Shown here: one piece after another, positions 1 through 42,351 of the stretch
Position numbering within the stretch: position 1 is the stretch's first letter
How the letters are laid out: each line of letters starts with the position of its first letter
Virus record (IMG/VR): IMGVR_UViG_3300049847_000287
Coordinates: 1-42,351 of that record
Source of the DNA: a virus
Length of the DNA: 42,351 nucleotides
Reading direction: 5' to 3' (one strand)
Position numbers and translations under genes: made by a program
The notes under the pieces: generated by a model
What the model saw: only the letters and a program-made list of their open reading frames with translations
Database searches by the model: none
Told to the model about the DNA's origin: nothing

Positions 1-153
1 CTGCGCCAACGGCTGTTTTGCGCGCGCTGCGTCAGCCACTTTCACCCGAGCGTCAGAGCACTGTTCTGCGCTCAAGTGCCATTCAACAGTTTGAATTGCG
101 CGTGCCCCGTTGTGGTCGAAGGCCAGGGTCGTGACGACGAGCGCCCAAATCAC
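1..153 (-). CDS. Partial small protein at the end of the lysis cassette (runs off the left edge)
   Basis: An open frame starts at a GTG at 153, whose last two bases are the first two of the upstream gene's TGA (GTGA overlap), and stays open for 51 codons to base 1, so the 3' end is missing. The first ~12 residues (MIWALVVTTLAF) are hydrophobic, like a short signal peptide or anchor; the rest is polar with one Cys. Small exported proteins of this kind are common after the endolysin and holin of phage lysis cassettes, and a spanin component is possible, but no Rz coiled coil or Rz1 lipobox can be seen in the visible part. The coupling supports translation; the function is unknown. Confidence 0.5.
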   Translation of the reverse strand, partial: MIWALVVTTLAFDHNGARAIQTVEWHLSAEQCSDARVKVADAARAKQPLAQ

Positions 154-350
154 AGCACACCCACCCACTTCAGGAGCGGCAGCCCAAACCGGTCAGCGAT
201 GACCGCCACCACCACACACAGACCTGCTGTTTGCGGATCGGCTTTAATCGCCTTGAGGCGGTCGCCCCACCACGGTTTTTCGCGGGCGAACTCTTTCCGT
301 AGCCGCTCGGCCTGCGCATCAAGAGCCGCTTGAAATTCTTCGTTGGTCAT
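150..350 (-). CDS. Small membrane protein of the lysis cassette (possible holin)
   Basis: This is a 66-aa protein with a charged N-terminal helix (about residues 1-35, rich in E, K and R) followed by a hydrophobic segment (about 42-64, AGLCVVVAVIADRFGLPLLK) that could cross the membrane once. It begins at an ATG overlapping the endolysin stop by 4 nt (ATGA) and its own stop overlaps the next GTG. Position next to a GH19 endolysin and the N-out charged/C-terminal hydrophobic layout suggest a holin or antiholin partner, but the family was not recognised and the single segment is only moderately hydrophobic. Confidence 0.6.
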   Translation of the reverse strand: MTNEEFQAALDAQAERLRKEFAREKPWWGDRLKAIKADPQTAGLCVVVAVIADRFGLPLLKWVGVL

Positions 351-985
351 GGCTCAGCTCCTAAGTATTGAAGGGCAATATCGAGATATTTGGCGACTTC
401 ACCAAGGCCGTTGTAGCCACCATTGATGACTCGGCGGACTTCGTTCCATTTGCCCTCTACAGCCAGCTCGTTACAGCCGTTGGCCCGCCAAAACCGACAC
501 GCTGAAACAACCGCGCCATCAGGCTCAAGCAGGATGTCCGGCTCGCTCACAACGTCAACGCCCCAATCGTTTGCCAGCGCTGCGTAGTTGTCTTTGAATG
601 TCGTCTGAATCAGCCCGCGCCCGCGAAACGTCCAGCCGTCACCGCTGTTCTCATCACCATTGCCGCCCCGATTGGCATACACCACGTTGGCAATTTCTAT
701 TGGCTTCCGATGAAGCCGCAATGCCAGCGCATTCGGTGGGCCACCTCGTTTCCCGGTTGAGCTGAAGCGATTCCACGTGTTCGCCAGCCCTTGTGCTGAG
801 TAGTTCAGATTTTCAATAACTGCACTGAATTGAGCGCTTTCATGCGCACAGTTCGCAAGGAACGCAGCAACTTCACGAGGCTCATCGATCCCCCATGCCG
901 GGCACGCTTCTGCGAGCAATGGCGCATACAAAGCTGAAGCGCTTTGTGTCGCGCCCAGCGCTCGCAGAAAGTCGGTGTCGATCAC
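347..985 (-). CDS. Phage endolysin, glycoside hydrolase family 19 (chitinase/lysozyme-like)
   Basis: This 212-aa protein is a single-domain peptidoglycan hydrolase that cleaves the glycan backbone at the end of infection. The GH19 signature is clear: FLANCAHESAQF near residues 42-53, with the HES glutamate (E49) as likely catalytic acid, then a second acidic residue in IENLNYS (E58), the substrate-binding stretch GWTFRGRGLIQTT in the middle, and INGGYNG near the C-terminus. There is no signal peptide or cell-wall-binding repeat, so release needs a holin; two small membrane proteins flank it. Length matches phage GH19 endolysins of Gram-negative hosts. Confidence 0.93.
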   Translation of the reverse strand: MIDTDFLRALGATQSASALYAPLLAEACPAWGIDEPREVAAFLANCAHESAQFSAVIENLNYSAQGLANTWNRFSSTGKRGGPPNALALRLHRKPIEIANVVYANRGGNGDENSGDGWTFRGRGLIQTTFKDNYAALANDWGVDVVSEPDILLEPDGAVVSACRFWRANGCNELAVEGKWNEVRRVINGGYNGLGEVAKYLDIALQYLGAEP

Positions 986-988
986 AGG

Positions 989-1522
989 TTAGTCAAATTT
1001 TCCGGCATTGCCAGTGCCATTAATTGTTGGCTGCGCCAGCGGAGTGACCCCGCGTGACGCTGGTTTTTCAGCAAGCGAACCGCTGCTACGCAACTCGCGC
1101 AGCGCTTGAAGGAATCCGCTCGCTGTATCTTCCGGCGCGCGTATGGCGCGGTCGCGAAAATTCAAGATGATTGAAAACAAAGCCCATGACAAAGCGCCGA
1201 TTACTGCTGCGGTGAACCCGACCAGCATATCGGCCTCAAATGGCGTGTAGTCGACAAGGCTGAACGAGTCAGAAAACTTGTCTGCCGACCTGATCAAAAG
1301 CGGGGCCAGCGGAATCGAGAATCCAAAAGCTACCACCAGCATCAGGAACATTTCAATGCGTGATTTCGGCAACCGAAGGCACATGACAATCGCCGCCCCA
1401 ATGCCACCACCGACCGCAACAGCCACCGGCGAGACGGCTGCCGCTGCCACGCCTTTTGCTGCGGCCACCCCCGCGGCTGCGCCGGTCATCGTTGGTTCTG
1501 GCATAAAGTTTGTCCTGTCCAT
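989..1522 (-). CDS. Multi-span membrane protein, holin candidate
   Basis: This 177-aa protein has an Ala/Gly-rich N-terminal region (about 13-50) that could form a membrane helix, a second hydrophobic segment (about 56-78, around MFLMLVVAFGFSIPLAPLLI) and a third (about 98-120, around GFTAAVIGALSWALFSIIL), then a polar C-terminal tail of ~55 residues. Three segments with a charged cytoplasmic tail, directly upstream of the endolysin with a 3-nt gap, fit a class I-like holin. The tail is longer than usual. ATG at 1522 is taken as the start; ATG at 1504, preceded by AGGA, is equally possible. Confidence 0.6.
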   Translation of the reverse strand: MDRTNFMPEPTMTGAAAGVAAAKGVAAAAVSPVAVAVGGGIGAAIVMCLRLPKSRIEMFLMLVVAFGFSIPLAPLLIRSADKFSDSFSLVDYTPFEADMLVGFTAAVIGALSWALFSIILNFRDRAIRAPEDTASGFLQALRELRSSGSLAEKPASRGVTPLAQPTINGTGNAGKFD

Positions 1523-1528
1523 AATCCG

Positions 1529-2143
1529 TTAGTAGGTTTGGTATCCGGCGCGCATACTGATCAGCTCATACGCGCCGTTTTGTCCGGGCGAATATGGAAT
1601 GACAAACAGCCCACGCGCATGCGCTCCATGCCGCCCATTCCATGATCGAGTCGCTTCACTGAGCAGTAGTCCAGCCTCATCGAAAAGCGCGTAGTGAACG
1701 ACCCCACTCTGGCTGACAGACAGCATGACTCGATATGTCAGGTTGCGATCAAGCGGGCCAAAGGCCGTCGGGCAGTCAAGGGTTTTTCCGGGGATTTCAG
1801 CGCCGTAACTTTCGAAGTTGACGGCAATGCCCTTGTCAAGGCACTCGCCAGATTCGCCAACTACAAAGCCATCGGCAACGGGTACCAGCCCCGAATCGAA
1901 GTAGCGATACAGATCACCCAGCCCGATAGCCAGGTGCGCGCTATTTTTCGCGTCGAAACCATCAAGCCTGAAACGAAACTCTAACCAGTGAGTACCGCGT
2001 GATGGAATCTCACGCATGGCGATCAAGTAACCAGTCTGCACTTTCTGAATCCGGAAAAATTCGACTGGTTGCGACTGGATAGCGCCGCTGAGATTGGCGC
2101 TACACGTCAAGACGAACAGCGCGACAAGAATGATCATCTTCAT
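1529..2143 (-). CDS. Exported protein with signal peptide, possibly a lectin-like fold
   Basis: The chosen start (ATG 2143) overlaps the upstream stop by 4 nt and gives a clean N-terminus of 204 aa: KMK-type positive start, hydrophobic core (IILVALFVLTC) and a small-residue region (SANLSGA) suitable for signal peptidase cleavage. A Cys at the end of the core raises the possibility of a lipoprotein, but no canonical lipobox is present. The mature part is beta-rich in appearance (alternating hydrophobics, e.g. HWLEFRFRLDGF and YRVMLSVSQSGVVHYALFDE), reminiscent of concanavalin/LamG-like sheets; this is a guess. An exported protein between fibre and lysis genes is unusual for a virion component. 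Confidence 0.65.
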   Translation of the reverse strand: MKMIILVALFVLTCSANLSGAIQSQPVEFFRIQKVQTGYLIAMREIPSRGTHWLEFRFRLDGFDAKNSAHLAIGLGDLYRYFDSGLVPVADGFVVGESGECLDKGIAVNFESYGAEIPGKTLDCPTAFGPLDRNLTYRVMLSVSQSGVVHYALFDEAGLLLSEATRSWNGRHGAHARGLFVIPYSPGQNGAYELISMRAGYQTY

Positions 2144-3408
2144 ACGAAAACAACCTCCTGACACGCCGTCCCGCAGACCATGTGTGTCGCGGATGACGCG
2201 CCCGCCTCCAACTTGATAGCGGCAGAGTACGGTGCAGTTACAGCAACCGGCCCGTAGCTGAATACATTTGTGCCACCACTGCTACCGGTGGTGAGCAGGT
2301 TATTCACTACCCCGTAACTATTTGCCGCGCAGCTCGCGCTTCCACCAAATGATGCGCCGCCGAAAGAAAGCGTGAATGGGACGTTGGTCGCTCCCGATGG
2401 AGCGGCGACAGTGAAAGAGTAATCCGCACCTGTTTGTGTGACATTGAGCGTCAGACAAGTATTGCCCGTGACCGTTACCGGCGTCGGATTGCAAATAGTC
2501 ACTGGATTCGAACCGGCAGGAACAAAGCCCCAATCGGTGCTATATGACGACGATTGACCGGTAGCGGTCGAGAACGTGAACACGCCACCAACAGGAATCG
2601 TCAAGACCGGGCTGGTCGTGTTTACGGTTCCGGTGCCGACCAATTGGAAGGTTTGTCCAACAGGCCCGGTAAGCGAAACCTCAAGCAGTTGATCGGCAGC
2701 ATTGAAGTTGGTAAACGACGCTGGCGTGTAAGCGCTGCTGCCTTGCAACACGCGCACAGACTGCGTAGCGCAGCTTGTTGCCGATACCGCAACCCGATGT
2801 GTGATCGAGCACGGGGGACACGTTGCGCTGCCGCTGCCGGTAAACGTAATCGAATACGTGCCGGATATTGTCGGCGTTCCAGACGCGGTTGCTGACGACG
2901 TTCCCGACGCCACAGAAACGCCCGGCATTGTGCTTGTTCCAGTGACGACAGTTGTCCCGATGAAATCTTGGGTAAACGAGAACGGAATTCCAACCATCGC
3001 GGTCGCAGTGCCGGTAACCGTACCGCCGCACGAATAATTTGTCGGAACCGGCGAGAATGTGTCCGCGAGACTCGGGCAGCCAGGCGCAGGCGCGGGAGGA
3101 GGCGGCGGAACAGGCGGCGGCGGGGGCGGCGCGGTGCCCGCACAATTCCAGTTGACAGTTACCGGAACGACGGTGCAACCACTTGCGCACCCTGATATTT
3201 GGGGCGTCAGCACATATTGATGCGTTGCAGTGGCGCTGGCAGTGGTGTCCTGATAAACGCCCGACGCTGCGCCTGACGCGTTCGTGTTGACCACAAACGA
3301 GCCGACGTTGATCCCATCGCGCACCACCAGCACTGTCAAAGCGCAGTTTGCGATAGGCGACGATCCGGCGAGCTGTCCGAATGTCCAATTGATGTTGGCG
3401 GTTGTCAT
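2140..3408 (-). CDS. Cys-rich tail fibre or adhesin-like protein with polyproline hinge
   Basis: A 422-aa Ser/Thr/Gly/Val-rich beta protein with 14 cysteines (about 3%). Residues ~1-90 form one domain, then comes a polyproline/alanine hinge (about 93-110, encoded near 3078-3131), then several Ig-like or putative-Ig repeats, including a GVSVASGTSSATASGTPT stretch typical of cadherin-like putative Ig domains, where an extra-domain carries CPPC. There is no enzymatic motif. It follows another Cys-rich protein with a 7-nt gap and is the last virion-like gene before lysis, the position expected for a receptor-binding fibre. The receptor cannot be inferred. Confidence 0.65.
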   Translation of the reverse strand: MTTANINWTFGQLAGSSPIANCALTVLVVRDGINVGSFVVNTNASGAASGVYQDTTASATATHQYVLTPQISGCASGCTVVPVTVNWNCAGTAPPPPPPVPPPPPAPAPGCPSLADTFSPVPTNYSCGGTVTGTATAMVGIPFSFTQDFIGTTVVTGTSTMPGVSVASGTSSATASGTPTISGTYSITFTGSGSATCPPCSITHRVAVSATSCATQSVRVLQGSSAYTPASFTNFNAADQLLEVSLTGPVGQTFQLVGTGTVNTTSPVLTIPVGGVFTFSTATGQSSSYSTDWGFVPAGSNPVTICNPTPVTVTGNTCLTLNVTQTGADYSFTVAAPSGATNVPFTLSFGGASFGGSASCAANSYGVVNNLLTTGSSGGTNVFSYGPVAVTAPYSAAIKLEAGASSATHMVCGTACQEVVFV

Positions 3409-3415
3409 ATCTTCC

Positions 3416-5053
3416 CTACGGGCAACGCGTTAGAACAACGCTGCCCAGCTTGAATCGATACTTGGTTGACGCATTGAATGACCACGATGCAATGCCAGTC
3501 ACAGCAAGTGACACGCTGCCGCATCCACCGAACGACCAAAGCTGCCCGCTGGCGGGAACCGATGTCGGGCCATTTAGCAGCGTCCACGTAGCGCCGTTGT
3601 CAATCGATTGCTCAACGGTGTACGAGGCCCCAGCATTGGACGTTGCCGTCAATACAGGGACGGAACCACCGCCGTCACACGCGCCAAGCGCGATGCAAGA
3701 TGCCCCTACGTTTGGAGGCGGCGCAGGCGGCACCGATGTCGTCGTACAGGTGCCAGCGGTAGCGGTCAGTATTCCGCCGCACGTGTTTGTCGTTCCGGCA
3801 AACACATCGAAATCGATTCGCGCAGGGGAAACGGTGCACCCTGCACAACTACCGCTTCTCGAAAATGGACGGTAGTTAAAGTCTCGACCAATAACCGCCG
3901 CCGGGAAAAGTAGACCGCCTGCCGGGGAGTAAACCGGAGCCGATGCGGTAAGCGTGAAGTCACCAAAATCGAGCAGCGTATTCCCCTCGTACAGCTTGAA
4001 CAGCACCGAACAGTCTCCGGTTGCCCCCATCAGCGTGTACGTTTGCGGCGACGAGACGCCAGCCGTGAACTGATGAGCAGCCATCGACCAAGTGACGGCG
4101 CACCCGCTTTGTGGTAACACGATTCGTTTTTGCGACGGGACGCTCGGAGAGCATGCGCTTAAGCAGTTTTGTTGCTGCGCAGACGGCTTGAACACTAAAA
4201 CCGAACCGGCATCAGCGGCGTCTGCCGTGTAGACAAATCCGCCGGGCTTGACGTTAATTTGTAATTGCGTGAGCGGAACAATTCCCGGCACCATGTAGGG
4301 TGTTGTTCCATCCGACTCAAACACATCAAGCGACAGCGTTGTATCAGCGGGACAGCTTGTCGGCGGCGTGAACCCAACGGTTACCGATCCGCCCACAGTG
4401 ATGAGCGACGGCGTAATCGACCACTCGTAAACGCATTGAGCGTTACACAAATCCGGGCGATAACAATCATCAACGATAACCAGTTGCCCGACCACCTGGA
4501 TCGCAACACAACCAGTTTTATCGACCAATTCAATCGTTACCGGGAACCCAGTTGTCCGCTCCGGAGATTCAGAAAAAAGGCACAGGCGGCTGCCGATCAA
4601 GGCCACATCGAACCCGTCCGGGATCATGTAATCGCCGACAGCAAAAGCCGTCGATGGAATCGTGATGCACGCGTTGTACTTGTCTCGTACGTTACCGGGC
4701 GGCAATGTCCACGCCAGATCAGTCGTCGGCGAACAGCCTACGGGAGGCGTCGTCGACTCAGCAAGTGCAAGGGTCGTTAGCTTCCCATCGACACAGGCAT
4801 CTGCGGCAAAAGTTCTCGGTATCGTACCGTTGACGCCGCGCGCCAGAATGGTCACTACGCCAGCAACACAGGCACCGACTTTTATTTCTTCAGAAATGCC
4901 ACCAGATCGAATCGTGAGATACGTATGATCGGTCGCCACGATTGACGCGCATATCAGCGAGGCCGTCGCCGCATCAACGGGTAAGGTAGTCGCCGTCTGC
5001 GTTAGCAGCGCGACAAGCTTGGTTTCAAGCGTTGTGAGCGGTACATAGGCCAT
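3416..5053 (-). CDS. Large Cys-rich tail fibre/appendage protein
   Basis: A 545-aa protein starting at ATG 5053 (an in-frame TTG lies two codons upstream). It is rich in Thr, Val, Gly and Pro with 23 cysteines (about 4%), often in C-x2-5-C pairs such as CNAQC, CLSAC, CAGC and CIALGAC, which suggests disulfides or metal sites in an extended surface protein. A Pro-rich linker (PPAPPP, near residue 445) separates the C-terminal ~100 residues, which resemble the end domain of a fibre (LTATSNAGASYTVEQSIDNG). No family was recognised. The start codon has no convincing Shine-Dalgarno and sits at the predicted transcription start of a late promoter. Confidence 0.6.
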   Translation of the reverse strand: MAYVPLTTLETKLVALLTQTATTLPVDAATASLICASIVATDHTYLTIRSGGISEEIKVGACVAGVVTILARGVNGTIPRTFAADACVDGKLTTLALAESTTPPVGCSPTTDLAWTLPPGNVRDKYNACITIPSTAFAVGDYMIPDGFDVALIGSRLCLFSESPERTTGFPVTIELVDKTGCVAIQVVGQLVIVDDCYRPDLCNAQCVYEWSITPSLITVGGSVTVGFTPPTSCPADTTLSLDVFESDGTTPYMVPGIVPLTQLQINVKPGGFVYTADAADAGSVLVFKPSAQQQNCLSACSPSVPSQKRIVLPQSGCAVTWSMAAHQFTAGVSSPQTYTLMGATGDCSVLFKLYEGNTLLDFGDFTLTASAPVYSPAGGLLFPAAVIGRDFNYRPFSRSGSCAGCTVSPARIDFDVFAGTTNTCGGILTATAGTCTTTSVPPAPPPNVGASCIALGACDGGGSVPVLTATSNAGASYTVEQSIDNGATWTLLNGPTSVPASGQLWSFGGCGSVSLAVTGIASWSFNASTKYRFKLGSVVLTRCP

Positions 5054-5059
5054 GCTCAA

Positions 5060-5090
5060 ATTGTCTGCATGCAGCCATTGGCACGGTACG
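5060..5090 (-). promoter_or_regulatory. Predicted late promoter, copy 1 (conserved GTACCGTGCCAAT element plus -10)
   Basis: On the minus strand GTACCGTGCCAAT (5089-5077) is followed, after G and 10 nt, by GACAAT (5065-5060), a -10-like hexamer. The ATG of the next gene (5053) lies 6 nt beyond. The element fills a 42-nt gap in an otherwise tightly packed operon and recurs at four other places with the same geometry. There is no -35 consensus (TTGACA), so an activator or modified polymerase is inferred. Confidence 0.55.
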
Positions 5091-5095
5091 AGGCG

Positions 5096-5731
5096 TCAGT
5101 TAATCCTGTTCCACACGGAACCATCAGACATGAACTGCTGATGCTGGCCGTAGGTTCCGAGCGCTGCGAGCGTCGTCGTAGCGGCAAAGGTGCCTGCGGT
5201 GGACTGTACGTTTCCACCAGTGCTGTTGATGGTGACAGTCCCGGTGCTGCCGGAGAAGCGCTTGATGATGTAGGCTCGGCCACCGTTAGACGCCGCCGCA
5301 GGAAGCGTGATCGTCACCGCCGTAGCGCCATTGTTACAGTTAACCATGTAATGCAGTGCAGTCAACGTCAATGATCCGGTCGGGCTGGCAAATGCGAATT
5401 TCCCTGACTGCGCACCAACCATTTGCGACCAGTTTGTTCCATCAAACATCAGCTTTGTATGCGCCGTAGGAACAAGTGCTGGCACCGGGCTTGTTGCCGA
5501 CGCCGCAACCCACAACGTCGCTGTACCCGTGTTCATTATCATGAGCATTTGACCGGCCGCAGCCGCTCCCGCTGTGGGGATAGGTATCGTTACCTGCACG
5601 CCATCGGTGGTTTGCGCGACGGCAATGGCCGACGCTACGTCTACCGTAGCGGCGGCTGTCCCAATAACGCCGTTGGCAGCGAAGTTACCAAGTACCAGCG
5701 TTGCCGCTTGCAGTGGGTCAGTGCAAATCAT
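5096..5731 (-). CDS. Tail appendage protein, module A plus fibre-like C-terminal domain
   Basis: A 211-aa protein whose N-terminal ~65 residues are a close paralogue of the neighbour upstream: NFAANGVIGTAAATVDVA here against NFAANGAIGTAAATVDIA there, followed by the same pattern of a Gln-Thr-Thr strand and a NTG turn. The C-terminal part (about 110-211) is a Gly/Thr-rich beta domain with TVTINSTGGNVQST and ends in WNRIN, as in many fibre or baseplate-hub tips. Start and stop share one base with the upstream gene. Likely a small trimeric appendage; binding partner unknown. Confidence 0.7.
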   Translation of the reverse strand: MICTDPLQAATLVLGNFAANGVIGTAAATVDVASAIAVAQTTDGVQVTIPIPTAGAAAAGQMLMIMNTGTATLWVAASATSPVPALVPTAHTKLMFDGTNWSQMVGAQSGKFAFASPTGSLTLTALHYMVNCNNGATAVTITLPAAASNGGRAYIIKRFSGSTGTVTINSTGGNVQSTAGTFAATTTLAALGTYGQHQQFMSDGSVWNRIN

Positions 5732-6273
5732 TATGCCAACGGAACGATGTCAAACGTAATATTTGCCACTACCACAGGGTTGCTGATACCGATGACGTTG
5801 GCGGTGTCTGCTGCCTTGTTTCGCTTGAACACCACTTCCGTACCAGCCGCGTTGTAGGCCCGAAAAATTACACTGCTGAATTTGCCCGCTGGCATCGCTA
5901 AATTGTGGGTCACGACCGACGCGCCAGCGACAACGGATGCGACCAGAACGGATGCGCCCATGTTGCGCAAGCCGACGCTGAGGCTCGCCCACGCAGTTCC
6001 ATCCCAACGGAAGCTCGCCATCGTTCCCGGCGTGAGCACAAGCCCACCGACGGTAATCGACTGCGTTGATGCGCCCGAGTTGATGTAGTTCAACTCAAGG
6101 CCAGCCGTCGTATCGGTAGGAGATGGAAGCGTGACCGAGATACCAGCCGTTGTCTGTGTCACCACAAACGACGACGCAATATCGACGGTTGCCGCAGCAG
6201 TGCCAATGGCACCATTGGCGGCAAAGTTGGCTTGCGCAATGGTTGCCAAGCCTATGTTGTCATTGATTTGCAT
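5731..6273 (-). CDS. Tail appendage protein, modules A and B
   Basis: A 180-aa protein with two parts. Residues ~14-90 match module A of the downstream 211-aa protein; residues ~110-180 (HNLAMPAGKFSS, then a strand with GTEVVFKR, then DTANVIGISNP) match the whole 90-aa protein encoded just upstream (HNLNLQFPFATE, GAEIAVR, ETANAVSVFVP). This indicates duplication and domain exchange within the cluster. No catalytic motif. The composition (Ala, Thr, Val, few charges) is that of virion surface proteins. The gene lies 13 nt after the previous stop. Confidence 0.7.
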   Translation of the reverse strand: MQINDNIGLATIAQANFAANGAIGTAAATVDIASSFVVTQTTAGISVTLPSPTDTTAGLELNYINSGASTQSITVGGLVLTPGTMASFRWDGTAWASLSVGLRNMGASVLVASVVAGASVVTHNLAMPAGKFSSVIFRAYNAAGTEVVFKRNKAADTANVIGISNPVVVANITFDIVPLA

Positions 6274-6286
6274 GATTTTCTTTCAG

Positions 6287-6559
6287 TTAAATAACGGTAA
6301 TCTGCGCAGAAGCGCATGCGGTTGGGACAAAAACCGATACTGCATTTGCCGTCTCCGCGCCAGGCATAACCCGGACAGCGATTTCGGCACCAGTAACGGC
6401 ATCACGGACGGCGACCTCAGTCGCGAACGGGAACTGCAAATTCAGGTTGTGCGCGATCAGTTGCAAGCCAGCCACGAGCGGTTGCACGGTACGAAACTTG
6501 ATTGCTCCACCGCCGGTTGACGAAGTTGGTGGGTGATAGCTTCCGCTGGTTGCCATCAT
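6287..6559 (-). CDS. Small virion-like protein, stand-alone module B
   Basis: A 90-aa protein that starts with two adjacent ATGs; the first shares one base with the upstream stop (TGATG). After a Ser/Thr/Gly-rich N-terminus (1-18) the remaining ~70 residues align with the C-terminal half of the adjacent 180-aa protein. It has no Cys cluster and only one Cys. It is probably a structural or decoration subunit of the tail; the exact role is unknown. Confidence 0.65.
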   Translation of the reverse strand: MMATSGSYHPPTSSTGGGAIKFRTVQPLVAGLQLIAHNLNLQFPFATEVAVRDAVTGAEIAVRVMPGAETANAVSVFVPTACASAQITVI

Positions 6560-6876
6560 CAGTCCTGCGTCAATATGCGCAGCATGCCGGTAGCTGATGC
6601 GCTGTAGGAGATGGAGGGAACGCGCACAAATACGTTGACACCGTAGTCGTAGTACGCGGTGAACGTGTCCGATTCACCCGGCAAGATCGGCTGTCCATCG
6701 ACAAGCGCTGGCGTGGTGCCCACGTTCTTGAACGTCACGGAATTGAGCCCGGCGACCGTTGCCCCTGCATTGGTTACCGTGAGCCTGGCAACAGGCCGAT
6801 TGATTACCGGAGCATCCACCGGCGTTGTGACTACGGACGGCAAACACGTACCGCGCCCAAAAGACGACGAGTCCAT
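6559..6876 (-). CDS. Small virion-like beta protein
   Basis: A 105-aa protein with alternating hydrophobic strands and a turn pattern (NVGTTPALVDGQPILPGES followed by an aromatic strand) that resembles the NxG...L.PG...F.WDG pattern of module A in the appendage proteins downstream, so it may be a distant third copy. The ATG at 6876 is preceded only weakly by a ribosome binding site. Upstream is a 79-nt gap that holds a predicted late promoter and a possible 7-codon leader (GTG 6906 to TAA) ending 6 nt before this ATG. Confidence 0.6.
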   Translation of the reverse strand: MDSSSFGRGTCLPSVVTTPVDAPVINRPVARLTVTNAGATVAGLNSVTFKNVGTTPALVDGQPILPGESDTFTAYYDYGVNVFVRVPSISYSASATGMLRILTQD

Positions 6877-6912
6877 GTCGCGTTACTGTGTCACACGGTT
6901 TTTCACCCTCTT

Positions 6913-6943
6913 ATTCTTTTTCACAGACCATTGGCACGGTACG
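6913..6943 (-). promoter_or_regulatory. Predicted late promoter, copy 2
   Basis: GTACCGTGCCAAT (6942-6930, minus strand), then G and 10 nt, then the -10-like AAGAAT (6918-6913). A GTG that could open a short leader peptide (8 codons including TAA, 6906-6883) lies 6 nt after the -10. This is in the gap between the 114-aa and 105-aa genes and would start the tail-appendage transcript. Confidence 0.55.
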
Positions 6944-6955
6944 GTGGGAGAGTCG

Positions 6956-7300
6956 TCAGCAGCAACCGCCCGCGTTGATGCTGATGTTGCTTACCAAGCA
7001 CTGTCGCCCGATGTCAAGGTCAAACGTTGTGCAGCACTCATCTGCGATAAGCACGGATGCGCGCCAACGACCGCGTCGCATCTTGTGAAAGTCTTCTTCA
7101 ACAATGACGCACAGCGTTCCGTTGCTCAGCGACTCATGAATGCCGTACTCCGCAGACTCAGACGATCCTACGCGCTGAAACGTAACCCTGCTATTGATCA
7201 GGTCGACTGCCACCCGAGCGCTACAACCGCGCCCCACATTGAAGCAAATCCGCTCAGGATCATCAATGATTGAAATAGGACGATTGCTCACGGTTTCCAT
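6956..7300 (-). CDS. Small Cys-rich protein following the giant gene
   Basis: A 114-aa protein with eight cysteines (7%), including a CC pair in the middle (ADECCTTFD) and a C-terminal GGCC. The predicted ATG at 7300 lies inside the last codons of the giant gene (13-nt overlap); a GTG at 7291 that overlaps the giant stop as GTGA is an alternative start (111 aa). The protein has no signal peptide or membrane segment. Its family was not recognised; the unusual Cys content matches the other virion proteins of this phage, so a structural role, perhaps disulfide or metal stabilised, is inferred. Confidence 0.6.
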   Translation of the reverse strand: METVSNRPISIIDDPERICFNVGRGCSARVAVDLINSRVTFQRVGSSESAEYGIHESLSNGTLCVIVEEDFHKMRRGRWRASVLIADECCTTFDLDIGRQCLVSNISINAGGCC

Positions 7301-10300
7301 TGTGATTCCTTCAAAAACGTGATCATGCTTTCACGGGCTTCGTCACTGAATTTCAGCGCCACCTTCACAGCCTCGTCCGGCTGCTTCCCCTTGATAGTTT
7401 CCGCCATTTCTTTTTTGGCGTCAGAGTATTCGCGCAGCCGCCCGCGTTCCTCTCGGTAGGAAATCAAGAGCGCCTTGTCCTGATCGGACGCATTCAACTT
7501 GTTGACACGCTCGGCGTAAAGGCGATCCGCTTGCCCACGCCGTGGCCGTGGCCCTGGCGGAATCTCCACGTTGAGACGCTTCGACAGCTCGTTCGCGTCG
7601 GCCATGCGCTCCCAATACACGGACTCCAGATAGCGCGAGTCTCCGCCTAACAGTCGATTGAGGCCGAGCGGTGCCAAAAACCGCCACTGGTCACGCAAAT
7701 CTTCTGGCAATCCGCGTTCCGCCTTGTTGTTGGTTGCCGCTTTGATGGTTTCGGCCACCGGCCCAGCAACAACGGGGAAGCCCATGAACAGCTCACGCAG
7801 CACTTCAGGCGCGGCATCGAGGCCAGTCATTTGACGTAGCGATTTTGCAGTATCAACCCAAAGCGGTTCCGTACTCGTCTTTGCGTTTTCGCTGCGGAAC
7901 TTCCCTTCAGCGTTTGGCTTCGCCAGCGGCGCACCAAACGCAGTCTTGTTGGCGATCACGTTCACCGCTGGCTTCACAACAGTCGGGGCCAGGGTGCTCA
8001 TGAAAAATAGCGCCGGGTCTTTGGAAATCGGGACTTCCGAGTAGCCGGTCGGCGCAAATGCCTTGATCCATGATTTCGCGCTTTCACCAAGCGCCTCACC
8101 CGGCGAGTATCGACCTGATTCCAATCGCATCAAGTTGACTGCCGTTGACCATGCGAGTTGAGCCTTGCCGAATCCGATTGGCAACTTGAGACAAGCATCT
8201 TTGGCCCAGCAAATCGGGATGTTTCGCTCTGCCTCATTGGTGCCGCGCTGGTCAACCAGATTGCCGAGAATTTTTTCGTTTTCAGGCGGCTCACCACCGA
8301 AGCTTTTCGCCATTCCGTAGAACAATGCGCCAAGCGCTGTCAGCGCCAAGAAATCAACCCAGCCCTGTCGCGTGTGCAGATCGCGCGCAAGATTGCTGGC
8401 ATCCTGAATCGTCGCATTCGAGAACGTATAGAGCGCCCGCACCATCGCCGTCTTCTTGCCTTTGTTGCGGAAGTTCATCAGGTCAAGCGTGTGGAATGCC
8501 GCGGCTTTTGGCTCGACGCCTTGCGCTCGCAATGCCTGATAGGACGCGAACGATGAAATCGTGTCAAACCAAGTATTCCATTCTTCTACCGCGTCCGTGA
8601 CGACATTCGGAATGCGTCGGAAGCCAGCCGTCTTGCGCAGCTCCTTCATCGCATCTTCCTTGGATTTATTCAGGAAGTCTCCCCACGTGGACAGAGCGCC
8701 ATCGCTCACGGCCTGTTTGAGGCTCAGGTACGTCGGCGATGGATTGGCGGGCGGCACCTTAAACGCCAAGTGCCAAGCGGCTTTCCACAGCTCGGGCGAT
8801 GACGAATATTTCAGCAAGTCGTAGCCGAGCTTCTTGCTGTCAATGGCGACACCTTGAGCGTCCTTGTATCGACGCGCCCGCACTTGAACCGCTTTGGCCT
8901 GCACGTCGCGCATCATGTTGATTGGCGCAAAGGCCATGATCCACTGCGTCACACCCTTGGAAATCAGGCGTGTTGGAATGCTCATGGCGCGCAGCATGCC
9001 GTCCGGCTGCTCGATACCCTTATTGTAAATCGCGTCTTGTACCGACTGATCCTTGAACCGCACTGAATACCAGTCATTCGTGATCGGATCACGCACCGCC
9101 ATTCCGCGTGGGTCAAGCTGTTGACCAGGCGACGTGATGCGCTCCGATTCAACGTGCTGCGAACCTTGCGGCAACCGGCTCATTGCCAGCGCTGCCAACT
9201 TGAAATCCTGCGACGCGATGCGGGCATGAATCGCGGCTCGCTTTGCCAGCGTGTTGACGTAACCGTTTTCAGCGACCGAATCACTGCCAACACCGTAGCC
9301 CTTCATGACCTTGGCGACCTGAGCATTCATGCTGTTGCTGAACAAATCGGTACGCACAAATTCAGTGAACGGATCAATCTCCGTATCGGCCAGATTCAAC
9401 GGAACGTAGTTGGGATACTTCGCCAACAGATCGGCCTGCTGTTGCGCCGTCATCAACCTTGAATCCACCATCATCTGCAAGCCCTCACGGTTTGCAGCGA
9501 TGAGAATTTGACGCCCTTCTTCGAGAAGCTTTTGTGACACGGTCTTTTCAATCGCAATCGCGACGGCTGCCGCCTGCTGATCGGTCAATCCAGCGGCCAA
9601 CGTGTTCAGCCCTTTGGCGCGTAGCTGCGCATTGGCGTCGGGAACATGCTTCGCTTTTGCGTATTCGCCAACGGCAGAAGCCGCCTCACGCACATCCATG
9701 CCGGTAACGTCAGCAATCGCGTTGGCGTTGGCCTCCATCTTCTTGCGCAGGCCGCGCGCAAAGTCTTCGTGCAACGCATCGCGCTTGGTCAGGTACGTTT
9801 TAAGCGACTGCCACAGCGGAACATCAAGGAATGAACCGTAGACCTTTTGCAGCATGCGCGCCACGGGAGCCTGATAGTCAACCAAGCCTTCTTGTAGCGC
9901 CCACTTGTAATCAACGTCAGCCTTGGCGGGCAGCAACTCCACAGCTCGATTTGGAGCCGCAGCGTTGATCGCTTTTTGCAGTGCAGACCCAGCGTCACTG
10001 TTTCGGCTAAATGCTACCGAACCATTGCTGGATGAAGTAACGTCACCGTTTTGTGACGTGGTTGGCTCATTCGGTTGTTTGAATGCAAACGTTCCGTTGT
10101 CAGTTTTTGAGGCTTTGCCGCTTTTTACCAACGACTCCCAAAGCGCTCGCGCGGGGGCGGCGATTTCTAAAACAGACTCGCCGTTTCTTGTTCGCGGCTG
10201 TGTAGATCGAAGCGGATTACCCGTTCCCTCAATACTTTGCTGATTAACCCATTCGTAAATTGCAGAGCCAATGCCTTGCTTTTGCGCGGAGTCTGGGATG

Positions 10301-13300
10301 AAAATATTGCGTACAACGTATCCAGCTTTATCCTTGAAGACCGTCACCTCACCAGATCGTTTGTCACCGTTCCAGTAGTAGCTCGTGAATTTTCCTTCGG
10401 GCGTTTTGAAGTCATGACCAGCGTCAAGCTGTAATAGCTTGCGGATTTGACCTGCGCCCGAATTTACGTCATCGGCAGAGCGCCCGGTAGTGTTGCCGAC
10501 GACGGTTTTATCGTTCGCCATTTCGTTCATTGTAGGGCGATTGAGTGCCGTTTTGCCGCCTGGCGCTTTCCACCCCGCCCACACCGTATCGTTCCCCGTC
10601 AGCATGTGAACGCCATCGGTCAGGCCGTTGCGACGAATCCCCGCGACAAAGTCAGCGATCATATCGTCAGTCCAGACAATTTTGATGCCCACTGCGTCAG
10701 TCAGCTTGCCAAGCCATGAGCGGATCAGGTCAACCAGTTTTCCCCACCCCTTGAGGTCGCGTGCTTGACCGTTCCCAGCCATGTCAGCAAGCGCTTCTTC
10801 AATGGCTTCGTCCAGCCCAATTCCATGCCGCGTCATCTGCTCTTGAGTGAGTTCGCGCAACGTGGCGTTTGTCGCGTACATTTCACTCAGAAGTTGCTTC
10901 GCGTCGCTACCAATAGTGTTGGCGAGCCCGCGATGAAAGCCCTCATGAAGCACCGTAAAGAGGAATTCTTCCGGTGTGCGGATATTGTCCGTCACAAGCC
11001 AGACACCATTGGTATCGTTGAAGTACGCGCCCCTGATTCCGCCGTCCGGCGCGCGCGCAAGCACGGCTTTGCGCTCTGTCTCGGGCATATCGGCGACAGA
11101 GCGCACGACGTTGATGCCGGACATTCCGGCCTTGGTCAGTTGATCGGTAAGCGCTAACGCATCATCGTGCGTGAACGGTAAGCCTACGCCGTTTCCGTCT
11201 CCGCGACGATACAAGACTCGCTCTTTTCCGTCGGTGGCAAGTCCAAGTTGACGCACGACAGATAGCGTCCGAGCCAGAATTGATCGGGATGTTCCCCGCG
11301 CTCCAGACTCCTCTTCGCTCGCCCGCCGTACCACGGACTTGAGGATTCGATGTCGCGCAGCCGTCGAGCCATAATCAGGCGTCGCTCTGCTTCCTCGGGC
11401 GGAAGTGGAGGCTCCCACGTCACTACGCCCGTTTTCGGGTCTACCGATACCGAGGATAGCCGATAGGGTCGGGGAGATGGGAGAGGCAATGTCATCCCTC
11501 AAATTCTCCGGGATCGCCTGCAAAACGTCAATCATTTTGTGAACGTTCCCGACATGATCGCCGTAGACCCAATCCAGTGCTTTGATGCCAAGAGTTGGAT
11601 CACCCTGAACTTGTCGCGGGTGCGGCGCCAGATGCTCAGTCGTGCCGAACTTCAATGCGCTGTTCAGCATGTTCTCGGTACGGCGCACCATCGCTTTGTC
11701 GGACAGTCCATCCGGATCACCGATAAACAGATCACCGTTGTTGTGGGCATAGTTCGCGGCAACCGCGTAGATTTGGCTCCCCGACATGCCAGGGTTCATG
11801 CGCGACACATCAATCCACACGTCCCGCTGGTCAAGCGGCAATGATTCCGCATTTTTGCCGGGCAGTGTGGTGGACAATACCTTCAGGCTTCCCTGCTCGT
11901 CGCGCCCGTTGTCGTAGGAGCGCACGTCATTGCCGTAGGGGTTTGGGTCGCGCACCCACAGATTTGCCACGCCTGGCGCTCCGGGGCGGCTCAGCTCGTA
12001 AAGCTGCTCGGTGCCAAACTTGGATTTCTTCGTGACGACCAGTCCCGGCGCGATGACCTTTGCGATTTCAGTAAGGTCTTTGCTGTTTGATTTCGGGTAA
12101 ATGAACAGGTCGGGCTCGCTGCCGAACGCTTTGAGGGCATCGGCCTCCGAAAGAAATGCGCGCTGAAACATCGGCATGCCTTGTGACGCATATTCGCGCA
12201 TCTTGTCGGTGATGTCGAAGCCGGATTGCTTTAGGTTTTCTGCATTTTGCAGACGTACAGCCTCTACAAACGCCTCATCTGACGTATTGAATGTGCCGAT
12301 GACACCCTGACCAGCACGTCCGCGCAACTCGAATTTTCCATTCTTAGGCCAAACGCCATAGTCAACAATGCCAGAAACCACGCCGGTGGTTGAGTTGTAT
12401 TCGGCCTGTTTATTCAGGACAATTTGCACCACCTTCCCGCCGCCCAATCTCTTGAGCGCGTCATTAGCGACTTGCGGGACAATTTTGTCGTAGAAGGCTT
12501 TCATGCCTTCGCCGCCGACTTTGAGGTCGAGGCCGGATAGGGATCGACTGCCGGGTGTGGCGTCTTTTTTGCGTTGTGGAGCCCCTTCGCCGTTGACGAT
12601 TTTTTGCGTCATGTCTTTGCCGATAAGGTTTGTCAGCTCATCGGCGGTGATGTCATTCTTCACTACGACGGTGCGACCATCCTTCTCGGCGTCAATCGAG
12701 TAGCGTCCATCCGATTCTTTGACATAGTTCAGGCGGTCGATCTGCTTTGATAAATCATATCTTTCCGCCGACTGCTCGCCATTGACCATCGCAACACGGT
12801 CGAATCCGTTGTCTACGGCGTAGCGGATCATTCGCTTGAGAGCGAGGCTTACCCATGCTTCGGTTTTGCCGACGAAAGGGGCGTTGGGAACCCTTGGCGC
12901 CTGTACGCTGCCTTGATAGTGCTCCAGTTTTTCAAGTGCGCCACGCTCAGTATTTGAAGCCGTGACGAATGCGCCAGTGCTATCCAGCACATGCCACTGA
13001 CTGCCGACTTTTTTGATTGACAGCTTTGCCGTTTCTGGTGAGCCGAACCCCTTCTTCTTGCCCTCCTGCCCCCAATCCGACTGAATCTCTTCGATGAACA
13101 GTACTCGCTTGCCGTCTGCGTCGGTGCGCTCGTTGAATCGAATGTGGGCAAGGATGTTGGGTTGATCCCAGTGCGAGGATTTGAAATTCTTTTGAGACAG
13201 GTCGTCGCCGAATTTGCCGCGCAAAAACGCTACGGCTTCATCCTTTGTTTCAAATTGACCGAGCGCCTGCCGTCCGTCGTAGACAACATAGTATCCACCG

Positions 13301-16300
13301 GACATTGATATGAAATGCCCTTCTGCTGGCTGCGCCTTTGGTGGCAACGTCAACAACAGCTCGCGGTAGTTCTCTCCTCCCGGAAGTTGGTATTGACCGT
13401 ATTTGGTTCCGGCGTCCAAGCTGCTCTCGTGCGACAAATACGCGGCTCGCAATTGGTCGGCCAGCGCCTTTGTTGCGGCACTCATGGCGCGCTGTTTTTC
13501 CTCAGTTAAATCATCGCGCTCTGCATCAAAAGCAAAGTCGGTTGCTCTAAGCTGCTCGTAGGATTCGTTAGCCGTCAGATGATCAACGAGCGCTTTATTT
13601 GCAGTTTTCAGTGCCGCTTTTGTTGCGGCGCTACTTCCCAGCTCCGTTTCCGTAACCTTCACGCCATTCGCATCAAGGTACTGCTGAACCTGTTCGCGCG
13701 AGACTTTCCCGGCTTGTAGATCAAGCCAATCCGTGATGCCGCTCCACTGGATTTCCTCTTGCTTGACGCCGAGTTTTGCCGCGTTGGATTTAAGCCACGC
13801 TTGCCACTGGTCGGCGGGCACAGTTTTGAGCGGTGATTTGCCAACAGCATCAGAAAGCGTTGAACGCCACAAAGGAGTGCCACTTGATCGCGAGAACATC
13901 GGTTGCTGACCCGCAGCGGCCCCTACGTCCGCCGTTCGGTTGCTGCCAGTTAGAGTGAATCCTTCAGGCGACGGTGCGTTGTCCTGCGCTGATTTAGCCG
14001 CAACATCGCGGGCTTTCTTGGCTTCGTCGGCGCGTATCTGCGCTTCAGATTGACCGGTGAGGTCGAGGGTGGGCCTAACTACTTCTGGCTGGCCTTCGCG
14101 CGTCGCTGCTTCTCCAGTTGCACGATTCGCTTCGCCTGATCCGGCGACAACTTTTTGAGTTTGGCTATCGCGTCCTGCAACTGCTTCGACTGAGGCTCGG
14201 GTTTCATTTTTTGTCCTGCTGAAATCTATGGCATCGAGAATAGCAAGTTCATGGTCGGAAAGCTTGCCAACCGCATCAATCGCCTCACCAAATCCGGGCA
14301 TCCAGCCAAAGCCAGGCTCACCAGTTGCGCGATAGTGATCGTACTCCGCTTCCGAAATATCAATGCCGTGCGACTCATGAGCAACGTGTGTCGATCCATT
14401 TTGGAGTTCACGTTGGTACGAACGGGCATAGTCAACAAACCGTTGCTGCGATGTGGAAAGCGAAAGATTGGCGACGGCCCTATCTATCGCCACCTGCGCT
14501 TGCGCTTCACTAAGGGCACCACCCTGTTTCGGGCGGTTCGGCCAGAACTCAGATTTCGGAACCCACTTGCTACGCGTAACCGTCTCGCTGTTGACCGTGC
14601 CGTCAGCTCCGCGCGCGCGCTGCAACTGCCCGCCACGAATGGCCCAGCCAATTTCTTGCTTCAGGCCAGAGATGTCCACCGCCGTATCACCGCCATTTGG
14701 CGAGGGGATCGCTGCCGCTGATTTCTTGAGCGCCAGAAAATCGGCCTCACTCAATGGATTTCCAGCATCATCGACACGCGCACCCAGTGCCCAGCGTGGC
14801 GTCGTCGCATCGGTCGCGGGTTGTTGAGCGATCCGTTTGCGCGCCGCCTTGTATCGACCAGACAACTCGCCGCCAAGAATATCGGGGCGGTTCAAGCGGA
14901 TCAGCGACTCATCGACTTCATCGCGTGTGTCTCGTTGGAAGCCCGCTTTCGGCAATCTATCCGTCTGCCCGGATCGAATGTAATCTTCGTATGCCGCTGC
15001 ATGTTCGTTGGTCACCGCGTTGAATGCGGCCTTTGCATCGCCACCCGCGTTGACGCGGGCAACAACCTCTCGCGCCAGCCGGTCTGTGGCTTCGCGCGCT
15101 GTTTCCGCTGGGACGTAATTCGTCGCAGCTATTGGGCCGAACGCTACTGGCCCTTGCTGCGAAACTCCTGTGCCAACTGCTCCATCTCCAGCACTACTTC
15201 GCGCAAAGTTTGATCTTGTGGCATCAGGGCTGACAACTGGCGCACCTTGTACAGTTGCGCTTCCATCCGTGCCGATATTTTCGGCGTTGGCTTCTCCGGT
15301 AGTACGCCCGTCTGCCGAAACGCCTGTACCTGTCTCGGGTCGGTTGGTAATGTCTCCGTGATTCGCTGTTGCGGCGTCAGTGGCGGTCGCGACATTGGCG
15401 GGGCCGACTGTTTGAGTCTCGCTGCCAATTGCTGGAGCTGCTGTTGATTCATCGGGCACCTCAGCGCGTTGTTGAATGTATTGCGTGATTTCGTTCGCCA
15501 GATCGGGGGGCGCGGTAACGATCAGGCGCTCAAACGCCACGGGATCGTTTTGCGCCACCGCCCAATCAGCGGCTCGATGTTCTTTCGCCCACGCCGAAAA
15601 ATTCGGCGCACCCGTTGCAAAGTCATTTTCTGGAATATCGGTAACCGTCGACGCGGCTACTGCTGTCGTCGATTCGGTAGCCGTTGCTGGCGATTGAGCG
15701 GCAGCAGATGCCCGGTCAATTTCTTTCAACTGCCGCTTTGCCGCAACGCCTTGCGCCACGTGAGCGATGCCCCCTGGTGCGGCGGCGAGAAAGCCAGCCT
15801 TCACACCAGCCTCAACGACATTTTGATACGGATCAACCGTTGCGCCCCCTGATGCGGCACCAGTGTTACCGAGATACGTTTCCGTCATTTCCTGCGGAAT
15901 TTCGGTCGCCACCTCTTTCCCAGCGCCGGTCGCGATCCCTTTGATACCTACGTCGCGTGCCTGCTTGCGCAGCGCTGCAATAGTTTGCTCGCGCCCTGCA
16001 TTGGCAAGCGCTTGCTCAACCGAGCCAAACTTGCCGACCGCAGCGCCCATCGCGCCGCCGATAGCGATCTTGCCGGGATTCTCCGTGTAGGATTGCAGCT
16101 TGACCGCCAACGCTTCCTTGGCCGTCTTTTCGTCGATTCCTGACGCTCGCATCGCGGCGTAACTTGGATCGGTCATCAGATCAGCGTCCGGCGTGTTGTT
16201 CACGGTCTCATAAATGTTGCCCTTGACCGCACCAACGCCCATCGCCGTTGATGCGCCGATCACACCAATCGTCCCGCCAATTGCAGCGGGGGCAATGGCA

Positions 16301-16959
16301 AGCACGTTGCCAGCCGCTTCGCCCAAATTCTCCAGTGGGTTGCGAATGATTTGGCGCGCGGCTAATCCAGCGCGATCAAGAATTGACGGACTAGCACCAA
16401 GCGCCCTCCGCTCTTCATCCTGCTTCAGCAGCTCGTCTTTGTAGTAGCTGGTCTGGTTATCCTCTGCGTTTTTTTGCTTCTCGCGAAAAAATTTGCTTGC
16501 TGGATTGTCAGCGCCAAAAATGTCGGTTGCCGAGGTCAGCGCGCCCGCCGCACCTTTTGCCATGTTCTCATTGAAATCGAGTAACGCACCGCCGAATCCG
16601 CGTGTCGGATTTTGCTTGCGGAAAGGGATCGTCTCTTTGTCGGTCTGATCGATGTAACTCTGGCGCTCGGATGCGCTTGGAATCCACGTCCGCACGTACG
16701 GCTCAACCCAATCCGTTTTCCATCGCTTGTACATGTCCTGCTGAGCCTCATAGCTCATGGCATGCACGTTCATACGATCCGCAAAATCAACCCACGTCAT
16801 ATCAATCGGCGGGATCGTTTGTGGAGCGACTGACGGCGCTACTACTGGCTCTGGTTTTTCGGCGCTCAGGCTGGCAAGGTAGTCCGTGCCGCGTTTTGCA
16901 CCATTGAGCGGATCGCCGTACAGCGCTTGCTTGAACGCATCAAGACTGAATTCAGGCAT
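7288..16959 (-). CDS. Giant polyvalent internal virion protein (3223 aa) with metallopeptidase-like, GNAT-like and LPD38-like regions
   Basis: The largest gene, 23% of the window. Regions by approximate residue: 200-290, Gly/Ala-rich hydrophobic stretches that could insert in a membrane; 1185-1515, a conserved domain of phage polyvalent proteins with FIEEIQSDWGQEGKKKGF and later LKVGGEGMKAFYDKI; ~2004-2008, HEGFH, a zincin-type HExxH motif with a following EEALAD that could give the third zinc ligand near 2055; ~2180-2285, a GNAT-like fold with RNIFIPDSAQKQGIGSAIY; 2670-3060, a C-terminal helical region resembling LPD38. Low-complexity linkers lie between. Such proteins are thought to be packaged and ejected with the genome, acting in the host cell. 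No methyltransferase or helicase motifs of DarB type were seen. The start overlaps the transglycosylase stop by 8 nt. Confidence 0.88.
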   Translation of the reverse strand: MPEFSLDAFKQALYGDPLNGAKRGTDYLASLSAEKPEPVVAPSVAPQTIPPIDMTWVDFADRMNVHAMSYEAQQDMYKRWKTDWVEPYVRTWIPSASERQSYIDQTDKETIPFRKQNPTRGFGGALLDFNENMAKGAAGALTSATDIFGADNPASKFFREKQKNAEDNQTSYYKDELLKQDEERRALGASPSILDRAGLAARQIIRNPLENLGEAAGNVLAIAPAAIGGTIGVIGASTAMGVGAVKGNIYETVNNTPDADLMTDPSYAAMRASGIDEKTAKEALAVKLQSYTENPGKIAIGGAMGAAVGKFGSVEQALANAGREQTIAALRKQARDVGIKGIATGAGKEVATEIPQEMTETYLGNTGAASGGATVDPYQNVVEAGVKAGFLAAAPGGIAHVAQGVAAKRQLKEIDRASAAAQSPATATESTTAVAASTVTDIPENDFATGAPNFSAWAKEHRAADWAVAQNDPVAFERLIVTAPPDLANEITQYIQQRAEVPDESTAAPAIGSETQTVGPANVATATDAATANHGDITNRPETGTGVSADGRTTGEANAENIGTDGSATVQGAPVVSPDATRSNFARSSAGDGAVGTGVSQQGPVAFGPIAATNYVPAETAREATDRLAREVVARVNAGGDAKAAFNAVTNEHAAAYEDYIRSGQTDRLPKAGFQRDTRDEVDESLIRLNRPDILGGELSGRYKAARKRIAQQPATDATTPRWALGARVDDAGNPLSEADFLALKKSAAAIPSPNGGDTAVDISGLKQEIGWAIRGGQLQRARGADGTVNSETVTRSKWVPKSEFWPNRPKQGGALSEAQAQVAIDRAVANLSLSTSQQRFVDYARSYQRELQNGSTHVAHESHGIDISEAEYDHYRATGEPGFGWMPGFGEAIDAVGKLSDHELAILDAIDFSRTKNETRASVEAVAGRDSQTQKVVAGSGEANRATGEAATREGQPEVVRPTLDLTGQSEAQIRADEAKKARDVAAKSAQDNAPSPEGFTLTGSNRTADVGAAAGQQPMFSRSSGTPLWRSTLSDAVGKSPLKTVPADQWQAWLKSNAAKLGVKQEEIQWSGITDWLDLQAGKVSREQVQQYLDANGVKVTETELGSSAATKAALKTANKALVDHLTANESYEQLRATDFAFDAERDDLTEEKQRAMSAATKALADQLRAAYLSHESSLDAGTKYGQYQLPGGENYRELLLTLPPKAQPAEGHFISMSGGYYVVYDGRQALGQFETKDEAVAFLRGKFGDDLSQKNFKSSHWDQPNILAHIRFNERTDADGKRVLFIEEIQSDWGQEGKKKGFGSPETAKLSIKKVGSQWHVLDSTGAFVTASNTERGALEKLEHYQGSVQAPRVPNAPFVGKTEAWVSLALKRMIRYAVDNGFDRVAMVNGEQSAERYDLSKQIDRLNYVKESDGRYSIDAEKDGRTVVVKNDITADELTNLIGKDMTQKIVNGEGAPQRKKDATPGSRSLSGLDLKVGGEGMKAFYDKIVPQVANDALKRLGGGKVVQIVLNKQAEYNSTTGVVSGIVDYGVWPKNGKFELRGRAGQGVIGTFNTSDEAFVEAVRLQNAENLKQSGFDITDKMREYASQGMPMFQRAFLSEADALKAFGSEPDLFIYPKSNSKDLTEIAKVIAPGLVVTKKSKFGTEQLYELSRPGAPGVANLWVRDPNPYGNDVRSYDNGRDEQGSLKVLSTTLPGKNAESLPLDQRDVWIDVSRMNPGMSGSQIYAVAANYAHNNGDLFIGDPDGLSDKAMVRRTENMLNSALKFGTTEHLAPHPRQVQGDPTLGIKALDWVYGDHVGNVHKMIDVLQAIPENLRDDIASPISPTLSAILGIGRPENGRSDVGASTSARGSRATPDYGSTAARHRILKSVVRRASEEESGARGTSRSILARTLSVVRQLGLATDGKERVLYRRGDGNGVGLPFTHDDALALTDQLTKAGMSGINVVRSVADMPETERKAVLARAPDGGIRGAYFNDTNGVWLVTDNIRTPEEFLFTVLHEGFHRGLANTIGSDAKQLLSEMYATNATLRELTQEQMTRHGIGLDEAIEEALADMAGNGQARDLKGWGKLVDLIRSWLGKLTDAVGIKIVWTDDMIADFVAGIRRNGLTDGVHMLTGNDTVWAGWKAPGGKTALNRPTMNEMANDKTVVGNTTGRSADDVNSGAGQIRKLLQLDAGHDFKTPEGKFTSYYWNGDKRSGEVTVFKDKAGYVVRNIFIPDSAQKQGIGSAIYEWVNQQSIEGTGNPLRSTQPRTRNGESVLEIAAPARALWESLVKSGKASKTDNGTFAFKQPNEPTTSQNGDVTSSSNGSVAFSRNSDAGSALQKAINAAAPNRAVELLPAKADVDYKWALQEGLVDYQAPVARMLQKVYGSFLDVPLWQSLKTYLTKRDALHEDFARGLRKKMEANANAIADVTGMDVREAASAVGEYAKAKHVPDANAQLRAKGLNTLAAGLTDQQAAAVAIAIEKTVSQKLLEEGRQILIAANREGLQMMVDSRLMTAQQQADLLAKYPNYVPLNLADTEIDPFTEFVRTDLFSNSMNAQVAKVMKGYGVGSDSVAENGYVNTLAKRAAIHARIASQDFKLAALAMSRLPQGSQHVESERITSPGQQLDPRGMAVRDPITNDWYSVRFKDQSVQDAIYNKGIEQPDGMLRAMSIPTRLISKGVTQWIMAFAPINMMRDVQAKAVQVRARRYKDAQGVAIDSKKLGYDLLKYSSSPELWKAAWHLAFKVPPANPSPTYLSLKQAVSDGALSTWGDFLNKSKEDAMKELRKTAGFRRIPNVVTDAVEEWNTWFDTISSFASYQALRAQGVEPKAAAFHTLDLMNFRNKGKKTAMVRALYTFSNATIQDASNLARDLHTRQGWVDFLALTALGALFYGMAKSFGGEPPENEKILGNLVDQRGTNEAERNIPICWAKDACLKLPIGFGKAQLAWSTAVNLMRLESGRYSPGEALGESAKSWIKAFAPTGYSEVPISKDPALFFMSTLAPTVVKPAVNVIANKTAFGAPLAKPNAEGKFRSENAKTSTEPLWVDTAKSLRQMTGLDAAPEVLRELFMGFPVVAGPVAETIKAATNNKAERGLPEDLRDQWRFLAPLGLNRLLGGDSRYLESVYWERMADANELSKRLNVEIPPGPRPRRGQADRLYAERVNKLNASDQDKALLISYREERGRLREYSDAKKEMAETIKGKQPDEAVKVALKFSDEARESMITFLKESQWKP
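11184..11495 (-). CDS. Nested ORF in the +1 frame of the giant gene (103 aa)
   Basis: This 103-aa frame lies wholly inside the giant gene, shifted +1. It reads like an ordinary soluble protein: Pro-rich start, a beta pair (VSVDPKTGVVTWEPP), a charged helix (PPEEAERRLIMARRLRDIE) and a tail with CVNLDLPPTEKSES. The main frame over the same bases (about residues 1821-1925) reads as Ser/Arg/Gly-rich low complexity, the reverse of what a random shadow gives. A GGAG lies 10 nt and a GAGGG immediately before the ATG, so the ribosome site is only fair. Function unknown; it may be an overprinted gene or a relic of an inserted gene. Confidence 0.42.
   Translation of the reverse strand: MTLPLPSPRPYRLSSVSVDPKTGVVTWEPPLPPEEAERRLIMARRLRDIESSSPWYGGRAKRSLERGEHPDQFWLGRYLSCVNLDLPPTEKSESCIVAETETA
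14079..14207 (-). CDS. Nested small ORF in the +1 frame of the giant gene (42 aa)
   Basis: This is a 42-aa, highly charged peptide (Lys, Gln, Glu, Arg and Leu rich) with a helical core: QLQDAIAKLKKLSPDQAKRI followed by VQLEKQRRAKASQK. AGGA lies 6 nt upstream of the ATG. The covering main-frame residues (about 917-960) are an Ala/Gly/Thr/Glu linker. It is in the same +1 frame as the other two nested ORFs. Its size and basic helix resemble small phage proteins that bind nucleic acid or other proteins, but no family was recognised and it could be chance. Confidence 0.4.
   Translation of the reverse strand: MKPEPQSKQLQDAIAKLKKLSPDQAKRIVQLEKQRRAKASQK
15144..15452 (-). CDS. Nested ORF in the +1 frame of the giant gene (102 aa)
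   Basis: This frame starts at ATG 15452 with a near-ideal Shine-Dalgarno (GAGGTG 5 nt upstream) inside the giant gene. The 102-aa product has a Gln-rich amphipathic start (NQQQLQQLAARLKQ), a Pro-rich middle (PPLTPQQRITETLPTDPRQV) and a C-terminal helix (REVVLEMEQLAQEFRSKGQ), with normal Leu, Glu, Lys and Gln content. The main frame over these bases (about residues 502-605) is a featureless Ala/Gly/Thr/Asn linker. Together with two similar ORFs in the same +1 frame this suggests real overprinting. Function unknown; scaffold-like or regulatory roles are only guesses. Confidence 0.5.
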   Translation of the reverse strand: MNQQQLQQLAARLKQSAPPMSRPPLTPQQRITETLPTDPRQVQAFRQTGVLPEKPTPKISARMEAQLYKVRQLSALMPQDQTLREVVLEMEQLAQEFRSKGQ

Positions 16960-17797
16960 ACCGGAACTCGTCTTGAACCATCTTCACCAGCCAGTCCGGG
17001 TAATTCGCCTCATCATCCTGTCCGCCAAATGCCTGAGCGATAGCCTGTCGCTGAACATCGGCCATCTCGGGATCATGCTGCGCTTTTTGCGGTGCTTTCG
17101 GCTGTGGCTCAGCGGCGCTCCATTGAACAGGAGCGACCGCGTCTTCCTGCGCCGATTGATCCGGGGGCGCGACTGGCGGCCGCAACAACTGCCGTGTTGC
17201 CACTTGAGTCGATTGTGCTGGTTGCACCGGTTGCTGGGCCATTCCCTTCCACCCCTGAACCTGAACACCAGTTTTACGAAAAATTTCAGCGTCTGACGTT
17301 TGTGAAGAGCCGAAGCGTTGGCGCGTGTCGGCATACTCTTGAGCGGTAACCACCGGCCCGCCGTATTTCATGCCACGCAACATCACCGAAGGGATGTATT
17401 CCTCCGTCGTCGGCTGTAACAGCTCGCCCGTTTTTCTGATTGGCTGCCTTGCTTTGAACGCAGCAAAGCGTGGCCCGCCCGCGTTGTAGTCGATCAGCGC
17501 AGCGCGCAAGTCGCCACCCGCCCGATCAAGCGCTTCTTTTGCAATGGTGGTGCCCACGTCAAGATTTCTGACGGGGTCACGCATTTGCTGCGCGTTGGTG
17601 TTGAATCGCCGAAAATTACTCGGGTGAACCTGCATCAAACCCGTAGAACCGCCATCGGTCGAATTACCAGCAGCGGGGTTCCAATTTGATTCCTGCTCGA
17701 TAATGGCTTTCGCCCACCACGCGGGGATACCTTTTTGACGTGCGAAGCCGTCAGCCAAAGCTTCGAGGTCTTGGCGCGAGTAAGCCTTGGCGGTCAT
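16952..17797 (-). CDS. Virion-associated lytic transglycosylase (SLT-type)
   Basis: A 281-aa protein with an N-terminal lysozyme-like SLT domain (about residues 8-125): AIIEQESNWNP with catalytic glutamate E36, GLMQVHPSNF (53-62) and IDYNAGGPRF near 103-112. These are the three classic SLT motifs. The C-terminal ~150 residues are Gln/Pro/Ala-rich and end in a charged helix. Sitting between internal virion proteins and the giant ejection protein, it probably travels in the particle and opens the peptidoglycan during DNA entry, as gp16 of T7 does, rather than acting in lysis. The start overlaps the upstream stop (ATGA). Confidence 0.9.
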   Translation of the reverse strand: MTAKAYSRQDLEALADGFARQKGIPAWWAKAIIEQESNWNPAAGNSTDGGSTGLMQVHPSNFRRFNTNAQQMRDPVRNLDVGTTIAKEALDRAGGDLRAALIDYNAGGPRFAAFKARQPIRKTGELLQPTTEEYIPSVMLRGMKYGGPVVTAQEYADTRQRFGSSQTSDAEIFRKTGVQVQGWKGMAQQPVQPAQSTQVATRQLLRPPVAPPDQSAQEDAVAPVQWSAAEPQPKAPQKAQHDPEMADVQRQAIAQAFGGQDDEANYPDWLVKMVQDEFRYA

Positions 17798-19026
17798 TGA
17801 ACGCCGTACTGACCGTAAAGCGAATTGATGCGCGCAGCGTTATTGGCGGCACGTAGGCGTGCGGCAGCTTCAGCAGCGGCGCGTTCAGCGGCGGCGCGTT
17901 CAGCGGCAGCCTGAGCCTCAAGCCCACCACCGCGAATAAACTGCAATGCGCGCTGAATGTTTTCGGCGGTAATGGGCTCATCGGCCTGCGTAAGCATTGC
18001 CGTGGCCTTCTGGTAATCACCCAGGCCGTTGTCAACTGGCGCAGCAACCAGCGGCATCGCCACCGGCGCAGGCGGTGTAGCCGTAACGACGCCGCCACGC
18101 CCCGCACCTGCATTGCTGCTACCAGACGGTAATGCGCGGCCACCAGCCGCCGTACTTGCTGGCGAAGGCATGGCCGACGTAGGCGCGGTACCTGCGCCAA
18201 ATTGCCGCTTCCACGTAGCCATGGCTTCAGCTACGCCATCAGCGTAGGGCTTGCCGCCCTTCATCGCCTCGATTCCCGCGGCATGCGCGTATTTGGCCGC
18301 TTCAGACTGCATCGTTTCCGCCGCAGACATCGTTCCCGATGCGCCTTCTTTTGGAAGATAGTGATACCCGAGCCGGAACACCTCGTTTGCCTGTTTTTGC
18401 GCCGCCTGATACGCCGCGTCAGCCCCTCTATTGAGGAATGCGACCTGTTGATCCGGCGGCAACTCGCCAAGTCGCGAAGTGTCAATTTGTGGATTGAGCG
18501 CCTTGAAAAAACGTAGAGCCGACGCCGTGTCGCCCACGATCAGTGCGTTCTTGATGCCACTGGCAAACTTGGCTTTTTGCTGCTGCTCGCCCATCGCCTG
18601 AACGCGCGGATCACTACTCAACAGCGCTGCCGCGATGCGCTCATCGTCGCTTCCGCCGCCGCTTAAATACGACTGATTCGCACGCAACATGTTGGCGTCT
18701 TGCTCGGCTTGCAGTTGCAAGGCTGGAATGCGGGCGCGATACAGCGTCGCCGTGTCACCGGCCAGTTGATTCTGCGTTTGCAACGCTGACAGTCGGTACG
18801 GCTGGCTCGCAGCGTCGTACTCTGATTTCAGTTTTTGAGCCGCGAGCAAAGCTGGTTGAGCCTGTTCGCTGTAGGCATAGTCCTGCTCCATTTTGCGAAG
18901 TTGCTGCGCAGCCTGTTGAGCCTGCTGTTCATTCTTTGCATCATCCCACGCCCACTTGTCACCGGATTGAAGTCCAGAAACGACCGCTCCAACAGGATTG
19001 AAATATGCCCATGCAGAATTTGCCAT
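17794..19026 (-). CDS. Internal virion (ejection) protein, Ala/Gln-rich
   Basis: Starting at ATG 19026, 2 nt after the preceding stop, this 410-aa protein opens with a short hydrophobic stretch (AWAYFNPVGAVVSGL), continues as long Ala/Gln helices with coiled-coil character (about 35-130), and has a Pro/Ala/Ser linker near 285-340 and a final Ala/Glu/Arg helix containing a repeated ERAAA unit. There is no enzymatic motif. Composition and position, directly after another such protein and before the transglycosylase, match the internal core/ejection proteins of podoviruses. An in-frame upstream start at 19062 is less likely because it would overlap the previous gene by 34 nt. Confidence 0.75.
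   Translation of the reverse strand: MANSAWAYFNPVGAVVSGLQSGDKWAWDDAKNEQQAQQAAQQLRKMEQDYAYSEQAQPALLAAQKLKSEYDAASQPYRLSALQTQNQLAGDTATLYRARIPALQLQAEQDANMLRANQSYLSGGGSDDERIAAALLSSDPRVQAMGEQQQKAKFASGIKNALIVGDTASALRFFKALNPQIDTSRLGELPPDQQVAFLNRGADAAYQAAQKQANEVFRLGYHYLPKEGASGTMSAAETMQSEAAKYAHAAGIEAMKGGKPYADGVAEAMATWKRQFGAGTAPTSAMPSPASTAAGGRALPSGSSNAGAGRGGVVTATPPAPVAMPLVAAPVDNGLGDYQKATAMLTQADEPITAENIQRALQFIRGGGLEAQAAAERAAAERAAAEAAARLRAANNAARINSLYGQYGVQ
17872..17901 (-). repeat. 15-bp tandem repeat encoding ERAAA units
   Basis: Two copies of a 15-bp unit (plus strand AGCRGCGGCGCGTTC) differ at one base and are followed by a degenerate third. They encode consecutive ERAAA units near the C-terminus of the internal virion protein and could expand or contract by slippage without shifting the frame. 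Confidence 0.8.
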
Positions 19027-19028
19027 TG

Positions 19029-19910
19029 TCAGAACCCCTGATCCGTTTCTGAGGATGCCCACGTCGGGTCAAAAGTGTCGCCCGGAAGTCCAGACCGTAT
19101 TGCCGCTTGCTGCCCCTGCTGAAGGAATGGGTCTTGCTTACCACCAACGGAGCCAAACGGATCAAACGATGGAGCCGTTCCGCCAAAGTCATTGACCGAT
19201 ACGGCGCTTTCTTGTCGCGATCTTTCATTGACATAGGCGTCGAAGCCAGCGTCGCTCATCGGAATTGCATCCCGCTTATTCGGCCCGCCAAATGCTCGAC
19301 CCAACATAGTCGCGCCAGCGGCAAGCGAAGCCCCTGCTGCCGCGCCAGCCTGTGATCCAGTCTGCTGAAACAGTTGCGCCAGAGCGCTCATGCCGCTCAT
19401 GGCATGGTTGTAATTGCCACGAACCGCAGCGATTCCATTCATGATGTTGTCGCGACGGACTTGTTTGCGCAGATCGACACGAGACTCTTCACGCGTGCGC
19501 GCAAACGAGGCAACATCGGCTAACGCCACGGCCTCAGCTACGCGTAGCTGAGTGAATTGACCGGTCGTTGGCCCGACGCAGTAGATGTCAGCGCACTCAG
19601 ACAATTGCTGCCGAGCCCGGCCAAAGCCAAGCCGAACTATCGCCTCAGAGCGAGCCTGCATTTCGTCGTAACGCGCCACCGGAATTGGTTCCGCGCTATC
19701 GCGTGACACTTGGTCAATTAAGCCCTGCCGCGCGTAGCTCTGCCAAATCTGAATGTCATCGGACAGTCGCGAGCGCTGAAGATCGTGAATCTCTTGCGCG
19801 CGACTGCTGTATTGGCTGGCAATTTGAAACTGCTTGTTTGCTGCGTAAATAGTCGCGCCAGCAGAAGCGGCTCCAGCAACAGCGGTTCCGGCACCCGTAA
19901 CGTCGCTCAC
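19029..19910 (-). CDS. Internal virion (ejection) protein with glycine-rich membrane-like start
   Basis: The GTG at 19910, overlapping the acetyltransferase stop as GTGA, is preferred; it gives 293 aa beginning SDVTGAGTAVAGAASAGATI, an Ala/Gly-rich stretch typical of internal virion proteins. Long helices follow, with further Ala/Gly-rich hydrophobic patches around 185-205 (SQAGAAAGASLAAGATMLG), and the C-terminus is disordered in appearance (Gly, Ser, Asp, Pro). The two Cys in ECADIYC may pair. Its position and pattern match T7/P22-type proteins ejected with DNA to form a transperiplasmic conduit. No family name could be assigned from sequence alone. Confidence 0.7.
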   Translation of the reverse strand: MSDVTGAGTAVAGAASAGATIYAANKQFQIASQYSSRAQEIHDLQRSRLSDDIQIWQSYARQGLIDQVSRDSAEPIPVARYDEMQARSEAIVRLGFGRARQQLSECADIYCVGPTTGQFTQLRVAEAVALADVASFARTREESRVDLRKQVRRDNIMNGIAAVRGNYNHAMSGMSALAQLFQQTGSQAGAAAGASLAAGATMLGRAFGGPNKRDAIPMSDAGFDAYVNERSRQESAVSVNDFGGTAPSFDPFGSVGGKQDPFLQQGQQAAIRSGLPGDTFDPTWASSETDQGF

Positions 19911-20371
19911 GACTTCACCATCGTGACAGTGCCAGCAACCCATCCTTTGCGAGCAAAGTATGAATGCAGGTCGCTGCCGGAATCAACGGCAGTGGCTATT
20001 TTTTTGACCCCCAGGGCCTCCATCACCATGACCCCAAAGTCCATGAGCTTCGGGAACTCGCCGATACCGCGGCTTTCTTTCCTCAGAAAAACGGAATAGA
20101 GAACTGCATCAAGTCGCCGCGGCCTCCAAAGATTGGGAGACACAATCCACAACGCGTATCCAGTAAGCTCTGCACCGTCTCGCGCAGAAATTATCTTCAC
20201 ACTACCGTCTCGCCACATGTTGGCAATCTGGTCAATGTCTGGCTGAAACGCCTCTCCGCTTTTGCCCAAGGTTTCAAGCCACTGAGCCTGCGCAAAGTCA
20301 ATGATCCGCTTTACCGTAGCACGGCAAGCGTCTGTTTCTTCGTAGTGTTCAACGGCGAATTTGAGGCTCAC
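19907..20371 (-). CDS. GNAT-family acetyltransferase
   Basis: A 154-aa protein with the GNAT layout: a beta strand with GYALWIVSPN, the acceptor-side strand LDAVLYSVFLRKESRGIG containing an R-x-x-G-x-G-like acetyl-CoA loop (RGIGEF), a following helix, and a C-terminal YFARKGWVAG strand-turn typical of the fold. It starts at GTG 20371 overlapping the previous stop (GTGA). An acetyltransferase within the virion gene cluster is found in other podoviruses of this type, but the substrate is unknown; it could modify a virion protein or a host target. A predicted late promoter lies 60-90 nt upstream, inside the previous gene. Confidence 0.82.
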   Translation of the reverse strand: MSLKFAVEHYEETDACRATVKRIIDFAQAQWLETLGKSGEAFQPDIDQIANMWRDGSVKIISARDGAELTGYALWIVSPNLWRPRRLDAVLYSVFLRKESRGIGEFPKLMDFGVMVMEALGVKKIATAVDSGSDLHSYFARKGWVAGTVTMVKS

Positions 20372-21933
20372 GAATCAAGCTCTACCGTGCCTACCGCAAT
20401 ATCGACGCGGGAAACTTCTTCGGTAGTCTTGATTGTTATCCCGTGCGTATTGGCACGGTACGGCGCAAAGCGCTTGACCAGCGCATGCGGCAGCAACCCT
20501 AGCGCTTGCGCTTTTGCGCTGTTCCCATGACGCACTTCCACATCGGCGCTGCCGCCGAGCACTCTTGCTGCCCCCATCGCGAGGTATGGAGTTCGAATAT
20601 CATCTTTCCGCCACAGCGCTTCTTTGTAGGCGTCGCCTTCATTCCAACGAGTCACGCCAGTTGGCTCTGCCAGGTACAGCCGGTCAAACTTTCCTGCATG
20701 GATCGCCGTCGGGCGCTCGGACAGATAGGTCAGCGCCGTGCGTGGGTTGCCTGTGAGCTGAAGACGAAACCCAGCCGTCGCAGTGAATCCGAAATAGCAG
20801 CCATCATGCACCGCGCCGATCATGGTGTCGGGACGCATTTGCTGCCAACTCGTCTGATCCCAAAAATTCAACTCTTGCGAGCGAAACCCATTGAGGATTT
20901 GCAGCCCGCGTTTCGTCGCGTAAATCACTGCATCACCGTAAATTGCCGCTGATCGAGCCGACACAATTCCCGGCGCATCAACATGATCACCACGATGACA
21001 CCGCGGCCCTTTGCAATCCGACTGAAGCTGGACTACGAACGGCTTTTCATCGGTCAAAACATACCCGTGCTGCACGCCCGCCAAATGGCGGATAGCCGTG
21101 CCGTAAAAGCGCATGCGTGCGTCAGCAGGCCAAGCATGAGGCTTCCCTTTGATCGAAAACCACAGGAGGTTTCCAGACAGGCCCGACAGTTGACCGCTGC
21201 GCCACGCTGCAATTGAATGCAGGTCTTCAGGCGGCGACATGTAATCCAGTGTTTCGAGCATATCGCCCGGCCCGGCCAGGTCAAATGATGCGGAGGATGT
21301 TCCACATGAAACAATTTTCTTGAGGAAAAAGCCGCTATCAGGTTCGTTGGTCTTTTCGGTTCCGCTGACAAAACCAGAACGCTCTGCATAAATTCTGATT
21401 TCCTTGACCTGAAACGCCGGATCACAGGCGGGAAGACCGGATACCAGCAAAGCCGTCGAGTAATCCGACATCACCGCGTTTGACGGCAGCGACGGCTGCG
21501 ATTCTTCACCGAATTGGTTGACCAACGTGTAAACCACTGAGTGCGGCTGCGCGGACACTGGGTCGCTTGGTACAGACGCCGCGCTCAAGACTGGCGCTGG
21601 CAGGTTGGCTGGGAACCCAAGTCTTGTCCACTGTCCGCTAACGGCATTTGCATCGGTAGCCGTCATTGGTGGGCCATCGCCCGAGCGGAATACCCGACCA
21701 TTACAGCCGGGAACGCCCTCTGCGTAGTCGTGGCACAGGCTCGATACGGTCAGCCCGCATGCCGATTCGTAAATTGAACGAACGCCAATTTCATCGTTGA
21801 CGGGTTTATTTATCCGCCACGGACGCAGCGTTGATCTTGAGAGGTCAGCGTCCAAAACAAAGTCGGCTTCATCGCCGTTGACCACTCCCATAGCCGGTCG
21901 AACACCGGGGAAATTGTCAAATCTCAGGCGCAT
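20368..21933 (-). CDS. Tail tube/stabilisation-like protein
   Basis: ATG 21933 shares a base with the upstream stop (TAATG) and gives 521 aa. The N-terminus (RLRFDNFPGVRPAM) and the body, a series of beta blades with LHSIAAWRSGQLSGL, LWFSIKGKPHAWP and a repeated Y/F-x-aromatic pattern, resemble the podovirus tail-tube or tail-stabilisation proteins (P22 gp10-like, beta propeller type). It carries moderate Cys (CKGPRCHRGDH). It sits after two connector-type proteins and before the ejection proteins, which fits a tail hub component. Family placement is by pattern only. Confidence 0.65.
   Translation of the reverse strand: MRLRFDNFPGVRPAMGVVNGDEADFVLDADLSRSTLRPWRINKPVNDEIGVRSIYESACGLTVSSLCHDYAEGVPGCNGRVFRSGDGPPMTATDANAVSGQWTRLGFPANLPAPVLSAASVPSDPVSAQPHSVVYTLVNQFGEESQPSLPSNAVMSDYSTALLVSGLPACDPAFQVKEIRIYAERSGFVSGTEKTNEPDSGFFLKKIVSCGTSSASFDLAGPGDMLETLDYMSPPEDLHSIAAWRSGQLSGLSGNLLWFSIKGKPHAWPADARMRFYGTAIRHLAGVQHGYVLTDEKPFVVQLQSDCKGPRCHRGDHVDAPGIVSARSAAIYGDAVIYATKRGLQILNGFRSQELNFWDQTSWQQMRPDTMIGAVHDGCYFGFTATAGFRLQLTGNPRTALTYLSERPTAIHAGKFDRLYLAEPTGVTRWNEGDAYKEALWRKDDIRTPYLAMGAARVLGGSADVEVRHGNSAKAQALGLLPHALVKRFAPYRANTHGITIKTTEEVSRVDIAVGTVELDS
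20432..20462 (-). promoter_or_regulatory. Predicted late promoter, copy 3 (inside the upstream gene)
   Basis: GTACCGTGCCAAT (20461-20449, minus strand), then A and 10 nt, then AACAAT (20437-20432). Unlike the other copies it lies within coding DNA, near the end of the 528-aa gene, and no start codon follows at 6-7 nt. It would drive the acetyltransferase and ejection genes. The element itself also forms a 6-bp stem with following bases (CCGTGC/GCACGG). Confidence 0.5.
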
Positions 21934-22718
21934 TACGGGCCACCACCCGCACAACTTCCGAACGCCGCCGTCAGCGTGGCCGCATTCATGGCTGTTCGAG
22001 CTTCGGCGATGGTCGCGAACGGGCCATTGTTGACGGCAATTGCCGCTCCAGTGGCCCCCTGCCCTGCCAGCGCGCAGCTAACGACGCCAAATTCAGTGCC
22101 GATTGGCTCAATCCAGACGAATCCAATGGCTCGGCCAGCGGCGTCACAGTTGCCGACCGCGCACAATGGCCGAAATGTCCGGTCGCTTATCGCCGTTGCG
22201 GTACCAGACAGCTTGACATCAACCGTGCAGCTTCCATCGGGTTGACCGCTTCCAGAGAATGACAACGAACCATCGCTACTTGTCAGCCTGGCGATGGGCG
22301 GCGTCCACCCTTTCACCAAGCCGTCGGAAAATCTGTAGCCGCACTGATCGCTGGTAACACCGGTGCCTGATGCGGCACCGGCGCAGTCGCTTTTCAAGGT
22401 GAACTTGAACGGCTCTAGCGCAGTTCCCACGCCGGACTGAATGATGCAGTCGGTACTCGCAAAAAATATGGATTGCGTCGAGTTCGCGGCAGCCGAGCCA
22501 CCAACCGACACTTTTACCGGGCAGCACGGATCGCCCGCCTGATACAGCACGCGCTCGCCGGTAGTGACGCCAGAAATCAGGCCGTCAGCCCCGACGACAA
22601 TCGTGGCATTGTGGTATTCGCCGGGCTGAAGCTTCTTCTGCGCAGCGCCTTTGTAATCTGGTCGCGAAGCGCAGCCGTCAGCAACCGGAGGAGTCACACC
22701 GTGTTTGATGTTTGGCAT
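21933..22718 (-). CDS. Cys-rich virion protein of the connector region
   Basis: A 261-aa protein, Gly/Ala/Ser/Thr-rich, with 11 cysteines (4%), including a DPCCPVKV motif that is echoed by GCCVKP in the 293-aa protein encoded after the portal. The N-terminal half (EYHNATIVVGADGLISGV) looks like fibre-type beta structure. No known domain. It lies between two head-tail proteins with a 1-nt gap on one side and a 1-nt overlap on the other. The role is probably structural; whether the cysteines pair or bind metal is unknown. Confidence 0.6.
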   Translation of the reverse strand: MPNIKHGVTPPVADGCASRPDYKGAAQKKLQPGEYHNATIVVGADGLISGVTTGERVLYQAGDPCCPVKVSVGGSAAANSTQSIFFASTDCIIQSGVGTALEPFKFTLKSDCAGAASGTGVTSDQCGYRFSDGLVKGWTPPIARLTSSDGSLSFSGSGQPDGSCTVDVKLSGTATAISDRTFRPLCAVGNCDAAGRAIGFVWIEPIGTEFGVVSCALAGQGATGAAIAVNNGPFATIAEARTAMNAATLTAAFGSCAGGGP

Positions 22719-22719
22719 A

Positions 22720-23535
22720 TCAACCTACCGCCCGGTTATTCATCATGCGCCCAGATCGTTGCGTATTGCCGCTAAACGCAGCATTCGCAGCGCGACTTAC
22801 TTCAAATTCGAAGTCTTGAGAAAATCCTTTTGCCAGCGCTGGAGAAGCAACCTTCATCACGCGAGCCGCGGCACCGTTGATGATCGCATCCAAGTGCCGC
22901 GTGTACAGCAGTGCATCAAAGTCGCAAGCATCTCGAACTGGTGTTGCAACAGCCTCAACCGAAACCGCGTTGTAGCAGTCCTCGAAGGGTGCGGGCGACG
23001 CCATCAGCGTACCCGGAGGAAGAAACCAGAACGACGCTGGGCCGTAGCTTCCGCAATACGTACTGCCATGCGCTTCAGCGCGACCGACGTTGTACTCGAC
23101 ACCACGATTCCACTGGCCGATAGCGCTTCTTCCGTTCGTCACAACCACGCGGTTGATGAATTGGATTTGCTCGGCACCGCACAGCGTAGGGTAGTAGTCG
23201 ACGACACCGCGTTGAATGTCGAAGCCAAGCCATCGCTTGAGCACGGGAACTCGCTGGCAAAACTCAATCGCTGCACCGCGAATGTCATCCAGCATCAGCT
23301 CGGCTGGCGTTTCGGTCAAATCGATTTTGAGCGATTCCTTGCTGCGCGCCAATCGACTCATGAGATGTGGCACAAACTTGTCAATGCTGACCCACTCCTT
23401 GATCGGCGAACGGAACCACTCGATACGGCACGGCGTCTTGGCATCGTTGCAGAGCGCTCCAATCGGGTTGTGCTCGCACACGTTACTGGTGTTGCAGCGC
23501 ATGCACCCGTGCGCCCCTATCATCACTCCGCTCAT
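22720..23535 (-). CDS. Cys-rich head-tail connector-like protein
   Basis: A 271-aa protein with a Cys cluster at the N-terminus (CMRCNTSNVCEHNPIGALC within residues 11-29) that has the spacing of a zinc or disulfide knot, then a mostly helical body with SPIKEWVSIDKFVPHLMSR, DIRGAAIEFCQRVPVLKRW and a C-terminal GFSQDFEFEVSRAANAA. The DIRGAAIEFCQ helix resembles tail-tube/adaptor proteins of podoviruses. It overlaps the upstream gene by 4 nt (ATGA). Structural role at the portal exit is inferred from order. Confidence 0.6.
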   Translation of the reverse strand: MSGVMIGAHGCMRCNTSNVCEHNPIGALCNDAKTPCRIEWFRSPIKEWVSIDKFVPHLMSRLARSKESLKIDLTETPAELMLDDIRGAAIEFCQRVPVLKRWLGFDIQRGVVDYYPTLCGAEQIQFINRVVVTNGRSAIGQWNRGVEYNVGRAEAHGSTYCGSYGPASFWFLPPGTLMASPAPFEDCYNAVSVEAVATPVRDACDFDALLYTRHLDAIINGAAARVMKVASPALAKGFSQDFEFEVSRAANAAFSGNTQRSGRMMNNRAVG

Positions 23536-24191
23536 GCTGCCCGCCTAATGTTGAACGCTGTCGTCTGTGCATTTTTTGCGCTTTGCACGAACATTGTCAT
23601 CAGCCCATTCGCCTCTTTAATCGCCGCAGGACTGTCGGGCGACATCCGCTTCAGCGCCAGCGACTTTGCATACATCAGGATCAAAGAATACTGAGCGCAC
23701 GGCACGGACGCATCGGCTTCGTAATCATCAAAAAACTGAGGGATTGACGACACCCGAATACGGAAATGCACGTCGGCACCTTTGGGAACTGCTGGCGATA
23801 CGGTGAACCGATTCAGGATGACCGGATCAGGAATTGCTGTGTAATTGGCCGGTTGCGGCAAGTGGCCCGGCAACGGCTCTGGCATGCAGCGCGCAGGAAA
23901 CAGGCTGGCAATGCGGTTCAAGCGCAGCTCTTGCATCAACACCGAGCCAAGCTTGTTGCCCTGGGCGTCAGTAACAGCATCAACGCTGAGCAACAGATCG
24001 CAGTCATCAAGCACCTGCTCGTCGCCGGGCTTGAGTTTTATTGACCTGCTGACCGCAAATAGTTCAGGGCGAATCTGCTGAATCTGACACAAGGCGTCGT
24101 TGATACATTCGCGAACGAACTGATTTGGCAACACGCCTTCATCGGCGACGATGCCATCTCGAATCCAGTTGATCAGCCCAAGCAGCTTCAC
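23532..24191 (-). CDS. Phage head-tail adaptor-like protein
   Basis: A 219-aa protein with an N-terminal helix bundle (LINWIRDGIVADEGVLPNQF then RECINDALCQIQQIRPELFA) that matches the usual start of adaptor proteins which recruit the tail to the portal, a central part with LLLSVDAVTDAQGN, and a C-terminal helix (QYSLILMYAKSLALKRMSPD) as in other podoviral adaptors of the DUF6682-like type. This family assignment is by memory of the pattern. The gene overlaps both neighbours by ATGA. Confidence 0.65.
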   Translation of the reverse strand: MKLLGLINWIRDGIVADEGVLPNQFVRECINDALCQIQQIRPELFAVSRSIKLKPGDEQVLDDCDLLLSVDAVTDAQGNKLGSVLMQELRLNRIASLFPARCMPEPLPGHLPQPANYTAIPDPVILNRFTVSPAVPKGADVHFRIRVSSIPQFFDDYEADASVPCAQYSLILMYAKSLALKRMSPDSPAAIKEANGLMTMFVQSAKNAQTTAFNIRRAA

Positions 24192-24529
24192 ACGACAACC
24201 GCGTCGCTCACTGGTTTGCGTCCGCGACGTTTTGCTGGTGCAGCGTCTTCGGTTGCCTGAACGCCCTGCTCGTAACGTGGGCGCGAAACATCAGCGTCGC
24301 CGTCACGAACGATTCTGCCATCGACAAAGTCAACGCCCACAGAAACGGAAGCGGATCGGGTGTTTTGCGTGACCGGCTGCCACGTAGCGCCATTCGCATG
24401 CTGTCGCAAATGTTTGTGCGTATTCGATCCATCATTGACCTGCACGCGCGCGCCGTTGACGGTTGATTGCAATTCGATAACTCGCGTTGGCGTACTCGCG
24501 CGAGCCTGTGACGGTTGGAAAATAGACAT
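24188..24529 (-). CDS. Small protein with AT-hook-like tail
   Basis: A 113-aa protein starting at ATG 24529, polar and without Cys. The N-terminal part is Thr/Val/Asn-rich, and the C-terminus has AKRRGRKPVSD (about 98-108), the R-G-R-K-P core of an AT-hook that binds the minor groove of AT-rich DNA. The gene sits between capsid and adaptor genes, so a DNA-contacting head completion protein is possible; the motif is short and may be fortuitous. It is preceded by a strong GC-rich hairpin at 24546-24570. Confidence 0.55.
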   Translation of the reverse strand: MSIFQPSQARASTPTRVIELQSTVNGARVQVNDGSNTHKHLRQHANGATWQPVTQNTRSASVSVGVDFVDGRIVRDGDADVSRPRYEQGVQATEDAAPAKRRGRKPVSDAVVV

Positions 24530-24545
24530 GTTTATCTCTCAATGA

Positions 24546-24570
24546 GCGGCGCGCATTGGCAGCGCGCCGC
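24546..24570 (-). promoter_or_regulatory. Strong RNA hairpin between capsid-region genes
   Basis: A perfect 9-bp GC stem (GCGGCGCGC/GCGCGCCGC) with a 7-nt loop (TGCCAAT on the transcript strand) fills the 49-nt gap downstream of the 203-aa gene. There is no run of U after it, so a Rho-independent terminator is unlikely; it may shield the upstream mRNA's 3' end or block ribosome read-in. The loop repeats the TGCCAAT core of the late promoter element, possibly by chance. Confidence 0.65.
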
Positions 24571-24578
24571 AGTTCACG

Positions 24579-25190
24579 TTATGGGCAACCTACACAGGCA
24601 CACACGCGGAACTTGTGACAGTTCGCATGCGTCAGGTAGTTCAGTCGCATCTGAATTTTCAGGTTGTTCAAATCGCCGATGGTAGTTGGCAACGCGACAA
24701 CCGTGAATATGACGCGATCAGCTTTTGCTGCCATGTTGCCCGTAGCATTGGTGTCGTAGCGCTCGACATACAGCGTCTTGACCGCCGTCGCCTCGATGTT
24801 CGTCGGAGCCGCCGCCGTTGCGTGAACGCATGCGCCAGTGCCGTCTGTCGAGAACGAATCGGTATGCGTCGCCGCGCCGGGAGCAAAGCCCTTCTCCCAC
24901 GAGCGCGACAACGTCATGCCCGGAGCGCCGGAGATACAAAGCGCCAGCGATTGCAGCGATGCCCAGGTGGGCACCTCATAACCGTGAACGATTTGGTCGC
25001 CGACTTTAAGCTTTGAGAAGTCCAGTCCAGAAAGCAGGCCAAGCGGCGCATCCATGACCTCCTCGTCAGTTTTTCGACTGGCGGGATCAAGATGAGACGC
25101 GGTCGGAACGCAATCCGGGTTGGTGAAATTTGGGCCTTTGAAGACGCTTCCGTAAGAACCGCCAGCCATGCCAAGGTAAAAGGTCGTCAT
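24579..25190 (-). CDS. Virion protein next to the capsid gene (decoration or minor capsid candidate)
   Basis: A 203-aa protein rich in Thr, Ala and Gly with seven cysteines, three of them in a C-terminal CACVGCP. It has a central helix (FSKLKVGDQIVHGYEVPTWA) and a beta-type C-terminal half ending in a strand with NNLKIQMRLNY. The position directly after the major capsid gene is typical of a decoration or head-stabilising protein. No catalytic residues or membrane segments. The family was not recognised. Confidence 0.6.
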   Translation of the reverse strand: MTTFYLGMAGGSYGSVFKGPNFTNPDCVPTASHLDPASRKTDEEVMDAPLGLLSGLDFSKLKVGDQIVHGYEVPTWASLQSLALCISGAPGMTLSRSWEKGFAPGAATHTDSFSTDGTGACVHATAAAPTNIEATAVKTLYVERYDTNATGNMAAKADRVIFTVVALPTTIGDLNNLKIQMRLNYLTHANCHKFRVCACVGCP

Positions 25191-25203
25191 GATTCAGTCC
25201 TTC

Positions 25204-26211
25204 TTAAAGCGGAGTCAAGTCAATGACCGCGTAAGCGGCACTGTCGGGATCGAACAGCCACGAATCGAAGCTGTATGCGTACGGATAGAACACGTCATGA
25301 TTGAGCGAGTCCCATTCGCTGTACTGCATCTTGAACGGTGTAGCGAAGTCGTTTTTCGCGACTGCGACCACGTATTCAAGGCGCTTGCCAGCCGAGTCTT
25401 TGGTACACGGCATACGTGTCGTACGGAAGATCGGATGACCATAGGTATTGCGCAACATGCCGGTGACAGTCGTATCAGCGTTGCTGCTGCCAGCAATCAG
25501 CGGAGAGCGATAGTCTTCAAGCAGATAGGCATAGAAGCCCGGCGAGCAGTAGTAGACGATGTCGTCAGTACCGGTGTCGGAGTCACAATCGATACCAGCT
25601 TCCGCCAGCGTTTGCTGTAACCGAGCGATCACAAGACGAGCTTTGCCCGAGCCCGGCGTATTGACCGCAATGGCTGCGCCCGGCGTCGTCGCATCGCCCA
25701 AGTTGATATTGTGCGAAATCAAGCCAGCATTTGGGCCGTGGTTGTACGGCGATGCCTGGCCGATTGGCGTGTGCAGGTTCGACGAATCTGTCAAGTCGAC
25801 GATGTCGCGACGAATCTGCTCTTTCACCATGTCGTTCAACATGGTGCGGTTCTTCGTCAACAGCGCCAGCTCAAGTCGGTCGAACTTGAGCATCTCGCGC
25901 TCATGGTTACAAATCTGCACTGATGCCGTGGTAGCGCGCAGACGTTGCACGTTGGTTTCAGCGTTCGCATAGTTGCAACCGTCAATGACCGTACCGCAAC
26001 TTTGACTCGACCGGTTTTTGCGCGGGATAAATGCGTACTTCACTTCAGAAGCGCCAAGTGCCTCGTCAGTCGTAACCATTTTCGAGCTTGCCAGCTTCGG
26101 GGACAGCGCCATGCAAAAGCGCTGCTGTTTGATCGTAGCGATCATGATTTCGGGGCGGAACAACTGATTGAGCTGTTGCGCACTCGCGTAGTTTGCTGCA
26201 ATTCCAGACAT
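25204..26211 (-). CDS. Major capsid protein
   Basis: A 335-aa protein with the order and look of an HK97-like capsid protein: an N-terminal helix (YASAQQLNQLFRPEIM), the extended E-loop-like stretch with DEALGASEVKYAFIPRKNRS, a long spine helix region (RTMLNDMVKEQIRRDIVDLT) and a P-domain with DDIVYYCSPGFYAYLLEDYR, then aromatic C-terminal strands (HDVFYPYAYSFDSWLFDPD). It lies immediately downstream of a scaffold-like gene. Cys in SQSCGTVIDGC suggests possible cross-linking. The identification is by composition, size, conserved pattern and synteny rather than a single diagnostic motif. Confidence 0.8.
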   Translation of the reverse strand: MSGIAANYASAQQLNQLFRPEIMIATIKQQRFCMALSPKLASSKMVTTDEALGASEVKYAFIPRKNRSSQSCGTVIDGCNYANAETNVQRLRATTASVQICNHEREMLKFDRLELALLTKNRTMLNDMVKEQIRRDIVDLTDSSNLHTPIGQASPYNHGPNAGLISHNINLGDATTPGAAIAVNTPGSGKARLVIARLQQTLAEAGIDCDSDTGTDDIVYYCSPGFYAYLLEDYRSPLIAGSSNADTTVTGMLRNTYGHPIFRTTRMPCTKDSAGKRLEYVVAVAKNDFATPFKMQYSEWDSLNHDVFYPYAYSFDSWLFDPDSAAYAVIDLTPL

Positions 26212-26220
26212 AATTTGTCC

Positions 26221-27165
26221 TTACGCGGCCTGTGCCGCTTTGGTGACTTGATCGATGAGCGCCTGCGCTTCTTTCACCTTGCCCGCATTCAGCAGTTCTT
26301 CATGTTTTTGCGCCCAATTTGCGATTGGGACAACGTTCGAAGTTCCGCCAGTCGGACGGGTAGAACCAGAATTGACAAGCGCCTGTGTGCCTTGTGGCTT
26401 GGCGTTGGCTTTTTCGTACTCGCTCCACCAATACTTGATCGCGGGAATTTGCGATGCATCTCCGATTTCGACGGCTCGCGTGATCGCCCCAACTGGATTG
26501 GCTGGGTGCTTCGCCGCCCACGCAAAAAATGCGTCAGGGTTCTGCATCAGCCCAGGGGCTTCGGTACGCAAGCTGCCACGGAACGCATCGGCTCGACTTG
26601 CGAGGTTGGCCTTGTCCTGCTCAGCAAGACGCGCGGCCAGTCGCTTATCAAGCGCCGAATCCAGATCAGATGAACGCACCACGTCGGTTGGAACAAGGGA
26701 GCTAGCCCACGCCTCAAATTCTTTGGCTGTTTCGTCATCAAAGGACGCGACAACTCGCGCCGGTAGCTTTGGTTTTTGGCGAGTCGCTTCAGCAAGCTTT
26801 CGCTCAAGCTCTTGACGCGCTACAACGTCTGCTTCACGGGCTTTCTTCTCATCAGCGAGTTGTCGCATGATGTTTTCAGCGCGCTCAGCTTGCAGTTGAG
26901 CCAGACTGCGCTCGCGCGCAACCTCTCCCTGCGTTTGCTCAAACCGACCTTTCCATGAATTGACTTGGTTTTCCCAGTCAGCAGGCGCGCTCGGGCTTGC
27001 GGTCGCAGCGCTCGCAACAGGTTCGCTCGACGGCGATGGTGCGGGCGCAGGCGCAGGCGCGACAACGGCAACTGGCTTTGAATCAGTCGCAGCGCCCGAT
27101 GAAATCTCCGTTAATGCGGCGACTTCTGCGGGCGACAAGGTAGGGTCAAATTCTTCGGTAGCCAT
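26221..27165 (-). CDS. Scaffolding protein
   Basis: A 314-aa protein with an acidic N-terminus (ATEEFDPTLSPAEVAALTEI), a Pro/Ala-rich linker (about 35-60, with repeated AP units), a long charged coiled coil (about 68-130: ENQVNSWKGRFEQTQGE, then ERAENIMRQLADEKKAREAD), and a C-terminal helical domain with basic residues (WAQKHEELLNAGKVKEAQ). This is the classic layout of a procapsid scaffold, which guides capsid assembly and then leaves the shell. It sits immediately upstream of the capsid gene, 9 nt away. Confidence 0.85.
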   Translation of the reverse strand: MATEEFDPTLSPAEVAALTEISSGAATDSKPVAVVAPAPAPAPSPSSEPVASAATASPSAPADWENQVNSWKGRFEQTQGEVARERSLAQLQAERAENIMRQLADEKKAREADVVARQELERKLAEATRQKPKLPARVVASFDDETAKEFEAWASSLVPTDVVRSSDLDSALDKRLAARLAEQDKANLASRADAFRGSLRTEAPGLMQNPDAFFAWAAKHPANPVGAITRAVEIGDASQIPAIKYWWSEYEKANAKPQGTQALVNSGSTRPTGGTSNVVPIANWAQKHEELLNAGKVKEAQALIDQVTKAAQAA

Positions 27166-27198
27166 AGCAAAATTCCATGCCGGGGGTTAGGCCAGCGG

Positions 27199-27528
27199 TT
27201 AGGTTGACGCAGTCCGTCGCGAGTCATCGACTGCGACGGCGGTTGAAGAAATTAGGGAAACAACGCCCTGGATCGCGCGTTGCTCGGCAACGATTGAGGC
27301 CGAATGGACGTGAAAATCTGGCGCGTTGAATGGGACGTTCTGCAAGGCCCACGTGCGTTTGGCATGCTCCAGACTCAAAGCCACCAACAGAAATTCACGG
27401 ACTTGCGGCGATTGAGTCAGCGCAGAGCGCGCCTTATCCCATGCCTCCTGATGCTCGCGCGCAAACTCAGCGGCAAGCGGATTGCCGTCTGTGAGTTTTG
27501 CGCCGCAGATCAGTTCATGTAGCTTCAC
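27199..27528 (-). CDS. Unknown small head-region protein with GTG start
   Basis: A 109-aa mostly helical protein starting with GTG (KLHELICGAKLTDG). It has no Shine-Dalgarno; the GTG lies 7 nt after the -10 of a predicted late promoter, so the transcript may begin at the start codon. The helix LAAEFAREHQEAWDKARSAL and HAKRTWALQNVPFNAPDFHV resemble nothing recognised. It precedes the scaffold gene and follows the 293-aa Cys-rich gene. It might be a head-assembly factor, but this is inference from position only. Confidence 0.55.
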   Translation of the reverse strand: MKLHELICGAKLTDGNPLAAEFAREHQEAWDKARSALTQSPQVREFLLVALSLEHAKRTWALQNVPFNAPDFHVHSASIVAEQRAIQGVVSLISSTAVAVDDSRRTAST

Positions 27529-27535
27529 AGGCCAG

Positions 27536-27566
27536 ACTATTGCAGTCTGGCTATTGACACGGTACG
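27536..27566 (-). promoter_or_regulatory. Predicted late promoter, copy 4, with overlapping hairpin
   Basis: GTACCGTGTCAAT (27565-27553; one base differs from the other copies), then A and 10 nt, then AATAGT (27541-27536), a weaker -10. A perfect 8-bp stem (GCCAGACT/AGTCTGGC, loop of 5) at 27531-27551 overlaps the spacer and -10, so the site could also act as DNA cruciform or, in read-through RNA, as a hairpin just before the GTG at 27528. Confidence 0.5.
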
Positions 27567-27572
27567 GCCTCG

Positions 27573-28454
27573 TTAAATAATCGGCGCGACTGTCAATGAC
27601 GATGAGTTGTTGCCCGCGTTTGTATCAGTCTGCCCGCCAGTCACGGAGATAAGGGCGTCCACCGTAATGGAGTTTGGACTTCCAAAATTGAACGGAGAAC
27701 TCAGCGTCGCCGTTCCGCCAGCCGGGATGGAAGTGATCGCAATACCGGACGACAGCAGATCGGCCCACAGCGCCGAACTCGGGCCAGTAGCGCCGCCGCT
27801 GTACGTAATAGCAATGGGCTCGACCGGCCAATGTGCATCCGACGTTAACAATACCGCTCCAGTCAGCAGCGGGTTGTTTGCTGTAGCAGTGCCATAGTTG
27901 CCAACCGTAATCGCAATATTTGCCGTTGACAGATACGCTGGCGCACCATTTGGCATAGTCGTTGTAGTGAACAGATCAATTGTTCCGGGCGGTGCGGGCG
28001 GCGCTGACGGGCAGCACCCCTGAGTCCCCGATGTTGCCTCCGGCGCGCACGCATCACGCACGCTTGTGATCAACGCCACGCCAACAGCCTCCGCCGGTCG
28101 AAGCGTCGCCGCGTACAGCCCTGACCGGTAAATCCACATCTCACCGTTGTCCGCGCTTAACGTCGGTGTACAGTCGCACAGCTTGTACGGACGCCGAGCA
28201 CGCACTTGACCGGCGATCATTGGCTTCACGCAGCATCCGCTCAGGGACTCTGCCGTTCCGGACTTGTAAATCACGCGCTCAAACGTAAGCGTTGCACCGG
28301 CTTGCATGTTGAACGCTTCAAGGCGCACCGGCTCATCACCTACAACGATCCACGCCTCGTTGCTTTTCGATCCAGTGTCAAACAGGATGCCCGCCGTACT
28401 GGTGCTGTTGCCCGCGTTGGGATTGCTGCTCGCTATCTCGGTGCCACGTGCCAT
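27573..28454 (-). CDS. Cys-rich two-domain virion protein with CARDB/Ig-like C-terminus
   Basis: A 293-aa protein. Residues 1-145 have paired cysteines (GCCVKP, LCDCTP, DACAPE) and end in GCCPSAPPAPPG, a Pro-rich linker; residues 160-293 form an Ig-like domain with SIPAGGTATLSSPFNFG and DTNAGNNSSSLTV, the end-pattern of CARDB/DUF11-type repeats. It follows the portal with a 2-nt gap. Surface decoration of the head or neck is plausible, given that Ig-like domains on heads bind host or mucus glycans in other phages. The role here is inferred. Confidence 0.6.
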   Translation of the reverse strand: MARGTEIASSNPNAGNSTSTAGILFDTGSKSNEAWIVVGDEPVRLEAFNMQAGATLTFERVIYKSGTAESLSGCCVKPMIAGQVRARRPYKLCDCTPTLSADNGEMWIYRSGLYAATLRPAEAVGVALITSVRDACAPEATSGTQGCCPSAPPAPPGTIDLFTTTTMPNGAPAYLSTANIAITVGNYGTATANNPLLTGAVLLTSDAHWPVEPIAITYSGGATGPSSALWADLLSSGIAITSIPAGGTATLSSPFNFGSPNSITVDALISVTGGQTDTNAGNNSSSLTVAPII

Positions 28455-28456
28455 AT

Positions 28457-30478
28457 CTACATCCTTGCGGGCGATGCGCCCATTAATTCACGAGCACCCA
28501 GCAGCTCCGGCGGAACACCACTGCGCCCATCCGGGCCTGCGCTCGCCGTGCCCGGAAGCCCCTGCACCAGTCGATTACTTTCCTGCGCCGTGCGTGGGTC
28601 TTCCGGCAGCAAATCGCCAAGGCCCATCGACTCAAATTGCTCGTTCAGCGCCGCTTCAAACGCTGGCCCGTACTTGTCTGGCATGGCCTGCGCTGCCGAT
28701 TGCAACTGCGGCAACAGCTTCTCGCGCTTGGCTTCCATCATTTCGCGCTGCATTAAACCAGCAGCGCCAGTCGCTTTGATTTGCGCATCGGCCTTGATGT
28801 TCTGGTCTTTGTCGTACTCCATCAACTGCTCGTACAGGTGCCGGAATGTCTGCTCGATGATCAGCTCATCGTCATTGAGCACCGCGTCTTTGATAGAACG
28901 TAACGACGCCCCCCAGCGCAGCGTAATTTCACCCAGCGTTTGACCGCCACCAACAGGTAACGACGGCCCGTACGCTTCACTCGGGATGCCGCACTCGTAA
29001 TCAGCCAAGCGCAAGCGCTGCATGAACGCAGCCATTTGCGAGCCGTACAACGCCTGCGTGTAGTGCATTTCGAGCGACTTGGATTCACCAGTCACCACCT
29101 TGCTCTTTGAGTTCGCAGTGAACGACCCGAACGGGTTCCAGTAGAAATCAGCCGCCGAGTCCATGCGCCCCGCGTGAATCTCCATCATCGGCCCGGATGA
29201 GGCGTAGAAATTGCTATTGATGTGGTACTGCCACTGATTCAGCGTGGTTTGCGCGTCGAACAAGTACATCAGCGGCGATGCGCCAACCCAGCTATCGCCG
29301 AATCGCTTGAAGTTCGATGAGTAATAGCCACGCATGCCCGAAGGCGACTTGACGACCTGGCACTTGATCAGGCGCTCAGCGACCCACTCAATATCGCACT
29401 GATACATCTGCTTCGCGTCGTAGCCAGTAATGTTGGCGTCAGACAGTTCGCGCCCGCTGATTTCTCCGACGTGCCGTAGAACCTTGACAGTCTCTTGCGT
29501 GTTCGACATTTCCAAGACGCCGTTGGCACCGCGGTAGAAGTCGCCGATATTGTGATCACCCGCAGACCTCACCCAATCCACCAGCAACGCATCCAGGTTG
29601 GCCCTGTTGTACACGTCGTCATGCTCGCGACACATCATCACCTGAGCGCGTGTCTTGTCCATTTCCTCGATGAAGAATCCGCCATCTGATGCGTTACTTG
29701 CATCTGGCGCAAAGAAGCACCGTCGCGGATCGATCGCGCGCCACGTGGGTTGAATGACGGCCTTTTGCTCGTACTTGTTACCCACCCACGCCGGCCTGAC
29801 CACTGGAATCCAATCCGGGCCACAGATCACCTTGAACGGATAGATGTTTCCGTAATGCAGCATGAGCGTGTGCGCTTTGCGCCAGCCACCCTGAACCGCG
29901 TGATCGGTCATCTTGATCTTCATCAAGCTCATGGCATCATTGGCCTTGGCATTCACCGCCCTGGCTCGCGTCTTGAACAGCTTGGCTGATTCTTCGTTCA
30001 ACCAGTTCTTGGCGTTTTTGTTCAGTTTCAGCCCGTTGTACAGGCCCGCTGGCGGCAGCGGCGCGTACGGATCAATGCCGACGCTTGCAAATTTCTGCGC
30101 GGTCAGCGCCAACATTTGCGCATTAACCGCGTCTTGCTCATCTTTCGGAAGCTCTGGAATCGGCGTCGGCGACATGCTGATCGGGATGTCTCCAGTGTTG
30201 ACGAGCAAGTCCCGCATCCATGACGTGGTCGCCGAGCTTCGCATCGTGCCCAGCCCGAAGTACCGCTTCATCTCCGGAAATGCCGCTACCTGATCGGACT
30301 CATGAACCTTGTTCATCATGCGGTCGCAGCGACCAAGCCACGTTTCGACGCTGGCTCCCAGCACCATCTGCGACCGACGATGCGCTATCGCCTGAGCGTG
30401 ACGAGCCTTGACGATGTGCAATAGGCGCGGCGCATCCGACGCGGACATGGGCACCTGATCACTTTGCTCATCGTACAT
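28457..30478 (-). CDS. Portal protein (podovirus type)
   Basis: A 673-aa protein immediately after the large terminase. Blocks seen: an N-terminal helical region (APRLLHIVKARHAQAIAHRR), WPAIDPRRCFF-like blocks (AIDPRRCFFAPDASNASDGG) and QCDIEWVAERLIKCQVVKSP, a MRGYYSSNFKRFGDSWVGAS block, and helical regions with TLNQWQYHINSNFYASSGP. These resemble P22-like portals. The predicted ATG 30478 has no ribosome site but lies at the predicted start of a late transcript; ATG 30448 (codon 11), preceded by AGGTG, is an alternative start. The portal forms the dodecameric DNA entry ring. Confidence 0.82.
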   Translation of the reverse strand: MYDEQSDQVPMSASDAPRLLHIVKARHAQAIAHRRSQMVLGASVETWLGRCDRMMNKVHESDQVAAFPEMKRYFGLGTMRSSATTSWMRDLLVNTGDIPISMSPTPIPELPKDEQDAVNAQMLALTAQKFASVGIDPYAPLPPAGLYNGLKLNKNAKNWLNEESAKLFKTRARAVNAKANDAMSLMKIKMTDHAVQGGWRKAHTLMLHYGNIYPFKVICGPDWIPVVRPAWVGNKYEQKAVIQPTWRAIDPRRCFFAPDASNASDGGFFIEEMDKTRAQVMMCREHDDVYNRANLDALLVDWVRSAGDHNIGDFYRGANGVLEMSNTQETVKVLRHVGEISGRELSDANITGYDAKQMYQCDIEWVAERLIKCQVVKSPSGMRGYYSSNFKRFGDSWVGASPLMYLFDAQTTLNQWQYHINSNFYASSGPMMEIHAGRMDSAADFYWNPFGSFTANSKSKVVTGESKSLEMHYTQALYGSQMAAFMQRLRLADYECGIPSEAYGPSLPVGGGQTLGEITLRWGASLRSIKDAVLNDDELIIEQTFRHLYEQLMEYDKDQNIKADAQIKATGAAGLMQREMMEAKREKLLPQLQSAAQAMPDKYGPAFEAALNEQFESMGLGDLLPEDPRTAQESNRLVQGLPGTASAGPDGRSGVPPELLGARELMGASPARM

Positions 30479-30484
30479 GTCAGA

Positions 30485-30514
30485 ATTTTGTTTGCCAACG
30501 TATTGGCACGGTAC
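30485..30514 (-). promoter_or_regulatory. Predicted late promoter, copy 5
   Basis: GTACCGTGCCAAT (30514-30502, minus strand), then A and 10 nt, then CAAAAT (30490-30485); ATG 30478 follows after 6 nt. The 3' half of the element also pairs with the next bases (TGCCAA/TTGGCA, loop of 4). This occupies the 38-nt gap between terminase and portal and would start the head-gene transcript. Confidence 0.58.
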
Positions 30515-30516
30515 AG

Positions 30517-32052
30517 CTACATCTCAATGCCGAAGCGAGTCCTCGTCTTCGTGGCGCGACGTGTGTGAATCTGTTGCTCCAGCGTCTTCGCCATTTCCGG
30601 GGGCCTATCCTCTTTGACCGGGTAGGCAAACGTAAGGGCCAGCGCATCGGCGATGTCAGGCGAAGGCACGCCGCGCGCGCGCATATCGATTTTTGACTCC
30701 AGCCTGACGCGGCCCTTCACATCGTCATCCAATTTTGACGGTGCCATCAGGTCGGCCTCCAAGTCTTCGCGGTCTGGAATCTCTGCGCCATCTCCCAGCC
30801 AGTCCCGCATCAGCGCCCACATTTCGACCCGCTTGTTCAGGTACGCGTCGCCGTCATCAGCCTTCCCGCCGAACTGAACACCGACAACATTGAACCCCAG
30901 CTCACGCAGACGAGACACCACCGCCGCCCCCACTGACGCACCTGAAGCATCCATGAACACAACTTGCGGGCGATCAGCCTCCATGCGCCGGGCAACCCAT
31001 GCGGCGATCAACATCGGGTCAGGCTCCATCGTGGTTTCGACACCGTACGCCACCTTACCGCGTCGGCGGATCAGTGCCGTCCGGTCTTTCCCACCACCAA
31101 CGTCAACACCGAACACCAGCGGCCCGAGCGGAACGTACGTCTGCTTTCGCGCGTGGCGAACAGAAATCAGGTCGATAAACCCGCCTTCTATGCGCATGAA
31201 AGCGTCATCTGGAGTCGCCGGGTACATCGCAGCGAATCGGACTTCCGGGTCTCCGCCCGCCGAGAACTCGCGCAACTTGGCTGCGCGCCAGGCCATTTGG
31301 TTGTCGTTCAACCGGTATTCGCGCTGGAATTCCATGTCAACAGGCGAGCGCTCCCACTCGCTTGTATCCTCCAACGAAAACTCTGGCGACTGAAACCACG
31401 GGAAGAACAGGAACTCGAACGCGCCCTTACCCTTCAAGGCGTCGATACAAAGATTGTGAAACAGCGATCCGCGCGCCCCACCGACCGACTCCAGTATGAT
31501 TTCCGTGCCTTGCACCATCGAAATCGCCTGCATGATGCCCTCGAAGTGATCCGCAGCGTTCGGCCAGCGTGACACTTCCGAGCCCATAAAGTCCGTGATC
31601 GTGAAGCCGTGGCCCACCAACTTACTGCCAGCGGTGCCGACGTTCATCGAACTCTGAGTCTTGGTAAACGTGAAGCCCTTGGCCGAATCGTCGCTTGTCG
31701 CGAATTGCAGCTCTTGCGGCAGATACAACCGGAAACGCTCGATCATCGCGAATAGCTGATCCGTCGTCTCCTGGTGGTGCGTCAGGCAGAAGGCCCCGAT
31801 GCCGCGCCGGAACAGCGTCCGCCAGTACATGCGAGCCATCGCGTAGCTGGACACACCTTGACGACGAGACTTCAGCACCAACTTGCGCACCATTCCGATA
31901 CGTTGATGCTGGTCGATGATCGACTCATTAATCGCCCGCTGAATCGGGTTCAGGTACAGCGGCAGAATTTCGCTTGACGGCGTCCTGACCTTCAGCAGCG
32001 GCGAAAAGACCTCGAACGACCTAGCCGCCAGCTCAACGTTACTGATCGTCAC
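30517..32052 (-). CDS. terL: Terminase large subunit
   Basis: The DNA-packaging motor. An ATPase domain carries a Walker A-like LKSRRQGVSS near residues 65-74 (numbering from ATG 32067) and a Walker B/E region TITDFMGSEVSRW around 156-168; the RNase H-like nuclease domain has GVDVGGGKDRTAL (about 326-338), VVFMDASG and PDIADALAL with the third acidic cluster. GTG 32052 with GGAG 5 nt upstream is taken as start (511 aa); ATG 32067 (516 aa) lacks a ribosome site. It overlaps the 138-aa gene by 14 nt. Confidence 0.93.
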   Translation of the reverse strand: MTISNVELAARSFEVFSPLLKVRTPSSEILPLYLNPIQRAINESIIDQHQRIGMVRKLVLKSRRQGVSSYAMARMYWRTLFRRGIGAFCLTHHQETTDQLFAMIERFRLYLPQELQFATSDDSAKGFTFTKTQSSMNVGTAGSKLVGHGFTITDFMGSEVSRWPNAADHFEGIMQAISMVQGTEIILESVGGARGSLFHNLCIDALKGKGAFEFLFFPWFQSPEFSLEDTSEWERSPVDMEFQREYRLNDNQMAWRAAKLREFSAGGDPEVRFAAMYPATPDDAFMRIEGGFIDLISVRHARKQTYVPLGPLVFGVDVGGGKDRTALIRRRGKVAYGVETTMEPDPMLIAAWVARRMEADRPQVVFMDASGASVGAAVVSRLRELGFNVVGVQFGGKADDGDAYLNKRVEMWALMRDWLGDGAEIPDREDLEADLMAPSKLDDDVKGRVRLESKIDMRARGVPSPDIADALALTFAYPVKEDRPPEMAKTLEQQIHTRRATKTRTRFGIEM

Positions 32053-32455
32053 ACACGCTCCATCCAACGCGGCGAACGGCCCCGAGGTTGTTGGCTCGCT
32101 TCACCTGAACAGCAGCCACCCGCCCGTCGGCGCGCATCGTCTCCAGCGCTCGACGCGTTGCTCGATTGCCAAGCCGCGCGACATACTGAATCTCGTTGAC
32201 CGTCATCGGATCGTCGGTGATACTCATCGCCCGCAGAACAATTGAGCAATCGCGCTGAACATCCTTTACCGGCGACCGGTTCTTGAAGAACGCTGCCCTG
32301 ACTAACGCCTGAACCTGTTCCAGCACCGGTTCCTCCAGCGCCTTCACCATGAGCGCATCAAGCTCTTTCTTTCGCGAAGCCGAAATAGTCTCGCTCATCC
32401 GCTCCTGCTTGTGGCGAGCGCCCAGCATTGAGGCCACAACATCAATCAGGCTCAT
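32039..32455 (-). CDS. Small winged-helix-like protein between the terminase genes
   Basis: A 138-aa protein with an N-terminal helical region containing many charges (ISASRKKELDALMVKALEEP) and a C-terminal domain of winged-helix type: DPMTVNEIQYVARLGNRATR, then RALETMRADGRVAAV and a basic wing (QVKRANNLGAVRRVGW). Position between small and large terminase with ATGA overlap suggests a packaging or regulatory DNA-binding factor; a direct role in terminase function is a guess. Confidence 0.6.
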   Translation of the reverse strand: MSLIDVVASMLGARHKQERMSETISASRKKELDALMVKALEEPVLEQVQALVRAAFFKNRSPVKDVQRDCSIVLRAMSITDDPMTVNEIQYVARLGNRATRRALETMRADGRVAAVQVKRANNLGAVRRVGWSVCDDQ

Positions 32456-32910
32456 TTGACAGACCTCAGCGCCTTGACCTGACCCGCCGTCAGCTCGTTG
32501 GATGCGTACGGATTGGATTCAGCTATCACTTCCTCCAGCGACTTTTGCCCACCATTCGTCACGTGCAGGCGCTCGATAAAGTCGCCCTGGACTTTTCCCA
32601 ACAGCTCAGCAGCCTTGAGCCGGTCTTTCATTTCGGCCTCCGGCTCATGCCCGCGCGCCACTCTTGACCAAAATTCGTGTCGCTCGACCGCCGACATGAT
32701 CGTGTCGCGCTTGCTGTTTTCGGTGAATGCCGCAATAGCAGCAGCCACTTTCGCATCCCTTAACAATCTACTCGCAGCTTGCGACGCACTTTTTGCACTG
32801 TAACCGGCTGCAATGGCAGCCTGCGTAGCGTTCAGCGTTGCAGCATAGGTGCTAACAAACTTAACAATTCGCTCGCTCAAGGGGCGCGATGTCTTGGCTT
32901 GCGTGGGCAT
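32452..32910 (-). CDS. terS: Terminase small subunit
   Basis: A 152-aa protein with an N-terminal helix-turn-helix of the small-terminase type: KFVSTYAATLNATQAAIAAG followed by YSAKSASQAASRLLRDAKVA, the A-A-I-x-A-G-Y-S core typical of Terminase_2 proteins. A central helix carries oligomerisation residues and a short C-terminal tail (ELTAGQVKALRSV) may contact the large subunit. It recognises the packaging site and regulates the ATPase. It starts directly at the previous stop and overlaps the next gene by 4 nt. Confidence 0.9.
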   Translation of the reverse strand: MPTQAKTSRPLSERIVKFVSTYAATLNATQAAIAAGYSAKSASQAASRLLRDAKVAAAIAAFTENSKRDTIMSAVERHEFWSRVARGHEPEAEMKDRLKAAELLGKVQGDFIERLHVTNGGQKSLEEVIAESNPYASNELTAGQVKALRSVK

Positions 32911-33255
32911 CTATTCAACCCGCCCCGCCATCAGCGCTTTGCATGAACCGGACGCGCAACAGGTCACATCCCTGCAAACCATCATCCCGTCAGCATCGCA
33001 AAGCTTCCAGACACAACTACTGTTAACAGGGTCTTTCGGCGCGTCCGGCGTACATGGGTTGTCAGGTAATGCGCGGTCAACCAACTTTTCCGGGAAGCTT
33101 ACTGCCAGCAGGAATGACTGGAAAGCATCGACGCGCGCCTCAATGTGATCAGACACCGTCATTGACAGCGTTGTCACCTTGGCGTGTTCAACACCCAAGC
33201 TGCCATCAAGATCACTCTCAAGCCGGAACGTGATGCGGTTGTTTGCCTTGTTCAT
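32911..33255 (-). CDS. Unknown 114-aa Cys-rich protein upstream of terminase
   Basis: ATG 33255 with AAGG 6 nt upstream is preferred over the longer frame from 33312, which would overlap the previous gene. The first ~60 residues look like a folded domain (NNRITFRLESDLDG, then DHIEARVDAFQSFLLAVSFP); the C-terminal 45 carry a Cys cluster (SCVWKLC, VCRDVTCCASGSC), possibly a zinc ribbon. It is not recognised. It sits at the border between the early and packaging genes and may be early. Confidence 0.6.
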   Translation of the reverse strand: MNKANNRITFRLESDLDGSLGVEHAKVTTLSMTVSDHIEARVDAFQSFLLAVSFPEKLVDRALPDNPCTPDAPKDPVNSSCVWKLCDADGMMVCRDVTCCASGSCKALMAGRVE

Positions 33256-33265
33256 AAATACCTTT

Positions 33266-33634
33266 TCAGTCAACGCCAAGTAAATCGGGGGCTCGCGCCT
33301 GTTTTTTTTCAAAGTCGACTTCTCGCTTTTTTCGCGACAAGCCTTTACTGTCTACCGCTTCCATCGTTGAAGCCATTGCAAGGTTCTCGATTTCGATGAA
33401 GCGGCGCGCTGCTTCTCTCGGCTCCTCACCGTTTTCGAGGCCATGCAACACGCCGCGCAGCATCCAGGCAATGTTTTTCTGCGTGGGGAACTCAATCACC
33501 GCTGAAACGATCCCGCACGGCGTGCGCACAGCAAGCGCAGCGAAGTAGCCGCCGCTTTTTGTCACGTCTCCGTAGACGGCGCGTTGGCGCTCAGGGTTGT
33601 CGCGGAGCTGCGCGATCAGGTCGGCGCGGGTCAT
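33266..33634 (-). CDS. Unknown 122-aa protein of the early operon
   Basis: A 122-aa protein with an amphipathic N-terminal helix (TRADLIAQLRDNPERQRAVY), a short beta region (GGYFAALAVRTPCGIVSAV), a central helix and a basic C-terminal tail (SRKKREVDFEKKQARAP). The tail suggests nucleic-acid contact. It overlaps the upstream stop as ATGA. No family recognised. Confidence 0.6.
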   Translation of the reverse strand: MTRADLIAQLRDNPERQRAVYGDVTKSGGYFAALAVRTPCGIVSAVIEFPTQKNIAWMLRGVLHGLENGEEPREAARRFIEIENLAMASTMEAVDSKGLSRKKREVDFEKKQARAPDLLGVD

Positions 33635-33840
33635 GTGGCGTCCACCAACTCAACCAGCATCACAGGGCGGCAGCCCTCGATGCGCAACCACTGCTTGACT
33701 CGCGCCTGTTCCGCCTTCACTAACGCGCCAAGATATGCGGAGCAATGTTTCATCGGCAATCCCGTTTCGTCGGCAACGTCACGTGTTGTGGCTGGGCCAT
33801 CCCTCAATACGTCCAACACCCGTTGGAGTTGAGTTTTCAT
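33631..33840 (-). CDS. Small winged-helix DNA-binding protein
   Basis: Starting at ATG 33840 (ATGA overlap with the nuclease stop), this 69-aa protein reads as a bare winged helix: QLQRVLDVLRDGPATTRDVA, then DETGLPMKHCSAYLGALVKA as the recognition region, then a wing with RVKQWLRIEG. It resembles the small phage MarR/ArsR-like or replication-associated HTH proteins that sit near HNH genes. Longer upstream frames lack support. A regulator of the early operon is a reasonable guess. Confidence 0.75.
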   Translation of the reverse strand: MKTQLQRVLDVLRDGPATTRDVADETGLPMKHCSAYLGALVKAEQARVKQWLRIEGCRPVMLVELVDAT

Positions 33841-34172
33841 GCCGCCACCTTCAGATACCCGCGCCGGAACAGTTCGAGCAAGGTGCGGTCGTGGCCGCGA
33901 CTCCACATCTCAAACTTTTCTTCACCTGTGAAGCGTTTGCCTTGGTCAAGTTCCGTATGGCAGTCGTGGCACCCAGCCGTAAAAAAGCAGTCATGCGCCT
34001 TGCGGCTACCGCCTTTACCGTAGACTGGCCTCCAGTTATTGGCATGCGCCGGTTCGCACCCATGCTCGCTGAATCCGATGCAGACGCCGGGAATCTGTAA
34101 CTGGCACTCCTGAATCTTGTGTGCCAAGTCCAGTAGCTTGCGATTTCGGTATTCGGGGTCTTTGGCGATCAC
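33837..34172 (-). CDS. DUF1364-like HNH-type nuclease
   Basis: A 111-aa protein starting with GTG 34172 (GTGA overlap). It shows the DUF1364 pattern: RKLLDLAHKIQECQLQIPGV, then CEPAHANNWRPVYGKGG, then the metal-binding KAHDCFFTAGCHDCHTELDQ with conserved H and C residues, and FTGEEKFEMWSRGHDRT. These proteins are HNH-like and common in early regions of temperate phages. It may act on recombination intermediates or host DNA; the exact substrate is unknown. Confidence 0.87.
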   Translation of the reverse strand: MIAKDPEYRNRKLLDLAHKIQECQLQIPGVCIGFSEHGCEPAHANNWRPVYGKGGSRKAHDCFFTAGCHDCHTELDQGKRFTGEEKFEMWSRGHDRTLLELFRRGYLKVAA

Positions 34173-34336
34173 AGTGTCACCTTCTCAGTCGGTACACAAA
34201 TCTTGTAGATCGCGTCGATGTCCAGCGGCGCGCATTCGGGGGCCAGTTGATGCGCCGTCTTGCCACGGTTGCGCTCTTGCTTGGCCTCAAAAGCGCGCGA
34301 CTCCTTGTATCGTTTGCGGTCATCGGCCTGGCTCAT
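34169..34336 (-). CDS. Small coupled ORF of 55 aa in the early operon
   Basis: A 55-aa frame starts at ATG 34336, overlapping the 194-aa gene's stop as ATGA, and ends at a TGA that overlaps the GTG of the DUF1364 gene. Both junctions are the coupled type used throughout the operon, which makes translation likely although the gene is short. The product is highly charged at the N-terminus (SQADDRKRYKESRAFEAKQE) and carries two Cys near the C-terminus. Function unknown. Confidence 0.7.
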   Translation of the reverse strand: MSQADDRKRYKESRAFEAKQERNRGKTAHQLAPECAPLDIDAIYKICVPTEKVTL

Positions 34337-34917
34337 GCCGCCTCCAACTCGGGCATCTGAGCCGCAACTGGTCGCGCGCTGACCGGCTGCCGTTGCGCTC
34401 GGGCAGCCATCCGCATCGCTTTAGCCGCCTTGTGCTGCTCGCGCTTCGCCTCCGCTTCGGCAATCGTCGTCAGCATCATCTCCATGCGCGCGGCGGGCTT
34501 CAGGTGCGGCCAAATTGCAAACAACACGTCTTCATCGTGCATAGCCATGACAACTTTGTTGTGTACGTCTTGACGGTCAAAATCGTTCGGCAGCGTATCG
34601 AAGCTCCACGACTCAGCGATGCGCACGATTTTGCGTTTGATCTTCACTTCTGTGGCGTAGCCAGACATGATGTACAGAAACTCGCGGAACGCATCGACCT
34701 TTGTGAATCGCTCTTGCGCTTTGAAAACTGCACCGATGAGAATGTGATGCCAAGCGTTAAGCGCGTGGCTGGCCTGCGCGTCCAGATGCGCCGTCATGAT
34801 TTCGCCTGGCTCAAGTTCTCTGATGCGTTTCTGCCACTGCGCCAGATACGCTTGATCCTCCTGGTTCAAGGCGATCAGCCTGTATTCGTTGTCTCTAGTG
34901 ATCTTGATGGTTTTCAT
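34333..34917 (-). CDS. Unknown 194-aa early protein
   Basis: ATG 34917 gives 194 aa (an in-frame TTG at 34941 would add eight residues; neither has a clear ribosome site). The N-terminal helices (RDNEYRLIALNQEDQAYLAQ), a central region with HALNAWHHILIGAVFKAQER and a basic Ala/Lys/Arg-rich C-terminal tail (KREQHKAAKAMRMAARAQRQ) suggest a soluble protein that binds nucleic acid. It was not recognised. It is followed by tightly coupled small genes and preceded by a 110-nt gap. Confidence 0.6.
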   Translation of the reverse strand: MKTIKITRDNEYRLIALNQEDQAYLAQWQKRIRELEPGEIMTAHLDAQASHALNAWHHILIGAVFKAQERFTKVDAFREFLYIMSGYATEVKIKRKIVRIAESWSFDTLPNDFDRQDVHNKVVMAMHDEDVLFAIWPHLKPAARMEMMLTTIAEAEAKREQHKAAKAMRMAARAQRQPVSARPVAAQMPELEAA

Positions 34918-35027
34918 GATGTTTTTTTGATCTGCAAACAATGTTTACTGTTTTCGCTTACCGCTACTTGCCGTACTCCTATCAACCTTTGCTCTTACGT
35001 TGACTCATGAACCCGAGCTGGACAGAC

Positions 35028-35231
35028 CTAGCCTCCTAAAAAGCTGGCCTTCACATGAACCGTCGCCGTTTTCATGACCCGCCAGCCTTTCGTGTCCGTG
35101 GTGCTAACTTCGCCGCCACGATTCCGGTGTTTCAGACACTGCCCACAGTCCCGGTATCCAGATTGCGCGCTGTGGTTAGTTGCAGGCCCCCACGCAATCG
35201 CAATCTCATCAAGCTGCCATGCGGAACTCAC
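35028..35231 (-). CDS. Small protein overlapping the primase end (67 aa)
   Basis: A 67-aa frame from GTG 35231, overlapping the primase end by 23 nt, with a CxxC (CGQC) and basic residues (CLKHRNRGG) and a short C-terminal helix. The last codons contain AGGAGG just before the stop, but no start codon follows at the right distance. This is weaker than its neighbours: the long overlap and poor ribosome site leave open that it is spurious. Confidence 0.45.
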   Translation of the reverse strand: MSSAWQLDEIAIAWGPATNHSAQSGYRDCGQCLKHRNRGGEVSTTDTKGWRVMKTATVHVKASFLGG

Positions 35232-36069
35232 TTCGCAATCGCATCATCGACTCGCACACGGCGAAGATTCCCGCCTTGACGTGCCAGTCGTTCGCGTCAT
35301 GTCCAATTTGCGGACTCATCACCCACGGTAAATCTGTCGACAGCGCTGCGCGTTCACCAGCACCGCTCTTGTCGTTGTCCGCAAACACGTAGCGCGTACC
35401 CTTGAGCAGCGGCGCAACGTACACAAGGTTGCTATCCGAGAAGCACGTGTACACATTGGCATCGAGTCGCAACTGCGCTACAGCCGCTTTGACCGATAGC
35501 GCCGTGGCGTAACCCTCAACCAACCAGCTTTCGCGCGCCGTGGGTCGCCCTAGCCTCAGCACCGCCCCTTTAGCCCGCATTCCGTAGGTCATCTTCTTCT
35601 GCCATGACTCGCCATCCCATGAAATGCGTTGAGTACCTCGCAAGGCATTGGTCTGCCAGTCGCGCATCGGCACGTGCAGCGTGTCATCAGCATCAACCAT
35701 TCCCAGCTCGTGAATGAAGCCCTTCATCTTGAGGTAGCCATGCTCCTGCTGTTTGCAGGCGCGCAGTTGAATGTCAGCTTCAGTCGCAGCGCGGCGATGA
35801 CCACGCTCGCGAGCCTCTTCTGCCTCGCGCCGTTTCATGGCCCAAGCGCGTTTCTCGCTGTCGCTCCATGGCTTCGCGTTGTCGTCTTTGTACCAATACC
35901 ATTGGGCGCTTCCATCCCATGCCATCACGCCGCCACGAGCGCCGTCCCAAAGGTATGCGCCATTGCTGCTTTTCGGATGTAGCGTTGTTGCACACCGTTG
36001 AATCCTGTCACTGGATTTCAACGACTTGATGAGCACGCCATTGGCTTCGGCAAATTGAGTGAATGTCAT
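35209..36069 (-). CDS. Toprim-domain DNA primase
   Basis: Start ATG 36069 shares one base with the upstream stop (TGATG). The 286-aa protein has an N-terminal ~110-residue part that is not clear, then a Toprim-like core: SWLVEGYATALSVKAA with the catalytic glutamate E185, and RYVFADNDKSGAGERAA with D231 and D233 (D-x-D), followed by HDANDWH. These are the metal-binding motifs of DnaG/P4-type primases. No zinc-finger domain or ATPase is fused, so it probably works with the adjacent DEAH helicase in primer synthesis. It is longer than a bare Toprim fragment. Confidence 0.85.
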   Translation of the reverse strand: MTFTQFAEANGVLIKSLKSSDRIQRCATTLHPKSSNGAYLWDGARGGVMAWDGSAQWYWYKDDNAKPWSDSEKRAWAMKRREAEEARERGHRRAATEADIQLRACKQQEHGYLKMKGFIHELGMVDADDTLHVPMRDWQTNALRGTQRISWDGESWQKKMTYGMRAKGAVLRLGRPTARESWLVEGYATALSVKAAVAQLRLDANVYTCFSDSNLVYVAPLLKGTRYVFADNDKSGAGERAALSTDLPWVMSPQIGHDANDWHVKAGIFAVCESMMRLRSEFRMAA

Positions 36070-36299
36070 CACTGGTCGCCACCCAAAAGGTAGACGAAGC
36101 CATCTACGTCTCTCCGGTCTTCGACTGATTGATATGGCAGTGCTAACCGCCACTGACCGTCACCATCGCAACCGCCCAGCGCAGCATATTCAGCGCCGTG
36201 CTTTGCCAGCATGCACTTGTCGCCGACCTGTTCAAAGCGCGAGCGACACTGCGCCGCAAGCTTCCTAGCGACGGCCTCTGCGTTTGTTTGTGCGTTCAT
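36069..36299 (-). CDS. Small protein between helicase and primase (76 aa)
   Basis: A 76-aa protein starting at ATG 36299 (ATGA overlap with the helicase stop), stop sharing a base with the primase ATG. An N-terminal helix (NAEAVARKLAAQCRSRF), Cys in CMLAKHG and LGGCDGDG, then a beta strand with QWRLALPYQS. It could be a small zinc-binding accessory of the primase, but this is a guess from position and Cys/His content. Confidence 0.6.
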   Translation of the reverse strand: MNAQTNAEAVARKLAAQCRSRFEQVGDKCMLAKHGAEYAALGGCDGDGQWRLALPYQSVEDRRDVDGFVYLLGGDQ

Positions 36300-37846
36300 G
36301 CGGCACGCCCCATTCGACCCTTAACAAACCGGATGTTGTTCGAACGAATCTTGTTGAGGGTGTTTGCGGTCACTGTGACGTTCGGCGTGTTGTCCAGCGC
36401 CCATCCGTGCGGGGGCCAATCACCAACAATGTCTCTGTAAAGGTGCGCCGCCCGCCCTTGCTGCTTTTCTGGCGATGAGTGCCCACGCGCGTAGGTGCAA
36501 AGTTGTTCCCAAAGATGTCTCTGGTCATCAGCAAGCTTTTTCTTGCCAAGCATGATTTCCTTCATCACGCCCGCCTGTGCTTCGATCATTGAGGATTTGA
36601 CGATTTCAAACCCGCATGCCACACAGCGCTTGAAGAATGGCTTGATTCCGCACTTCGGGCAGCCTTTTGACTCTTTCTCTTCATCGTCACGGCGGATTGT
36701 CTTGTCGAGCTTTTCCCCCATGTCAAGTTCGCTCAGGCCGTTGAAGTAGATGTCCTCGAAATCCTCTCGAAACCGGATGATGTTCCCGCTATGGTCAAGC
36801 AAAATGCAATCGACCTTGCCGGTGTCGGGAGAACTTCGAAGCCCCCTACCCCACATCTGGATTGCGGTTGACAGACTTTTGCGCAATGGCCTGCAATCAA
36901 CTACGCAACCAACGTCCTTCACGTCAAATCCCTTGGCAATGGCCTCCACGCTTATCAAAATGCGAATCCGCGAATCAGTCTTGCGATACTCGTCGAGCAG
37001 CGCTTTGCGCTCATGCAGCGATGTTTCGCCGGTGAATGTCGCGGCCATGATCCCAGCGTCGTTGAACTGTTGGCACAGCTCTGCGCAGTAGGCAATAGTC
37101 GGGCCGAACACAATGGTCTTGCGGCCCTCTCCGAACTTTATCCACTCACTCACCACATCGCCAATAATTGCGCTACCGCGCTCCTCTGCGGCGCGATCTG
37201 TCCACTCTCCGCCAGAGGTTTCTGCGCCGGTCATGTCGGCTGTTGTGCAGCTAAATACACGCATCGGAACAAGAACTCCCTGCTGCGTCAGTTCATGCAT
37301 CGTTGCCGCATTGACTAGATTCGTAAACAGCTTGCCCAGGCCAGTAGAAAACGGCGTAGCAGAAAGGCCGATTACCTTGGCGCGGCACGTTTTAATGTGC
37401 TCTACCCATGCCGAATACATCGTATGGGCCTCATCAATGATGAGCACATCCGTATCAGGCCACTCCCGTCGAGCAAGTGTCTGGATACTGGCTATCTGAA
37501 ATGGTTGTCGCGGGTTGTACAGTGGATGGTTTGACTGGATCACGCCATGCGCCGACAGCCCATAACTAAAAGCCACATCAGATGTTTGGTTAATTAGCGT
37601 GGTGCGATCACACACAAACATCGCTCGCCGATCCCTTGACAGCGCCTCATGAGCAACACGCATCCCTAAATACGTTTTCCCGGAGCCGGTAGGACTCATG
37701 AGCACTTGGCATTTATGTCCCTGGCGGACGCCTTGTCGCAGCGCCTCATGCGCCGTCGTCTGGAATTCGCGCGGCGGCGGGAATGTCGCACTACCATAGT
37801 GCGCCACATCCTCAAACGCATCCATTTGTTCAGCGTCGGATAGCAT
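36296..37846 (-). CDS. DEAH-box helicase (SF2, phage replication)
   Basis: A 516-aa SF2 helicase. Motif I SPTGSGKT (51-58), II DEAH (138-141), III SAT (162-164), a helicase C-domain with VEAIAKGFDVKDVGCVVD (300-317) and motif VI QMWGRGLR (330-337). A four-Cys zinc site follows (CPKCGIKPFF, then CVACGFE; C396, C399, C408, C411). It probably unwinds DNA ahead of the primase encoded downstream and may replace a DnaB-type helicase. It shares one base with the ParB-like stop (TGATG). Confidence 0.92.
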   Translation of the reverse strand: MLSDAEQMDAFEDVAHYGSATFPPPREFQTTAHEALRQGVRQGHKCQVLMSPTGSGKTYLGMRVAHEALSRDRRAMFVCDRTTLINQTSDVAFSYGLSAHGVIQSNHPLYNPRQPFQIASIQTLARREWPDTDVLIIDEAHTMYSAWVEHIKTCRAKVIGLSATPFSTGLGKLFTNLVNAATMHELTQQGVLVPMRVFSCTTADMTGAETSGGEWTDRAAEERGSAIIGDVVSEWIKFGEGRKTIVFGPTIAYCAELCQQFNDAGIMAATFTGETSLHERKALLDEYRKTDSRIRILISVEAIAKGFDVKDVGCVVDCRPLRKSLSTAIQMWGRGLRSSPDTGKVDCILLDHSGNIIRFREDFEDIYFNGLSELDMGEKLDKTIRRDDEEKESKGCPKCGIKPFFKRCVACGFEIVKSSMIEAQAGVMKEIMLGKKKLADDQRHLWEQLCTYARGHSSPEKQQGRAAHLYRDIVGDWPPHGWALDNTPNVTVTANTLNKIRSNNIRFVKGRMGRAA

Positions 37847-38691
37847 CAGAACGCGCTCTCTGCCTCAATAGTTTTCAACTGTTTTTCTGCTCGCTGAAAC
37901 TTGTTCATCCAAGATTTTGCCTGCGCGAGAGCGGCATTTTTCTCATTCATGAGGCCGTTGTTTCGCTCGGTCAATACGCGAACCTGCTCCCGGAATCGCT
38001 TCGCTTCGGCAAGCGCGGCTGCGACTTGGTCATTTGCATCAAACACGCGCGCCATGCTCGCGTTATCGTCATTGCATTCCTGCAAATTTTTCGCTAGCTC
38101 TTGAATCTGCTCTTCGAGTTGGGCGATACGCGCGTCACGCTCGTCCGACCCGGCAAGCGCAATAGGGGGCGCTTCCGGTTTTGCCGCTTTCGGCTTCGCG
38201 TCACGGATGACCGTGGACGCCGAAACAGTACCCGCTTTAATTTCTGCGGCGCGCTCTGGCGATTTGGCTAATGCCGTCTTGACCTTGTCAATTGTTCCGG
38301 TTGATACGTGGGCGCGTTTCGCGATGTCGGCGACTGTTAATTCCGTATTTGGTACGGAATTCTTTTTTGGTCGGCCAGCACCAGTTCGCCACTCGTACAT
38401 TTTGAGCACAGCCATAGCGCGCTGTGACGCCGTCAGACTGCGCCGCGTATGGCGATCATTAACCAGCGCTTCAGCCGCCTCAATGGTGCCGCCAAACGTC
38501 ACGAATGACCCCGCAACGCCCGCCGACTCGCACGCTTGGTAGCGATGCCATCCATCAAGGATTTGACCGTCCATGAGTGTTATGGGCTCGCGCAGCCCGT
38601 TGCATCCGATGGAGCACACCAGCGCATCAAAGTCGTCGCGCGCCATGTCAGGCCATGCAGCGCTGAGCGGGTGACGTTCGTATGTTTTCAT
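37846..38691 (-). CDS. ParB-like nuclease-domain protein with coiled coil
   Basis: A 281-aa protein. Residues ~1-90 form a ParB/RepB-type domain: LREPITLMDGQILDGWHRYQ with the G-x-H-R box, and IEAAEALVNDRHTRRSLTAS. A helix-turn-helix follows (LTVADIAKRAHVSTGTIDKV, about 120-140), then a long coiled coil (about 185-275). Such proteins are used as DNA-binding or regulatory factors by phages, seldom for partition. It overlaps RusA (ATGA) and the helicase. A role in origin or late-switch control is possible; no ParA partner is present, so plasmid-like partition is unlikely. Confidence 0.82.
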   Translation of the reverse strand: MKTYERHPLSAAWPDMARDDFDALVCSIGCNGLREPITLMDGQILDGWHRYQACESAGVAGSFVTFGGTIEAAEALVNDRHTRRSLTASQRAMAVLKMYEWRTGAGRPKKNSVPNTELTVADIAKRAHVSTGTIDKVKTALAKSPERAAEIKAGTVSASTVIRDAKPKAAKPEAPPIALAGSDERDARIAQLEEQIQELAKNLQECNDDNASMARVFDANDQVAAALAEAKRFREQVRVLTERNNGLMNEKNAALAQAKSWMNKFQRAEKQLKTIEAESAF

Positions 38692-39164
38692 TGAACCATT
38701 GCCTTCATATCGTTGGCATCCATCACGGCCACAGTCAAGCCGCCGCCCTTCATGGGGTTGCCGTAGGCCACCGAGAGACGGCGCACCTGTTTGTCATTGG
38801 TGTAGGCCACGCCTTGAAGGGCATCAAGCACCGGCTTGATCGGGTTATCCAGATCAAGACAGGTTTTGGATGCACTGCCGTCTTTATTGCTGCGCGGGTG
38901 AAGCGTGATCACCACGATCACCGGGCCATCGACTAGCGGAATACCAGCGGCTCTTGCCAGCTTCGCGGCGTTGCCCTTGAAATTGGCTGCCTCAGCGGAC
39001 AGCACCATTCGCCCGCCGAAGCTTTTCCACATCCGATTGGCGCTCGGCGGATAGGGCAGCAGCACCGTTGGCATTACTGGCACCGGCACCACGCGCCCGG
39101 TCTTCGAGCCGCTCGATCCTGCGCAGTTGGCCTTGTATTCGGCGATGGATATGCGGGAGGTCAT
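38688..39164 (-). CDS. rusA: RusA-like Holliday junction resolvase
   Basis: The 158-aa protein holds the RusA signature: PYPPSANRMW (37-46) and CLDLDNPIKPVLDAL (102-116) with the catalytic D104 and D106 and K110, followed by YTNDKQVRRL with D124. It cuts four-way junctions and debranches replication DNA before packaging. The first ~30 residues are poorly conserved-looking; ATG at residue 31 (39074) is an alternative start. It overlaps the 90-aa gene by 4 nt. Confidence 0.92.
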   Translation of the reverse strand: MTSRISIAEYKANCAGSSGSKTGRVVPVPVMPTVLLPYPPSANRMWKSFGGRMVLSAEAANFKGNAAKLARAAGIPLVDGPVIVVITLHPRSNKDGSASKTCLDLDNPIKPVLDALQGVAYTNDKQVRRLSVAYGNPMKGGGLTVAVMDANDMKAMVQ

Positions 39165-39433
39165 GTTGCGCGCGCCGCTTTCTCTTTGACGTATGGCTTA
39201 TTAAATGCATCAACGATTGCGCGGTACAAGTTAGCCATATCGTCGTCCAACTCGTTGACATCAAATCCCGGAAGCGCGTGAATCGCCCGAAGAATCGCGC
39301 GACGCGATACTGGCCTCGTCTTTGGCGCGTCGTTGAGTACGTCGCGCAACGTGTCCAATACACCTTGACGCCAGACTGTTATCCGCCCATCTTTCGCGGC
39401 GCTCATGTGTTTAGAAAAATCGGTGGCTTTCAT
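39161..39433 (-). CDS. Unknown 90-aa early protein
   Basis: A 90-aa helical protein (KATDFSKHMSAAKDGRITVW, then a basic helix with VSRRAILRAIHALPGF). The C-terminal end is lysine/arginine-rich (NKPYVKEKAARAT). Acidic (VNELDDDMANLYRAI) and basic segments alternate. It overlaps the small upstream ORF by ATGA and RusA by ATGA. Not recognised; probably an accessory early factor. Confidence 0.65.
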   Translation of the reverse strand: MKATDFSKHMSAAKDGRITVWRQGVLDTLRDVLNDAPKTRPVSRRAILRAIHALPGFDVNELDDDMANLYRAIVDAFNKPYVKEKAARAT

Positions 39434-39609
39434 TGCTGACGTACCTCAAGATGAGAGTGGGTCACCCTGGCAAGGCGCACAAAAATGACCGCAGCATCTT
39501 TGGTCGCATAGGACTGGGAAAGCGGCAAAACCTTCGGTGGCTTACCGGCCTTTTTTGCTTTTTCTGCAACGGCAATTGCACAGCCGTAAACGACGAATCC
39601 AGACTTCAT
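39430..39609 (-). CDS. Small coupled ORF of 59 aa
   Basis: Starts at ATG 39609 overlapping the stop of the ribbon-helix-helix gene (ATGA) and ends at TGA 39430, overlapping the next ATG at 39433 (ATGA). Product: a hydrophobic start (KSGFVVYGCAIAVAE), then AEKAKKAGKPPKVLPLSQSY and a beta-type end. It has no recognised family. The two coupled junctions argue strongly for expression. It may be a small exported or regulatory protein, since the N-terminus is mildly hydrophobic. Confidence 0.7.
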   Translation of the reverse strand: MKSGFVVYGCAIAVAEKAKKAGKPPKVLPLSQSYATKDAAVIFVRLARVTHSHLEVRQQ

Positions 39610-39899
39610 TTGGCAATCCCGCCTGTATCAATCCCGAGATTCCCCCGGTTTAATCCCGCGATTCCAAGTGTTGCGGCCACGTGTGCCATGGTGCGAGACT
39701 GATATTCATCCGGCCCATAGGCCGAAGCCAACAGGATCGTTCGCATGTACTCGGACAGCGCCATTCCCACGGTTGCCGCCTTCTCTTCGAGGATTTCTTT
39801 CGCCTCGTACGGAATCATCGTTTCGATTCGCTCGGAGTTCTTTCCGAATGCAGCGATGCCCGCTGATTTGGCGGTGCGAGACAGTGCAATGTCGGTCAT
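39606..39899 (-). CDS. Ribbon-helix-helix DNA-binding protein
   Basis: ATG 39899 is preceded by GGAG 6-7 nt upstream and overlaps the small ORF's stop (ATGA), giving 97 aa. Residues ~23-60 have the RHH pattern: a basic-hydrophobic strand (ERIETMIPYEAKEI), then helix (EEKAATVGMALSEY) and a second helix (MRTILLASA). Arc/CopG-like regulators of this size control early genes or plasmid-like functions. It is the third gene of the Cro operon, so it is expected to be expressed early. Confidence 0.78.
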   Translation of the reverse strand: MTDIALSRTAKSAGIAAFGKNSERIETMIPYEAKEILEEKAATVGMALSEYMRTILLASAYGPDEYQSRTMAHVAATLGIAGLNRGNLGIDTGGIAK

Positions 39900-40060
39900 G
39901 TCCGACTCCAAGAAAATGCCGACGCCCGGTAAAGAGCGTCGGCCAAAACACGTGCCGAAAGGAGGTAAAGCGGCACGATTGATCGCCCGAGCGGGTGCAG
40001 CAGGCAAACATTGGAGCCAAGGTCGCGTGAGTTGCGACCTTTGCATTGATCGGTCTTCAT
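39896..40060 (-). CDS. Small coupled ORF of 54 aa carrying an inverted repeat
   Basis: A 54-aa frame from ATG 40060 to TGA 39896. The ATG overlaps the Cro-like stop (ATGA) and its stop overlaps the RHH ATG (ATGA). The sequence begins basic (KTDQCKGRNSRD), has a hydrophobic run (RSIVPLYLLSARVLADALYR) and ends in ASAFSWSRT. The last third contains an 8-bp inverted repeat that forms a hairpin in the mRNA. It may be a leader-type peptide that couples translation or a bona fide small protein; no family is claimed. Confidence 0.68.
   Translation of the reverse strand: MKTDQCKGRNSRDLGSNVCLLHPLGRSIVPLYLLSARVLADALYRASAFSWSRT
39918..39943 (-). promoter_or_regulatory. mRNA hairpin within the 54-aa ORF
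   Basis: On the transcript strand GCCGACGC and GCGTCGGC pair perfectly (8 bp) around a 10-nt loop, ending about 10 nt before the GGAG of the RHH gene. ATTTTCTT follows, a poor U-run, so partial termination or a translation-control structure is more likely than a full terminator. Ribosomes translating the 54-aa ORF would melt it, a typical coupling arrangement. Confidence 0.6.
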
Positions 40061-40266
40061 GTCGTGGCGCTCGCTTCTGCGTCCTTGGACTCAACCATCA
40101 AATGCGTCAGAAAAATATGTGGGTTATCTACCTTCACCTTCGCTGGGATTCCGCGCTCTATCCAGTTGTGGACGCGTTGCGTTCCCCCATCGCTTTCATA
40201 GCCAAGCAATTCGGCCACCTTCGCGGGGCCGCCCAATGCTTTGATGATTTCTTCGTCGGTTGGCAT
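40057..40266 (-). CDS. Cro-like / YdaS-type HTH regulator
   Basis: The 69-aa product is a single helix-turn-helix protein: EEIIKALGGPAKVAELLGYE, TQRVHNWIERGIPAKVKVDN, the YdaS/Cro pattern with a wing-like IPAK. It is the first gene of the leftward operon and diverges from the repressor gene, with the palindromic operator between them. It would repress the repressor promoter and commit to lytic growth, as lambda Cro does. No Shine-Dalgarno can be seen before ATG 40266. Confidence 0.85.
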   Translation of the reverse strand: MPTDEEIIKALGGPAKVAELLGYESDGGTQRVHNWIERGIPAKVKVDNPHIFLTHLMVESKDAEASATT

Positions 40267-40296
40267 GGAAACGTCGCAATTGAGGAATTAGCCGAT

Positions 40297-40325
40297 ATTA
40301 AACACCATGTTTACTTTTAATGCAA
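40297..40325 (-). promoter_or_regulatory. Leftward early promoter with palindromic repressor operator (OR-like)
   Basis: On the minus strand TTGCAT (-35, 40325-40320), 17-nt spacer and TTTAAT (-10, 40302-40297) form a good sigma70 promoter for the Cro-like operon. The perfect 15-bp palindrome TAAACA-N3-TGTTTA (40299-40313) overlaps the -10 and spacer, so a bound repressor would block RNA polymerase. A degenerate second half-site (CGTTTA, near 40347-40352) lies to the right. The same operator occurs at 42212-42226. Confidence 0.8.
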
Positions 40326-40373
40326 CTCATCACGTTTAACACGCAGCGTTTAGTTGGACACACAATTCACCGG

Positions 40374-41132
40374 ATGACAGATTCGCAACACCCTTCAATG
40401 CGACGGCTTTTAGAAGCAGCGGTTGCAGCTCGCGTTATTGATGATCCAGATGCGCACGGCAGCATCGCCGCCCTTGCTCGCAAATTGAACAAGTCGGATC
40501 AAGTGCTACGCAATTGGTCTGCTCGTGGAGTTTCGAACGAAGGAGCGCTGGAGGCGGCTGGAATACTCCACTCGGATGCGAATTGGGTGCTAAACGGGAT
40601 TAAGCCACCTGACCAGCGCATATTCCCGCCCAGCATCATTGCCGGAGCAGTTTCCGTTGCGCAATTCAGCGTTCAAGAGCCGCGCAGCAAATATCTAGAT
40701 GACGTGGTGATCACGCAATACGAGACCGGCGGCAAGATGGGGCATGGCTTGGTGCTGCGTGATCAGCCAGGCGTCATAGAAAACTGGAAAGTTTCGATCG
40801 AATGGGCGAGAGCCAACATTCCACCCTGCACCGGTTATTCCAACCTGCGCATCGTCACCGGCTACGGCGATAGCAACAAGGGGCTTTATAACTCTGGTGA
40901 TCCGCTGATCGTTGACGTTGGAATTACCGCGGTAGACCGTGACGCCGTGTTCTTTTTTCGCGTCGGGGACGAGGGATACATCAAACAGCTACAGCGCATA
41001 CCTTCGTCAGACGGGCTGCGCATTAAAGTAAAGTCGTTCAACGAGCGCTACGACCCGTGGTGGATTGAACCCAGCATGGATTTCGAGGTTTTTGGATTGG
41101 TGTTGAAAGTATGGCAAGGACAAAACTTATGA
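40374..41132 (+). CDS. S24-type phage repressor (CI-like)
   Basis: Residues (numbered from ATG 40320) ~48-82 form a helix-turn-helix (SIAALARKLNKSDQVLRNWS); ~165-265 an S24 LexA/CI-like domain with catalytic serine in VTGYGDSNKG (S185) and lysine in YIKQLQR (K222). The usual M after GDS is N here. No Ala-Gly cleavage site lies at the expected distance from the serine. ATG 40374 (252 aa) is preferred because ATG 40320 would begin in the -35 of the opposite promoter; neither has a clear ribosome site. It is the first gene of the prophage operon and the probable ligand of the palindromic operators. Confidence 0.88.
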   Translation: MTDSQHPSMRRLLEAAVAARVIDDPDAHGSIAALARKLNKSDQVLRNWSARGVSNEGALEAAGILHSDANWVLNGIKPPDQRIFPPSIIAGAVSVAQFSVQEPRSKYLDDVVITQYETGGKMGHGLVLRDQPGVIENWKVSIEWARANIPPCTGYSNLRIVTGYGDSNKGLYNSGDPLIVDVGITAVDRDAVFFFRVGDEGYIKQLQRIPSSDGLRIKVKSFNERYDPWWIEPSMDFEVFGLVLKVWQGQNL

Positions 41133-41162
41133 TCCACCACCAACGTCGCAGCCAAATAGCAC

Positions 41163-41657
41163 ATGCTTGATGCCGCAACCACGATCATTGCAATGCTGAC
41201 CATGGCGGCAATCGTCATCGGCGGGTTTCGTTGTCTCGATTTGTTTACCGATTACTCAACCAAAAGCGGCGGCGCGGAATTTCGCCAGAATATGGGTCGC
41301 GCTGCATGGGCTGTGGGTTGCGCGCTTGTCGGCGCAATGCTGCTGTATTACTTGATGGAGGAACGTAACCAACGGCGCGCCGTTGAATATCGAAACGCTC
41401 GCGCCGAAAAACTGGCTGAGCCTCCAACAATCCGCAAGTTTGGCGGCTACGTTTGCGGAGCAAGTTGCAAGGCGCATCGCGCAGGCTGGCTTGCCGCACG
41501 AGATAGCAGAACGACCAACGTCCGAGACTGCGACACCTATGCTGAAGGTGATCGACGGCATGCGGAGGGCTGCTACGTCTGGGTGCGCGACAGGGACGTA
41601 GTGCTGGAGCCGCCTGATCTTTCCGATGATAGCGACGGGCGCTATCGTTCTCGTTAG
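41163..41657 (+). CDS. Membrane protein with Cys/His tail domain (prophage operon)
   Basis: A 164-aa protein with two N-terminal membrane segments (about 5-26, TTIIAMLTMAAIVIGGF; about 48-66, AWAVGCALVGAMLLYYLM) and a C-terminal Cys-rich domain: GGYVCGASCKAHRAGWLAAR, RDCDTYAEGD and AEGCYVW. Cys, His and Trp spacing resembles a family of small surface domains (GY-x-C-x2-C-x2-H-x2-G-W), as in prophage-encoded envelope proteins. It follows the repressor with a 30-nt gap. It may act in superinfection exclusion or lysogenic conversion; this is inference. Confidence 0.7.
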   Translation: MLDAATTIIAMLTMAAIVIGGFRCLDLFTDYSTKSGGAEFRQNMGRAAWAVGCALVGAMLLYYLMEERNQRRAVEYRNARAEKLAEPPTIRKFGGYVCGASCKAHRAGWLAARDSRTTNVRDCDTYAEGDRRHAEGCYVWVRDRDVVLEPPDLSDDSDGRYRSR

Positions 41658-41706
41658 CCGCTTCACTGAAGCGTGCTCATTCTTCTACCACCCACGAAAG
41701 GCACCC

Positions 41707-41958
41707 ATGAAAACACTCGCTATCATCGTATGTGCAGCATTCAGCATTGCCGCCGCCGCCCCCGAAGCTAAAGGCTCGGGCGGCAGCAGGGCCAACGGCA
41801 CGGGATCAAAGGCCTCGTCAACCGTGGTGCGCGGACACGTCACGAAAAAAGGTGTCTATGTTGCGCCACATCGCCGCACCACGCCGGACGCAACCACGCG
41901 CAACAACTACAGCGCCCCAGGCAACTACAACCCCAATACTGGAAAAACCAGCAAGTAG
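41707..41958 (+). CDS. Small secreted protein (prophage operon)
   Basis: An 83-aa protein from ATG 41707, preceded by AAAGG 7 nt upstream (a longer frame from 41626 overlaps the previous gene and is unlikely). Signal peptide about 1-19 (KTLAIIVCAAFSIAAA), cleavage near AAAP. The mature part is Gly/Ser/Thr/Asn-rich with VRGHVTKKGVYVAPHRR and ends NPNTGKTSK. This V-x-G-(Y/H)-x-x-K-x-G-x-Y-V-x-P-H pattern is frequent in small periplasmic proteins of Proteobacteria and prophages. Cell-surface or periplasmic target likely; function unknown. Confidence 0.75.
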   Translation: MKTLAIIVCAAFSIAAAAPEAKGSGGSRANGTGSKASSTVVRGHVTKKGVYVAPHRRTTPDATTRNNYSAPGNYNPNTGKTSK

Positions 41959-41964
41959 CGCACC

Positions 41965-42111
41965 ATGGTTCAAGGACTCATCCTGGTGGGTGCCTTTTTT
42001 CTGTTAAGGTCGATATGGAAATCTGACCTCAACGATCCGACTAAGTGGATTGTGAGCGCTATCGTAGTGACGCTTGCCCTGTTTGTCATTGCGGTAGCCG
42101 GAAAAATGTAG
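41965..42111 (+). CDS. Very small two-span membrane protein (48 aa)
   Basis: A 48-aa frame starts at ATG 41965, 6 nt after the previous stop. It has two hydrophobic segments (VQGLILVGAFFLLRSIW and WIVSAIVVTLALFVIAVAG) with a short polar turn (KSDLNDPTK) between, so it should form a helical hairpin in the inner membrane. It is the last gene of the repressor operon, just before the terminator. Small membrane proteins of this type include superinfection-exclusion and toxin-like peptides; this one was not recognised. Confidence 0.65.
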   Translation: MVQGLILVGAFFLLRSIWKSDLNDPTKWIVSAIVVTLALFVIAVAGKM

Positions 42112-42135
42112 GGCTACCACCCCGCCCCTAGAAAC

Positions 42136-42156
42136 ACCCGCTTCGGCGGGTTTTTT
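42136..42156 (+). terminator. Intrinsic terminator of the repressor operon
   Basis: ACCCGC-TTCG-GCGGGT followed by TTTTTT forms a perfect stem with a stable TTCG loop and U-run, 25 nt after the last plus-strand stop. It ends the repressor operon just before the rightward promoter. Confidence 0.93.
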
Positions 42157-42187
42157 ATTGCCCGCGCTTTCAAATTAAACGCCACTC

Positions 42188-42228
42188 TAAACAAAACGTT
42201 TGACATTAAGTTAAACATAGTGTTTAAT
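42188..42228 (+). promoter_or_regulatory. Rightward promoter with two repressor operators (OL-like)
   Basis: TTGACA (42200-42205), a 17-nt spacer and TTTAAT (42223-42228) form a strong sigma70 promoter. A perfect TAAACA-N3-TGTTTA palindrome (42212-42226) overlaps the spacer and -10, and a near-perfect copy (TAAACA-N3-CGTTTG, 42188-42202) overlaps the -35. A further TAAACG half-site lies at 42176-42181. Seventeen bases around the -10 match the Cro promoter except one. It fires rightward, out of the window, presumably into an early operon that is not included. Confidence 0.85.
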
Positions 42229-42275
42229 TCTCTCAACGCGTCACCAAGACGAAGTAACTACCCGAAACCCGAACA

Positions 42276-42301
42276 AGTGGCCCCGGCCACTCTCGCAAGA
42301 G
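42276..42301 (+). ncRNA. Structured 5' leader of the rightward transcript (two overlapping hairpins)
   Basis: About 40 nt after the predicted transcription start, AGTGGCC and GGCCACT pair (42276-42291), and CTCT-CGCA-AGAG forms a second small stem (42290-42301). No ATG with ribosome site occurs before the window ends. A leader or antitermination-type element (nut/put-like) is possible but nothing specific was recognised. The rest of the 240-nt non-coding right end holds only the terminator and promoter described here. Confidence 0.4.
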
Positions 42302-42351
42302 GCGGAAAAGCGACACGGTAGCCAGATCGACGGTTTGTAACGGTGACTTGC

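Follow-up and report, generated by a model that had tools for sequence, protein, structure and literature searches.

The locus downstream of the Cro-like gene in this window, which spans an entire IMG/VR virus contig (42,351 bases), raises the question whether a short open reading frame that exactly fills the gap between two early genes is read as a protein or works as RNA. The frame (p54, 54 aa) was regarded in the initial annotation as a translated element that controls the expression of the next gene, which codes for a probable ribbon-helix-helix (RHH) protein. Two of the observations behind this view are confirmed: the frame shares a 4-nt ATGA with the Cro-like gene and another one with the RHH gene, and an 8-bp inverted repeat (hairpin 3) lies 6 nt ahead of the RHH Shine-Dalgarno sequence TTGGAG (39906-39911). 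The description was incomplete since the same frame contains two more perfect hairpins, hairpins 1 and 2 (Table 1).

Table 1 Features of the immunity region and of the segment between the Cro-like and the RHH gene
Feature	Positions	Strand	Description
PL-like promoter	42200-42228	+	TTGACA-17-TTTAAT, -10 overlapping operator TAAACATAGTGTTTA
CI-like repressor	40320-41132	+	S24 peptidase domain; divergent from early operon
PR promoter (inferred)	40297-40325	-	TTGCAT-17-TTTAAT; operator TAAACATGGTGTTTA at 40299-40313
Cro-like gene	40057-40266	-	phrog_8008, E 6e-20; YdaS and carph-isopro matches sub-threshold
ORF p54	39896-40060	-	54 aa, ATG start; between Cro-like and RHH genes
Hairpin 1	40019-40041	-	AAGGTCGC-7-GCGACCTT, 8 bp, loop 7; begins 15 nt after cro stop
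GGCTCCAA	40011-40018	-	predicted pairing with RHH Shine-Dalgarno, probability ~0.48
Weaker hairpin	39983-40007	-	includes G-U pairs; located between hairpins 1 and 2; prediction only
Hairpin 2	39951-39977	-	CGTGCCG-13-CGGCACG, 7 bp, loop 13; followed by TGTTTTGG
Hairpin 3	39918-39943	-	GCCGACGC-10-GCGTCGGC, 8-bp inverted repeat; followed by ATTTTCTTGG
boxA-like CGCTCTTTA	39930-39938	-	exact consensus match, partly in hairpin 3 loop
RHH ribosome site TTGGAGTC	39904-39911	-	predicted partner of GGCTCCAA
Probable RHH gene	39606-39899	-	97 aa; sub-threshold family matches

The early operon is encoded on the minus strand in the order Cro-like gene, 54-aa ORF, RHH gene, two small genes, RusA resolvase, ParB-like gene and helicase. 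For YdaS, one of the families to which the Cro-like protein shows some likeness, a role as the Cro protein of Rac prophage has been argued (PMC5917428). The helicase shares 68% identity with its counterpart in Acidovorax phage AP1 (OM049504), and the order of the ParB-like, helicase and primase-like genes (35209-38691, minus strand) matches that phage, whose CI is related to the CI of the contig (48% over 174 aa). The promoter near the right-hand contig end carries the same kind of operator as PR and is taken as PL; it is preceded by a strong terminator on the plus strand (42137-42150), and the contig end cuts off the PL operon. The RHH protein has sub-threshold matches to NikA-like, MbpA, MobA, TraJ and RelB families, most of them over residues 31-58, and no homologue was found in IMG/VR, genomes, phage records, plasmids or solved structures; a structure prediction was set aside as support for the RHH fold (mean pLDDT 58). 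A pattern search for CI homologues found none in IMG/VR or genomes, and for the portal protein 14 distant phage records were found, and none in IMG/VR. Almost one quarter of the contig is taken up by a 3223-aa reading frame (7288-16959, minus strand).

The concentration of hairpins in the 54-aa frame is exceptional for this DNA. Three of the 32 perfect hairpins of the whole contig (arms of at least 7 nt, loops of 3-14 nt) are located inside the frame, and every other 165-nt span that begins with a hairpin holds fewer than three. Dinucleotide shuffling of the ORF gave no hairpin in 1811 of 2000 cases, one in 183, two in six and three in none. The fold of 39880-40060 has a z of -4.2, with none of 200 shuffles equally stable, and when the minus strand was tiled (24 shuffles each) only 4 of 768 segments showed a z as low, one of which overlaps the ORF. 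A structured RNA upstream of the RHH gene is thus well supported. In Rfam, positions 39400-40500 gave matches up to E 5 that were all far below the gathering score, and the similarity of the segment to other DNA is short only (phages up to 35 nt, best E 7; plasmids up to 30 nt, best E 0.5). The stretch 39986-40005 (minus strand) matches a phage locus of our collection (L041) exactly over 20 nt and another one (L036) nearly over 19 nt, which looks like chance. The sequence GACATGA is present at both ends of the segment (39896-39902 and 40057-40063, minus strand), that is at the RHH start and at the cro stop; this repetition may point to the origin of the segment or be due to chance. A duplication of the RHH start as the source of the ORF start is not claimed, as the alignment has a p of 0.006 with the shared ATGA and of 0.17 without it.

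The reading of the frame as a protein is weak. Each of the four junctions from the RHH gene to the ParB-like gene is likewise a 4-nt overlap, so that the exact fit of the ORF matches the style of the operon, and we have retained translation as a rival explanation for this reason. The coupling is nevertheless less telling than it appears, because 10 of the 41 junctions counted in the contig are 4-nt overlaps and because 41% of 5000 shuffles with both ATGAs kept fixed leave the frame open. Codon usage was scored after training on 38 genes of the contig, the reference pieces of 53 codons being taken from these same genes rather than from a held-out set. The ORF scored -0.064 per codon; true gene pieces have a mean of 0.117 (3 of 216 as low), and open wrong-frame pieces one of -0.117, with 31% of 377 above the ORF. 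Coding-like values were found for the Cro-like gene (0.143), the RHH gene (0.196) and the two genes that follow (0.072 and 0.078). The codon usage of the ORF looks non-coding-like and falls among the wrong frames. Homologues of the 54-aa product were found neither in IMG/VR, where an exact 8-residue seed was required, nor, with an E cutoff of 1, in phage records, and there was no match to a protein family; a search for this peptide upstream of other RHH genes, by which the initial annotation could be checked, likewise returned nothing. By eye, the 25 nt preceding the ATG contain no clear ribosome site. A structure model of the product is of low confidence (mean pLDDT 61), which is weak evidence given the single-sequence input. 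The 54-aa frame is more likely a structured RNA stretch than a protein gene, and most likely a by-product of it, or at most a leader that is read by ribosomes leaving cro. Of the proposed translated control element, the structured RNA is therefore retained, and its translation is what the codon score, the missing homologues and the absence of the segment from the three immunity relatives examined most closely (see below) speak against.

We propose, tentatively and with slightly less than even confidence, that the 157 nt between the Cro-like and the RHH gene are a lineage-specific attenuator of the early PR transcript that would act like the tR1 region of phage lambda. We infer from the sequence that some transcription may end at hairpin 3 after RNA polymerase has passed cro, perhaps aided by a C-rich stretch and by hairpins 1 and 2, and that the RHH, RusA, ParB-like and helicase genes would hence be made at a lower level or later. 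The same fold could also hide the RHH ribosome site through its pairing with GGCUCCAA. Control of the RHH gene alone, as assumed initially, is probably too limited a role, because a signal that stops transcription at this position would affect the whole early operon.

Our confidence in an attenuator is limited by the borderline terminator score. On a scale in the manner of d'Aubenton Carafa (score d, usual threshold 0) hairpin 3 reaches -4.4, which is below the threshold but ranks third in the contig over both strands and first on the minus strand. It is outscored by the clear terminator at 42137-42150 (d 23.4) and by a terminator-like site at 19970-19996 (d 8.8) that falls within a gene of the other strand. 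The U-run behind hairpin 3 is interrupted (AUUUUCUU). A simpler terminator scan of positions 39400-41300 detected four sites, hairpin 3 included, compared to 2.9 in shuffles, and the region is therefore not enriched by that measure. The C-rich stretch has an excess of C over G of 14 in the 78 nt from 40034, and the early operon has one other place of this kind; an excess of this kind is seen at Rho sites, and it is modest here, as 11 of 256 segments reach that level. A scan for a promoter of an antisense RNA on the plus strand showed no promoter-like site, a weak result since the scan misses the inferred PR as well.

Support for a stop signal at this place comes from what follows cro in related phages. 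A scan with the operator pattern gave at least 120 stretches, and the operator TAAACATNGTGTTTAAT is common to many phage contigs (IMG/VR loci L059-L178, among the matches listed), in most of which the word TTGAC or TTGC precedes the -10 sequence by about 17 nt. Among the matches listed, 14 of 80 have one operator site per strand, which is the arrangement that PL and PR on either side of a repressor would give, and judged from these sequences the contigs with TAAACATNGTGTTTAAT appear to form a broad immunity family. Scan matches, other cro loci and the contig together gave at least 169 operator sites, of which 62 are followed by a cro homologue (E up to 0.05). These were reduced to 46 groups; addition of 21 further cro loci gave 67, of which 64 remained after a similarity cut and 63 were long enough for a post-cro terminator test. 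In 10 of these 63 loci, terminator-like hairpins (d > -10) were present between -25 and +175 relative to the cro stop, compared to 7 of 291 sense segments further downstream (3/59, 1/58, 1/58, 1/58 and 1/58 by step) and to 3 of 63 in the same interval of the opposite strand. The enrichment within this Cro family has a Fisher p of 0.0001 (0.0004 without the contig itself; 0.04 against the opposite strand). It persists at higher thresholds: 9 of 63 loci have such a hairpin at d > -5, and at d > 0, where the hairpin of the contig drops out, there are 8 of 63 compared to 3 of 291 downstream and 2 of 63 on the opposite strand. Three of the ten loci (L024, L025 and L034) have closely similar hairpins and are thus not independent. 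The post-cro hairpins of these three and of L168 share the identical tail TTTATTTGGCC.

The form that the putative signal takes in the contig is its own. Strong folding was rejected as a general post-cro trait (mean z -0.31 for the 46 groups, -0.34 for 124 controls, p 0.65). One group (L076) has a post-cro z below that of the contig (-4.30 vs -3.79), and no other group among the 46 has three hairpins in the 200 nt past cro. The longer PR word was found in L179 and L124 only, and the CI of L066 scores best among the compared loci (47% over 245 aa); all three lack the segment. In L179 a 59-aa gene overlaps the cro stop, in L124 a 132-aa frame begins 3 nt past it, and in L066 an 86-aa frame overlaps cro by ATGA. 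The 157 nt are therefore extra in the lineage of the contig relative to these three, either gained here or lost there. The 59-aa protein of L179 has a weak likeness to the RHH protein of the contig (27% over 45 aa, E 0.003 in one comparison), and the post-cro protein of L066 has no resemblance to it. An RHH assignment is not claimed for the post-cro genes of L066 and L179 (no family match), L082 (RelB-like model only, E 0.018) or L036 (unrelated model only, E 0.045). In short, the element is of an ordinary type, but its local form is unusual.

Among the alternatives, we consider a translated leader, as suggested in the initial annotation, unlikely. Ribosomes that finish cro would restart on the ORF and unfold both the hairpins and a masked RHH ribosome site, so that RHH output would be tied to cro translation. 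The ATGA at both ends, within an operon of similar overlaps, speaks for such a leader, and so does the predicted fold: the mean unpaired probability of the RHH ribosome site is 0.165 in the folded context and would rise to 0.60 if the RNA were cut directly after GGCUCCAA, just past hairpin 1. The flanking bases of the masking pair have a rival partner in the end of cro (~0.37). Shuffled segments, however, mask the site almost equally on average (0.222; 4 of 150 as closed). On a common measure of ribosome-site opening, the RHH site (0.227) is less closed than two other sites of the operon, those of cro (0.125) and p59 (0.111). Masking of the RHH ribosome site is therefore possible in this model but not distinctive. 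The leader is further opposed by the non-coding codon score, by the lack of a clear ribosome site and of a homologue, by the ease with which the frame stays open in shuffles, and by the three relatives that do without the segment.

Modification of RNA polymerase at this place, which would enable it to pass later terminators as at a nut or put site, appears rather less probable. The segment holds the boxA-like word CGCTCTTTA, which agrees exactly with the boxA consensus. It is the sole exact match in the contig, with 0.23 expected; 22 of 100 contig shuffles hold one too, and within hairpin 3 the word would be partly paired. The word is not a rule among relatives: YGCTCTTWA was absent from the sense strand downstream of cro in L002-L047, and only 2 of 45 other groups carried a shorter 8-mer at a distance of up to 350 nt from cro. 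The position of the hairpins, 249-372 nt from the inferred PR start, is compatible with that of putR of HK022, described at about 270 nt from its start (PMC9378689), and nutR and the rut site of tR1 are described as overlapping in lambdoid phages (PMC3526286). Against this, the PL leader shows over its first 122 nt neither similarity to the segment nor an unusual structure, and no N-like gene was identified in the contig, which ends before the PL operon does.

An ordinary small phage gene that holds the hairpins by accident is improbable: it would explain why the gap is filled exactly and by the type of overlap used along the operon, but the codon score, three hairpins in a single ORF and, as weak evidence, the low-confidence single-sequence model speak against it. 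We regard as highly speculative a compact gate made of a single RNA and placed between cro and the regulator that follows: a terminator loop would show boxA to host Nus factors, the fold would hide the next ribosome site, and Nus factors and the ribosomes leaving cro would jointly set the reading of the early operon. An operator at the DNA level, bound by the RHH protein or another regulator, is very improbable: inverted repeats directly ahead of the gene of a probable DNA-binding protein would suit it, but the arms of the three repeats differ in sequence and are therefore unlike an operator set for one protein.

The attenuator that we favour can be compared to several known systems; in titles and the opening parts of abstracts, we met no description of this element, which is not meant to imply that it is unpublished. 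Leader-ORF attenuators such as mgtP, as far as described in PMC3641672, also have a short ORF over stem-loops upstream of coding genes, but here no run of a single regulatory codon is apparent by eye, codon usage is not coding-like and no conservation was found. Ribosome termination structures have been proposed to limit re-initiation past a stop codon (PMC7518266), and hairpin 1 has the corresponding position directly after the cro stop. Termination-reinitiation has been described for ATGA overlaps (PMC6728339), of the kind that this probably untranslated ORF has at both ends. Non-lambdoid coliphages with three nut sites have been described (PMC11893012). The putL and putR sites of HK022 resemble each other and have about 70 nt and two stem-loops each (PMC9378689); the segment shares with putR a structured RNA at a like distance from PR, but about 125 nt of it are taken up by three perfect stem-loops, and no similar copy was seen at PL, where the 122 nt of leader are dissimilar and not unusually structured. 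A close parallel is the nutR-tR1 region of lambda and H-19B, with which the segment shares the place after cro on the PR transcript, a boxA-like word, a C-rich stretch and a likely stop signal. It differs by its three strong hairpins, in that no matching nut copy was seen in the PL leader over the 122 nt before the contig ends, and by the mode of termination, which is Rho-dependent at tR1 according to PMC3526286 and would be intrinsic at hairpin 3. If this reading is right, a neat ATGA-to-ATGA frame in a phage operon may be a folded RNA rather than a gene, and the lambda-like layout of cro, stop signal and rest of the early operon would extend to the broad group of phages that share TAAACATNGTGTTTAAT.
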